Origin: Ziziphus jujuba
Taxonomy: Eukaryota; Streptophyta; Magnoliopsida; Rosales; Rhamnaceae
Length of the DNA: 64,000 nucleotides
Direction of reading: 5' to 3'
Assembly: GCF_031755915.1 (NCBI RefSeq)
Contig: NC_083387.1
Coordinates: 14,095,001 to 14,159,000 of the forward strand
Positions 1 to 64,000 of this stretch are shown piece after piece. Both the position numbers and the translations under genes were made by a program. Numbering within the stretch: position 1 is the first letter of the stretch; each line of letters starts with the position of its first letter. Under the pieces are notes generated by a model. That model ran no database searches, was not told where the DNA came from, and worked only from the letters and a program-made list of their open reading frames with translations.

Positions 1-1127
1 GATTCCGCCCGAGCCCGCTCCACCGAGAACCCGTTGGGGTGCTGACTCGACACGGATGAAGACTAGGCCAAGCACAAGAGCTCAAATTAAGAGATTTAAG
101 GGCAACATGGGAGTATTTATACAGAGGGTAATCAATCTCAACAGAGCTTTTCCATACTTGAAGATACAAAGCCTATTCGAAGCATCCAAGTGGTGGAAGC
201 TGATACGGACCCGAGTGACGGTTTTGGTACATTTTTGGAGTCCAGGAAGCATGAAATGGTTCCAATGCTTTATGGGTACAATACATATGCCTAAGAGGTC
301 ATGGAATCAAGTTAAAGTAGCCTCAAATGCAATCAAAAAGGGCTTGTACGGACAGCATCAACAATTTGGCCGAATTTGCTGTATTGCTTGCTGGCTTTAC
401 TGTATTTTACTGTATTAGCCTTTTCTTATTTTTCCAAGCATGGGAAACATGTGGGACTTCATATTCAGCTTATTTGGCATCCTAAAAAAACATCTAGAAG
501 CTGATTTGAAGCTCAAAGAGGTCAAAAATTGGTCAAAGTCAACTTGATAAAAAAGGCTAGAATTTTTAGTTTCCTAATTTGTTTTTACTTTTTATTTTAG
601 GAAACTGCCATTACTTTTTGACATTTATTTATTTATTTTCTAGAAAAATAACTTTAGGAAGGTTTTTATTTATTCTTTCCATTGTAAATTAATTAATTCC
701 TAATTTAATATAAAGGAATTAATTAATCAAACTTAGATTAGGAAAGGAAGTATAGTTTCAGCCAGGTTTCTTTATGTGTGGTGGCTGGTTTTTCTTTATT
801 TTTAGGGTTTTATTTCGTGGCTTTGTAGCCTATTTAAAGGCTTTTTTTTCAATATGAATAAAACTTTGATTTGATTAAGAAAATACTTGTGAGATTAATT
901 ATCTCTTTGTTCTTTGAGAACACCTAAAACACCATTAGAGAATTGGTTGTTTTAGCTTGACTTATCAATAGGTTTTCCATCCCCTATTGTGGCGTCTACA
1001 TTATACCAAGGTTTCTAACCACAGGTTGGTTAGGGGTTGAGGTCCATTCCATTAGAACTTGAACTTAATTAAAGATCCGGGCTAATATAATACGGGTTTA
1101 GGAGCAGGTCGTCCTAGGTTCGTATCA
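1..1127 (+). repeat. E1 5' LTR (first 6 bases outside the window)
   Basis: Repeated at 5191-6026. It ends CGTATCA, two bases before the primer site, as in the other family E LTRs. Full length would be 1133 bp. The first part (56-418) is an open frame matching the C-terminal end of the E1 ORF, because in this family the coding frame runs into the 3' LTR. Confidence 0.92.
831..862 (+). promoter_or_regulatory. LTR TATA-like box and polyadenylation-like signal
   Basis: TATTTAAAGG at 831-840 is followed by AATAAA at 857-862. The TATTTAAAGG motif recurs at the same LTR position in E2, E3 and E4, which supports a role in the U3/R region. Function is inferred from position and motif only. The matching part of the E1 3' LTR is deleted. 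Confidence 0.5.
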
Positions 1128-1129
1128 TT

Positions 1130-1141
1130 TGGTATCAGAGC
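1130..1141 (+). other. E1 primer-binding site (initiator Met tRNA)
   Basis: TGGTATCAGAGC complements the 3' end of plant initiator methionine tRNA and lies two bases after the LTR end. It is the expected start of minus-strand DNA synthesis. The same site occurs in E3 and E4, and with one changed base in E2 and E5. Confidence 0.9.
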
Positions 1142-2302
1142 TAAATTTTGTTCAGGTTTGATCTATCTTTATTTGCTTTATTTGTTTTTGTGTTATTCTG
1201 CAATTTTAGCATTAGGTTAAGGTTGCATCCATCCTATACACATTCAGCATCTTTAAAAAAAAAAAAAAAAATTCATTCCTAGTTGAATTAGGATTTCCTA
1301 GTTTTATCGTATTTTTGTTTCCTAGTTTGTTGGTTGTCTTTTATCATTGTTCTTGTTAATTTAGTTTTTGTTGATTTTTCTTTGCTGTTTTAGTCTTAAA
1401 TATTTGCATTCATATATTCCACAAAAAAAAAAAAAAAAAAAAAAACCAGATTGCGGCAACATTTAAAAAAAAAAAATACTGCACATTTATGTTTATTTGG
1501 AGGTCACGGGTTTGGTGAATTTTTGGAGTTGGAATTGCAAATTTGTTGTTTATTCTTGATACTGCAGTTGTGTCTGATATTCAGTGAGTGAAAAAAAAAA
1601 AAAAAAGAGAAAAAGAAAAAGAAAGCCGGATATAAAAAAAAAAAATTATATATATATCGGTTTGTTGAAAATTGGTGTTGAAGTTTGTTGCTGGAAATTT
1701 TTTTTGTAACTGCTGATTTGTTAATTATTTATTCCATATTTGGAGTTTCTGGAGAGTTATTTTTGCTGCTGGATATTTGAGTTTGAGTGTTAAATTATTT
1801 GGATTAAAATCAGTTAAAGGATTTGATACAAAACTTGAATTACAAAGAACAACAACCAACACTTTTCTATTTTTTGTTCTCTTTGATTCTTGTTCGTATT
1901 TGAATTTCTTTTCCTGGAATTTTATTCTTGAACTCATAATCTACTACCATCTGGTGCAGTTTTCAAAAATTCCAACGTTTTCCCATTATTTTGTGTTTTC
2001 TTGTCTAGAAAGCCGAAAAATTAGGATTTGTTGGATTCTTTCAGTATTGCCTACTTTTTGCTTACTGTTTGTTGATAAGTTTAATTAAAACATACTAGTG
2101 ATCTAATTGCTGTTTTGTGGGTGTTTTAATTAGAACTTTGAGATAACTCATTGAGTGGAAAAAGGCAAGAGTGTGTGAGCTTAAAAGAGGGTAAAAGCCG
2201 AAACTAGTGTGCAAACACGAGTGTCGAGACCTTGTTTGAGTGAAACACGTGAGGGAGTGAATATTGTGAGGATTTATTTTATTTTTGTAGTATTTTACTA
2301 AC
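1142..2302 (+). other. E1 untranslated leader with A-runs
   Basis: Noncoding stretch between primer site and gag. It holds runs of A at about 1254-1270, 1423-1444 and 1591-1606. The same leader with the same runs is present in E2, E3 and E4. Short ORFs here are not conserved as protein. It may carry packaging signals, but nothing in the sequence proves that. Confidence 0.7.
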
Positions 2303-5300
2303 ATGGCAGATTCTAGAATAAGAAGAGGAGATCCACCCTTGAGGATCAATGAGGAAGAGTCCGTAGCATTCCATGGCAATGTCCGAGCTACCGGGAGCGG
2401 AGACCAAGTGGACATGAGAGCTGTTTTGGAGTCAATACAGCGTGTTAGTGCTCAAGTTGAGCATGTGAATCAAATAATGGGAAGGCTAGAAGCCTCACAA
2501 GAAATGCCGAACACAAGAAATAGGCAAGAATTCCATGGAGGACGAGGCCGAGGACGAGGAGGTCGCGAGAGACCGAGAGAGGAATTTGATGAGGAGCCAT
2601 TCGATGGAGAATTTGAGGAAGGTATGGATGAAACTTTTGCTGTCCAAGATAGAGCTGTCCGTGGAAGATATAGGAGGGAAGATATAGATGATGATTTGGG
2701 AAATATCAAGATCAACATTCCACCATTCATGGGAAAAAGTGATCCCGAGGCGTATTTGGAGTGGGAAGAAAAGATGGAGATGATATTCGACTGCCATAAT
2801 TATTCGGAGGGTAAAAAGGTGAAGTTGGCAGCAATGGAGTTTGGCCATTATGCACTCCAATGGTGGACGAATGAGCAAAACACCCGAAGGAGAGTTGGTG
2901 ATGACTTGATCACAACATGGCGACAAATGAAAGGAGCCATGAGAAAGCGATTTGTGCCATCACATTACCATAGGTTGCTGCATCAAAGGCTTCAATCTTT
3001 GTCTCAAGGAAGTAGGTCCGTGGAGAATTATTACAAAGAGATGGAGATGCTCATGATGAGGCTGAATATGAATGAGGATAGGGAGGCAACAATGGCGAGA
3101 TTTCTTGGTGGTTTGAACCGTGACATTGCCAACCAGCTTGAATTGCAACAATACTTGGAGTTGAAGGAGATGTTGCATGTTGCCATTAAGCTTGAGCACC
3201 AATTTAAGAGGAGGGGTGTAAGCTCATGGTTTGGAGGTGTTTCCAACAGTGGAAGGTCCAATTCTAGTGGCTGGAGGAACAATCCCATCTATGAAAGCAA
3301 GCCAAAGCCGAAAGTCAAAGAAGAAAGTTCAAACTGGCCAAGGAAGGAGACTAGAATCAAATCTGTCCAAGCACCAAAGAATGAGGTAAAATTAGATCCT
3401 AAACCTTCTAGAACTCATGATGTTGTGTGTTTTAAGTGCCAGGGAGGAGGACACATTGATAGCCAATGCCCGAATAGAAGAATCATGGTGTTAAAGGGCA
3501 ATGACGAGCTAGAATCGGAAAGTGAAGAAAGTGAGGATAAAGCCAAGCAAAAGGAGGAGGACTTGGAGGATGAACCCAAAACCTTGCAAGCATCCAATGC
3601 TGAATTAAACTTGCTTTCTAGGAGAGTACTTGCTGCATACAAAGATGAGGATGAAATTCAAAGAGAGAACATCTTCCACACCCAATGTGAAATTCAAGGT
3701 AAGATTTGTAGTATGATTATTGATAGTGGAAGTTGTACAAATGTAATTAGTAACATTGTAGTTGATAAATTAGGCTTAATAACTATTAAACATCCAGAAC
3801 CTTATAGATTACAATGGCTTAATGATGGTGGTGAAATAAAAGTGAATAAACAAACCAAAGTAAAATTTAATATAGGTAGATATGAGGATGTAGTTTTATG
3901 TGATATTGTACCCATGATTGCTGGACATATACTATTAGGTAGGCCATGGCAATTTGATAAAGATGCTACTCATTTTGGTCGAGAAAATAGTATTGTTTTC
4001 AGGTTTAAAGGGAAGAAGGTCAAGCTGGAACCATTATCGCTTAAAGAGGTTTACAAAGACCAATTACAAATGCAACAAAGGAGAGAAGCCGAAAAGCTCA
4101 AGGAAAAAGCAAGTATGGCACCAACGGCTTCACCATCCTTTCAAGAAGGTAAGAATGCGGTTGCTGATCAAGGTAAGGTTTCTAAGACTCATATTGAGTG
4201 GAAATATCAAGGAAAAACCGAAAGAGAGGGGAAAGAAAGTGGCAAACCCAAGAGCTTGGAGAAGGAAGGGAAATCCGAAGGTTTGCGCCAGTCTGAGAGA
4301 GAAAAAGAAAAAGAAAGAAAAGAAAGGTCAAGTAGCAACTTTTATTTGAGTTTAGGGGATATTAATAAGGTTATTGAGTGTAAGAAACCTTTGCTGGTCA
4401 TGATTTATAAAGAAAATTATTTTAAAGATCAAACTAACATTGAAGAACTTGAATTGCCAAGTTCAATGATTTCTCTTTTGAAGGAATTTGGAGATGTCTT
4501 CCCAAATGAAATTCCAAGTGGACTACCATCCAATCAAGAGGGAAAAGGTGAGCTTGTTGTCCAAGGTAAGTCTTCTAATACTCAGGTTGTGTGGAAAAAT
4601 TTTAATAAAACCAAGAGTGAAAAATTTGGTGCAAAAGCCGAGAGTGAGGAAGGTGAGATGGCCGTGAGTGAGAAAGGAAAAGGAAGACAAGAAATGAAGA
4701 ATATAAATTTTTATCTTAGCTTTGGTGATGTTAATAAAGTAATTATGAATAAGAAATCATTGCTGACCATGAATTTTAAGGATGCTTATTTAAAGATGTC
4801 TTTATTGAATAGAACTTTATCTGCATTGTTGAGAGCTTTACTTAGTGGCAATTTGAAAATTTGGGAAATATTGTTTGCTAACTTTAAAAAATGTAATTTT
4901 TACCATAATGAGCATGTATTTCTAGATTTTACTGTAATAGTGTTTGACCCAGGAGAATTGGTTTTGTTGCACTTACGAAAGGAAAGGTTTCCTAATCAAA
5001 GAAAGTCAAAGCTCATGCCGCCTATGGATGGACCTTTTCAAGTTTTGGAGCCGAATAACAAGAATGCCTACAAGCTTGATTTACCGGGTGAGAATAACAT
5101 GAGTGATGCATTTAATGTTGCTGATTTAACTCCTTTTGCTGCAGCTGATGATCTTGATTTGAGGACAAATCCTTTTCAAGAGGAGGGGAATGATGTGATT
5201 CCGCCCGAGCCCGCTCCACCGAGAACCCGTTGGGGTGCTGACTCGACACGGATGAAGACTAGGCCAAGCACAAGAGCTCAAATTAAGAGATTTAAGGGCA

Positions 5301-5614
5301 ACCTGGGAGTATTTATACAGAGGGTAATCAATCTCAACAGAGCTTTTCCATACTTGAAGATACAAAGCCTATTCGAAGCATCCAAGTGGTGGAAGCTGAT
5401 ACGGACCCGAGTGACGGTTTTGGTACATTTTTGGAGTCCAGGAAGCATGAAATGGTTCCAATGCTTTATGGGTTCAATACATATGCCTAAGAGGTCATGG
5501 AATCAAGTTAAAGAAGCCTCAAATGCAATCAAAAAGGGCTTGTACGGACAGCATCAACAATTTGGCCGAATTTGCTGTATTGCTTGCTGGCTTTACTGTA
5601 TTTTACTGTATTAG
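2303..5614 (+). CDS. E1 gag-protease polyprotein with integrase tail, no reverse transcriptase
   Basis: 1103 codons without a stop. Order: charged and Arg/Gly-rich N-terminus (about 70-130), gag core (about 135-310), CCHC zinc knuckle with C376, C379, H384 and C389, and aspartic protease with DSG at 474-476. The protease-RT linker follows at about 617-743 and ends in [12 protein letters not shown] (731-742), where gypsy reverse transcriptase would begin. Instead the linker type repeats at about 744-833, then comes a piece of integrase core C-terminus (834-857, [12 protein letters not shown]), then the integrase C-terminal region (about 882-946). From about residue 963 the frame lies in the 3' LTR. 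The last 70 or so residues appear out of frame relative to E4 and E6, so the hydrophobic end is probably not a real domain. The start codon is the first ATG after the leader and is shared with E3. It could still supply gag and protease; catalysis of copying must come from elsewhere. Confidence 0.85.
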
Positions 5615-6026
5615 CCTTTTCTTATTTTTCCAAGCATGGGCAACGTGTGGGACTTCATATTCAGCTTATTTGGCATCCTAAAAAAACATCTAGAAGCTGA
5701 TTTGAAGCTCAAAGAGGTCAAAGATTGGTCAAAGTCAACTTGATAAAAAAGGCTAGCATTTTTAGTTTCCTAATTTGTTTTTACTTTTTGTTTTAGGAAA
5801 CTGCCATTACTTTTTGACATTTATTTATTTATTTTCTGGAAAAATAACTTGAGGAAGGTTTTTATTTATTCTTTCCATTGTAAATTAATTAATTCCTATT
5901 TTAATATAAAGGAATTAATTAATCAAACTTAGATTAGGAGGTCCATTCCATTAGAACTTGAACTTAATTAAAGATCCGGGCTAATATAATACGGGTTTAG
6001 GAGCAGGTCGTCCTAGGTTCGTATCA
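5191..6026 (+). repeat. E1 3' LTR with internal deletion
   Basis: Begins TGATGTGATTCC after the purine tract AGAGGAGGGGAA (5179-5190) and ends CGTATCA. It is 836 bp against 1133 bp for the 5' LTR. The missing 297 bp correspond to 744-1040 of the 5' LTR, joined as GATTAGGAGGTCC. The lost part contains the TATA-like box and AATAAA, so a transcript from the 5' LTR would lack its usual end signal. Confidence 0.9.
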
Positions 6027-7807
6027 TCTTCTTTGTTGCATTTGTAATTGGTGTTTGTAAACCTCTTTAGGAGATAATGGTTCCAGCTTGACCTTCTTCC
6101 CTTTAAACCTAAAAACAATACTATTTTCTCGACCAAATGAATAGCATCTTTATCAAATTGCCATGGCCTACCTAATAGTATATGTCCCGCAATCATGGGT
6201 ACAATATCACATAAAACTACATCCTCATATCTATCTATACTAAATTTTTCTTTGGCTTGTTTGTTTACTTTCATCTCACCACTATTATTACGCCATTGTA
6301 ATCTATATGGTTTAGGATGTTTTATTGTTTTTAAGCCCAATTTATCAACTACAAGGTTACTTATTATATTAGTACAACTCCCACTATCTATAATCATGCT
6401 ACAAATTTTACCTTGTATTTCACAACGAGTGTGGAAGATGTTCTTTCGTTGAATTTATTCTTCATCCTTGTAAACAGCAAGTACCCTCCTTGAGACCAAA
6501 TTTAGCTCAACATTTGATGTGTTTAATGGTTCAGCCTCATCATCAAGTCCTTCATCTACTTGTTCGATTTCAGCCTCACTAGCCTCACTCTCGGATTCCA
6601 CCTCTCCATTACCCCTAATTACCATTATCCTTCTATTCGGGCATCGGCTGGCTATATGTCCTCTTCCTTGGCACTTGAAACAAATAATTTCTCTTGACTT
6701 TTGAAGTTTAAGTTTAGATTTTACCTCACCTTTAATGGCTTGGGCAGATTCGATTTTAAATTCTCTTCTTGGCCGATTGGTAGCTTCTTCACCAAGTTTC
6801 GGCTTCAGCTTGCTTTCATAAGTGGAATTGTTTTTCCAGCCACTTGAACTTGTCCTTCCACTGCTAGAAACTCCTCTAAACCATGTGCTAACACCCCTCC
6901 TCTTGAATTGGTTCTCAAGCTTAATTGCTACATGCAACATCTCCTCCAACTCCAAGTATTGTTGTAATTCAAGCTGGTTGGCAATGTCACGGTTCAAACC
7001 ACCCAGAAATCTTGCCATTGTTGCCTCCCTATCCTCATTCATATTCAGCCTCATCATTAACGTCTCCATCTCTTTGTAATAATCCTCCATGGACCTACTT
7101 CCTTGAGACAAAGATTGAAGCCTTTGATGCAGCAACCTATGGTAATGGGATGGCACAAATCGTTTCCTCATGGCTCCTTTCATTTGACGCCATGTCGAGA
7201 TTAAATCATCACCAACTCTCCTTCAGGTATTTTGCTCATTGGTCCACCATTGGAGTGCATAATGTCCAAACTCCATTGCTGCCAACTTCACCTTCTTACC
7301 TTCCAAATAGTTGTGACAGTCAAAAATCATCTCCATTTTTTCTTCCCACTTCAAATAAGCTTCGGGATCACTTTTACCCATAAAAGGTGAGATGTTAACC
7401 TTGATGTTTCCCAAATCATCATCTGTATCTTCCCTCCTATATCTTCCATGGCTAGCTCTATCTTGAACAGCAAAAGTTTCATCCTTACCTTCTTCAAAGT
7501 CTCCATCGAATGCCTCCTCATCAAATTCCTCTCTCGGTCTCTTGCGACCTCCTTGTCCTTGGCCTTGTCCTCCATGGAATTCTCGCCTATTTCTTGTATT
7601 CGGCATTCTTTGTGAGGCTTCTAGTCTTCTCACTCTTTGATTCACATGCTCAACTTGAGCACTAACCCGCTGTATTAACTCCAATACAGCTCTCGTGTCC
7701 ACTTGGTCTCCACTCCCGGTAGCTCGGGCATCGCCATGGAATGCTACGGACTCCTCCTCATTGATCCTCAAGGATGGCTCTCCTCTCCTCTTTCTTGATT
7801 CTGTCAT
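6027..7807 (-). pseudogene. E2 gag-protease, broken by two stops and a frameshift
   Basis: Same protein type as the E1 ORF through the protease. The start ATG is at 7805-7807. Gag runs to a TGA at 7223-7225 replacing an Arg codon of E1, continues in the same frame with a CCHC knuckle ([14 protein letters not shown]), and meets a TAA at 6455-6457 replacing a Gln codon. Protease DSG follows in frame. Near 6135 one T of the coding strand is missing compared with E1 and E3, which shifts the frame. Both stops can arise by a single C-to-T change. The sequence ends at the E1 junction, about where the E1 protein has its QLQMQQRR motif. Confidence 0.88.
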
Positions 7808-8956
7808 GTTAGTATAATAATGCAATAGAAATAAAATAGGACCTTACAATTTCACTCCCTTACGTGTTTCACTCAAATGAGGACTCGACACTTGTGTTTG
7901 CACACTTGTTTTGGCTTTTACCCTCTTTTAAGCTCACACACTCTTGCCTTTTTCCACTCAATGAGTTACCTCAAAGTTCTAATTAAAACACCCACAAAAT
8001 AGAAATTAGATCACTAGTATGTTTTAATTAAACTTATCAACAAAACAATAAGCAAAAATAAACAAATACCGAACGGAATGAAAATACCTATTTTCGGTTT
8101 TTCTAGACAAAATAAAGCAAATTAATGAGAAAACTTTGGAATTTTGAAGAACTGAACCAGATGGTAATAGATTATGAGTTCAAGAATAAAATTCTAGAAA
8201 AAGAAATTCAAATACGAACAAGAATCAAAGAGAACAAAAATATAGAAAAGTGTTGGTTGTTGTTCTTGTAATTCAAGTTTTGTATCAAATCCTTTAACTA
8301 ATTTCAATCCAAATAATTGAAGCACCCAAAATCCAAATATCCAGCAGCAAAAATAATTTCCAAGCAACTCAAATATTGAATAAATAATCAAAAAACCAGC
8401 AGCTCCAACAAATTTCCAGCAAACAAATCAAACTCCAACAAACCGAAATATTTTTCTTTTCTTTTTATTTTATTTTATTCGGCTTTACCTCTTCTTTTTT
8501 ATTTTTTTTTTCACTCACAGAACATAAAAAGCTGCAGTAGCAAGAATAATTACCAAAATTGCAATTCCAACTCCAAAACAAACACCAACCCCGTGACCTC
8601 CAAATAAACACAAATGTGCCCTTTTTTTTTTTTTTTTTAAATGTTGCCGCAAACTCTTTTTTTTTTTTTGAATATATGAATGCAAATATTTAAGACTAAC
8701 ACAGCCAAAACAAAACAACAAAAACCAAAATCAACAAGAACAATGATGAAAAATAACCAACAAACTAGGAAACAAAAATACGATAAAACTAGGAAACCTA
8801 ATTCAACTAGGAATGAAATTTTTTTTTTTTGTTTTTTTTTTCAATGATGCAGAACATGTATGATGATATAAGCAACCTTAACCTAATGCTAAAATTGTAA
8901 ATTAACGTAAAAACAAATAAAGCAAAGAAGGATACATCAAACCTGAACAAAATTTA
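7808..8956 (-). other. E2 leader
   Basis: Minus-strand counterpart of the E1 leader, with T-runs on the + strand at about 8619-8638, 8656-8669 and 8819-8830. No coding sequence is supported. Confidence 0.7.
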
Positions 8957-8968
8957 GCTCTGATATCA
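8957..8968 (-). other. E2 primer-binding site
   Basis: GCTCTGATATCA on the + strand. It differs by one base from the standard Met-tRNA site and lies two bases from the LTR. Confidence 0.8.
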
Positions 8969-8970
8969 AA

Positions 8971-9992
8971 TGATACGAACCTAGGACGACCTGCTCCAAA
9001 ACCCGTATTATATTAGCCCGGATCTTAATTAAGTTCAAGTTCTAATGGAATTGACTTCAACCCCTAACCAACCTGTGGTTAGAAACTTTGGTATAATGTA
9101 GATGCCACAATAGGGGATGGAAAACCTATTGATATGTCAAGCTAAAACAATCAAATCTCTAATGGTGTTTTAGGTGTTCTCAAAGAACAAAGAGATAATT
9201 ACTCTCAGAAGTATTTTCTCAATCAAATCAAAGTTATGTTCTTATTGAAAAATAAGCCTTTAAATAGGCTTTGAAAGAAACAAAGTAAACCCTAAAAAAA
9301 AACCCTAGGAAAAACCGGCCACATACATAAAGAAACCTAGTTGGCCGAAACTATACTTCCTTTCCTAATCTAAGTTTGATTAATTAATTCCTTTATATTA
9401 AATTAGGAATTAATTAATTTACAATGGAAAGAATAAAATAAAACCTTCCTAAAGTTATTTTTCCAGAAAATAAATAAATAAAAACCCAAAAAGAAAGAAA
9501 GTCAACCGCAAATTAGGTAACGAGTTGACTTTGACATCTAGGTTGAATTATGTCTTCAACCGAGCTAACTTATATCTGCCTGATGTCCGAGCTAACTTAT
9601 GGTCTATCTGAGCTAACTAATGTTTGTCTAAGCTAACTGATGCCTTTCCGAGCTAACTTATGTCTGTTTGAGCTAACTGATGTCTGTCCGAGCTAAGTTA
9701 CGTCCGATGTCCGAAGTCCGAAGTCAAATGTCCGAGACATGGGTGTCCGATATAAAATGTCCAATGTATGGGTGTCCGATATATCAGCCTCCACCACTTG
9801 GATATTAAAACAGGTCTTTTATCTTTAGGTATGGACAAGCCCTTTTGAGAATTAATTACTTTCTGGATAAAGGCAGCAAGGTTGTCCTTAAACCTCTTAG
9901 CTTGAGCCCTAGTGATCGGTCCAGTCTTCATCAGTATCGGATCAGTACCCCAGTGAGTTGTTGGTGGTGCGAGCTCGGGCGGGTTTGCATCA
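8971..9992 (-). repeat. E2 5' LTR
   Basis: 1022 bp, bounded by TGATACGA (8971) and GCATCA (9992) on the + strand. The TATTTAAAGG box of the family is present on the minus strand near 9256-9270. Its U3 part differs from the other family E LTRs by a tandem array at 9555-9715. Confidence 0.87.
9555..9715 (-). repeat. Tandem array of about 20-bp units inside the E2 LTR
   Basis: About seven imperfect units built on GAGCTAACT(T/G)ATGTCTGTC, followed by shorter GTCCGAAGTCC-like units. No such array is seen at this place in the LTRs of E1, E3, E4, E5 or E6. Confidence 0.8.
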
Positions 9993-12900
9993 CTACCAAC
10001 AACCAAAGCATAAGGTTTCTTACTCATGAGTTCTTTCTCTTCTGGAGTTTTTGGTGATTGCTCCTTAGAAAAATGAATTTCATGTCTAAAGGGTAGAAGT
10101 TCCCTTTTGGAATTTTCCATGCCGAACCTGGTCACTATTTTATCAATGTAGGAAGCTTGGGATAGAGCTAACACTTTATTCTTTCAATCTCGTAAAAGTT
10201 TGATTCATAGAATATAGTTAGCTTCACCCAAATCCTTCATATCAAACTGCTTTTTCAAGTAACTCCTTACGTCTGACAACACTTTCACACTGTTTCCAAT
10301 TAACAAAATGTCATCTACGTAAAGAACAAGAAAGATTACCACTATACCTTGAATCTTTTTATACACACATAGTTCATCTGGGCTTTTTTCAAAATTGTAT
10401 GATTTGATAACTTGATCAAACCTGATGTTCCATGACCTGGATACTTGCTTAAGTCCACATATTGACCTATGCAACTTGCAAACCATGTTTTCTTGACTTT
10501 TTTCTATGAACCCTTCCGGTTGCTGCATATAGATGTCCTCCTCCAGCTCCCCATTTAGAATAGCTATTCTGACATCCATTTACCAAATCTCATAATCTAG
10601 AGCTGCTGCTACAGCTAAGAGAATCCGAACAGATTTAAGCATGGCTACTGGCGAAAAGGTTTCATCATAATCTATACCCTCTTTCTGGGTATAACCTTTT
10701 GCCACCAATCTAGCTTTGAAGGTTTCAACCTTCCCATATGGTCTTCTCTTTCTTTTGTAAATCCACTTACACCCAATTTGTTTTACCCCTTTAGGTGCTT
10801 CTACAAGAGACTAGACTGAGTTAGTATCCATAGATTCCACTTCACGTTCCATGGCCTTTCTCCATTCTTGCATATCAATATCCTCCAATGCCTATTTGTA
10901 TGTGGTAGGGTCATCATCAGGATTATCCAGAATGACTTGATAAGTCTCTCCTAATAAGGCATATCTTGCAGGTTTACGTATCATTCTCCCACTACGAGTT
11001 TACTGCACTGGTTGTTGTATACTTACAAAAGGATCCAAGTTTTGTGGTTCAGGTTGATCACCAACCTCTTCATAATGATCTTGTTCTTGAGTTTCTTGAA
11101 TTTGGTTCTGAGGTTTTTCTTGTGTTTGTTCACCTTCAGGTACAATTTGTATATTTTTTCCTCTTTGAACATCAACAGGAAACAGGGGTGGAAGACTAGG
11201 AGTTTCTGGTGGATCTCGAACTGAGTCAAGCTCTTCCAGAACCACTTTACTCTTAGAATTAAAATTTTTAATATAATCCTCTTCTAAAAAAGTGGCATGA
11301 GTACTTACTATCACCTTCTTTTCCTTTGGATTATAAAATATTCCACCTCTCGTTCCCTTAGGATAGCCAATAAACATACATAATTCCGTACGAGATTCCC
11401 ATTTTTGAGATTTCTGTGCTAAGACATATGCTGAGGCACCCCAAATCCGAATATGGTTTAAACTGGGTTTGTGCCCTTTCCATAATTTTATGGGTGTCTT
11501 TGAAACAGATTTAGATGGAGCCAAGTTTAGTATGTATGCAGCTGTTTCTAAGGCATATCCCCAGAACGATTTAGGTAATGATGAATAACTAAACATTGAC
11601 CTCACTATATATAAAAAGGTTCTATTTTCCTTTCAGAGACTCCATTTTGTTGGGGCGTTCCAGGAGACGATAATTGAGAAACTATCCCCTCTTTAGCCAA
11701 GTAAGACTTGAACTCTCTAGACAAGTATTCATTGCCTCGGTTAGACCAAAGCTGCTTGATATGGACACCCAATTGCTTTTCTGCCTCAGCCTTATACTCT
11801 CAAAATTTATCAAAAGCTTTAGACTTATGGCGCATTAGGTAAACATAATCATATCTTGAGTAGTCATCAGTAAATGTGATGAAATACTCATACTCGCCTC
11901 TGGCTTGAACGCTCATTGGTCCACATACATCAGTATGTACCAATTCTAATTGTATGGTGGCACGGTTTCCTTTGGCCTTGAAAGGCCTCTTTGTCATTTT
12001 ACCTTCTAAACATGATTCACATACTGGTATAGGTTCAAAGATTAAGGAATTTAAAATTTCACTTTTAACCAAACCATGAATTCTACTAGAATTAATATGA
12101 TCCAATTGCAAATGCCATAGATAGGTTTCATTTGAAACCTTCCATTTCTTAGACAAGGGAAGTTGCTCTTCATCAGTATTTTCAATGGCATTTATACTAT
12201 AAGACAAAGGAGTTAAAAAATATAGATCATTCATCAATAATCTGAAACAAATAAAAGTATTATTGCTCTTTATTGAAACTGAGGAATTAAACTGCACTGT
12301 TAAACCATGTTCAACTAAACAACTAACAGAAACCAAATTCCTCTTAAAATCCGGAACAAATAAACAGTCTGATAAACATAAAGTTTTCTTATTAAAACAT
12401 AACTCCACGAGTCCTACTACCATTACGGAGACATATTCCCCGTTTCCCAACTTCAAACTTCTTTGTCCTTTATTGAGTGGATTTTTTTGTTTCAACCACT
12501 GCAAAGAGTAACAAACATGGTTAGTAGCTCCTGAATCAATGATCCATTTATCATTGTAATTCTCCACTAGATAAGCCTTAACAGCATTTAGACTACCCAT
12601 ACCTGATTTAGGACAATCCTTCTTCCAGTGACCTTTTTGTCCGCACTTGAAGCACTTGCCTTTCGGCTTCTTCATTGCAGCTGGTTTGGAGGCTAGACCT
12701 GTTCCATTCTGCTTCTTGTTCTTCTTTCCACCCTTAGGTTTCTCTTTAGGTTTTGAAGAACTTTCAGCATGATAAGCATTTTCTTACTTCCCGAGAGACC
12801 TTTCAGCACTCTCAAGCTCATACATCAGTTCAACAGGAGTAAGCTTCAGTTTGTTCATATTATAGTTCATTTTGAACTGACTAAAGCTATTTGGTAGAGA

Positions 12901-13581
12901 TTCCAAGATCATGTCTATCTTCATCTCTTATTCCAGCTTAGCCCCCATTACTTCCGCAGTACTGATATGCATCATCATCTTTAGACAATGGTCCTGCACA
13001 CTTCCTCCAGTCACACTAGTGTTCATTAATGCCCCTATAGCTGCTTGTCTAGTAGTATTGCTACTTTTAGCAAACATCCCATCTAGAGTCAGAATTATTT
13101 CTGATACATACTCTAGATTATTAAGTTGCTTCTGCAGATGCTCTGCAATGCTGGCAAGAATATAATAGCGAGCTATTGTATTTGCCAGTTGCCAATTTGC
13201 AAATTGCTTCTTAGTTTCCTCTGACGCATTAGCAGCGGTCTCCTGGGATTTCGGAGTTGTTGTAATGAATTTAATTCTCTCAAAATCAAGGACAATATAG
13301 AGATTGGTTTTCTTGGAGTTGTTGTAATGAATTTAATTCTCTCAAAATTAAGGACAATGTAGAGATTGGTTTTCCATAGCACATAATTATTTCCATCCAA
13401 TGGTTTTTTATTCAAAATTGTAGCAAGAGGATTAAAGGATGCCATTTTTTGAAAATTAAAATGTACACTTAATTCTCTCAAAATTAAGGACAATGTAGAG
13501 ATTGGTTTTCCATAGCTCATAGTTATTTCCATCCAATGGTTTTTGATTCAAAATTGTAGTAAGAGGATCAAAGGATGCCAT
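9993..13581 (-). pseudogene. C1 copia gag-protease-integrase-RT polyprotein, broken
   Basis: Gag begins with MASF(D/N)PL and a GNNYxLWK motif. The CCHC knuckle (CFKCGQKGHWKKDC) is near 12,630, the protease (WIIDSGATNH) near 12,540, and the integrase zinc region (LWHLQLDHI and CESCLEGK) near 12,040-12,130. The integrase core starts at LVHTDVCGP. Integrase and linker continue at 11,000-11,605, and RT (LYVDDILLIGN, GLKQVSRSWN) at 10,205-10,580. RT reads on to KKPYALVVGS, where the E2 LTR interrupts it at 9993. Stops and frameshifts fall between these blocks, and the gag start is duplicated out of frame, so no full product is possible. Confidence 0.85.
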
Positions 13582-13606
13582 TTTTTGAAAATTAAAATGC
13601 ACATAT
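13253..13606 (-). repeat. Tandem duplications of the C1 gag start
   Basis: A 136-bp unit covering the start codon and first 40 or so codons occurs twice, with ATGs at 13581 and 13445. Part of its inner end is repeated again with a 62-bp offset (13254 and 13316). Neither offset is a multiple of three, so both shift the frame. Confidence 0.85.
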
Positions 13607-13764
13607 ATTAACACGTAATCAACACAACAAACATACAAATATGTGGATCCCTTAAACTACTTATTATTAATATTTATTGTAACAATAATTTAATTTCCAT
13701 TACAAATACTTACGTTGGGCAAGACATTTGTAATAAATTAAACTTTGAACATGGTATGTTTTAA

Positions 13765-14040
13765 TGTCCTACTAAGTTAGCTCACAGGAAAGGTGAGGTG
13801 GGTTTTAGACTCCTTAAAAAACTACCTCCTTAGACAGAGTCTTCTTAGATAACACCAACACACACCACTCAAAATTGATTTAAAAAATTAAAACTTTTTG
13901 AACCAGATATGTATAGTGTCCTATCAAGTCAGCTCCCAGGAAAGGTGAGGTGGGTCAAAGACTCCTTAAAAACTACCTCCTTAGACAGAGCCTTCTCAAA
14001 TAACACAAACACACATCATTCAAAATTAATTTTAGAAATC
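13765..14040. repeat. 152-bp tandem duplication in the C1 leader
   Basis: Copies start at 13765 and 13917. Both contain AGGAAAGGTGAGGTGGGT, ACTACCTCCTTAGACAGAG and CAAAATT(A/G)AT, with scattered substitutions. Confidence 0.8.
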
Positions 14041-14855
14041 AACCATTGTTTCAATAATCTTTGGGCTTTTAATAACACCGACAGAGCCTCGTTGGGAGGA
14101 TTATTAATGTCACTAAAATTAAATGTAATAACCATTAATTTAATTTCAAAATTATCTTTAATATCTAAGCATTATCGACGTTGGGCCGTATAACCTTATT
14201 AAAATTTTGAAATTATTTTAGATCCAATCCAATAAAATCCGGTCATGCTTATCCGTTGGGGCATCACATAACCATTTTATTATTGGACCCTTAATGGAGC
14301 CCGTAGGTTTCCAAATAATTGAATTAATTTTTTACCTTCACCCATTCAATATGTTTCATTAATTAATTAGGGTTTTCCATAATAATATTATCTAGATAAA
14401 ACAAATATTATTATGCACATGTATATATCAACTGATGCAATTATATGGCATCACCTATTCTAAATGGCATGTTAAGCATATATCACATGTTATATCCATA
14501 TAATTTAAACAATTTTAAACATAGAATAATTAATAGGCCATAATCCATGGTTTCCTAGAAAAGAAAATTACAAGCCCAATAGGACTATGAAGCCCAACTT
14601 GATATTTGGCCCGTTCTTCTTCTTTTCTTCTGATCTTGCAAGTCTATGGGATGTGGGCCAAGTTAGAATTGGTTTCTAGGGTTTTTGGTCCAAAAACACA
14701 AAACCCTAACATGTCCCCTATTAATCCCAAGCACCAAAACCACCGCCAGCCGCCACACAAAACTCGGATCCTTACGAAATTTTACAGGGAGGTAGACCAC
14801 CATCTGAAGAACCATCTCACCAAAAATCATCAAAATTAGACCATGCACGTGCCCT

Positions 14856-14882
14856 CATGCGCCTGATGAATTCAGGCGCATG
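14856..14882. repeat. Perfect 11-bp inverted repeat (hairpin)
   Basis: CATGCGCCTGA, a 5-base loop, then TCAGGCGCATG. It is GC-rich in an AT-rich setting and lies between the C1 5' LTR and gag. Confidence 0.8.
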
Positions 14883-15409
14883 AATCCCATTCTCAGCCAC
14901 TTTGGATGGCGCATGTAGGCGCGTGACAGTGTTTCCGGCGACCGTTCTCCTCCCACCAATCCTCCTTCGTGTCCTTCAACTGCTTATGGTGTTGGTTTTT
15001 CAAGGTACAGCTCCGATCCTCATGAAAAATATTGAACAGCAACGAGTATGCAGTTTTTTTTTCGAGGAACTTTTACATATTTTTCCAATAAATCTGAATT
15101 TACATATAAAAATTCAAATAAAATTGCAGGAAAAATAAATAAATAAATAAATAAATCAAGGAGGAAACCCTAATCTTATGATTAGCCTCCGTGTTACATC
15201 CCAAAAAAAAAAAATAAAAAAATAAAAAGCAAAAATCTACCATGGATTAAGGCCAAAACCAAATCATTCATTCATAGTACAAAAAATTATAAATAACATG
15301 AATAATAGAATACTAGGTGCCATATATCTAATATACATCACATATACATGAAAATAAAACTTGAAAAAAGAAAATTGGATTCGATTTATCACACACCGAT
15401 TCCATCACG

Positions 15410-15421
15410 GCTATGATACCA
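15410..15421 (-). other. C1 primer-binding site, degenerate
   Basis: GCTATGATACCA on the + strand. It differs by one base from the Met-tRNA site and lies two bases from the LTR. Confidence 0.75.
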
Positions 15422-15423
15422 AT

Positions 15424-15918
15424 TGTTGGAATCATATATACAGCGGAAGCCTGATCGAGATTGAATATAGTATATGATAAATTAGGTCATTATCCATTAA
15501 TTTTACCAACTTTTATGCGCAGGACCTTCCAAACTATTCTCTAATGACAGATCTGAGGGTGGGCGCACCTGATCATAAAAGGAACAAGAAGATTAATCTG
15601 AAAAAAAAACTGAAACTCATAGTTTCTGTTTTTCTCTCAAGGTGTTTTTAATTCTCTACTGAGATTCTCAATCTCTAGAAAATAATACGTAAAATCTCTT
15701 TTCTAGAGGCTAGTAAGCAGTGTATTTATACACTGCTAACCCTAATCCTTCTAGGGTTTCATAACCACTTTGGCCCACTTAATGGGCTCTTTCTTGTATC
15801 TTAATAATCAATTAAATGGGCTCGGTCATTTAATGAGCTAGTTTGGGGATCCCACGACCCATTATTGATCAAGGCTCCTGATCATGGATTAGCTTGCTTC
15901 AAGAGCATAAATCCAACA
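15424..15918 (-). repeat. C1 5' LTR
   Basis: 495 bp. On the minus strand it begins TGTTGGATTTATG and ends TTCCAACA, typical copia termini. A TATAAATA box lies at 15723-15730 on the minus strand. The matching 3' LTR is outside the window, so the borders rest on the termini and primer-site position. Confidence 0.8.
15723..15730 (-). promoter_or_regulatory. TATA box in C1 LTR
   Basis: TATAAATA on the minus strand, about 190 bp inside the LTR from its U3 start. This is a suitable place for the element promoter. Confidence 0.5.
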
Positions 15919-16642
15919 CATCACACTAATCGTGCTTATCTGGTAGTTTACGTCAATCTCAAACATATGGCGATAAGGCCATTCACTTTTAATAGGCAAT
16001 TTGCATTGGTAAATAACAATCGTGCTCATCACATCGACTATCATACTACTCATGGCCATCACACTTATAGCCATTAAATTTATGATCATGTCAGTCATGT
16101 TCGCAACTTAACATTCATAGGCATAACACCAATCACTTTTATTTGATCCATAACAATAACATCAGTACCCATTACATTGGTAGCAATATTACCAGTGGTT
16201 GTCACATTCACAGCCATCACATCGACCACATCCATAAAACCAGTTAGTTCATCATGGTAATTGTTGCTGCTTCCCAGCCTGAAGATTACATGAGACTTTC
16301 ATATTATCTATTAACACCTCACCAAACTTCTAACTATATTAAGCCAATCGATCTAAGCTTTTATCAAAACATGACATTATTCTTAGCTAATTCTGTCAAG
16401 GTTCCACTGGGCGTGCTAAGAAACATATTGGTAAAAAATACTACCAAACAAATTATTGTCTTTGTAAATGCATGGGTGCCACCTTAATTTAAAGGAAAGA
16501 AAATAAAATAAAATAAAAATGCACTAATAATCTAACTTTAATCAAGCAATTGTACTAAAGTACAGATAACAAAAGAATCTTATTGGGTTCTTTTGTTGCC
16601 TTAAGAACGAAGGACTTTAAAACAAAACAACTTAGAATAAAC
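15919..16642. other. No gene seen; short imperfect CATCAC-rich repeats
   Basis: 15,940-16,240 has loosely repeated GCCATCACA and ATCACATCGAC words. Short ORFs here have no recognisable domain. Confidence 0.4.
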
Positions 16643-16645
16643 TAA

Positions 16646-16985
16646 CGACATGTTTGGATAAAGGTAAAGTTAGTGGAAATCTAATTCCTTTAGGAAAGTG
16701 ATAACTTTCTTTTGTTTGGATGTTTATTGCAAGGTGAAAAAGTGTGGGTTCAGGGAATTAGATTCCCACCAGTGTAGGAAAATATGTGGGAAAGTTGTTC
16801 CCACATATATAGGTGTCATTTTAAAAATCCTAGAGAAATTAGTTTTGAAATTTTTTTAAAATACATATTTACCCTTAATTTATTATACAATCTTAAATTT
16901 AATTACTTATAAATCCCAACTTTCCTATAATCTAAATCCCGAGAATTATTTTTCCTTTCAACTTTGACACTTCCCAAACGGACCC
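16646..16985. mobile_element. Tourist-like MITE candidate
   Basis: About 340 bp flanked by TAA on both sides (16643-16645 and 16986-16988). Imperfect terminal inverted repeats share GTTTGG: CGACATGTTTGG on the left and GGGTCCGTTTGG as the complement of the right end. There is no coding capacity. Ends and a TAA duplication of this kind are known for PIF/Harbinger-derived MITEs. Confidence 0.5.
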
Positions 16986-16988
16986 TAA

Positions 16989-17642
16989 ATAGAAATTGGA
17001 AAACTAAGTAAGAGACATTTTGGAAAAGGTGTTGTGTTGTGTGTCTCATCTTCTATCTGGCTGCCTCTTGTATATTGAACTCTAAAATACAGACTTTATT
17101 GAAATAAACTACCCTACTTGATGAACAAGATAAATAACAAAATCCTAGCTAATAGCGAAAGCAATTTAATCGGCTAGATAAAAATGAAAATAAAAAAAAT
17201 AAATAATCCTAGATAAAAACTAAAATAAATAAATAAAATAAAATAAAAAGTAAAACTTATCTTACATCTTAGTCTAAATTATCTTCATCCAAATTCTTTG
17301 TTTTGGCAAAAAATGTGGTTCAAACAATTGCCTAGTAAAATTTACATCGTCCTCTCAATTTTAATTCCAATGATGCCCCTATTCAGTTTTTCTTAATTTT
17401 GAACTTTAAAAACTTAAATTTCAAATCTATTTTTATTTATTTATTTTTTTCTTTGACTAAAGCACCAACCACCACACCTCCAACATGTTGCCATATCTAT
17501 ATTTTAATTAGTTCACAATTTTAGTTTTCCTTCATCAATAAAATTAGAGAAGTAGTTTCCAATCTCAAAGCATATGCGTTAGCAAAAGTGCAACTTCTAC
17601 CATTTTCTTTGCCATTCCATTAAGCTAAGGTTGCCAATTGGC
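16989..17642. other. AT-rich DNA, no gene seen
   Basis: Noncoding, rich in AATAAA-like words. No recognisable element. Confidence 0.4.
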
Positions 17643-17851
17643 GATGGCGTCCGAAAGTTCTCCATTCTTCCTCTTTCTCACTATCTGCTATCTTCACTAA
17701 CCCATTTGCTCATACGCAACATTACCTCCATCCACTTCCCAAAAACCTCAAACCCCACTCCTTCTTAGACTACCCACACACTTGGCCACTTTATCGAACC
17801 TCAAAAAATGGCAAAATTGGGCCATCTTCTCGGAATCTCCAAAAATTTTAT
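17643..17851 (+). pseudogene. Possible first-exon fragment of a host gene
   Basis: An ATG at 17643 opens MASESSPFF and reaches TAA after 18 codons. The same frame continues through a Pro/Ser-rich stretch into RLPTHLATLSNLKKWQNWA and stops again near 17,850. The composition (Ser/Pro-rich start, then a Leu-rich and Lys-Trp motif) is gene-like and differs from the AT-rich surroundings. I do not recognise the parent gene with confidence. It could be a chance reading. Confidence 0.25.
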
Positions 17852-20046
17852 AATTGAGTTAAGACTGAGACTCTTTCTTTATCTGTCGTATTCTTTGGCA
17901 TCGACATTGCTATTCTTACAGACTTAAATATAATTCAATTTTGGAATTCAAAAACTAAAATTGGAAAAATTAAATATGGGCATTTTAGTAAGTTAAATGT
18001 TTGTTAAACTGTTTAGTTATATTTTTGCTTTGCAAAAAGCACTTCTCTTTGTTTTATTTTATATTAAACTTATATAATTTAAATCATGTGTTTAATTTCA
18101 AAAATCAAAAAGTTATATTATAGCTTGAGTTCAATTAATAATTATATATATATATATATAAGTCATGTCGAACTAATAATGAAAATATCGATATCGACAG
18201 AAATATCAATAAAATTATGAAAACTGTGAATATTTAATTTAGAATATAAATTTTTGCATATGAAATAATTATTATAGTAAAGTAATGTAAAAACTACAAT
18301 AATTAGAATACAATGATAATAAAATAGTTTTGAATATTAAAAATTATTGTAAGTAAAGAAAATACAATATTTATTAGCACCAAAGTATAGAAAATTTAAC
18401 AAATAATATTAAGATCTATGAAATTTTCAAATATAATTCATAATACATCATCAATACTAAAAAGAACTTCTTGGTGTTTCAAATTGATGATCATATCCAG
18501 ATGTTTCGCGAGTATAACAATAGACATTTAAACTCATCATATTAGAGAAATTTTCCGTGTAATTGTGAAGCATATCTCTCTCCATTAATATCAACCAAAT
18601 GTTTAAGTCGAGGGTAATGTAGATCTACCCAAAAGGAGTATAACACTCATTTTGAGATACAAAATAACTAAAAATACCAACCAACTGTCCAAAAGCTCTT
18701 CCTTCTATGAACATAAAATGTGGAATAAATAAAATGTGGAATAAAAAGAGAGAAGGATGTTGAAAACTAATCACTTTCATCGAAAACAAAACCCTCATTG
18801 TCTTCTATTTTTTTGAAACTTTTAAAATCACCCTTTCTACACTCTCTCTACACAGTATTCACTTAGTACTCAGGTTCAAAAAAATAATAATAATAATAGT
18901 AGTTAAAAAAAGATTTTTCTTAATTTTTTTTTAATTTTTTTTTTAAGAAAAGGAAAAGGTTATCAACATTGATCTTACATCAAGTTGGAGTATAAAGATA
19001 GAAAATTCTAGAAGGTAAGTTTTCTGGTTTTATAATTATATTGTTTCTCAAGAGTAGTGCTAATTACACTCATTTGGACACCCGCTCATACATTGGCCTT
19101 TTCCGACATCTACCACGTGTCTTCTACTTTTTACAAAGACAAAGCATATCTTAATTAAAACAAAAGCCATGGAATTTAGTATATATTATGAAATTCCCAT
19201 TCATTTCTTTAAAATGTGAAATAAAAGTTTTTATTATATTAAAACATTTATATTGCTTTAGTTAAAGATAAAGAATGAATGTGAATTTTATAATTAAATT
19301 GGATGTGTTATATAACACTTAAAAAATACATGTGAAACAAAAAAAATAGAAAAGGAAAAAAAAAATGAAAGAAGCTTTTTGTACTGAAATTGATCTGACG
19401 GTAATATGGTAATAAGCTACAAAATTAATGGGCAATCTTTTTATTTGAAGTTGTTTTGGAAAAGTTAAAAGACACGTGTTAGATGAATAAATGTGCAAGT
19501 GTTTGGGCAAGTGCCATTAGCATTTCTCTATTTCTCAATCTTAGTTGAGGCCCTCTTTTCTCTCTCTGATAATTCATTGCTCAAAGTCTAAAAATTTTAA
19601 TTTTCTTTGTCCTTTGAATCCTCAAGGCAAAAAGGTCGGTCTGCATAGTCTTGAGGTATTTTTCCTTCTTACCCTCCACACAATCTCTCTGTTTCAGTTG
19701 GAATCTAGAGATATCGATTGCTGTTTTGTGTAGCAAACTCGGTTTTTGGACATGAGTCGCCATAAATCTATCATTTCATTCTCTGGGTTCACGACTTACA
19801 GTTGATTTGAGTCTTTTTTTGGGTTTTTCTTTATTTTTATTTTTAGATCTGTTCTCAATATCGGTGACATTTCTACAAATATCCATTGAAAAACTGCCAT
19901 TTTTATTGATATCAGTGTTGATATTCATCGACAACATCGACGTTTCCATGACAATCCAGATAGACATTTCTTCCCCCCTGTCATTATCGATTCTCGTCGA
20001 AATCCGATATTATCGTCGACATTTTGTTGAAGTCATCAACTTTTTC
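17852..20046. other. AT-rich intergenic DNA
   Basis: No coding sequence supported. Contains a (TA)n run at 18143-18160 and two stretches rich in ATATCGAT/CATCGACA words (about 18,180-18,215 and 19,855-20,025), which may be pieces of one older repeat. Confidence 0.4.
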
Positions 20047-20172
20047 TTCATTATGTCCAACAAATACCAAACATAAGATTGGATTCATTTTTATCCTGTC
20101 CAATCGTAATTCATTATGTCCAACAAATACCAAACATAAGATTGGATTCATTTTTATCCCGTCCAATCGTAA
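20047..20172. repeat. 63-bp direct tandem repeat
   Basis: Two almost identical copies beginning at 20047 and 20110, each with TTCATTATGTCCAACAAATA. They differ at about one base. Confidence 0.85.
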
Positions 20173-20459
20173 TTCAATCATATTCTATGTATAACATGGG
20201 ACCTTAAAGGGTAACCCAAAAATACAAATATTTAAATCAATTTGGACATTCATTGGAATATAACAGATTTTCATCCCTCTATGTCCATTCATCCAATTTT
20301 CAAAAGAAAAAAAAAATTCCATTTATCCAAGATTCACAGGCCAATTTGGTTTGTTCCTCAATTACGTAAGGAGATACATTTTGTGCATATATGTTTGATT
20401 TAATCAACTAAGTTTAATATTAATATTATTATTATCGTTAATGGTTATTCATAAATGTA

Positions 20460-22189
20460 TAAATCATAAGTGAGCTTTACACTCACTTGTTTACCCTTTT
20501 AAAGCTTAATTATTTTTGGAAAGTTCATGCCTTTGTATTATTTTGACTAAGTTTTTTGTGTTTTTACTGGAGAACTTCAAATTGGGAGAATTAGAAAATT
20601 CGTGAAGAAGTATGGAAGTTTGAAGCTTAATACTTAAACCTACCCAGGAAAAGCTTAAATGAAGCCTACACTGTGCTTGCAAAAGACCACAAACTTGCCT
20701 AGCAAGCCATCAAGGATACAAATATGAGGAGCCAAAGAACACATATGCTAGCTTGCACATGGCTACGTTGGTTAGGAATACACCATTTATGGAAAAAGAA
20801 TAAACATCAAGGAACCATCTAGGCTGCAAGCACACCCATAAGCAAAAAGCTTTGCATTGGACAAGAATTATATAAGAAAAAAGCCAAAAATCTATACTTT
20901 AGGAGCCATAGACATGTACACCCCCATCCATGGTGTGCACATTCTACCTGGAAATCAAAGTAGCCAAGTTGGGCATGCACACACCCAAGGTTGGCATGCC
21001 CACACCACCTACTACATATGCCATCCAAATTTCAAGCATTCTGGGCATGCAAATGCCTAATATGGCATGAGCACCCCCAAATCCATCCATATCTTAGTTT
21101 CGATAGTTTTGGCCACTTAAGCTTGATCTAAGGGCTTGATTTGCTCATTTGAGTAGGGTTTGTAATATTCTAATTGGAGAGACTCAAGTTAGACTATACA
21201 AGATAAAACACATACACATAAGTAAATTAAGAAAGTTAGGATGTATTCTAGTGAAAGAAAGTTTGGGATTTTGAAGAAGCTTGAAGGATTCAAGGGATTG
21301 AAGCTTTAATATCCTCTCAATCTAGTTTTCTCTGTCCTTTTTTACTCATTTTAATTTGTATTATTGCATTTTTATGAGATATATTGTATCAAATATGCTT
21401 AAATCCATGAATTCTCTTTGAATGTTGTGTTGGACTTGTCTATAAACATGAATGACTAAATTTATAATCTAGAGGCTGGATGGAGATAATATCTTTAATA
21501 TGTTTGGAATTGTTGATTGATTATTGATAAACTCCTCTGTAGTTATTTGTGTATCTTTGTATTTATTGAATTCATGCATTTATTTGATTGAGAAATTGTG
21601 TGGATATTGTCTAAAACTACGAATTAAGTCTTGAAAAAGATTAATTCTAATTTGATAACTACAAAAACATGACATAGGTATTAACTGAGTTCAAAAGGCC
21701 AATTAAGCTTGGGTAATCCTAAAAAGGGTGGGTTAGTGCTTGGGTAATTAACAAAATTATGATGGAAGTCCATTGTTGTCAACTAATGTTAGATTCTAGC
21801 TTGACTTTAGGAGAGGTAGTTGGATGAACTTAGGAACTCTTAATTAATAATTAGATTGGTATATGTTATTAATTTATCAATTTAGACCAAAGATAGGAGC
21901 GATATAGTTGAGTCAAGACCCTAGGCTTTCATCATTGAATTTTCATCCTTTAAACAATGTTGTGTGCTATGTTCTTTTTAATAGCATCTTAATTGGTCTC
22001 ATAGGTAGTTATTTCTTTATTTCCTTGCATTTTTACTTTAGTTACCATTTTCCTAGATAAAACCAAGTTTTGAAAACCCATAATAATCGACTAAAACTTT
22101 GATAATCAATCCCCATGGAATGATACTCTACTTTATCACTTTATTACTTGAATGACCTGTTCATTAACTATATTGGTGTCCGACTATCA
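20460..22189 (+). repeat. Tat/Athila-like LTR, left border unresolved
   Basis: The right end (about 22,110-22,189) reads like the end of Tat/Athila gypsy LTRs: CCCCATGGAATGATACTC, a TTATCACTTTATTACTTGAA-like run, then ACTATCA just before the Asp-tRNA primer site. The left border is a guess, because no second LTR is visible and I found no clear TG start. Confidence 0.5.
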
Positions 22190-22195
22190 AATTTT

Positions 22196-22213
22196 TGGCA
22201 CTGTTGTTGGGGA
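22196..22213 (+). other. Degenerate Asp-tRNA primer-binding site
   Basis: TGGCACTGTTGTTGGGGA matches the plant Asp-tRNA site TGGCGCCGTTGCCGGGGA except for four transitions at C or G of CG/CC sites. It lies 6 bases after the LTR end. Confidence 0.75.
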
Positions 22214-22438
22214 TTGAATATTTTAGATTTTTAATATTGAGATTAAGTTAGTTGATCTTAATTTAAGCTTTTTGAATTTTTGTTTTTGTCTAAGTTTGTT
22301 TTATTTTCTTTTTTGTAGGTTAATGCAAAAAGTTAGAAGTGTTGAAATCTTGCCTCTAAATTTGGAGATTGAAAAAATCTTTCATAATCTTATAAGAGAA
22401 AGAAAAAATAAGAAAAAAAAAAGAAGAAGAAGGAAGCA

Positions 22439-22642
22439 ATGGCCAAAGAGAATAATAATCAACCACAACAAAGGGCTTCTAGGGATTACTTCCATCCAGT
22501 GGCTCATGAGCATTATTCAGGGATTTGAAGATAGCCTATCAATGCCAAAAGTTTTGATATCAGAATCCATGAGTATAATTGGGAGGTCCTTTACAAACAC
22601 CTTGAACAACAAATATTCTTATCAACTTCGAAGACCATGTAA
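22439..22642 (+). pseudogene. Start of a Tat/Athila-like gag, with stops
   Basis: The ATG at 22439 lies about 230 bp after the Asp-tRNA site. The frame gives MAKENNNQPQQRASRDYF, then HYSGI, a TGA, Arg, a TAG and PINA. Related elements have GIRRQPINA there from my knowledge of the family, so the stops would replace CGA and CAG. After 22,642 no gag remains recognisable. Confidence 0.5.
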
Positions 22643-23852
22643 TTCTAGACATAAAATTTTTATCCCTTATATACTAAGATATTAGTTTATCATAAAGAAA
22701 ATTACTAGTTCAATTCATCATCTTTGATACTACTTAACCTCAATACAAAATGAAATTAAAGAGCCAATTAAATTTTTGGTATAATTTATACTTAACCTTA
22801 GTACAATTATGTATCAATAACCAAATCCAAATACCTAAATACTAAGTCCACAAGATAAAACAATCATAGTAAATTCACTATTGAAATTAACTTCCAAACC
22901 ATCATAATTCTTTCTCCAAAATTGGTATCACCCTATTACTTGTGGAGCTTGCTAAATTGAATGGTGAGTACAAGTACTCATTGAGGGGTTTTAATACTCA
23001 CAACATAATACTTTGTCTTGTCATATCCAAAATACTCATATGTACATATATATATATATATATGACATGCAGTGCATGTGAAATTGGAAAAGGATTGGTA
23101 AAATAAAAGAGTCTTAACTACATGGTGTGTAACTAATACAAATAACAAATCAATGTATGCTTGACCTCAGCGAATCATTTATCTAATACATATGTCAAGA
23201 ATATATCAGGGCATGATAAAGGGAAATTCACCATTACACATATAGAGAATAGATAAAATATGTGAGTTTATAAATAACTAAAGATCAACTCAACTACTTA
23301 GTGGGGATACTTAACATGAAGTGAGAGTTAAAAAAAAAAAAAAAAAAAAAACCATATCAACGTAATCATGATATTATCATGTAATCTTAATCATCAATAC
23401 CATAAACTCTGTCTCTAGCCTTTGGCGACCAACCTTAAGTCCATAGGTCAAAACTCTTTGTCTGTAGGTAGTGATCAACCCCACCACCATACAACAGCTT
23501 TACTTTTCTCTTCAGGTGCACAAGTCGAGGCAACAAGATAGTCTTAGCTCTAGTTTTTATTTTAGCAAGCTTAGATATCATAATCAAATTCATATAACAT
23601 AATTAAATCATAATCGTATCCACAAGTTATCGATTATATACTTGGGTTCAAGGTGTGTTTAAAATATTTCAAAAATCATGCCAATGCACTTTATCAAATC
23701 CATTTAGAATTCAATCTTTGTAAAATAGGCTTATATGATATGGTCAATGCATCTTTATGCATGATGCAATATGCTTATAAAATTCTAATTAATTTTATAT
23801 ACAGTATAGCTAAAGTTATCTTTTCAACATAGAGAAACAATAATTATAATAG
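22643..23852. other. AT-rich DNA, no gene seen
   Basis: Contains (TA)n at about 23,045-23,063 and an A-run at 23,329-23,351. It may be decayed interior of the Tat/Athila-like element or the missing U3 of C2, but nothing is recognisable. Confidence 0.4.
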
Positions 23853-24139
23853 AGAGTTTGAGGGACCCGACAAAAAGGGAGCAAAAAAGAATTGTTCACC
23901 ATTATTGTAAAACCTCCAAATTTGATAATGAATTTTAAGTAGGTGCACTTAGTAGGAGTAGGGATCACATTGATCATCTAACCATGTTAAAAAATTGTTA
24001 TCTTCTCCTTTATTTTCTATTGTTTTATGTGTATAATTTGATACATTGTTATGCTTTAACATTGTTTCATTGATTTTTCTTTATCATCAATCCCAATATC
24101 TTAAAGAATGGGGAAGAGACCCTAATTATTTTCCCAACA
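23853..24139 (+). repeat. C2 5' LTR remnant
   Basis: Similar to about 40,870-41,112 of the 3' LTR, ending TTCCCAACA. The left part is lost or unrecognisable. Confidence 0.7.
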
Positions 24140-24141
24140 AT

Positions 24142-24153
24142 TGGTACCAAAGC
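24142..24153 (+). other. C2 primer-binding site, degenerate
   Basis: TGGTACCAAAGC, two changes from the Met-tRNA site, two bases after the LTR. Confidence 0.65.
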
Positions 24154-24205
24154 TTGGTTTGGTTAATCAATCTCTAATGTAGAGGTTTTGATTTGAGTGG
24201 GAGTA

Positions 24206-26895
24206 ATGGGTTCAAAGAAAGCTCAATTAAAGATTGAGAAATTTGATAAGACAAATTTCGAGCGTTGGAGTATGCAGATGGAGGATTACCTTTATCTCAA
24301 AAGGATCTCTATTTGCATTTGGATAAGAAGCCAAAAGCAATAAAACAAGAAGAATGGGATTTGCTAGATCGTAAAGCACTCAGTGTAATTGGGTTAACAG
24401 TGTTAGAATCGGTGGTCTTCAACATAAAACCCAAGAATACAATAGCATCTCATATGAAGCCTTATCCAATATATATGAGTAACCCTTTGCTACTGATAAA
24501 GTACATCTCATTAAAAGACTTTTTAATTTGAAGATACCATAATGAAGTAGTTTTAAAGGCTATGTCAATAAATTTAATGAGATAACAAAATAGTTAAATT
24601 TTGTTTTTATTAATTTGATGATGAGATACAATCCTTGTTGATAGTTAAACAATTGTTCAATAGTTAGAAGGGTATTGTCACTTTAATTAATGGGTTTTTA
24701 GGCCAGTCTAAGTTGAAATTTCTAGAGGTTGTAGATATAGTCATATGACTGAAGAGAGATTAGAAGGCGGGAGGATTCCTCCAATTCAGATTCAGCATTG
24801 AATGTGGAAAGCAGAGGAAGGGGTCAGGATAGAGGTCTTTCCAAGTTAAAGAGTGGTAGGTCAAAGTCTAAGAATCATAGGGACATTTATGGTGGAAGCC
24901 ATAAGGATGTGGAATGTTAGAACTATGGCAAATTTAGGCATGACAAGGCACAGTGCAGAGCTTTTAAAAAGGATGGTGATAGCAAGGAGGAAATTTTTCT
25001 ATTAGGGGATTCAGATGATGCTTTGATTTTCTTGATGGGAAGTAAAACTAATGCTTGGGTTCTTGATTCGAGGGCGTTATTCCATGCTACCTCATATGGA
25101 CAATTACTTGAAGGCTATGTTTTAAATAAATTGGTTAAGGTCTATCTAAGTGATGACCAGGAGTGTGATGTTGTTGGAAGTGAAGTTGTAAGCTTATTAG
25201 GTTGGTTTAAAAGCTACATAATGTGACACATGTCCCCACTTAAGGAAGAATTTGATATCCATTAGCCGGTTGGCAAAGGAAGGATCTGAAATTTGTACGT
25301 GATAAATGGATGGTCTCTAAAGGTACAATGACTGTAGCTCATGGCAAGAAGAATGGGACACTCTATCAAACGATAGATGGTTATGGGTCTCTTATAGTTG
25401 TTATGAGTATAAAGGAGTCCAATTTATGGCATAAAAGACTTGGCCACATAAGCAAGAAGGGGTTGACGATCATGCAATCAAATGGAAGTTACTAGTCTAA
25501 AAGCAATGTATATTGACATGTGTGAGAGCTGCATCATAGGAAAGCAGAAGAAAGTTAGCTTCAAAAGAGTTGATAGAACTCCAAAGGGTGAAAAGCTCCA
25601 GCTAGAGCATATAGATGTGAGGGAACTTGCTTCAATCTCATCATTGGGAGGTAAGTCATAACATAATGGTGTAGCAGAATGGATGAACAAGGCATTGACT
25701 AAAAGAGCCAGGAGCATGAGGTTGCATGCAAGTTTGCTAAAGCAATTTAGGAAGCAGTCAATAGAGCAATTTATCTTACCAACAGCGGACCATAAAGCTA
25801 AGGGTGGAAAAAAGGTTAATGTTTCCCAATTATAGGTATTTGGATATGTGTCTTATGTGTACATTAATGATTAAGCTAGGTGTAAATTGGATGCCAAATC
25901 ACAAAGGTGTACATTTATTGGGTATGGTGGTGGTAATCTTAGGTATAGACAATGGGATAAGCAGAATAGAAAGATCATTAAAACCAAAGATGCAGTCTTC
26001 AATGAGAAGGTTATATACAAGAACAGAGATATTTAAAATCCTACAAGGTTGGTATATTATGAACCTAATTATTTTGAAGTTGAAAATGATGATTCTTGGC
26101 AGATATAGGAAGTAGATCAGGACAAGCCCCTCAGGATAAGGAAATAGATGCACAAGTTAAAGAAACCAATGCACTGGTTAAGGATACCACTATGCAGGAG
26201 CTGAAGCAACCATAGGACTTAAAAGATCTAGTCAACCACACAAGCCAAATGTGACGTATATGAACTACCTATTGTTGATAGATGGTGGTGAGCCTAAGTT
26301 CTATGATGAAGCATGCCAAGCGAGTGATGTGAGCAAGTGGGAGCTTGCAATGAATGAGTGATGAAATCTCCAATGCATAACTAAACACTGGAGTTGGCTA
26401 AGCTTCTAGAGGGAAAGAAAATTTTGTAGAATAAGTGGATGTATCATTTGAAAGAGAAGCATAATGTTCCAAAGGTATAAGGTTGGGTTGGTGGTCAAGG
26501 ACTTTCAGCAGAAGTAAGGGATAGACTACACTGATATATTCTCTCAACTGGTGAAACTAACTACTATTAGGTCAATTTTGAGCATTGTTGTAGCTAAAGA
26601 TCTTCATTTAGAGCAGCTAGATGTACAGACAACATTCTTCCATGATGACTTTTAAGAGGAGATAGATATGCAGCAAGCAAAGGGATTTGCACTTAAAAGT
26701 AAGGAGAATATGGTTTGCAAGTTAAAAAAGAGCCTGTATGGCTTAAAATAGGCCTTTAGAGAGTGGTACAAGAAATTTGCTGGCTTTATGAAAAAGAATG
26801 GGTACCGCAAGTGCAACGCAAAACATTGTTGTTACTTCATGAGATCTGGTGAATTTTTATTATTTTATTACTATATGTTGATGACATATTGGTTG
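24206..26895 (+). pseudogene. C2 gag, protease, integrase and N-terminal RT remains
   Basis: Starts MGSKKAQLKIEKFDKTNFERW, a copia gag start, and shows EEWDLLDRKAL near 24,350. A zinc-knuckle relic (YGKFRHDKAQC) lies near 24,930, and the protease reads WVLDSRALFHAT near 25,057 with DSG changed to DSR. The integrase zinc region (LWHKRLGHISKKG) is near 25,430. RT pieces follow to YVDDILV at 26,875-26,895, where E3 is inserted. There are many stops and frameshifts. This is the most decayed copia of the window, as expected for the host of two later insertions. Confidence 0.75.
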
Positions 26896-28034
26896 TGATA
26901 CGAACCTAGGACGACCTGCTCCTAAACCCGTATTATATTAGCCCGGATCTTAATTAAGTTCAAGTTCTAATGGAATGGACCTCAACCCCTAACCAACCTG
27001 TGGTTAGAAACCTTGGTATAATGTAGACGCCACAATAGGGGATGGAAAACCTATTGATAAGTCAAGCTAAAACAACCAATTCTCTAATGGTGTTTTAGGT
27101 GTTCTCAAAGAACAAAGAGATAATTAATCTCACAAGTATTTTTTTAATCAAATCCAAGTTTCAAAGTTTTTTTATTAATGAAAAATAAGCCTTTAAATAG
27201 GCTTTGAAAGAAACAAAATAAACCCTAAAAACCCTAGGAAAAACCGGCCGCTCAATGAAGAATTCTACCTTGGCCGAAACTTTCCTTTTCCTAATCTAAT
27301 TTGGATTAATTAATTCCTTTATTTTGAACTAGGAATTAATTAATTTGCAAAGAAAATAATAAAATAATAACTTTCCTAATCTTATTTGTCCAGAAAATAA
27401 ATAAATAGAAACTAAAAATAATGGTAGTTTCCTAAAACAAAAAGTAGAATCAAATTAGGAAACTATAATACTAGCTTTTTGACTAAGTTGATTTTGACCA
27501 ATCTTTGACCAAATTGAGCTCCAAATCAGCTTCTAGATGCTTTGTAGGATGCCAAATAAACTGAATATGAAGGCCCACACGTTGCCCATGCTTGGAAAAA
27601 TAAGAAAAGGCTAATACAGTAAAATACAGTAAAGCCAGCAAGCAATACAGCAAATTCGGCCAAATTGTTGAAGCTGTCCGTACAAGCCCTTTTTGGATGC
27701 ATTTGAGGCTGCTTTAACTTGATTCCATGACCTATTAGGCATATGTATTGAACCCATAAAGCATTGGAACCATTTCATGCTTCTCGGACTCCAAAAATGT
27801 ACCAAAACCGTCACCCGGGTCCGTATCGGCTTCCACCACTTGGATGCTTCGAATAGGCTTTGTATCTTCAAGTATGGGCAAGCTCTGTTGAGATTGATTA
27901 CCCTCTGTATAAATACTCCCAGGTTGCCCTTAAATCTCTTAATTTGAGCTCTTGTGATTGGCCTAGTCTTCATCCGTGTCGAGTCAGCACCCCAGCGGGT
28001 TATCGGTTGAGCGGCCTCGGGCGGAATCACATCA
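26896..28034 (-). repeat. E3 3' LTR
   Basis: 1139 bp, TGATACGA to ACATCA on the + strand. Near-identical to 32094-33232. It contains the C-terminal end of the E3 frame (27611-28034). Confidence 0.95.
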
Positions 28035-30922
28035 TTCCCCTCCTCTTGAAAAGGATTTGTCCTCAAATCAAGATCATCACCTGCAGAAAAAGGAGTTAAA
28101 TCAGCAACATTAAATGCAGCACTCATGTTATACTCACCCGGTAAATCAAGCTTGTAGGCATTCTTGTTATTCGGCTCCAAAACTTGAAAAAGTCCATCCA
28201 TAGGCGGCATGAGCTTTGACTTTCTTTGTTTAGGAAACCTTTCCTTTCGTAAGTGCAACCAAACCAATTCTCCTGGGTCAAACACTATTACAACAAAATC
28301 TAGAAATACATGCTCGTTATGGTAAAAATTACACTTTTTAAAGTTAGCAAACAATATTTCCCAAATTTTCAAATTGCCACTAAGTAAAGCTCTCAACAAT
28401 GCAGATAAAGTTCTATGCAATAAAGACATCTTTAAATAAGTATCTTTAAAATTCATGGTCAGCAATGGTTTCTTATTCATAATTACTTTATTAACATTAC
28501 CAAAGCTAAGATAAAAATTTATATTTTTCCTTTCTTGTCTTCCTTTTCCTTTCTCACTCAATGCCATCTCACCTCCCTCACTCTCGACTTTTGCACCAAA
28601 TTTTTCACTCTTGGTTTTATTAAAATTTTTGCTCTCAACCTGAGTATTAGAAGACTTACCTTGGATAGCAAGCTCACCTTTTCCCTCTTGATTGGATGGT
28701 AGTCCACTTGGAATTTCATTTAGGAAGACATCTCCAAATTCCTTCAAAAGAGAAATCATTGAACTTGGCAATTCAAGTTCTTCAAAGTTAGTTTGATCAT
28801 TAAAATAATTTTCTTTATAAATCATGACCAGCAAAGGTTTCTTACACTCAATAACCTTATTAATATCTCCTAAACTCAAATAAAAGTTGCTACTTAACCT
28901 TTCTTTTCTTTCTTTTTCTTTTTTTCCCTTGGATTGGCGCAAACCTTCGGATTTCCCTTCCTTCTCCAAGCTCTCGGGTTTGCCACTTTCTTTTCCCTCT
29001 CTTTCGGTTTTTCCTTGATCTTTCCACTCAATATGAGTCTTAAAACCCTTATCTTGATTAGCAACCTCATTCTTACCTTCTTGAAAAAATGGTGAAGCCG
29101 TTGGTGCCATACTTGCTTTTTCCTTGAGCTTTTCGGCTTCTCTCCTTTGTTGCATTTGTAATTGGTCTTTGTAAACCTCTTTAGGAGATAATGGTTCCAG
29201 CTTGACCTTCTTTCCTTTAAACCTGAAAACTATACTATTTTCTCGACCAAAATGAGTAGCATCTTTATCAAATTGCCATGGTCTACCTAATAGTATTTGT
29301 CCAGCAATCATGGGTACAATATCACATAAAACTACATCCTCATATCTACCTATATTAAATTTTACTTTGGCTTGTTTGTTTACTTTCATCTCACCACTAT
29401 CATTAAGCCATTGTAATCTATATGGTTCTGGATGTTTAATTGTTTTCAAGCCTAATTTATCAACTACAAGATTACTTATCACATTAGTACAACTCCCACT
29501 ATCTATAATCATGCTATAAATTTTACCTTGTATTTCGCAGCGAGTGTGGAAGATGTTTTCTCTTTGTATCTGCTCTTCATCTTTGTAGACAGCAAGTACT
29601 CTCCTTGAAACCAAGCTCAACTCGGCATTAGATGTATCTACAGGTTCGGTTTCATCTTCATTACAACCCTCCTCTTGCTCGGTTTCAGCTCCACTTTCTT
29701 CACTTGCGGATTCCAGCTCACCATCACCCTTTAATACCATGATTCTTCTATTTGGGCATTGGCTGGATATGTGTCCTCTTCCTTGGCACTTAAAACAAAT
29801 TATTTCTCTAGATTTTTGAGGTTTAGGATCAGATTTTATCTCACCTCTAAGTGCTTGGACAGATTCGGTCTTGACCTCCCTTCTTGGCCGGTTGGTAGAT
29901 TCTTCTCCTAATTTCGGCCTCAACTTGTTTTCATAAGTGGAATTGTTTTTCCAGCCACTTGAACTTGTCCTTCCACTGCTAGAAACTCCTCCAAACCGTG
30001 TACTAACACCCCTCCTCTTGAATTGGTTCTCAACTTTAATGGCTACATGCAACATCTCCTCCAATTCCAAGTATTGTTGTAATTCAAGTTGGTTGGCAAT
30101 GTCACGGTTTAACCCTCCAAGAAATCTTGCCATTGTTGCCTCTCTATCCTCCCTCATGTGTAACCTCATCATTAACATCTCCATCTCTTTGTAATAATCC
30201 TCCACGGACCTACTTCCTTGAGACAAAGATTGAAGCCTTTGATGCAGCAACCTTTGGTAATGGGATGGCACAAACCGCTTCCTCATGACTCCTTTCATTT
30301 GTCGCCATGTTGTAATTAAGTCTTCACCAACCCTCCTTCGGGTGCTTTGCTCATTTATCCATCATTGGAGTGCATAATGGCCAAACTCCATTGCTGCCAT
30401 CTTCACCTTCTTACCTTCCGAATAGTTGTGGCAGTCAAAAATCATCTCCATTTTCTCTTCCCACTCCAAATAAGCTTCAGGATCACTTTTACCCATAAAA
30501 GGTGGGATATTAACCTTGATATTTTCCAAATCTTCATCTGTATCCTCCCTCCTCTATCTCCCACGGCCAGCTCTATCTTGGACAGCAAAGGTTTCGTCCA
30601 TACCTTCCTCAAAGTCACCGTCCAATGGCTCCTCATCAAATTCCTCTCTCGGCCTCTCGCGACCTCCTCGTCCTCGGCCTCGTCCTCCATGGAATTCTTG
30701 CCTATTTCTTGTATTCGGCCTTCCTTGTGAGGCTTCTAATCTTCCCACTCTTTGATTTACATGCTCAAATTGAGCACTCATCCGCTGTATTGATTCCAAA
30801 ATAGTTCTCAAGTCCACTTGATCTCCACTTCCTGTAGCTCGGTCATCGCCATGAAATGCTACGGACTCTTCCTCATTGATCCTCAAGTGTGGATCCTCTC
30901 TTCTTATTCTAGAATCTGCCAT
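27611..30922 (-). pseudogene. E3 gag-protease polyprotein with integrase tail; two in-frame stops
   Basis: Same architecture as the E1 ORF: start MADSRIRR at 30922, gag, CCHC knuckle ([14 protein letters not shown]), protease DSG, first linker ending in [12 protein letters not shown], second linker, integrase piece [12 protein letters not shown] and integrase C-terminal region, then the LTR-encoded end. Only two single-base defects break it: TAG at 30554-30556 where E1 has a Tyr codon, and TGA at 30362-30364 where E1 has Trp. Downstream of the second stop 895 codons remain open. No RT or RNase H. The young insertion age plus two stops suggests it was copied as RNA with help from proteins of other copies, or that the stops are later. 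Confidence 0.88.
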
Positions 30923-32079
30923 GTTAGTAAAATACTACAAAAATAAAATAAATCCTCACAATATTCACTCCCTCACGTGTTTCACTCAAACAAGGTCTCA
31001 ACACTCGTGTTTGCACACTAGTTTCGGCTTTTACCCTCTTTTAAGCTCACACACTCTTGCCTTTTTCCACTCAATGAATTATCTCAAAGTTCTAATTAAA
31101 ACACCCACAAAAACAGCAATTAGATCACTAGTATATTTTAATTAAACTTATCAACAAAACAGTAGCAAACAGTAGGCAATACCGAAAGAATCCAACAAAT
31201 CCTAATTTTACGGCTTTCTAGACAAGAAAACGCAAAATAATGGGAAAACGTTGGAATTTTTGAAAACTGCACCAGATGGTAGTAGATTATGAGTTCAAGA
31301 ATAAAATTCCAGGAAAAGAAATTCAAATACGATCAAGAATCAAAGAGAACAAAAATATAGAAAAGTGTTGGTTGTTGTTCTTGTAATTCAAGTTTTGTAT
31401 CAATTCCTTTAACTAATTTTAATCCAAAAAAATTTAATCACCCAAAATCCAAATATCCAGCAGCAAGAATAATTTCCCAGCAACTCAAATATTGAATAAA
31501 TAATCAAAAACCAGCAGCTCCAACAAATTTCCAGCAAACAAATCAAACTCCAACAAACTGAAATATTTTTTTTTTTTATCCGACTTTACCTCTTCTTTCT
31601 CTTTTTTTTTTTTTTTTTTCACTCACAGAACATAAACAACTGCAGTAGCAAGAATAATGACCAAATTTGCAATTCCAACTCCAAAACAAACACCAAACCC
31701 GTGACCTCCAAATAAACAAAATGTGCAGTTTTTTTTTTTTTTTTAAATGTTGCCGCAAACTTCTTTTTTTTTTTTCTTGTTTTCTTTTTTTTTTTTTTTT
31801 GAATATATGAATGCAAATATTTAAGACTAAAACAGCAAAGAAAAATCAACAAAAACCAAATTAACAAGAACAATGATAAAAGACAACCAACAAACTAGGA
31901 AACAAAAATACGATAAAACTAGGAAATCCTAACTCAACTAGGAATGAATTTTTTTTTTTTTTTTTTTAAGATGCTGAACGTGTATAGGATGGATGCAACC
32001 TTAACCTAATGCTAAAATTGCAGAATAACACAAAAACAAATAAAGCAAATAAAGATAGATCAAACCTGAACAAAATTTA
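30923..32079 (-). other. E3 leader
   Basis: Minus-strand counterpart of the E1 leader with long T-runs on the + strand (about 31,600-31,619, 31,730-31,744, 31,764-31,800 and 31,950-31,967). No coding sequence supported. Confidence 0.7.
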
Positions 32080-32091
32080 GCTCTGATACCA
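32080..32091 (-). other. E3 primer-binding site
   Basis: GCTCTGATACCA on the + strand, exact Met-tRNA site, two bases from the LTR. Confidence 0.9.
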
Positions 32092-32093
32092 AA

Positions 32094-33232
32094 TGATACG
32101 AACCTAGGACGACCTGCTCCTAAACCCGTATTATATTAGCCCGGATCTTAATTAAGTTCAAGTTCTAATGGAATGGACCTCAACCCCTAACCAACCTATG
32201 GTTAGAAACCTTGGTATAATGTAGACGCCACAATAGGGGATGGAAAACCTATTGATAAGTCAAGCTAAAACAACCAATTCTCTAATGGTGTTTTAGGTGT
32301 TCTCAAAGAACAAAGAGATAATTAATCTCACAAGTATTTTTTTAATCAAATCCAAGTTTCAAAGTTTTTTTATTAATGAAAAATAAGCCTTTAAATAGGC
32401 TTTGAAAGAAACAAAATAAACCCTAAAAACCCTAGGAAAAACCGGCCACTCAATGAAGAATTCTACCTTGGCCGAAACTTTCCTTTTCCTAATCTAATTT
32501 GGATTAATTAATTCCTTTATTTTGAACTAGGAATTAATTAATTTGCAAAGAAAATAATAAAATAATAACTTTCCTAATCTTATTTGTCCAGAAAATAAAT
32601 AAATAGAAACTAAAAATAATGGTAGTTTCCTAAAACAAAAAGTAGAATCAAATTAGGAAACTATAATACTAGCTTTTTGACTAAGTTGATTTTGACCAAT
32701 CTTTGACCAAATTGAGCTCCAAATCAGCTTCTAGATGCTTTGTAGGATGCCAAATAAACTGAATATGAAGGCCCACACGTTGCCCATGCTTGGAAAAATA
32801 AGAAAAGGCTAATACAGTAAAATACAGTAAAGCCAGCAAGCAATACAGCAAATTCGGCCAAATTGTTGAAGCTGTCCGTACAAGCCCTTTTTGGATGCAT
32901 TTGAGGCTGCTTTAACTTGATTCCATGACCTATTAGGCATATGTATTGAACCCATAAAGCATTGGAACCATTTCATGCTTCTCGGACTCCAAAAATGTAC
33001 CAAAACCGTCACCCGGGTCCGTATCGGCTTCCACCACTTGGATGCTTCGAATAGGCTTTGTATCTTCAAGTATGGGCAAGCTCTGTTGAGATTGATTACC
33101 CTCTGTATAAATACTCCCAGGTTGCCCTTAAATCTCTTAATTTGAGCTCTTGTGATTGGCCTAGTCTTCATCCGTGTCGAGTCAGCACCCCAGCGGGTTA
33201 TCGGTTGAGCGGCCTCGGGCGGAATCACATCA
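32094..33232 (-). repeat. E3 5' LTR
   Basis: 1139 bp, followed by the target duplication GGTTG. Confidence 0.95.
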
Positions 33233-33237
33233 GGTTG

Positions 33238-34133
33238 ATAATTCAAATCTTAGTGAGATCAATAAGTTGAAGAAGTAGTTATCTAGTTGATCTAAGATGA
33301 AGGACTTGAGTGAGGCCAAAAAGATAAGGCATGAGGATTAGCAGAGATAAGAAAAATGGTACTCTAAAGATTTCTTAAGAAGAGTTCATTCAAAAAGTAT
33401 TGGAAATGTTTGGAATGAGTGATCCTATGCCTATTAGAATACATTGAGCTAATCATTTCAGGTTATCCAAATATTAAAGTCCAAAGACAATTAAGGAATT
33501 AGACTACATGACTAAGATTCCTTATGCTTTAGCCATCATAAATCTATTGATGCCATGGTGGGCATGAGATCAGAAATAGCTTATATAGTAGGAGTTGTTT
33601 GCAGATACACATATAATTATGTTAAGCAACATTGGGAGGCTATGAGATGGATATTTAATTACATATGGGGACCATTAAAAAATGTCTATGCTTTAGAAGG
33701 GGGGAGCTGAAGCTACATGGTTATGTAGATACGGACTCTGCCCGTAATGTAGATAATAGAAAAAGCACTATGTGTCATGTGTTTTCTCTAAGTGGAATTG
33801 CCATATTAAATATGTGGTAGTGATAGAGGTTAGAAAGGAGATGATATGGTTGGAGGGCCTATTGTTAGAGTTGAAATTCCATCAAGAAAAGTATGCTTTG
33901 GATAATGATAGTCAAAGTGCAATATACTAGGCCAAGAATTCAACATTCCATGCACGGACTAAGCATATTAATGTCCTATACCACTTCATTGGAGATTTGC
34001 ATGAAGATAAGGTGCTGGTAATTGTGAAGATATAAGGAAGTTAGAATCACTAAGATTTCTTAACACACCTGGGGACAACAGAGAAATTTGAGCTATGTAC
34101 TATAGTTAGTCTTCAAGGTTGAGAACCATAGAT
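33238..34133 (+). pseudogene. C2 RT end and RNase H remains
   Basis: Continues the C2 frame after E3: DNSNLSEINKLKK follows YVDDILV when E3 is removed. Later come remnants of the AMYSMTKIPYA-like RT end, the RNase H region (about 33,710-33,950) and a C-terminal part with RDLHEDKVL-like and TTEKFELC motifs. Many stops. C3 is inserted at 34134. Confidence 0.7.
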
Positions 34134-34910
34134 TGTTGAAATGTGGTGATTTTGCCACAATGTGCAAGGTAGTTCGGTTACACTTGCACTCTTTATTTTG
34201 CAACATCAAAGACCAAACATTATTTATGTTTATGCATTTTATTTTATCTTGTAATGTTTAAGAATAATATCCTTTTTGTAATGCCCTAAGCTCATTAACT
34301 AAAGCTTAGGGCCTTTTTGTCTAGTTGCTGGAATTTTATTTCCATCAACATAAGTCCACTTCCTTGGATGCCGTTTAAAGAAGGTTTGGGATTTGGATCT
34401 GAATTTTGGATATAATAAGGTAGAAATGCAGAGGAAGAAGTATAAAAAAGAATGGCCCAATTTGGAGCTGGGAAGGCTGAGTTAAGCCCTAAATAATCTA
34501 ACCCTTGTGCAGTTTTGTTGCCCAAAAAACTGGGCAAAACTGCCTCGGCTTTGATTATTTTTGAATGGGAAAATGGACTTTGTTTTATCTGTTTTTTGGC
34601 TAGAACACAGTTTAATATTCAAAAAGGCTTCCCTCCAATTTTCAAGTCAAATGGAGCTGGTTTTCAAATTCAAATGCCTTAGACAAGCCGAACTGCTCAT
34701 TAAAAAAGGTTTCTTGCATGCCCAGCACATTAATTAGAGTTAGTTGAGGTAGTTTGGCTTGGTTGGTTACTTTTAATCCTTTTTTATTTATTGCTCAATA
34801 TGGCAGCATGTCTTATTGCCTTTTTGATGTATTTAAAAGTATGAAAATTGTAATGAAAAAAAGGAGGAAGTAATATTCAAAAAAAACAAATTTTGAAAAA
34901 CAACAATTTC

Positions 34911-34952
<42 letters not shown>

Positions 34953-35166
34953 TACTACATTTGTTTTCTTCTTCTTCCCAAATGCTAACAACCTTCTCAA
35001 GAACCCCAAACAGCCATTAAAACCAAAAACAAAACCTTAACAAGCCCAAAAAAAAAAAAAAAAAACAAAATCAAGAACCAAGAACCAACAACAATCATTC
35101 TTGACTAACACCTTGAATGATTGTGCTCTAGGGTACAACAACATAAACCTACACCAAATTCCATCA
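34134..35166 (+). repeat. C3 5' LTR
   Basis: TGTTGAAATG to TTCCATCA. Contains a (CT)n tract at about 34,913-34,948. Confidence 0.93.
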
Positions 35167-35178
35167 TGGTATCAGAGC
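35167..35178 (+). other. C3 primer-binding site
   Basis: TGGTATCAGAGC directly abuts the LTR. Confidence 0.9.
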
Positions 35179-35371
35179 ATAGTGTAATGTCTTAGGACCT
35201 TGTGAGCTTTCAACCTAGACCATTTTATTTGTGAGAGGATCCCCCACCTAAAGCCTTCCAACTGAAACCAAAACCTCCTAAAAAGGCTAGTTGAAACTCA
35301 CCAAAACACCACCACTCGAGAGCTTGTTCTTGTGTCCATTTTTCAAAACTTTTCAAAAACCATTTTTTCAA

Positions 35372-38300
35372 ATGGCCTCACAATCCTTTGCAACCCCAAC
35401 ACCACCTAAGTTTGAAGGCCAAAACTATTCCATTTGGAGTATAAAAATGAAAGCATACTTTCAAGCCTTTGGTTTATAGGAAGTCATAGAAGAAGGATAT
35501 GTAGTGGAAGAGTTGAGAGCTAATGCAACCCAAGCACAAAGAAATGCACATGAGGCCGAAGTTGCCAAGGGGTTCAAAGCCCTCACTGCCTTGCACTCCT
35601 CCGTGAGTGATTCCATTTTTACAAGGATAATGTCATGCACAAGTGCTAGAGAGGTTTGGATAAAGCTTCAAGAGGAGTTCCATGGAAATACTAGAACTCG
35701 GCAAATGCAAGTTTTAAACCTAAGAAAAGAGTTTAAGACCTTGAAGATGAAGGAGAATGAGCTTGTCAAGGATTTCATGGAAAGGATGCTTAAAGTGGTA
35801 AATCAAATTCGGGTCCTTGGTGAGCAATTGACCGATCAAAGTGTAGTAGAGAAAGTATTGGTGAGCTTACCCGAAAGGTTTGAAGCTAAGATTTCCTCCT
35901 TTGAAGAATCTAGAAATCTTAGTGAAATAACCTTGAGTGAGCTCATCAATGCTCTTCAAGCAACCGAACAAAGGAAAGCCATTAGAAAGGAGGAGACCAT
36001 AGAGAGTGCATTCTATGGTGGCCATGGCAACAAAAAGAAGAATAAAGGAAGGAAGAGCAACAACACCAACCAAACTGGTTTTACAACCAACAACAACATA
36101 AACAACAACAAAAGTGGATGGAATCAACAACAACAACAATAAAGCCATCAAAACCGAGGAGGGCATCCACCATGCTCTCATTGAAAGAAGCTTGGACATC
36201 CACCATCCAAGTGTTTTTGGAGGCCAGATGCATCTTGTGAAAGATGTGGAGGAAAAGGCCACATTGCCAAAGTATGCAAGTAAAGGAGACAACAAGCCAA
36301 TATGGTTAATGAAGAAGCCGAGAACCTATTTGTGGCCACATGCCTTAAGGCCATAAGTAATGGTCTCGGTTGGCTTGTGGATAGTGGTTGCTCACACCAC
36401 ATGAGTTTCCAAAAGGATGGTTTTATGGAGCTTGACCGAAACTACAAAACCAAAGTAAAGATTGGTGATGGCCGGTTCATGGAAGTAGAAGGCAAAGGAG
36501 ATGTGTTCTTGAACACCAAAGAAGGTACCAAAATTATAAAAGATGTGCTATATGTTCCTCGTTTGTGCGAAAACTTGCTTAATGTAGCACAATTGGTAGA
36601 AAGAGGCTTTGCTTTAAATTTTACAAAAGATGGATGTATTATATATGATGCTTGTGGTAATGAGCTGTTTAAGGTATCATTGAAGGAAAAAAGCTATAGA
36701 TTGGACCTAGTTAAGAATGAATAAGCCTTAAAAACCAAAGTGGAGTCCATTTCTCAACTTTGGCATAAAAGGCTTGGGCATTCTAGCTATGGTGCCATGA
36801 AAAACACCAATGCCATTGTGAAGGATATGCCAAAGATTGAAGAGATGAGAAGCCTATGTGATGTATGCCAACTAGGGAAATGCACACGGCTTCCATTCCC
36901 TAAAGCCGGTTCATGGAGAGCTAATGAGAAGCTTGAGTTAGTCCATTCGGATGTGTGTGGACCGATGAGGTTATCAATTGGAGGTTGTAAGTACTTCCTA
37001 ACCTTCATTGATGACTACTCAAGGATGTGTTGGGTATATTTTCTAACAACCAAGTCACAAGTGCTTGAGAAGTTCATGGAATTCAAGAAGATGGTGGAAA
37101 CCCAAAGCAATGCAAAGATGAAGTGCTTAAGAACCGACAATGGTGGAGAATATACAAGCTTGGCTATGGAGGATTTTTGCAAAGAAAATGGAATGGTGCA
37201 TCAATTCACAACACCATACACGCCACAACAAAATGGTGTTTATGAGAGGAAAAATAGGACCTTGATGGAGATGGCAAGGTGCATGATACATGAGAAGAAC
37301 ATGCCAAAGAAGTTTTGGGCCAAAGCCATACACACGGCTAGCTACATCCAAAACTGAGCATACACCAAAGCCAATGAGTCCAAGACACCCTATGAGATAT
37401 GGTATGGAAAAAAACCATCTTTGGACAACATAAAAATCTTTGGAAGTATTTTTTTTCTCCATGTTCATCCACACATGAGAGACAAGCTTGACAAAAGGGC
37501 AAATATGGGCATCTTGGTCGGCTTTAGTGAGGTTACCAAAGGTTTTAGGGTTTTCAACTTGGAAACCAAGAAACTTGTGGTAACAAGGGATGTGAGGATT
37601 GATGAAGATGCTGTTTGGGATTGGACAAAGGAGGAGCTTCTTGTCCATGAAGATAATTCTCGGTTGGATGATGAAGAAGAAGAAACCAATGACAATGACA
37701 ATGAAGAAAATGAAGATGATGAGGAGGATGCACTTGAGACCATTGGAGCCGAATTGGAGATTGGAGATGGTGTTAGAGGAGAAAGGCCAGTGTCCAAAAT
37801 ATATGAAAGGTGCAATGTTGCCTTGAGTGATCCTACCAACGCTCAAGAAGCTATGCAAAAGAAAGAGTGGATGGAGGCCATGCAAACCGAAATGGATATG
37901 ATAGAAAAGAATGAAACTTGGTCTTTGGTTTCTAAACCTAAAAACAAGAAACCAATTGGTGTAAGGTGGATCTTTAGGACCAAGTTCAACCCGGATGGAA
38001 CAATATGCAAGCACAAGGCTATGCACAACAAGTGGGTGTAGATTATGGAGAGACGTTTGCATCGGTTGCAAGAATGGAGACCATAAGGCTCATCCTATCC
38101 ATCTCGGCCTCAATGTCATGGAAGGCGTACCACCTTGATGTAAAGTCGGCTTTCTTGAATGGTGTGCTTCAAGAAGAGGTTTATGTCAAGCAACCCGAGG
38201 GCAATGGCTTCATTGTTCAAGGACATGAGGATAAAGTCTACCATCTACACAAGGCACTTTACGGGTTAAAGCAAGCACCTAGGGCTTGGTATGGCAAGAT

Positions 38301-39357
38301 TGATGGTTACTTGATCTACCAAGGCTTTAGGAGGAGTTCAAATGAGCCAACACTATACATAAGGAATGAAGAAGACATGATTGTTATCTCACTCTATGTG
38401 GATGATTTGTTGGTCACGGGTGAAAATGAAAAGAATGTGGAAGTTTTGAAAAATGAACTTGAAAAGAAGTTTGACATGTCAAGCCTTGGTGAAATGAATT
38501 ACTTCCTTGGAGTGGAAGTGATGCAATACTCTAGGGGTATCTTCATATCTCAAGAGAAATACATCAAAGATCTTTTGAAAAAGTTCAACCTTGATGAATG
38601 CAAGCCAATGTCAACACCAATGAGCCAAGGAGACAAATACAAGAAGGAGGATGGCACACCAAAGATAAACCCGACCCTATATAGAAGCATGATAGGAAGT
38701 TTGCTCTATGTATGTTCATCAAGACCGGATATTATGCATGCCACATGTGTTTTGTCTAGATATATGCAAGCACCATCCCAAAATCATTTTGTAGGTGCCA
38801 AAAGAATTCTTAGATACTTAAAAGGAACACAAGACTTTGGAGTTTGGTATGATAGGCAAGATGTGATGAGATTAATGGCCTACTCGGATAGTGATTGGGC
38901 TGGATGCTTGGATGATATGCAGAGCACTTCAGGGTATCTTTTCTCACTTGGTAGTGGACCATTCGCATGGAATGCAAAGAAGCAAACAACAATCGCTCAA
39001 AGTACCGCCGAAGCCGAGTACCTTGCTTGCTCTTCATGTGCAAATCAATGCATTTGGCGTAGAAAATTATTGGAGGACCTTGGTTATCCTCAAGAGGGTT
39101 CAACCATCCTCAAATGTAACAACACTTCTGCCATATCAATACCCAAGAACCCCGTTCAACATGGAAGGACAAAACACATACCAGTGAAGTATCACTCTTT
39201 GAGGGATTTTGAAGAAAATGGAGAAGTAAGCTTGGAATATATCAAGACCGAAGATAACCTTGCAGATTTCTTCACCAAGCCACTTCCAAAAGCAAGATTT
39301 GAGACCTTGAGGAAACTTCTAAATATTACACGCAAGAACACCAAGGAGGAGTGTTGA
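35372..39357 (+). pseudogene. C3 copia polyprotein gag-protease-integrase-RT-RNase H, broken
   Basis: One frame runs from ATG 35372 to about 38,015 with stops TAG 35477, TAA 36140, TGA 36182, TAA 36281, TAA 36722 and TGA 37355. Gag (UBN2-like) is followed by two knuckle-like units (CFWRPDASCERCGGKGHIAKVC near 36,220-36,280, read through the stops). Then come protease (WLVDSGCSHHM), the integrase zinc region (LWHKRLGHSS...CDVCQLGK) and the integrase core with DVCGP, RTDNGGEY and ERKNR. An acidic linker is followed by RT. Near 38,016 about 19 bases are missing compared with C4 (RLVVKG codons), with AAGGCT at the join, which shifts the frame. From 38,020 RT (LYVDDLLVTGEN) and RNase H (SDSDWAG, STAEAEY, NLADFFTKPL) are open to the end. 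The stop codon overlaps the 3' LTR start. Confidence 0.9.
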
Positions 39358-40371
39358 AATGTGGTGATCTTGCCACAATGTGCAAGATAGTTCGGTTACA
39401 CTTACACTCTTTATTTTGCAACATCAAAGACCAAACATTATTTATGTTTATTCATTTTATTTTATCTTGTAATGTTTAAGAACAATATCCTTTTTGTAAT
39501 GCCCTAAGCTCATTAACTAAAGCTTAGGGCCTTTTTGTCTAGTTACTGGAATTGTATTTCTAGCAACCTGAGTCCACTTCCTTGGATGCCGTTTGAAGAA
39601 GGTTTGGGATTTGGATCTGAATTTTTGATATAATAAGATAGAAAATAGAGGAAGAAGAATAAAAAAGAATGGCCCAATTTGGAGTTGGGAAGGCTGAGTT
39701 AAGCCCTAAACAATCTAACCCTTGTGCAGTTTTCTTGCCCAGAAAAGTGGGCAAAACTGCCTCGGCTTTGATTATTTTTGAATGGGAAAATGGACTTTGT
39801 TTTATCTGTTTTTTTGCTACAACACAGTTTAATATTCAAAAAGGCTCTCCTCTAATTTTCAAGTCAAATGGAGCTGTTTTTCAAATTCAAGTGCCTTAGA
39901 CAAGCCGAACTGTCCATTAAAGAAGGTTTCTTGCATGCCCAGCACATTGATTAGAGTTAGTTGAGGTAGTTTGGCTTGGTTGGTTACTTTTAATGCTTTT
40001 GTATTTATTGCTCAATATGGCAGCATGTCTTATTGCCTTTTTGATGTATTTAAAAGTATGAAAACTGTAATGAAAAAAAGGAGGAAGTAATATTAAAAAA
40101 AAACAAATTTTGAAAAACAACAATTTCGGCTCTCTCTCTCTCTCTCTCTCTCAACTACTACATTTGTTTTCTTCTTCTTCCCAAAAGCTAACAACCTTCT
40201 TAAGAACCCCAAACCGCCATTAAAACAAAAAAAAAAACCTTAACAAACCCAAAAAAAAAAAAAAAAAACAAAATCAAGAACCAAGAACCAAGAACAATCA
40301 TTCTTGACTAACACCTTGAATAATTGTGCTCTAGGGTACAACAACATAAACCTACACCAAATTCCATCATA
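39352..40371 (+). repeat. C3 3' LTR
   Basis: 1020 bp, matching 34134-35166. The (CT)n tract is shorter here (about 40,130-40,152). Confidence 0.93.
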
Positions 40372-40376
40372 GATGA

Positions 40377-40437
40377 ACGCATCATATCCACTAGTCATTG
40401 AGGTAAGAGGTTTGATTCCAGTCTTCAAGTGGGAAAT
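40377..40437 (+). other. C2 segment between C3 and the C2 3' LTR
   Basis: Short remainder of the C2 3' end. It ends in the purine tract AAGTGGGAAAT next to the LTR start TGTTAGAG. Confidence 0.65.
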
Positions 40438-41112
40438 TGTTAGAGTGAAGACATGCATTAAAAAAAAACCCTGGAAAGGAGTAGAATAGCTATTGTGAAA
40501 CAGCTACAGAGAGAGCTACAGTGCTACCTAAAGAGAGTTGCAATGGTGTGGTGGTTGCAAAGAGAGCTACAGCATTGCTCAAAGAAAGCTATAATGTTGT
40601 AGTAAAAGTTTAGCTAGCTATAAGACAAAGAAAAGCGCTACAATGCTGCAACAAGGAAGGGCCCACACTTGAGGTGCTCAAGCACAGGCACCGCTGCAAT
40701 GTGCAGTTTTTGGCCGAGATGAGAGCTTTATAGCGCCCATTGCACAAGCCTACGGTGCTAAAACCAATGTTTAAAAGGTTTTTTTTTTAAATTTTTTTAA
40801 TCAATTTTATCCTTGTTTTAATAGGTTATTATGCCCTTAAGTTTATGATGTGATATTCTAAGTTTGTAAAACTTAGAAAGAGTTTGAGAGTCAATAAAAA
40901 GAGATTCTTTACCATTATTGTAGAACATCCACATTTGATAGTGGATTTTTAACTGGGTGTTCTCATTGGAAGATGGATCATGTTATTATGAAACACGTTA
41001 AAAATTTCTTATTTTGTGTACGTGTGCATTGATATATTGTTTCATTGATTTCTCTTTAACATCAATCCCAAGATCTTAAAGAATTGGGAGAAGATCTCAA
41101 CTTTTCCCAACA
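40438..41112 (+). repeat. C2 3' LTR
   Basis: 675 bp from TGTTAGAGTG to TTCCCAACA. The U3 half (about 40,495-40,720) has degenerate repeats of AGCTACAGTGCT. The following five bases are ACGTA (41113-41117); the partner duplication is not identified. Confidence 0.75.
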
Positions 41113-42117
41113 ACGTAATGAAAAATAAAATAAAATAAAAAAAAGTACTTTCTTTTCTACTCATATGGTACATGTGATCAATAGTTTTTGTGTTTCAATT
41201 TTTTATTCAGATAGTGTGACATGAACTGTTGCCAAAAAAAAAAAAATTAGTGAAATAAACTATATTACCAATAAAAAAAAAAAATCACAAATATCCTTTT
41301 ATTTATAATCGCTAGCATTTGTAATTGTTGGATTTTAATTACTTTAATGAGTCTTTATAATTTTTTTTCTATTTAATTTAGTTATTATTATTATTCTTAT
41401 AAATCCAGAAGGGAATTTTAACATTCATCTTTAAACCCAAAAATTTGATGATATTATTAATCATCATTATCCAATGGTCCAAAGGGACTACCTTTAAAAA
41501 CTTATAGTGATAGCTAAAAAGAAAACTTTTAAATTTCATGGCAAACAACGAATTTATATAATATCTGTGTGCCGCATAAATAGAGGTCCTCACATTACTC
41601 CTACCTAATAATTAGCCATTGATATCAAACGGATGTTAATCTAACATATTCCTTAAGAAAGATGCCTTTGAGTTTGGTATTTTGCTTTCTTCTTTCCTCA
41701 AATCTCGCTTTCTCTAGTTTAATCGTCACGTATCAGTTAGATATTTTGTGTGGACTAGCTGTAGTCATATGATCACTTACTGGGCTTGTTTGTGCCAGTA
41801 ATGAGACTGACTTATTTACTAACTTTTGTATTAGGGCCTTTGAACACACATTCTCTATAGTAATTCAATTGACTTATTGGACTAAAGGACCTATTCTTTC
41901 TAAAAATCTAATTGACTTATTCCCTACTTTTACTATTATATTTATTATATATTATTATTATTATTATTTATTATTTATTTTGTGTATATATATATATATA
42001 TGTAGATAAATTGGAGAATAAGTGACTAGGGAATTAGTACAATATATACGATAGAGAAACTAGGCCTTGAGACATTTACGGGTGCTTGTTTGGTGAAAAC
42101 CTTAGAAAAAAAGGTTA
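41113..42117. other. AT-rich DNA, no gene seen
   Basis: Contains (TTA)n at about 41,951-41,969 and (TA)n at about 41,984-42,001. No recognisable element. Confidence 0.45.
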
Positions 42118-43930
42118 GAGTCCGTGGAGGATTATTACAAGGAGATGGAGATGCTCATGATGAGATTGAGGATGAATGAAGATAGAGAAGCAACCATGGC
42201 ACAGTTTCTAGGTGGATTGAATCATCAGATAGCTAACCAATTGGAATTGCAACAATATGTGGAATTGGAAGAGACGTTGCATATGGCTATCAAACTTGAG
42301 AATCAATTCAAAAGGAAGGGCTCAAATGCATGGCTTGGAGGAGTTTCAAACAGTGGAAGATCAATTCCAAGTGCTTGGAGAAGCAATACTACCTTTGAAG
42401 CAAGACAAAAGCTAAAACTTGGAGAAAAAAGAACCACATGGCCAAAAAGGGAGTCCAAAACCGAATCTTTCCAAGCACACAAAAGTGAAGGTAAATTTGA
42501 TCCTGAACATTTTAGACCTCATGAAATTCTATGTTTTAAGTACCAGGGACGAGGACACATTGCTAGCCAATGCCCGAATAGGAGAATTATAATGCGGAAA
42601 GGTAATGGCGAACTAGAATCCAAAAGTGAAGCAAGTGATGCTGAAATCGAAATTGATGGTAGAGAAGTAGGATCTAAAGAGCATGATGAATCCAAAACAT
42701 TCAAAGCATCGAGGGCTGATTTGAGTTTGGTAGCAAGAAGGGTTCTAACCGTGTACAAAGATGAGGACCAAATTCAAAGAGAGAACATCTTCCACACTCG
42801 ATGTGAAATTCAAGGTAACATTTGTAGTATGATAGTTGATAGTGGAAGTTGTGCAAATGTAATTAGTAATTTGGTAGTTGATAAATTGGGGTTAACAACC
42901 ATTAAACATCCAAAACCATATAGATTACAATGGCTAAATGATAGTGGTGTGATGAAAGTAAATAAACAAGCCAAAGTAAAATTCAGCATTGATAAATATG
43001 TGGATGTTGTATTGTGTAATGTTGTTCCTATGCATGCCGGTCATATTTTGTTGCGTGGGCCATGGCAATTTGATAAGGATTCTATACATTATGGGAGAGA
43101 GAATTCCATTGTATTTAAATTTAAAGGGAAAAAGATTAAGCTGGAGCCATTAACTCCAAAAGAAGTATCTAGAGATCAACTTCAAATGCAATAGAGGAGG
43201 GAGGCCGAAAACCTTAAAGAAAAGGCTAGTATGGCACCCAAGGCTACAACAACTATTCAAGGGAACAAGGCCATGCAAGAACAACCAGCTAAGTGTCTTA
43301 ACTCAATGGTGAGGGGAAAAACAATGTCAAATCCGAGAGTGAGAAGAAACTTGAAAAAGTCGAGAGTGAAAGAAAACAAATAGAACCCATGAGTGCAAAA
43401 GAAAAAGAGAGGAAAGAAAAGAAAAATAAAATTTTTTATCTTAGCTTAGATGAGCGTAAAAAGGCATTTGTGAGTAATAAACCTATGCTGGTTATGAATT
43501 ATAAATATGCTTATTTAAAGATGTTTTTGTTGTATAGAACTTTATCTGCATTGTTGAGAGCTTTGCTTAATGAAAACTTGAAAATTTGGGAGAGATTATT
43601 TGTTAACTTAAAAAAGTGTGATTTCTGTAAAGATAAATTAGTGTTACCAAAGAGATTTGGTTTGGTTACACTTAACGAAGGAGAAGTTTCCTAAACAAAG
43701 GAAGTCCAAGCTTATGTTGCGTGGAGATATACTGGGTGAGTATAATGTTAGTGATACATTTAATGTTACTGACTTATCTCCTTTGCTGCAGGTGAGAATT
43801 TTGATTTGAGGGCAAATCTTTTTCAAGAGAAGGGGAATGATGAGAATTCTCTGGTGCCTGCACAACCGACAACCCGTTGGGGTGTTAACCCAATACGGAT
43901 GAAGATCGAGCCGATTACTAAAGCTTAAGC
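42118..43930 (+). pseudogene. E6 gag-protease remnant with single linker and integrase tail
   Basis: Gag C-terminal half ([15 protein letters not shown] onward), zinc knuckle with its second Cys changed to Tyr (CFKYQGRGHIASQC near 42,531), protease DSG (IVDSGSCANV). A TAG at 43192-43194 stands where E1 has a Gln codon. The linker NKIFYLSLDERKKAF near 43,425 passes directly into [19 protein letters not shown], the same join seen in E1, E3 and E4. The first linker copy and [12 protein letters not shown] of those elements are absent. Frameshifts follow, with part of the integrase C-terminal region deleted near 43,710. Confidence 0.85.
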
Positions 43931-44950
43931 CAAGAGATTCAAGGACCACCTGGCTGCTTTTATACAGGGAGTAATTAATATTCAAAAGGGCTTGTCAATA
44001 CCCGAAGATACAAAGCTTGTTTTAAGTATCCAAGTGGTGGAAGCCGTTACAGACCCGGGTAGCTGTTTTAGTGCAAATATGGACTCCGAGAAGCAACGAA
44101 TGGATATCACCAAGAGGCCATGGAATCATGTTAAGGCAGAATTAAAAGCATCTAAAACTATCCTGTACGACGATATCTCAATTTGGTCGAAAATGTATTG
44201 TTTAGCCGCTGGCTTTGACTTTTCTTCTTGTTCAAGCAAGTTTGACTTATTCCAATCAAGGGGAAACATGTGGGAATCATTATTAATCATATTTGGCATG
44301 TTACATGGCATATGAAACTGATTTGGAGCTCAAATAAGCTGAAAATTGGTCAAAGATACTTTAGTAGTCAAACTAGTCAACTAGTTTTCTAATTTGATTT
44401 TTGATTTTTTGTTTTAGGAAATTAGTCTTATATTTGGTTTCTATTTATTTATTTTCTAGACAAATCAACTAAGGAAAGTTATTATTTTATTATTTTAATT
44501 GTAAATTAATTAAATCCTAATTCAAAATAAAGGAATTAATTAATCCAAATTAGTTTAGGAAAGTAGGTGAATCTTGGCCAACATGTTTCTTTTTCTCTTT
44601 GGTGGCCGATTTTAACCTAAATTTTTAGGGTTTATTACTTTGTGACTCTAGCCTACTTAAGGACGTATTTTTTAGGAAGAACACAACCTTCAATATTATT
44701 TACAAAAATTAATTGTGAGATAGAATTCTCTTTGTCCTATTTGAACACCTAAAACACCATTAGAAAGTGAATGTTTTAGTTTTGACTTATCAATAGGACT
44801 TCCATAACCTATTATGGCATCTTCATTATACCAAGATTTCTAATCACAGGTTGGTTAAGGATTAAGATTTTCCCATAAGAACTTAAACTTAATTGAGATC
44901 TGGGCAAATATAATATGGGTTTAGGCACGAGTCGACCTAGGTTCGTATCA
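43838..44950 (+). repeat. E6 3' LTR
   Basis: 1113 bp from TGATGAGAATTC, after the purine tract AGAGAAGGGGAA (43826-43837), to CGTATCA. More diverged from the E1/E3/E4 LTRs than these are from one another; its start resembles the E5 LTR. Confidence 0.85.
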
Positions 44951-45216
44951 CGACACTCATGTTTGAACATTAGTTTGGGCTTTTACCTTCTTTTAAGCTA
45001 ACACTCTCTTGCCTTTTTCCACTCAAACAGTTAACTCAAAGTTCTAATTAAAACACACTTAAACATCAACTAGATCACAAGTGTACCTTAATTTAAACTT
45101 ATCAACAAAACAGTAAGCAAAATAAGCAAATACCTAGCGGATTAATGAAACTTAGCCTCGATCTTTCTAAGCAAAAAAAAGGTAAATCAACAAGCAAATT
45201 TTCAGAATGAATAAAG
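44951..45216 (-). mobile_element. E5 leader, left part
   Basis: Minus-strand family E leader, similar to 7870-8130 of E2 (TTTTACC(T/C)TCTTTTAAGCT, TTGCCTTTTTCCACTCAA). The right continuation is at about 56,456, after C4. The gag of E5 is not present; E6 joins here instead. Confidence 0.75.
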
Positions 45217-46254
45217 TGTTGGAGTTTGGTATGGTTTTAGGTTCACTTGGCCAAGAATGATGTACACAAGGTGTTAGTCTTGGTTTGATGTTTGGGTGAT
45301 TTTTGTGTTTGTTTTTGGTATGCAGATATTTAGGATTGTTAGGGTTTTTGTTTTGAAGGAAGAAGAAGAAGATGAAGAAGAAGAGAAGATGTTAGAGTAG
45401 GCCACACAAAACTAGACAGCACACTAATTCGTCTTTATTTTTCATTCATTTGTTGCATATATAGATACAAAACTTGTCTCATACATGTGAGGTGTGTGTG
45501 TACGGGACCAAATGGAAGTCTTTAAAATTCAAAATTTACACATTTCCCACTCAAAATTTACACATTTTCGACTCAAAATTATAATACATAACCTTTCAAC
45601 CACCAGCTTCACATGTGAGTGCATAATCATGATAAGAGTTTGTGAGATTTTGAATTTCAAAAAACTGTCTCCACCTAATTCTGTATCACTACTTTGACCA
45701 GATGGAAGGCTGGGATATCTTCATCCAAATTGCTTGAATTTTGTCATGTGGCATCATGAAATCTGGAGAAGACCAAGTCCAAAAGAATTGGATAAGGCCT
45801 TCAATTCATCTCAAACCCGTGGGCCATAACTGCTGGAAATCTCAGCAATTATGCCAACTTGTAACCTGAATATCTTGGGCTTCCCAAGGCCTTTTTGAGT
45901 CATTATTTTTTCTATACTTTCATTTACATGTCTATTACAACATATCCAAAAAATATAAACTCGTTCTAAAAGCATAGAGAACGCCAACTCCAACAATGGA
46001 CCTATGTTGCTGGAAACACTGTTTCCAACACATAGCCATTTTACAAAATAAAATCAATACCCAACAAAGAGACAATTCCTAAGCTAAATACAATAAAACT
46101 TAGGTATTCAAAAAACATTAAAAGGAACATAAAACATAGACATAAATATTGCATTAGGTCATTCAACAAAATATTTTTTTCAAAGAAAGAAAGAAGGTGC
46201 AAACCTTGGTGGATTTTGGTTTGCACAAGGTGGCAAGATTACCATCTTTTCAAC
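45217..46254 (-). repeat. C4 3' LTR
   Basis: 1038 bp, TGTTGGAGTTTGG to TTTTCAACA on the + strand. The first 380 bp match 55982-56359. Confidence 0.85.
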
Positions 46255-46888
46255 ACTCCTCCTTGGTAATCTTGCTAGAGACGTTAAGGAAACTCCTTAA
46301 TGCCTCAAATCTGGTCTTTCCAAGTGGCTTCGTGAAAACATCCGCAAGGTTGTCCTCCGAATTCATATACTCCAAAGAGACTTCTCTAAGATCTTCAAAC
46401 TCCCTCAAGGAATGATATTTCACCGGAATATATTTTGATCTTCCATGTTGTACCAGATTCTTGGCTATTGAAATTGCTGAAGTATTGTCACATTTGATGA
46501 TAGTTGAACTTTCTTGAGTATGACCAAGATCTTCCATCAACTTCCTTAACCAAATACATTGGTTTGCATAAGATGAGCAAGCAATGTATTCAGCTTCCGC
46601 GGTACTTTGAGCCGTTGTGCTTTGCTTCTTTGCATTCCATGAGAAAGGACCACTCCCATGTGAAAACAAGTAACCCAAAGTACTCCTCATACCATCAATG
46701 CAGCCTGTCTAATCACTATCCAAATAGCCAACAAGATTCAACTCATCCTTTGCTTCATACCAAACTCCATAATCACTAGTGCCCTTAAGATACCTAAGAA
46801 CTCTTTTGGGACCTTTAAGATGAGTTTGGGCGGGTGCTTGCATGTATCTTGAAAGCACACACACGACATACATAATATCCTGTCTAGA
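46255..46888 (-). pseudogene. C4 RT end and RNase H
   Basis: Reads DIMYVVCVLSRYMQAP near 46,860, then YLKGTSDYGVWY and, after a stop near 46,709, RNase H with STAEAEY and NLADVFTKPL, ending in KEEC at the LTR. Continues the frame interrupted by E4 (upstream part at 53,174 and above). Purine tract AGGAGGAG adjoins the LTR. Confidence 0.85.
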
Positions 46889-48026
46889 TGATGCGAATCC
46901 GCCCAAACCCATACAACCGACAACCCGCTAGGGTGCCGATCCGTTATAGATGAAGGTGGGACCGATCACTAGAGCCCTAGCTAAGAAGTTCAAGGACAAG
47001 CTTGCTGTATTTATACAAGGAATAAGTCATATTCAAGAGGGGTTGGCCATATCTAAAGAACCAAGGCCTGTTTTACTCATACAAGCAGTAGAAGCCAAAA
47101 CGGGCCCAGGGAGGCGGTTTTGGTACATTTTTGGAGTCCAGGAAGCATGAAATGGTTCCAATGCTTTATGTGTTCAATACATATGCCTAAGAGGTCATGG
47201 AATCAAGTTAAATCAGCCTCAAATGCAATCAAAAAGGGCTTGTACGGACAGCATCAACAATTTGGCTGAATTTGCTGTATTGCTTGCTGGCTTTACTGTA
47301 TTTTACTGTATTAGCCTTTTCTTATTTTTCCAAGCATGGGCAACGTGTGGGGCTTCATATTCAGCTTATTTGGCATCCTAAAAAGCATCTAGAAGCTGAT
47401 TTGAAGCTCAAAGAGGTCAAAGATTGATCAAAGTCAACTTGATCAAAAGGCTAGTATTTTTAATTTCCTAATTTGTTTTTACTTTTTGTTTTAGGAAACT
47501 ACCATTACTTTTTCGCTTTTATTTATTTATTTTCTGGACAAATAACTTTAGGAAGGTTTTTATTTTATTCTTTCCATTGTAAATTAATTAATTCCTAATT
47601 TAATATAAAGGAATTAATTAATCAAACTTAGATTAGGAAAGGAAGTATAGTTTTGGCCAACTAGGTTTCTTTATGTGTGGTGGCCGGTTTTCTTTATGTT
47701 CTAGGGTTTTATTTCGTGGCTTTTTAGCCTATTTAAAGGCTTAGTTATCAATAAGAATACAACTTTGATTTGATTAAAAAAAATACTTGTGAGATTAATT
47801 ATCTCTTTGTTCTTTGAGAACACCTAAAACACCATTAGAGAATTGGTTGTTTTAGCTTGACTTATCAATAGGTTTTCCATCCCCTATTGTGGCGTCTATA
47901 TTATACCAAGGTTTCTAACCACAGGTTGGTTAGGGGTTGAGGTCCATTCCATTAGAACTTGAACTTAATTGAGATCCGGGCTAATATAATATGGGTTTAG
48001 GAGCAGGTCGTCCTAGGTTCGTATCA
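46889..48026 (+). repeat. E4 5' LTR
   Basis: TGATGCGAATCC to CGTATCA. It has the family box TATTTAAAGG near 47,729. Confidence 0.93.
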
Positions 48027-48028
48027 TT

Positions 48029-48040
48029 TGGTATCAGAGC
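48029..48040 (+). other. E4 primer-binding site
   Basis: TGGTATCAGAGC two bases after the LTR. Confidence 0.9.
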
Positions 48041-49205
48041 TAAATTTTGTTCAGGTTTGATCTATCTTTATTTGCTTTATTTGTTTTTGTGTTATTCTGC
48101 AATTTTAGCATTAGGTTAAGGTTGCATCCATCGTATACACGTTCAGCATCTTAAAAAAAAAAAAAAAATTTCATTCCTAGTTGAATTAGGATTTCCTAGT
48201 TTTATCGTATTTTTGTTTCCTAGTTTGTTGGTTGTCTTTTAACATTGTTCTTGTTAATTTGGTTTTTGTTGATTTTTCTTTGCTGTTTTAGTCTTAAATA
48301 TTTGCATTCATATATTCAAAAAAAAAAGATAACAAGAAAAAAAAAAAAAGAAGTTTGCGGCAACATTTTAAAAAAAAAAAAAACTGCACATTTCGTTTAT
48401 TTGGAGGTCATGGGTTTGGTGTTTGTTTTGGATTTGGAATTGCAATTTTGGTACTTACTCTTGCTACTGCAGTTGTTTATGTCCTGTGAGTGAAAAAAAA
48501 AAAAAAAAGAAGAAGAAGAGGCAAAGCCGGATAAAAAAAAACAAAAGAAAAAAAAATATTTCGGCTTGTTGGAGTTTGATTTGTTTGCTGGGAATTTGTT
48601 GGAGCTGCTGGTTTTTTGTTTATTTATTCGATATTTGAATTGCTGGGAAATTATTTTTGCTGCTGGATATTTGGATTTTGGGTGCTTAAATTATTTGGAT
48701 TAAAATCAGTTAAAGGATTTGATACAAAACTTGAATTACAATGAACAACAACCAACAACTATTCTATATTTTTGTTCAATTTGATTCTTGTTCGTATTTG
48801 AATTTCTTTTCCTAAAATTTTATTCTTGAACTCATAATCTACTACCATCTGGTGCAGTTTTCAAAAATTCCAACGTTTTTCCATTATTTTATGTGTTTTC
48901 TTGTCTAGAAAGCCGAAAAATTAGGATTTGTTGGATTCTTTCCGTATTGCCTACCTTTTGCCTTCTGTTTTGTTGATAAGTTTAATTAAAACATATTAGT
49001 GATCTAATTGCTGTTTTGTGGGTTTTAATTTAGAACTTTGAGATAAATCATTGAGTGGAAAAAGGCAAGAGTGTGTGAGCTTAAAAGAGGGTAAAAGCCG
49101 AAACAAGTGTGCAAACACAAGTGTCGAGTCCTTATTTGAGTGAAACATGTAAGGGAGTGAAATTGGTAAGGTCCTATTTTATTTCTATTGCATTATTATA
49201 CTAAC
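48041..49205 (+). other. E4 leader
   Basis: Same leader as E1, with A-runs at about 48,152-48,167, 48,318-48,327, 48,338-48,350, 48,370-48,382 and 48,494-48,508. No gene supported. Confidence 0.7.
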
Positions 49206-52075
49206 ATGATAGAATCAAGAATGAGGAGAGGAGATCCACCCTTGAGGATTAATGAGGAGGAGTCCGTAGCATTCCATGGCGATGCGAGCTGTTTTGGAGT
49301 CAATACAGCAGGTTAGTGCTCAAGTTGAGCATGTGAATCAAAGGATGGGAAGGCTAGAAGTTTCCCAAGGAATTCCGAACACAAGAAATAGGCAAGAATT
49401 CCATGGAGGACGAGGCCGAGGGCAAGGAGGTCGCGAGAGACCAAGAGAGGAATTTGTTGAGGAGCCATTTGGTGGAGACTTTGAGGAAGGTATGTACGAA
49501 ACTTTTGCTGTCCAAGATAGAGCTGGTCGTGGAAGATATGGGAGGGAAGAAACAGATGACAGTCTTAGCAATATCAAGATCAACATCCCACCATTCATGG
49601 GAAAAAGTGACCCCGAAGCATATTTGGAGTGGGAAGAAAAGATGGAGATGATATTTGACCGCCATAATTATTCAGAGGCTAAGAAGGTGAAATTGGCAGC
49701 AATGGAGTTTGGCCATTATACACTCCAATGGTGGACCAATGAGCAAAACACCCGAAGGAGAGTTGGTGATGACTTGATTACTACATGGCGACAAATGAAA
49801 GGAGCCATGCGAAAGCAATTCGTACCATCACACTATCATAGGTTGCTGCATCAAAGACTTCAATCTTTATCTCAAGGACATTGATTCGTGGAGGATTATT
49901 ACAAGGAGATGGAGATGCTTATGATGAGATTGAACTTGAATGAAGATAGGGAAGCAACCATGGCAAGGTTTCTTGGTGGTTTGAATCGTGAAATAGCCAA
50001 TCAACTAGAATTGCAACAATATGTGGAATTGGAGGAGATGTTGCATGTGGCTATTAAATTAGAGCATCAATTCAAGAGGAGGGGTGTAAGATCATGGTTT
50101 GGAGGTGTTTCCAACAGTGGAAGGAACAATCCCATCTATGAAAGCAAGCCAAAGCCGAAAGTCAAAGAAGAAAGTTCAAATTGGCCAAGGAAGGAGACTA
50201 GAACCGAATCTGTCCAAGCACCAAAGAATGAGGTAAAATTAGATCCTAAACCTTCTAGAACTGATGATGTTGTGTGTTTAAGTGCCAAGGAGGAGGACAC
50301 GTCGCTAGCCAATGCCCGAATAGAAGAATCATGGTGTTAAAGGGCAATGACGAGCTAGAATCGGAAAGTGAAGTGAGGATGAAGCCAAGCAAGAGGAGGA
50401 GGACTTGGAGGATGAACCCGAAACCTTGCAAGCATCAAATGCTGAATTAAAATTGCTTTCTAGGAGAGTATTTGCTGCATACAAAGATGAGGATGAAATT
50501 CAAAGAGAGAACATCTTCCACACCCGATGTGAAATTCAAGGTAAGATTTGTAGTATGATTATTGATAGTGGAAGTTGTACAAATGTAATTAGTAACATTG
50601 TAGTTGATAAATTAGGCTTAATAACTATTAAACATCCAGAACCTTATAGATTACAATGGCTTAATGATGGTGGTGAAATAAAAGTGAATAAGCAAGCCAA
50701 AGTAAAATTTAATATAGGTAGATATGAGGATGTAGTTTTATGTGATATTGTACCCATGATTGCTGGACATATACTATTAGGTAGGCCATGGCAATTTGAT
50801 AAAAATGCTACTAATTTTGGTCGAGAAAATAGTATTTTTTTCAGGTTTAAAGGGAAGAAGGTCAAGCTGGAACCATTATCTCCTAAAGAGGTTTACAAAG
50901 ACCAATTACAAATGCAACAAAGGAGAGAAGCCGAAAAGCTCAAGGAAAAAGCAAGTATGGCACCAACGGCTTCACCATCTTTTCAAGAAGGTAAGAATGA
51001 GGTTGTTAATCAAGGTAAGGTTTCTAAGACTCATATTGAGTGGAAAGATCAAGGAAAAATCAAAAGAGAGGGGAAAGAGAGTGGCAAACCTGAGAGCTTG
51101 GAGAAGGAAGGGAAATCCGAAGGTTTGAGCCAATCCAAGGGGGAAAAAGAAAAAGAAAGAAAAGAAAGGTCAAGTAGCAACTTTTATTTGAGTTTAGAGG
51201 ATATTAATAAGGTTATTGAGTGTAAGAAACCTTTGCTGGTCATGATTTATAAAGAAAATTATTTTAATGATCAAACTAACTTTGAAGAACTTGAATTGCC
51301 AAGTTCAATGATTTCTCTTTTGAAGGAATTTGGAGATGTCTTCCCAAATGAAATTCCAAGTGGACTACCATCCAATCAAGAGGGAAAAGGTGAGCTTGCT
51401 ATCCAAGGTAAGTCTTGTAATACTCAGGTTGTGTCGAAAAATTTTAATAAAACCAAGAGTGAAAAATTTGGTGCAAAAGCCGAGAGTGAGGAAGGTGAGA
51501 TGGCATTGAGTGAGAAAGGAAAAGGAAGACAAGAAAGGAAAAATATAAATTTTTATCTTAGCTTTGGTGATGTTAATAAAGTAATTATGAATAAGAAATC
51601 ATTGCTGACCATGAATTTTAAAGATACTTATTTAAAGATGTCTTTATTGCATAAAACTTTATCTGCATTGTTGAGAGCTTTACTTAGTGGCAATTTGAAA
51701 ATTTGGGAAATATTGTTTGCTAACTTTAAAAAGTGTAATTTTTACCATAATGAGCATGTATTTCTAGATTTTGTTGTAATAGTGTTTGACCCAGGAGAAT
51801 TGGTTTGGTTGCACTTACGAAAGGAAAGGTTTCCTAAACAAAGAAAGTCAAAGCTCATGCCGCCTATGGATGGACTTTTTCAAGTTTTGGAGCCGAATAA
51901 CAAGAATGCCTACAAGCTTGATTTACCGGGTGAGTATAACATGAGTGCTGCATTTAATGTTGCTGATTTAACTCCTTTTTCTGCAGGTGATGACTTTGAT
52001 TTGAGGAAAAATCTTTTTCAAGAGGAGGGGAATGATACGAATCCGCCCGAACCCGTACAACCGACAACCCGCTAG
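49206..52075 (+). pseudogene. E4 gag-protease remnant with double linker and integrase tail
   Basis: The start [20 protein letters not shown] is at 49206. About 35 bases are missing after 49,280 compared with E1, which shifts the frame. Gag continues from about 49,276 to a TGA at 49,882-49,884 (E1 has Ser-Arg there) and on in the same frame. One base is lost in the zinc knuckle near 50,277, and another change follows near 50,370. From 50,405 a 556-codon open frame holds protease DSG, both linkers, the join [19 protein letters not shown] and the integrase C-terminal region. It ends at a TAG just inside the 3' LTR. No RT or RNase H. Confidence 0.88.
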
Positions 52076-53168
52076 GGTACCAATCCGTTACGGATGAAGG
52101 TGGGACCGATCACTAGAGCCCTAGCCAAGAAGTTCAAGGACAATCTTGCTGTATTTATACAAGGATAATTCATAGTCAAGAGGGGTTGGCCATATCTAAA
52201 GAACCAAGGCCTGTTTTACTCATACAAGCAGTAGAAGCCAAAACGAGCCCGGGTGGCGGTTTTGGTACATTTTTGGAGTTTGGGAAGCATGAAATGGTTC
52301 CAATGCTTTATGGGTTCAATACATATGCATAAGAGGTCATGGAATCAAGTTAAATCAGCCTCAAATGCAATCAAAAAGGGCTTGTACGGACAGCATCAAC
52401 AATTTGGCCGAATTTACTGTATTGCTTGCTAGCTTTACTGTATTTTACTGTATTAGCCTTTTCTTATTTTTCCAAGCATGGGCAACGTGTGGGACTTCAT
52501 ATTCAGCTTATTTGGCATCCTAAAAAGCATCTAGAAGCTGATTTGAAGCTCAAAGAGGTCAAAGATTGATCAAAGTCAACTTGATCAAAAGGCTAGCATT
52601 TTTAGTTTCCTAATTTGTTTTTACTTTTTGTTTTAGGAAAGTACCATTACTTTTTCGCTTTTATTTATTTATTTTCTGGACAAATAACTTTAGGAAGGTT
52701 TTTATTTTATTCTTTCCATTGTAAATTAATTAATTCCTAATTTAATATAAAGGAATTAATTAATCAAACTTAGATTAGGAAAGGAAGTATAGTTTCGGCC
52801 AACTAGGTTTCTTTATGTGTGGTGGCCGGTTTTCTTTATGTTCTAGGGTTTTATTTTGTGGCTTTGTAGCCTATTTAAAGGCTTAGTTATCAATAAGAAT
52901 ACAACTTTGATTTGATTAAAAAAAATACTTGTGAGATTAATTATCTCTTTGTTCTTTGAGAACACCTAAAACACCATTAGAGAATTGGTTGTTTTAGCTT
53001 GACTTATCAATAGGTTTTCCATCCCCTCTTGTGGCGTCTACATTATACCAAGGTTTCTAACCACAGGTTGGTTAGGGGTTAAGGTCCATTCCATTAGAAC
53101 TTGAACTTAATTGAGATCCGGGCTAATATAATATGGGTTTAGGAGCAGGTCATCCTAGGTTCGTATCA
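52033..53168 (+). repeat. E4 3' LTR
   Basis: 1136 bp, after purine tract AGAGGAGGGGAA (52021-52032), followed by CTAGA. Confidence 0.93.
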
Positions 53169-53173
53169 CTAGA

Positions 53174-55794
53174 TGAGCACACATTAAGTAAACTACCAAT
53201 TAAGGATCGATAAAGAGTAAGATTTACCTTTTGTGTGCCATCCTCCTTTTGGTACTTCTCTCCTTGGATCATTGGAGTGCTCATTGGATTGCATTCTTCA
53301 AGATTAAATTTCTCCAAAAGATCCTTGATGTACTTTTCTTGTGATATAAATATTCATCTTTAGCATTGCATTACTTCCACACCAAGGAAGTAATTCATGA
53401 GACCCAAGCTAGACATCTCAAACTCCTTCTCAAGTTCATGTCTTAGCTTATCCACATTCCTTGGATCCTCACCGATGACCAACAAGTCATCCACATACAA
53501 AGAAACCACTATCATGCTTCCTTCAACCCTCACATACAAAGTGGGATCATTTTGGCTCCTCCTAAAGCTGTATCCAAGCAAGTAGACATCTATCCTTCCA
53601 TACCAAGCTCTAGGTGCTTGCTTAAGACCATATAAGGCTTTGTGAAGCTTATAAACCTTATTTTCATGTCCTTCAATCACATAGCCCTCCGGTTGCTTCA
53701 CATACACTTCTTCTTGTAATACACCATTCAAGAATGCCGATTTCACATCCAAGTGAAACACACTCCACTACTTGGTAGCCGAAAGAGTAAGGATGAGTCT
53801 AATGGTTTCCATCCTGGCTATGGGTGCAAACGTCTCCCCATAGTCAACTCCGGCTTGTTGTGCATAACCCTTGACCACCAATCTTGCCTTATATTTGCAA
53901 ATGGTGCCATCTGGATTGTATTTAGTTCTAAAGATCCACTTGACACCAATTGCTTTCTTGTTTTCCGGTTTAGTGACCAAGGACCAAGTCTCATTTTTCT
54001 CAGTCATCTCCATTTCCACATCCATTGCTTCATCCACTCTTTCTTCATCAAGGCCTCTTGCACACATGTAGGGTCACCAAGTGCAACATTATACCTTTCA
54101 TAAATCTCGGACAAAGATCTCTCCCCTCTAACACCATCACCAACCTCTAAATCAGCTTCAATGATTTCTTGGAATAGATCATCATCCTCCTCATTGTCTT
54201 CATCATTGTCATCTTCATCATTGTTGTTTTGAACATTTCTTTCTTCATTTTCTTCTTCAAACCATGGCTCATCCTCATTCACCAATAGCTCCTCCATACT
54301 CCAATCCCATTTTTCACTCTCATTGATCTTCACATCATCCATCAATGGCATATCATTCACCAAAGCATTAGTATTCTTCATTGCACCATAACTAGAGTGA
54401 CCAAGACTTTTATGCCAAAGTTGAGAAATGGACTCAACTTTACCTTTCAAAACTTGTTCACTATCTAGTAAATTCACCCTATAGCTTTTATCTTTCAAGG
54501 AAACTTTAAACACCTCATTTCCAAAAGCATCCGATATCAAACAACCATCATAACCAAAGTTCAAAACATATCATTTTTCTACCAATTGTGCAACACTCAA
54601 CAAGTTTTCACATAATGAAGGCACATATGGAACATTTTGGATAAGTTTTGTACCTTTATTGATGTTAAATGAGATGTCTCATTTTCCTTCTACATCCATA
54701 AAGCTTCCATTCCCAATCTTCACCCTTGTCTAGTATGATCAGTTAAGCTCCACAAAGTTGGTTTCTTCAAAAGTCATGTGGTGTGAACAACCACTATCTA
54801 CCAACCAACCAAAACCACCACATGTAGCTTTAAGGCATGTAGCCACAAATAAGGTCTCGGCCTCCTCATTTACAACATTTTCTTGTTGCCTTTATTGCTT
54901 GCATACTTTGCCAACATGTCCTCTTTGCCCACATTTGTCACAAGTTGCATCCGGTCTCCAAAAGCACTTGTTTGGTGCATGTCCATGCTTCTTGCAATGT
55001 GAGCATGGTGGATAACCCCCACGGTTTTGTTGTTGCCTTGCATTGTTGTTGTTGTTGGAATTGTTGTTGTTGTTGTTGAAACATCCATAACCGGTTCCTC
55101 CTTTATTATTGTTGTTATTCTTTTTATTCTTCTTTTTACTTTGACTAGACATAAAAGCACTTTCCATAGACTCCTCCTTTCTTAAGACTCTTCTTTGTTC
55201 GATTTCTTGGAGGGCATTGATAAGCTCACTCAAAGTAATCTCACTAAGATTCTTTAATTCTTCAAAGGCAGAAATCTTAGCTTCAAACTTTTCCGGTAAG
55301 CTCACTAATACCTTCTCTACAACCCTTTGGTCGGTCAATGGCTCTCCAAGAACTCTAATTTGGTTCACAACCTTTAGTAATCTATCGGTAAAATCCTTAA
55401 CCAACTTATTTTCTTCCATTCTAATTGTTTCAAACTCTCTTCTTAAGCTTAAAACTTGCATTTGCCTTGTTCTAGTGTTTCATTGAAATTTTTCTTGCAA
55501 CTTTAACCAAACTTCTCTACCACTTGTACAAGACATGATTCTAGTGAAAATGGAGTCACTCACCAAAGAATGAAGGGCTACCAAGGCCTTGAATCCTTTA
55601 GCTATCTCGGTCTCATGTGCAAGCCTTTGTGCTTGTGTGTCATTTGCTCTTGACTCCTCAACTTCATAACCTTCTTCCATCACATCCTAAATTCCAAAGG
55701 TTTGGAGGTAGGCTTTCATCTTTATGCTCCAAATGGAGTAATTTTGGCTCCCAAATTTTGGTGGAATGGGAGGTGCAAAAATTTGAGAAGCCAT
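53174..55794 (-). pseudogene. C4 gag-protease-RT with integrase deleted
   Basis: ATG at 55794, MASQIFAPPIPPKF. TAG at 55687-55689 is codon 36, the same codon as the first stop of C3. TGA at 55480-55482 follows, then open gag to 54,892 with Asn-rich stretches and knuckles (CSHCKKHGHAPNKC and CDKCGQRGHVGKVC). Protease WLVDSGCSHHM lies near 54,800. The integrase zinc region starts (LWHKSLGHSS), but at about 54,345 the frame jumps from NALVNDMP to VKINESEKWDW, which in C3 lies about 260 codons further on. The integrase core is therefore missing. Acidic linker, frameshift near 54,030, RT with DVKSAFLNGVL and LYVDDLLVIGED, then stops before E4. Confidence 0.87.
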
Positions 55795-55969
55795 GACAAA
55801 AAACCAGATTTTTGAAGAAAATGGCTCTTGGATTGGATTTTTGGTGAGTTTTCTAGCTAGATTTTTGTACCACTTCAAACCAAAAATGAAAGGAATGAAA
55901 TAGGGGGTCCTATCACAAGAAAATAGGCTAGAAAGAAAGCTCACAAGGTCCCACAATGGTTTAAACAAA

Positions 55970-55981
55970 GCTCTGATACCA
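55970..55981 (-). other. C4 primer-binding site
   Basis: GCTCTGATACCA on the + strand, directly abutting the LTR at 55982. Confidence 0.88.
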
Positions 55982-56359
55982 TGTTGGAGTTTGGTGTGAT
56001 TTTGGGTTCACTTGGCCAAGAATGTTGTACACAAGGTATTAGTCTTGTGCAGAACCTTTAATCCGGTTTTTGGTTTGATGTTTAGGTGATTTTTGTTTTT
56101 GTTTTTGGTATGGTGATATTTAGGATTGTTAGGGTTTTTGTTTTGAAGGAAGAACAAGAAGATGAAGAAGAAAAGAAGATGTTAGAGTAGGCCACACAAA
56201 ACTAGATTACAAAACTATATATAGATACAAAACTTGTCTCATACATGTGAGGTGTGTGTGGGACCAAATGGAAGTCTTTAAAATTCAAAATTTACACATT
56301 TCCCACTCAAAATTATGATACATAACCGTTCAACCACTAGCTTCACATGTGAGTGCACC
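55982..56359 (-). repeat. C4 5' LTR, truncated
   Basis: About 378 bp matching the left end of 45217-46254. The U3 part is lost at 56,359, so this copy has no promoter region. Confidence 0.8.
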
Positions 56360-56455
56360 TGTTGGATCTCTATCTCTGATACCATGTTTAAATACCACTG
56401 ATCCCAAAAGCTTAAGCTGATGGGAGGTAGGCTTTTATTTTATTTATATTTTTCT
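56360..56455. other. Orphan fragment between C4 and E5
   Basis: About 96 bp matching neither neighbour. It contains TCTCTGATACCATG, which looks like a primer site next to an LTR end on the minus strand, and CCCAAAAGCTTAAGCTGATG, a wording I associate with plant LTR elements. Origin uncertain. Confidence 0.4.
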
Positions 56456-58385
56456 ATAACATATAGAACTGAACACAATATGAATAATTCAAGGATAAAA
56501 TTTTATAAAAGAGATTCAAACAATGAACAAGAATCAATTCGAACAAAATGGGAAATAGTTGTTGGTTGTTCTTCTTGCAACTTAAGTCTTGTCTCGATTC
56601 CTTTAACTAATTTCAATCCAATCAATTTAACCACTCAAAATTCAAATATCCAGCAATAATATCAAATTTCCAACAGATCCAGATAGCTCAATTTCAAATT
56701 TTTTCCAACTCAACAAATTCAAACTCAAACTTTTCAACAAACCGGTCTTTTACGAAATTTTTTTTTTACATTCTTGGCTTTTTCTTTTTTTTTTTAATCA
56801 CAAATAGAATAAGGCAAACACAAATCCCATCAGTACCGAAAACAATACAATCCACAAACTTCAATGCCAAATTCAACAAATCCGATTCTCCAACAAAAAA
56901 AAAAAAATTTGCACAATCTTAGGTTTTTATGCAATATGCTTTCAAAACTCTCTCTTTTTTTTTTTTGGTTGAATATATGAATGCAAATAATTAACACCAA
57001 AACAGCAAATAAAATTCAATAATACACTAAATTACTAAGAACAAAGATGAAAATCACCAATAAACTAAGAAGCAAAAATATGGTTAAACAAGGAAACCTA
57101 ATTGGACTAGGAAAAAAAATTATCTTAAGGATGTAAAACGTGTAGGAGTATGAAAAAACTTCAACCTAATGTCAAAATTGCAAATTAACACAAAAGAAAA
57201 TAAAGCAAATAAGATAGATCAAATCTGGAGAAAATTCGGCTATGATACCAAATGATAAGAACCTAGGTCGACTCGAGCCTAAACTCGTATGATATTAGCC
57301 CGGAATCGATAAAATAAGTTCAAGTTCTTATTGTCACCTCAACCCTTAATCAACATGTGATTAGAAACCTTGGTATATGATGAAGATGCCACAATAGGTT
57401 ATGGATGTCCTATTGATAAGTCAAACTGAAACACTCACTCTCTAATGGTGTTTTAGGTATTCAAAGAGAACAAAGAGAATTCTATCTCACAAATAATTTT
57501 CTGAATAATATTCAAGGTTCATTCTCATTGAAAAATAAGCCCTTAAATAGGCTAAAGTCACAAAACAATAAACCTAAACAACTAGGTTAAATTCGGCCTA
57601 AAGGAATTAGGAAACAAGTGTGCCCGAATTTTTCATGCTTTCCTAAATTAATTTGGATCAATTAATTCTCTTATTTTGAATTAGAAATTAATCAATTTAC
57701 AATGGAAATAATAAAATAATAACTTTCCTAAGTTGTTTTGTTTGGAAAATAAGTAATAAAAACCAAATAAAAGACTAATTTCCTAAAACAAAAAGTCAAA
57801 CTTAAATTAGGAAACTAGTTGACTAGTTTGACTACTAAGCTAATTTTGACAAATTTCTAGCTTGAAAGGACTCCAAATCAGATCCAATGTGCCATGTAGG
57901 ATTCCAAATAGGATTATTTATGATTTCCATGCGTTTCCCTTGATTGGAAAAGAGAGATAATGCTTAAACAGCAAAATACAATAAAGCTAGCAACAAAAAT
58001 AGCAATTTGGCCAAAAACTCCTCCTATGTGCAAATGCCTTGATTGATTGATTTTTCTTCTACCTTTACTTGTTTCCATTATTTCTTAATGGTATGAATTG
58101 AATTCAAGAAGTGTTGAACCCATTCCGTGCTTCCTGGCGTCCATATTTGCACCAAAATAGCTATTCGAATCCGTATCGGCCTTCACCACTTGGATTCATA
58201 AAACGAGTCTTGTGTTTTCAGATATGGATAAACCCTTTTGATAATTGATAACTCCCTGTATGAATCCAGCCAAATTTTCTTTAAATCTCTTGGTTTGTGC
58301 TCTAGTGATTGGCCCAGTCTTCATCTGTATTGGATCAGCATCCGAGCGGGTAGTTAGTTGTACGAGTTCGAGCGGATTCTCATCA
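56456..58385 (-). mobile_element. E5: Ty3/gypsy leader, primer site and 5' LTR
   Basis: Minus-strand leader 56456-57238, primer site 57239-57250 (GCTATGATACCA, one change), 5' LTR 57253-58385. Its left continuation is 44951-45216. It is more diverged than E1-E4. No coding part remains. Confidence 0.8.
57253..58385 (-). repeat. E5 5' LTR
   Basis: 1133 bp, TGATAAGAACC to TCATCA on the + strand. The start on the minus strand, TGATGAGAATCC, matches the E6 LTR start. Confidence 0.85.
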
Positions 58386-59273
58386 CGGCCCTAACACTAT
58401 TACACTAACAGCCATCAAGCTGCACCATTCATGAAGTTCATCACTAAGCTGCCACCACCAAGCTTCACTAGAGATCCGCCGCCACCAAGCAAGGTACTTG
58501 CCATTGATCCCCACAATCCTTTATCAGCCTTATCGGCTTGCTGTTCCTCCTCCCACCAGAAAGGTTTCTTCTTCTTCTTCTTCTTCTTCCACTAAATTTT
58601 CTTTCTTTATGAAAAACTCTATATCTCTGCTTTCCTATCCTCAGTTTCTCTTTCTTTTGCTTAAAGCATTTACAGAAACACACAAGAAATTAGCATATTT
58701 TAGTTATATATTTTATGTTAAGAAAATTTACTATTTTTGTTCTGTGGGTGTGCAATACATCTCTGGTTGTGTGCAGAGGTTTTGGTAAAAATAGCTGGAA
58801 TTATAGCAAGGATATGATCTTAAACACACTCATATCCAAATCTTTAGAAGTAGAACCTGTACGAAACTAGCCTTTCTCATGTTTAAGGTATATAAAGAAA
58901 GGTTTTATACTTGTTGATTGGTTATTTGTTTTTAACGGGTATTATTATGATGATGATTATATTATTATTATATATATTATGGTTAAAGATGGTAAGGTTG
59001 GTACAGATTAGGAGTAGGAATGGAGGACATGCACACATATATGATGCTATAGCCAAAACCCAGTAAGAACATGTTTTTTTTAAGAATTAAAAAATTGTAT
59101 AAAATATAAATAGGAAAAATTGGAGAGAAATAAAAAAAATAAAATAAAAATCTTGATGAACTCTGCTTCTCTCTTTGCTTTACCTTTGTTTTTTTTCGTT
59201 CGTACTTGACTTGAGGACTTCCAATTCTAACGAGCCTTTAACACCTTTTCAGATAAATATAAAGAAATAGATT

Positions 59274-59323
<50 letters not shown>

Positions 59324-59569
59324 GTCTGAGTTTTTTTGTGTTTGGTAATAAGTACATGTTTTTAATTTGAAAATCTGACTTTTTAAAAATTAATTGCAAT
59401 GCATGTTTTTTTCTCTCTTATTCTGTCGAGTACTTCTTGACTTGTACATTAGTATGCTTTTCTAGATGCAGAAAGTGTTTGGCTATTTTATTTGTTCATT
59501 TTTTGAAAATTGTGGTGGCCTTGCTATTTTTTGAAAATAGCATTTACATTATGTTATTTTTTGAAGGTA
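58386..59569. other. No gene seen; two microsatellites
   Basis: Contains (CTT)n at about 58,567-58,590 and (GA)n at about 59,279-59,319. A short ORF at 58,498-58,788 is Ser-rich only because of the CTT run. Confidence 0.45.
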
Positions 59570-61848
59570 AATTACTGCCGAAGCTATTTTTTCGGAAAAT
59601 ATAATCCACCTTCATTTAGAAACACTCCAGATGACAAGGATCAAGCATCATCAACACCTTTTAGCAACAGTTCATCTCCGATTAGTACTCCTCAAGAAAT
59701 ACCTAGTCAAGAAGATATAAACCAAACTCCAATAGAGGTATGTAATGATGATAATAGTCAAATAATTGGAAAAAGAAATTTGATTTCGGTTGTGTGGAAT
59801 CATTTTAAATAGGTAAAGATAGATGGGGTGGATAAGGCCGTATGTAATGATTGTAGTAAGAAACTAGGAGGAGGGAGTAGAAATAGAACGAGACATTTAC
59901 ATGATCATTTTAAAAAGTGTCCTCTTCAAATACAAAAGGATATTAGGCAATCAATATTGAATCCTACTAAAAATACCGGTGGGAAAGTTAAAGTTAGTAC
60001 ATACATTTTTGACCAAGAGAGTGCTAGAAAAGAACTTGCAAACTTGATAGTTTTGGATGAGCATTATGGATTTAGAAGGTTTATGAATATAGTTCAACCA
60101 TTGTTTAAAGTGGTTTCTCATAACACAATTAGGAGTGATATCTTTAAATTATATGATTACGAGAAATCCAAAACAATAGAATTGTTAGAGAAGAATTGTG
60201 ATAGGGATGCAATTACTATGGATATGTGGACATCTAACCAAAATAGAGGCTTCATAGCTATTACGGCACATTTCGTTGATGATAATTGGATACTTAAAAG
60301 TTTAATTATAAGGTAATTTATAAGTTTATATATTAAATTTCATATTTATTAGATTATTTTATATATTTAAGTGAAATTAGTTTAGTTTATTATAACTATA
60401 TATTATTATTTTTTGTAGGTTTGTATATGTGCCTTGTCCACATACTTTTAAGGTTCTTTGTGATGTTTTTAAGGATTGTATATTGGATTTGAATATAGTT
60501 TGCAAGCTTTCTACTTTGACTTTAGACAATTGTGGCACAAATGATGCTTTGGTCAATCTTCTTTTGGATAAGCTTCCTAATTCTTCACTTTTGTTAAATG
60601 GTCAATTTTTTCATATGCGGTATGGTGCATATATATTGAATTTGATCGTGAAAGATAGTTTGCAAATAATTTATGGAAGTATTGAAACAATTCATGAAAG
60701 TGTTTATTTCTGGACATCAACACAAAAAAGAGAGAAAAATTTCTTAGAATGTGTTCGTCAATTGAAAATTTCTTGTGATAAGAAGTTAGTACTTAATTGT
60801 AAAACTAGGTGGAATTCTACATATTTGATGCTTATTACTGCTTTGAAATATAGGACTATTTTTTCTTGTTTGGAACAACGAGAGTCACTATATAAATGTT
60901 TGCCTAGTGATCAAGATTGGGATTTAGCCAAAGAGATTTGTGAAAGGCTAGAGTTGTTTTATGAAGTGACTAAAATATTTTAGGAACAAAGTATTCTATA
61001 GCTGATCTTTTTTTTTTTTCCACACATTTGTGAGATTAGGATGTCAATTTGTGATTGGCTAACATCTTCTTGTGAGGAAATTATATTGATGGCCTCCAGT
61101 GTGATATCTAAATTTGAAAAATATTGGAGTGAAATACATGGAATAATGGTTGTAGCAACTCTTTTAGATCTAAGATATAAAATGAAAGTGATAGAGTATT
61201 ATTTTCCTTTTATTTATAAGTTCGAAGGTGTGCATAAGATAGCTATTGTATGTCAAATGTGCTATGATTTGGTGAAAGAGTATCAATCAAATAGCAATTT
61301 TAGTTCAAATGTTCCAAATGTTTCATCTTTCCAATCCAATGTGCTTCCATCTGGAAAAAAAGATCATTTGCGAGAATTTCATTTATTTGTTTCTAGCACT
61401 ACTAATGTTGATCATGTTAAATCTGAACTTGATCATTACTTGGAGGAGCTAGTTTTGCCTAGATCTAATGACTTTGACATATTGGCATGGTAAAAAGTTA
61501 ATGCAATGAAGTGTCCTACTTTGCATAATATTGTAAGAGATATTTTAGTCATTCCAGTATCAACTATTGCATCTGAGTATGCATTCAGTACCAGTGGAAG
61601 ATTTGTGAGTCCACATCGAAGTAGACTTCATCCTAAAACTTTGGAAGCTTTGATGTGTGCACAAGATTGGTTATGGGCTAAAGTTAATGGTATGAAAAAG
61701 TAAATTTTATAATTTTTTTGTCTTAAATATTTTTTGTTTTTATTGTTAGTTAATTAGTCTTATTTTTGTTAGCTTCATCTTCTTCACCATATGTCGAAAC
61801 TTGTTCTTCTACTATGAGTGACATAGAAATTGATGAGGAAGTAAATTG
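59570..61848 (+). pseudogene. hAT transposase (BED finger, RICESLEEPER-like), decayed, with introns
   Basis: Ser/Pro-rich N-terminus, then a BED-type finger (CNDCSKKL...HLHDHFKKC, about 59,840-59,930) and the catalytic region (MDMWTSNQNRGF, TLDNCGTND). Next come the KTRWNSTYLML motif near 60,800 and the C-terminal dimerisation region (VSTIASEYAFSTSGR, SRLHPKTLEALMCAQDWL, 61,560-61,680). A GT-AG intron of 106 bp at 60313-60418 joins IIR to FVYVPCPHT in phase 2. A second probable intron is 61700-61772, followed by an acidic tail (SDIEIDEEVN), whose frame needs one indel. Defects: TAG 59810, loss of two bases near 60,978, a T-run frameshift at about 61,007-61,019, and TAA 61491. Terminal inverted repeats were not found, so it could be a decayed transposon or a decayed domesticated copy. 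Confidence 0.85.
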
Positions 61849-61861
61849 AATTTATTTATTA

Positions 61862-62404
61862 ATGCTCTTTTATCTCACAACTCTGAATTTGGCAAAGTTT
61901 TTAAATGACAAGGCTCCCGACATTAATCAGAATAAAATAGATAGAACAACTATAGTAGCCGTGGATGCATGGAAACATGGAGATTTTCTATCAAAGAACT
62001 ACATCCTCAATGGTTTGGACAACATACTATATAATGTGTATAGTTCAATTGAGACTTCCAAAGTACTTTGGGAATGCTTGGATAAAAAGTATAAAACTAA
62101 TGATGCTAGTATGAAGAAATTTGTTGTTGGAAGGTTTCTTGATTTCAAAATAGTGGATTCTAAAGCTATTACGAACCAAGTATAAGAACTCCAATTGATT
62201 ATTCATGAAATACAAGCTGAAAAGATGACTTTAAGTGAATCCTTTTAAGTTGCTACAGTTATAGAAAAGTTGCCACCTTCTTGGAAAAATTCCAAGAACT
62301 ATTTGAATCATGCAAATCCATTTATTAAAGGTCTATCTAGAGAGCAAGTTTATAAATCATCGAGGAGAATGGGACTAAAGCCTAAATCTAACGAATCATC
62401 ATAA
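61862..62404 (+). pseudogene. C5: copia gag fragment
   Basis: MLFYLTTLNLAKFLNDKAP, AVDAWKHGDFLSKNYILNGL and LWECLDKKYKTNDA are typical of copia gag (UBN2-like). The frame passes a TAA at 62183 and a later stop (SESF then VATVIEKLPPSWK). It ends after about 180 codons. No zinc knuckle or pol follows, and no LTR or primer site lies directly upstream; the hAT tail ends 13 bases before it. Confidence 0.75.
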
Positions 62405-63138
62405 ATAGAAATCAAACCTAGTTGAATGGAGATAGAAGGGTCTAGGATTAATAGGACAACGTAAGTGTTGTCAAGTATGTATGATTCACAAATCATACTG
62501 TAAAGAATTAAAAGAAAAAAATACTTCTTCCCATTTCTAAGGTAAAACAATATTACTTGCTGCGTATTATTAAGATAAGCTATGCTTTTAATGATGTCTA
62601 TATCTTGGAAATCTAAGTGAAATATGACAGGATATTTCTTATAGATAGTCACCTATATAAATGTATAAGTGGGGCCACTTCTATGAGAATTATAAAAGTC
62701 ATAATTCTATAAAGCATTTATCAAAACTAGGTTGTTCACGGCCAAAATAAACATAGCAATGAGAATAAATTTTGTGTAGAAAAGGGATTTTGTGTTCGTT
62801 ATTGTCTCAGTTTACATCAATAGTTGACAATTCAAAGCATTATGCATATTGATCGACTAGTAAACTCGATAACTATTCACTAAGGAAGATTCAAAGTCAA
62901 AAGCTATCTATCCTGATGCAGTTTCTTGTCACTAAACTCTCTCCATGTCTTTATAATCATTTTCTGTTAATTTCTATTCATATGATTGTAGGAATTTTGT
63001 AAATGCAAATTATAAATAATATTTATTTATTTGGTTTCCAAATTGGTTAAATCACTTAGAATTTTATTTAATAATAGTAATAAATAATAAATAGTGTTTT
63101 AATGAAAGAACACAATTTCAGAGTGTAGAGGTACCTAT
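62405..63138. other. AT-rich DNA, no gene seen
   Basis: Nothing recognisable. It may include decayed sequence belonging to C5. Confidence 0.35.
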
Positions 63139-63598
63139 TGTTGGAAACAAAGCAATTTTTAACGCTTCATATTGGAAAAAAAGCAACTCTTAATGCTTTG
63201 TATATTCTGGGGTATTGAGTTTCTTCATAATAGGTGCAATCTTTTCTATAAATAGCAATGGTTTCTATGATTGAAACATAAAGAAAAAGGGAAAGAATAC
63301 TCTTTATTTTATTTTTACCATTCATTCATATAGAACACCGAGAGAGAGAAACACCAAAGTTGTTCGTTGTTTCTAAGAATTTGGAATGCTAATAATCTTC
63401 AGAAAGTAGTTGTTGTATCCTAGGAGATATTCGCTATCTATTAGACCATTGAGCACTAGTGCAGGGCGAAAGTTGTTTTAAGGCCCAAGAATAAAATTCT
63501 TGTCTCAACTAAAATTAGCAAGTTTTCTATCATGTTCTTCTTATATGTGTGTATTTGGTGTTTATGAATTTTGCAATAGAAAAGATATTTCTATAACA
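63139..63598 (+). repeat. Copia-type LTR-like sequence (possible solo or 3' LTR of C5)
   Basis: Begins TGTTGGAAACAAAG, has a TATA box (CTATAAATAGC near 63,245), AATAAAATTC near 63,490, and ends CTATAACA. No primer site follows. CCTAT occurs just before (63134-63138) and again at 63606-63610, seven bases after the proposed end, so the right border is unsure. Confidence 0.45.
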
Positions 63599-64000
63599 CT
63601 TTTTCCCTATAAGGGGTCATGGAAATTCAAACTTGACATTGTTAGTAATTCATAGAACAAGAGTTTGCAACTAGGTTGTCTACATAGGGGTTTAAAGCTA
63701 TGTTATTGTTTCCGAGTGCATAAAACTTAGGAAAAATTAATGTGAAACATAAAAAGTATTGGTTAAAGAGTGTGTCCCACACATTAACTCTTGAGAAACT
63801 ATGATAACATTATTTACATGTGTTTTTTCATCAAATTTTAGGGCTTAAGAGGTAGAATGGTAAATGAAGTTGAATGGTAAAGCAACAAGGAGTGGGTGAG
63901 GATAAAATCTTTTGGTGGGTTGGTGGTATTGGTAAAAATTTATATACAGTAGAAACTCTTTATAATGATATTCTATATTTGATAACCTCTATTTAATCAT
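63599..64000. other. AT-rich DNA to the window end
   Basis: No gene. From about 63,947 the sequence CAGTAGAAACTCTTTATAAT resembles the end of a widespread plant MITE type with CTCTATAAATTAATA-like ends, but the window stops before a second end. Confidence 0.25.

What the first reader, a model, noticed from the sequence alone, without database searches (positions are those of the whole stretch)
2303..5614. Non-autonomous gypsy family with RT/RNase H replaced by a second linker copy
E1, E3 and E4 all read gag, CCHC, protease, linker ending at [12 protein letters not shown] ([12 protein letters not shown] in E3), a second linker copy, then a piece of integrase core and the integrase C-terminus. 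RT and RNase H are absent at the same join in separate insertions with different target duplications or flanks. The copied unit is therefore the deleted form itself, mobilised by enzymes from elsewhere. Gag-only elements (TR-GAG) are known in plants; keeping protease and integrase tail with a duplicated linker in place of RT seems distinctive. One source could be template switching during reverse transcription.
Basis: partly seen in the sequence, partly recalled or inferred. Interest (0 to 1): 0.8.

Follow-up and report, generated by a model that had tools for sequence, protein, structure and literature searches.

The report
Polymerase-less jumping gene with scrambled remnant
Three copies of a plant jumping gene have lost the copying enzyme in exactly the same rearranged way, so the broken form itself has kept spreading, presumably on enzymes borrowed from intact relatives; such dependents are known among plant centromeric elements, and the rearranged remnant is the unusual part.

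Summary
Observation confirmed and sharpened. E1 (1-6026 +), E3 (26896-33232 -) and E4 (46889-53168 +) share identical sequence across the same internal joins; E3 and E4 have different 5-bp target duplications (CAACC, CTAGA). After gag, CCHC and protease comes linker 1, cut just before RT, then a diverged linker 2. An older relative, E5, has the linker-2/integrase/RT joins but one linker, so the scramble is older (about 11 Myr at 1.3e-8) and linker 1 was probably added later. gag-protease differs between copies (E1-E3 dS 0.4-0.7) while the joined block hardly does (0.04-0.06): the block sits on different gag lineages, one of them 96% identical in the NC region to an RT-bearing Ziziphus jujuba protein. 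LTR ends and an ORF reaching into the LTR fit the CRM (centromeric) clade. Non-autonomous CRMs lacking RT, RNase H and integrase are already described in hop. Best reading: a trans-mobilised non-autonomous CRM family built and reshuffled by template switching. New variant of a known kind; genome-wide copy number untested.

The parts
1..1127 (+). E1 5' LTR (the window starts inside it, 6 bases in)
1130..1141 (+). primer binding site TGGTATCAGAGC (that this fits initiator tRNA-Met is recalled)
2303..3660 (+). gag with capsid (Retrotrans_gag) and CCHC knuckle; end approximate
3661..4042 (+). aspartyl protease; limits approximate
4043..4524 (+). linker 1, ends at [12 protein letters not shown] just before where RT would begin
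4520..4548 (+). join J1 (linker 1 to linker 2), identical in E1, E3, E4; ACCATCC occurs here and at the start of E1's linker 1
4525..4801 (+). linker 2, diverged second linker, truncated
4789..4836 (+). join J2 (linker 2 to integrase core); E5 has the same join with substitutions
4802..4864 (+). integrase-core scrap (E1 aa 834-854)
4850..4878 (+). join J3 (integrase scrap to RT scrap); E5 has the same join with substitutions
4865..4936 (+). RT scrap (E1 aa 855-878), out of order
4934..4957 (+). join J4 (RT scrap to integrase C-terminus)
4937..5194 (+). integrase C-terminal SH3 domain; frame continues into the 3' LTR
5177..5190 (+). polypurine tract CAAGAGGAGGGGAA
5191..6026 (+). E1 3' LTR, lacking 297 bp of the 5' LTR
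26896..33232 (-). E3: same joins; LTRs 2 differences in 1139; TSD CAACC; two in-frame stops in gag
46889..53168 (+). E4: same joins; LTRs about 97% identical; TSD CTAGA; gag frame broken
42116..44950 (+). E5: older relative; similarity starts within gag; J2 and J3 present but a single linker
6027..9502 (-). E2: opposite-strand relative, ends at linker start where E1 abuts; does not reach the joins

Best explanation
A non-autonomous, gag-protease-bearing family of the CRM clade of Ty3/gypsy elements. Shown: RT, RNase H and the integrase core are reduced to scraps in all three complete copies of the window through the same joins, and E3 and E4 inserted separately. Inferred: RNA of the deleted form is packaged and reverse transcribed with RT and integrase supplied by an autonomous CRM relative with matching LTR ends and primer site. 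Inferred: the deleted core arose by several strand transfers between co-packaged RNAs, first linker-integrase-RT-integrase tail (older, shared with E5), later adding linker 1 from an element with an intact linker-to-RT border at a 7-base match (ACCATCC). Shown for these copies: the block now sits on different gag-protease lineages. Inferred: template switching put it there.
For: Identical joins in 3 of 3 complete copies; TSDs of E3 and E4; LTR pairs differ at 2 of 1139 (E3), about 3% (E4) and 11 of 832 compared sites (E1), so insertions spread over roughly 0.07-1.1 Myr, all already deleted. Scrambled order: for E1, E3, E4 and E5 the first scrap scores higher with integrase and the second with RT in 25 of 25 chosen relatives, mean scores above the maximum of 300 shuffles. 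Mosaicism: E1-E3 dS 0.42/0.69/0.41 in gag/NC/protease against 0.059/0.040 in linker 1/tail; site-pattern heterogeneity reached in 0 of 1000 permutations. E3's NC block is 95.7% identical to RT-bearing P0001 of Ziziphus jujuba, E1's 60.7%. Tail dN/dS 1.00-1.20 against 0.17-0.20 for gag-protease (pairs of E1, E3, E4; Fisher P 0.001, 0.002, 0.011). E3 carries two gag stops though its LTRs differ at 2 sites; two or more arising after insertion has probability 0.003, or 0.018-0.043 if 5-8 differences were the true rate; this favours Gag from another element. Similar published cases.
Against: No helper element was read in DNA; P0001 is a partial gene model with missing segments and could in principle join neighbouring elements. 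The genome could not be searched (10 of 10 genome-search runs unanswered), so copy number and helper LTRs are unknown. Rearrangement at the DNA level could also give the first joins. A short match at a join was seen for J1 only; parent DNA for J2-J4 was not available. Constraint on gag may come from autonomous lineages: where E1 and E4 share recent ancestry the ratio is higher (NC 0.54, protease 0.74), and against E5 the tail is 0.43-0.47, not 1. CRM membership rests on structure, not on a tree.
Confidence: 0.8

Rival explanations
1. The scrambled core was made by DNA-level rearrangement (nested insertion, deletion, illegitimate recombination) in one genomic copy that was later transcribed and spread; template switching only reshuffled gag afterwards.
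For: PMC4079200 names nested insertion plus illegitimate recombination as an alternative for CRM recombinants (passage); nesting is seen here (E1 abutting E2, E4 inside another element).
Against: The scramble needs several joins within 1 kb with two jumps backwards along pol; no LTR sequence lies between them in the alignment.
Confidence: 0.25
2. Independent deletions converged on the same structure because of hot-spots.
For: RT-less gag plus integrase-tail proteins occur in other plants: 10 of the 120 listed hits carry gag and SH3_Tf2-1 models without an RT or RNase H model (gene models may be spliced).
Against: Sequence across all four joins is identical in 3 of 3 copies, and J2 and J3 recur in E5.
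Confidence: 0.02
3. The copies are duplicated in the genome or assembly rather than transposed.
For: Several copies within 64 kb.
Against: Different TSDs and flanks, different LTR divergence, both strands, mosaic identity.
Confidence: 0.02
4. E5 is not ancestral in structure: it once had two linkers and lost one by recombination between them, so J1 is as old as J2-J3.
For: Deletion between direct repeats would leave a single linker; E5 has other deletions.
Against: E5's linker shares linker-2 indels and its truncation, so the exchange would have to fall near its start.
Confidence: 0.3
5. The segment after linker 2 is only decayed integrase, with no RT in it.
For: The 45-residue stretch 834-878 as a whole can be aligned along integrase in many relatives, best 46.8% (P0040).
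Against: Split in two, the second half has mean scores of 62-67 with RT and 19-21 with integrase, RT higher in 25 of 25 relatives for each of four elements.
Confidence: 0.03

Closest known systems
noaCRM of hop, Humulus lupulus (PMC12371157; passages and section 19 read)
   Same: CRM elements lacking RT, RNase H and integrase (so, by implication, keeping gag, protease and CR chromodomain), TSDs, recent insertions, PBS shared with autonomous CRMs; 446 dominant copies
RLG_Quinta with helper RLG_Cereba, einkorn wheat (PMC11302176; passages)
   Same: Non-autonomous CRM partner keeping gag; gag diverged while flanks are alike, attributed to template switching
   Different: Quinta has gag plus a domain of unknown function, no protease or integrase tail mentioned in the passages seen
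RLG_Sabrina_SA and RLG_WHAM, wheat (PMC9744471; passages)
   Same: 'Semi-autonomous' gag-protease elements without RT and integrase
   Different: Not placed in the CRM clade and no scrambled pol scrap in the passages seen
TR-GAG-type and other non-autonomous CRC elements of Coffea (PMC5818461; passages)
   Same: CRM-lineage elements keeping gag
   Different: Described there as lacking the pol region; protease and integrase tail are kept here. The original TR-GAG paper was not held
Recombinant and nonautonomous CR elements of grasses (PMC4079200; passages)
   Same: Recombination between CRM subfamilies; members with RT and integrase absent or truncated
   Different: No shared scrambled core in the passages seen

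Membership tests
CRM clade of plant chromoviruses | LTR ends TGATG ... T/CATCA (PMC3059260, 'most elements') | tested here: met
   E3 and E4 LTRs start TGATG (E4's 3' LTR TGATA) and end TATCA; source passage
CRM clade of plant chromoviruses | PBS complementary to tRNA-Met | tested here: inconclusive
   TGGTATCAGAGC follows the LTR in E1, E3, E4; the match to tRNA-Met is recalled, not computed
[quoted passage not shown]
   E1 frame runs about 420 nt into the 3' LTR and a relative's C-terminus aligns into it; no reference CR motif was aligned
CRM clade of plant chromoviruses | RT/integrase phylogeny within CRM | not tested
   only scraps remain; no tree with named CRM references was built
CRM clade of plant chromoviruses | centromeric location | not testable with these tools
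   window position unknown
noaCRM (hop type) | RT, RNase H and integrase absent, gag and protease present | tested here: met
   only scraps of RT and integrase core remain
noaCRM (hop type) | LTR and PBS shared with an autonomous CRM of the same genome | not tested
   genome search unanswered in 10 of 10 tries
TR-GAG | gag kept, pol region lacking (as described in PMC5818461) | tested here: not met
   protease and integrase C-terminus retained
Semi-autonomous gag donor | intact, constrained gag-protease frame | tested here: inconclusive
   E1 frame intact, dN/dS 0.17-0.20 among E1, E3, E4, but E3 has two stops, E4 is broken, and constraint may come from autonomous donors

The most novel reading that the evidence does not exclude
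The persistent unit is not an element but the defective block: a scrambled pol remnant that has survived for roughly ten million years by repeatedly switching onto new gag-protease and LTR segments of autonomous centromeric elements, so that a defect behaves like an allele moving through a recombining retroelement population.
Probability: 0.35. Interest if true: 0.6.

Novelty: new variant of a known kind. Interest (0 to 1): 0.42.

Why it matters
The joins are a barcode. With them one can count every copy of a defective retroelement in a genome, date it, and see which gag and LTR lineages it has been attached to. That turns the question of how non-autonomous elements persist beside their helpers into a countable one. 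It also shows that annotation resting on RT domains would miss or misplace such elements in TE-rich centromeres.

Tried and rejected
Viral contigs: no confirmed relative of P0001, no exact J1 match. Junction-focused protein search: 2 weak hits among 324 candidates. RT of this type elsewhere in the window: none at E 1e-3 beyond the scraps.

A test that was too weak: one search looked for integrase core ahead of RT in 221 fetched proteins at E 1e-4 and found none, but one search showed that E1 itself fails at that threshold. At E 0.01 E1 is found together with 2 of 221 (P0096, P0124); both also have RT in the normal place upstream and look like models running into a second element. At E 1 P0104 and P0105 are added by weak hits. 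So I do not claim that no relative shares the order. Whether the scrap is RT at all was then tested directly.

My own errors: the LTR boundaries took in flanking bases (E3 given as 5 of 1142; corrected to 2 of 1139) and E1's gapped LTR alignment was wrong (corrected to 11 of 743 plus 0 of 89).

Rejected: that the open tail frame shows selection; about 1.1 stops were expected and none seen, P 0.32. Rejected: a recent tandem duplication of the linker, since the two linkers of E1 are 68% alike while linker 1, and the stretch from linker 2 to the integrase tail, are each about 96-98% alike between copies. Not equated with the jujube CRJ family: its representative is 11,454 bp and jujube centromeric LTRs are about 1700 and 800 bp against 1139 here; no sequences were compared.

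Full report
What is there. The window holds several copies of one LTR retrotransposon family: E1 at 1-6026 (+), E2 at 6027-9502 (-, partial), E3 at 26896-33232 (-), E4 at 46889-53168 (+) and the older E5 at 42116-44950 (+, partial). E3's LTRs are 1139 nt and differ at 2 sites; E1's differ at 11 of 743 plus 0 of 89 compared sites; E4's are about 97% identical. At the plant rate of 1.3e-8 (as used in PMC9744471, passage) this is about 0.07, 0.5 and 1.1 million years. E3 lies between CAACC repeats and E4 between CTAGA repeats. E1's left end is outside the window.

The internal order. E1 has one frame of 1107 codons. Pfam finds gag and the SH3_Tf2-1 integrase tail above cut-off, CCHC and aspartyl protease below it, and no RT or RNase H. 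Linker 1 follows the protease up to [12 protein letters not shown], which in full-length relatives lies just before RT. A diverged second linker follows (188 of 276 bases alike). Residues 834-854 are integrase core, 855-878 are RT, and 879 onward are the integrase C-terminus. I tested this against the simpler view that all of it is integrase, because the 45 residues together can be aligned along integrase at up to 46.8%. Taken apart, the first scrap scores 58-66 on average with integrase and 23-24 with RT; the second 62-67 with RT and 19-21 with integrase. This holds in 25 of 25 chosen relatives (of 221 fetched) for each of E1, E3, E4 and E5, and the means exceed the best of 300 shuffles. So the order is integrase, RT, integrase.

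One origin. Stretches across all four joins are identical in E1, E3 and E4; the 29-mer across J1 occurs three times in the window, expected 0.00. E5 shares J2 and J3 with substitutions but has one linker, which carries the indels and truncation of linker 2. It is 80-82% identical to the others in protease, 78% from linker 2 to the integrase tail, and about 74% to E1 in the LTR. A 26-bp gap lies over J4, so J4 cannot be scored there. In the J2-J3 block E5 differs by K 0.28-0.29, about 11 million years at the same rate. The simplest order is scramble first, linker 1 later; loss of linker 1 in E5 is not excluded. ACCATCC occurs both at J1 and at the start of E1's linker 1, a possible foothold for the later strand transfer; in E3 and E4 that start now differs at its last bases.

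Mosaics. The same pair of elements has very different divergence along its length: E1 and E3 have dS 0.42 in gag, 0.69 in the NC part, 0.41 in protease, then 0.059 in linker 1 and 0.040 in the tail; E1 and E4 switch between gag (0.42) and NC (0.062). From the LTR end to the start of the untranslated region (E1 970-1360) the three are 97.9-99.2% alike; the rest of that region is 90-93% alike. Heterogeneity of site patterns was reached in 0 of 1000 permutations. P0001, a partial Ziziphus jujuba protein with RT and RNase H, is 95.7% identical to E3 in the NC block, 72% to E2, 61% to E1. So the defective block is joined to gag segments of different lineages, one of them also found with RT. P0001 lacks several segments, as gene models do, and might bridge two elements. 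The high identity suggests that the window comes from Ziziphus or a near relative; the source is not stated.

Selection. gag-protease shows dN/dS 0.17-0.20 among E1, E3 and E4, the tail 1.00-1.20 (Fisher P 0.001, 0.002, 0.011). Against E5 the tail is 0.43-0.47, which is not neutral over the longer span and may reflect time before or outside the defective lineage. Where E1 and E4 share recent ancestry, ratios are higher (NC 0.54, protease 0.74), so the constraint on gag cannot be assigned to the defective lineage. E3 has two stops in gag; with 2 LTR differences 0.08 nonsense changes were expected after insertion and two or more have probability 0.003; with 5 or 8 differences it would be 0.018 or 0.043. 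This favours, without proof, that E3 moved with Gag from another element.

How it works. RT, RNase H and the integrase core are missing, so enzymes must come in trans (established knowledge of LTR elements). LTR ends, primer site and polypurine tract are kept, which is what a helper needs. That the family moved in this state is shown by two TSDs, LTR pairs and shared joins. Which helper, and packaging itself, are inferred.

What is known. The LTR ends and the ORF reaching into the 3' LTR fit the CRM clade as described in PMC3059260 (passages). Hop has 446 dominant noaCRM copies lacking RT, RNase H and integrase (PMC12371157, section 19 read). Wheat has gag-bearing Quinta with exchanged gag (PMC11302176, passages) and gag-protease Sabrina_SA and WHAM (PMC9744471, passages). 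CRM recombinants and nonautonomous members are known in grasses (PMC4079200, passages), TR-GAG-like CRM derivatives in coffee (PMC5818461, passages), recombination between members of the Onsen family (PMC5668417, passages), and complex elements by template switching in Triticeae (PMC1950507, results section). The jujube centromere paper (PMC12596083; three sections and passages read) has no 'autonomous' or 'non-autonomous', and no paper of the library holds jujube, LTR retrotransposon and nonautonomous together. A listing for scrambled deletion derivatives (ten of 50 papers listed) showed no title on such a structure; most subscription journals are not in that library.

Verdict. The kind is known; the scrambled, linker-doubled core shared by several gag lineages is a new variant.

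Noticed in passing
5938-5940: E1's 3' LTR lacks 297 bp that its 5' LTR has; a short match lies at the join.
   Followed up: partly
6026-6050: E1's 3' end abuts the linker start of the opposite-strand relative E2, as if E1 had inserted into E2; the other half would lie left of the window.
   Followed up: no
34131-40370: Copia-type element (RVT_2, rve, copia gag in frames within 35480-39357) between repeats 94% identical; pieces 74-77% similar to it flank E4 at 46221-46891 and 53169-54212, so E4 probably inserted into a relative of it.
   Followed up: partly
11000-12783: Remains of another copia-type element on the minus strand (CCHC, Pol_BBD, SH3_retrovirus).
   Followed up: partly
13253-14039: Short tandem arrays with units of 62, 136 and 151 bp.
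   Followed up: no
56953-58386: Diverged (about 74%) LTR and 5' region of the same family on the minus strand.
   Followed up: no
P0020, P0082, P0094, P0113 (protein search hits): Proteins of Fagus, Rubroshorea and an unnamed source keep gag and integrase tail with RT lost at other joins; may be gene-model splicing or separate deletions.
   Followed up: partly
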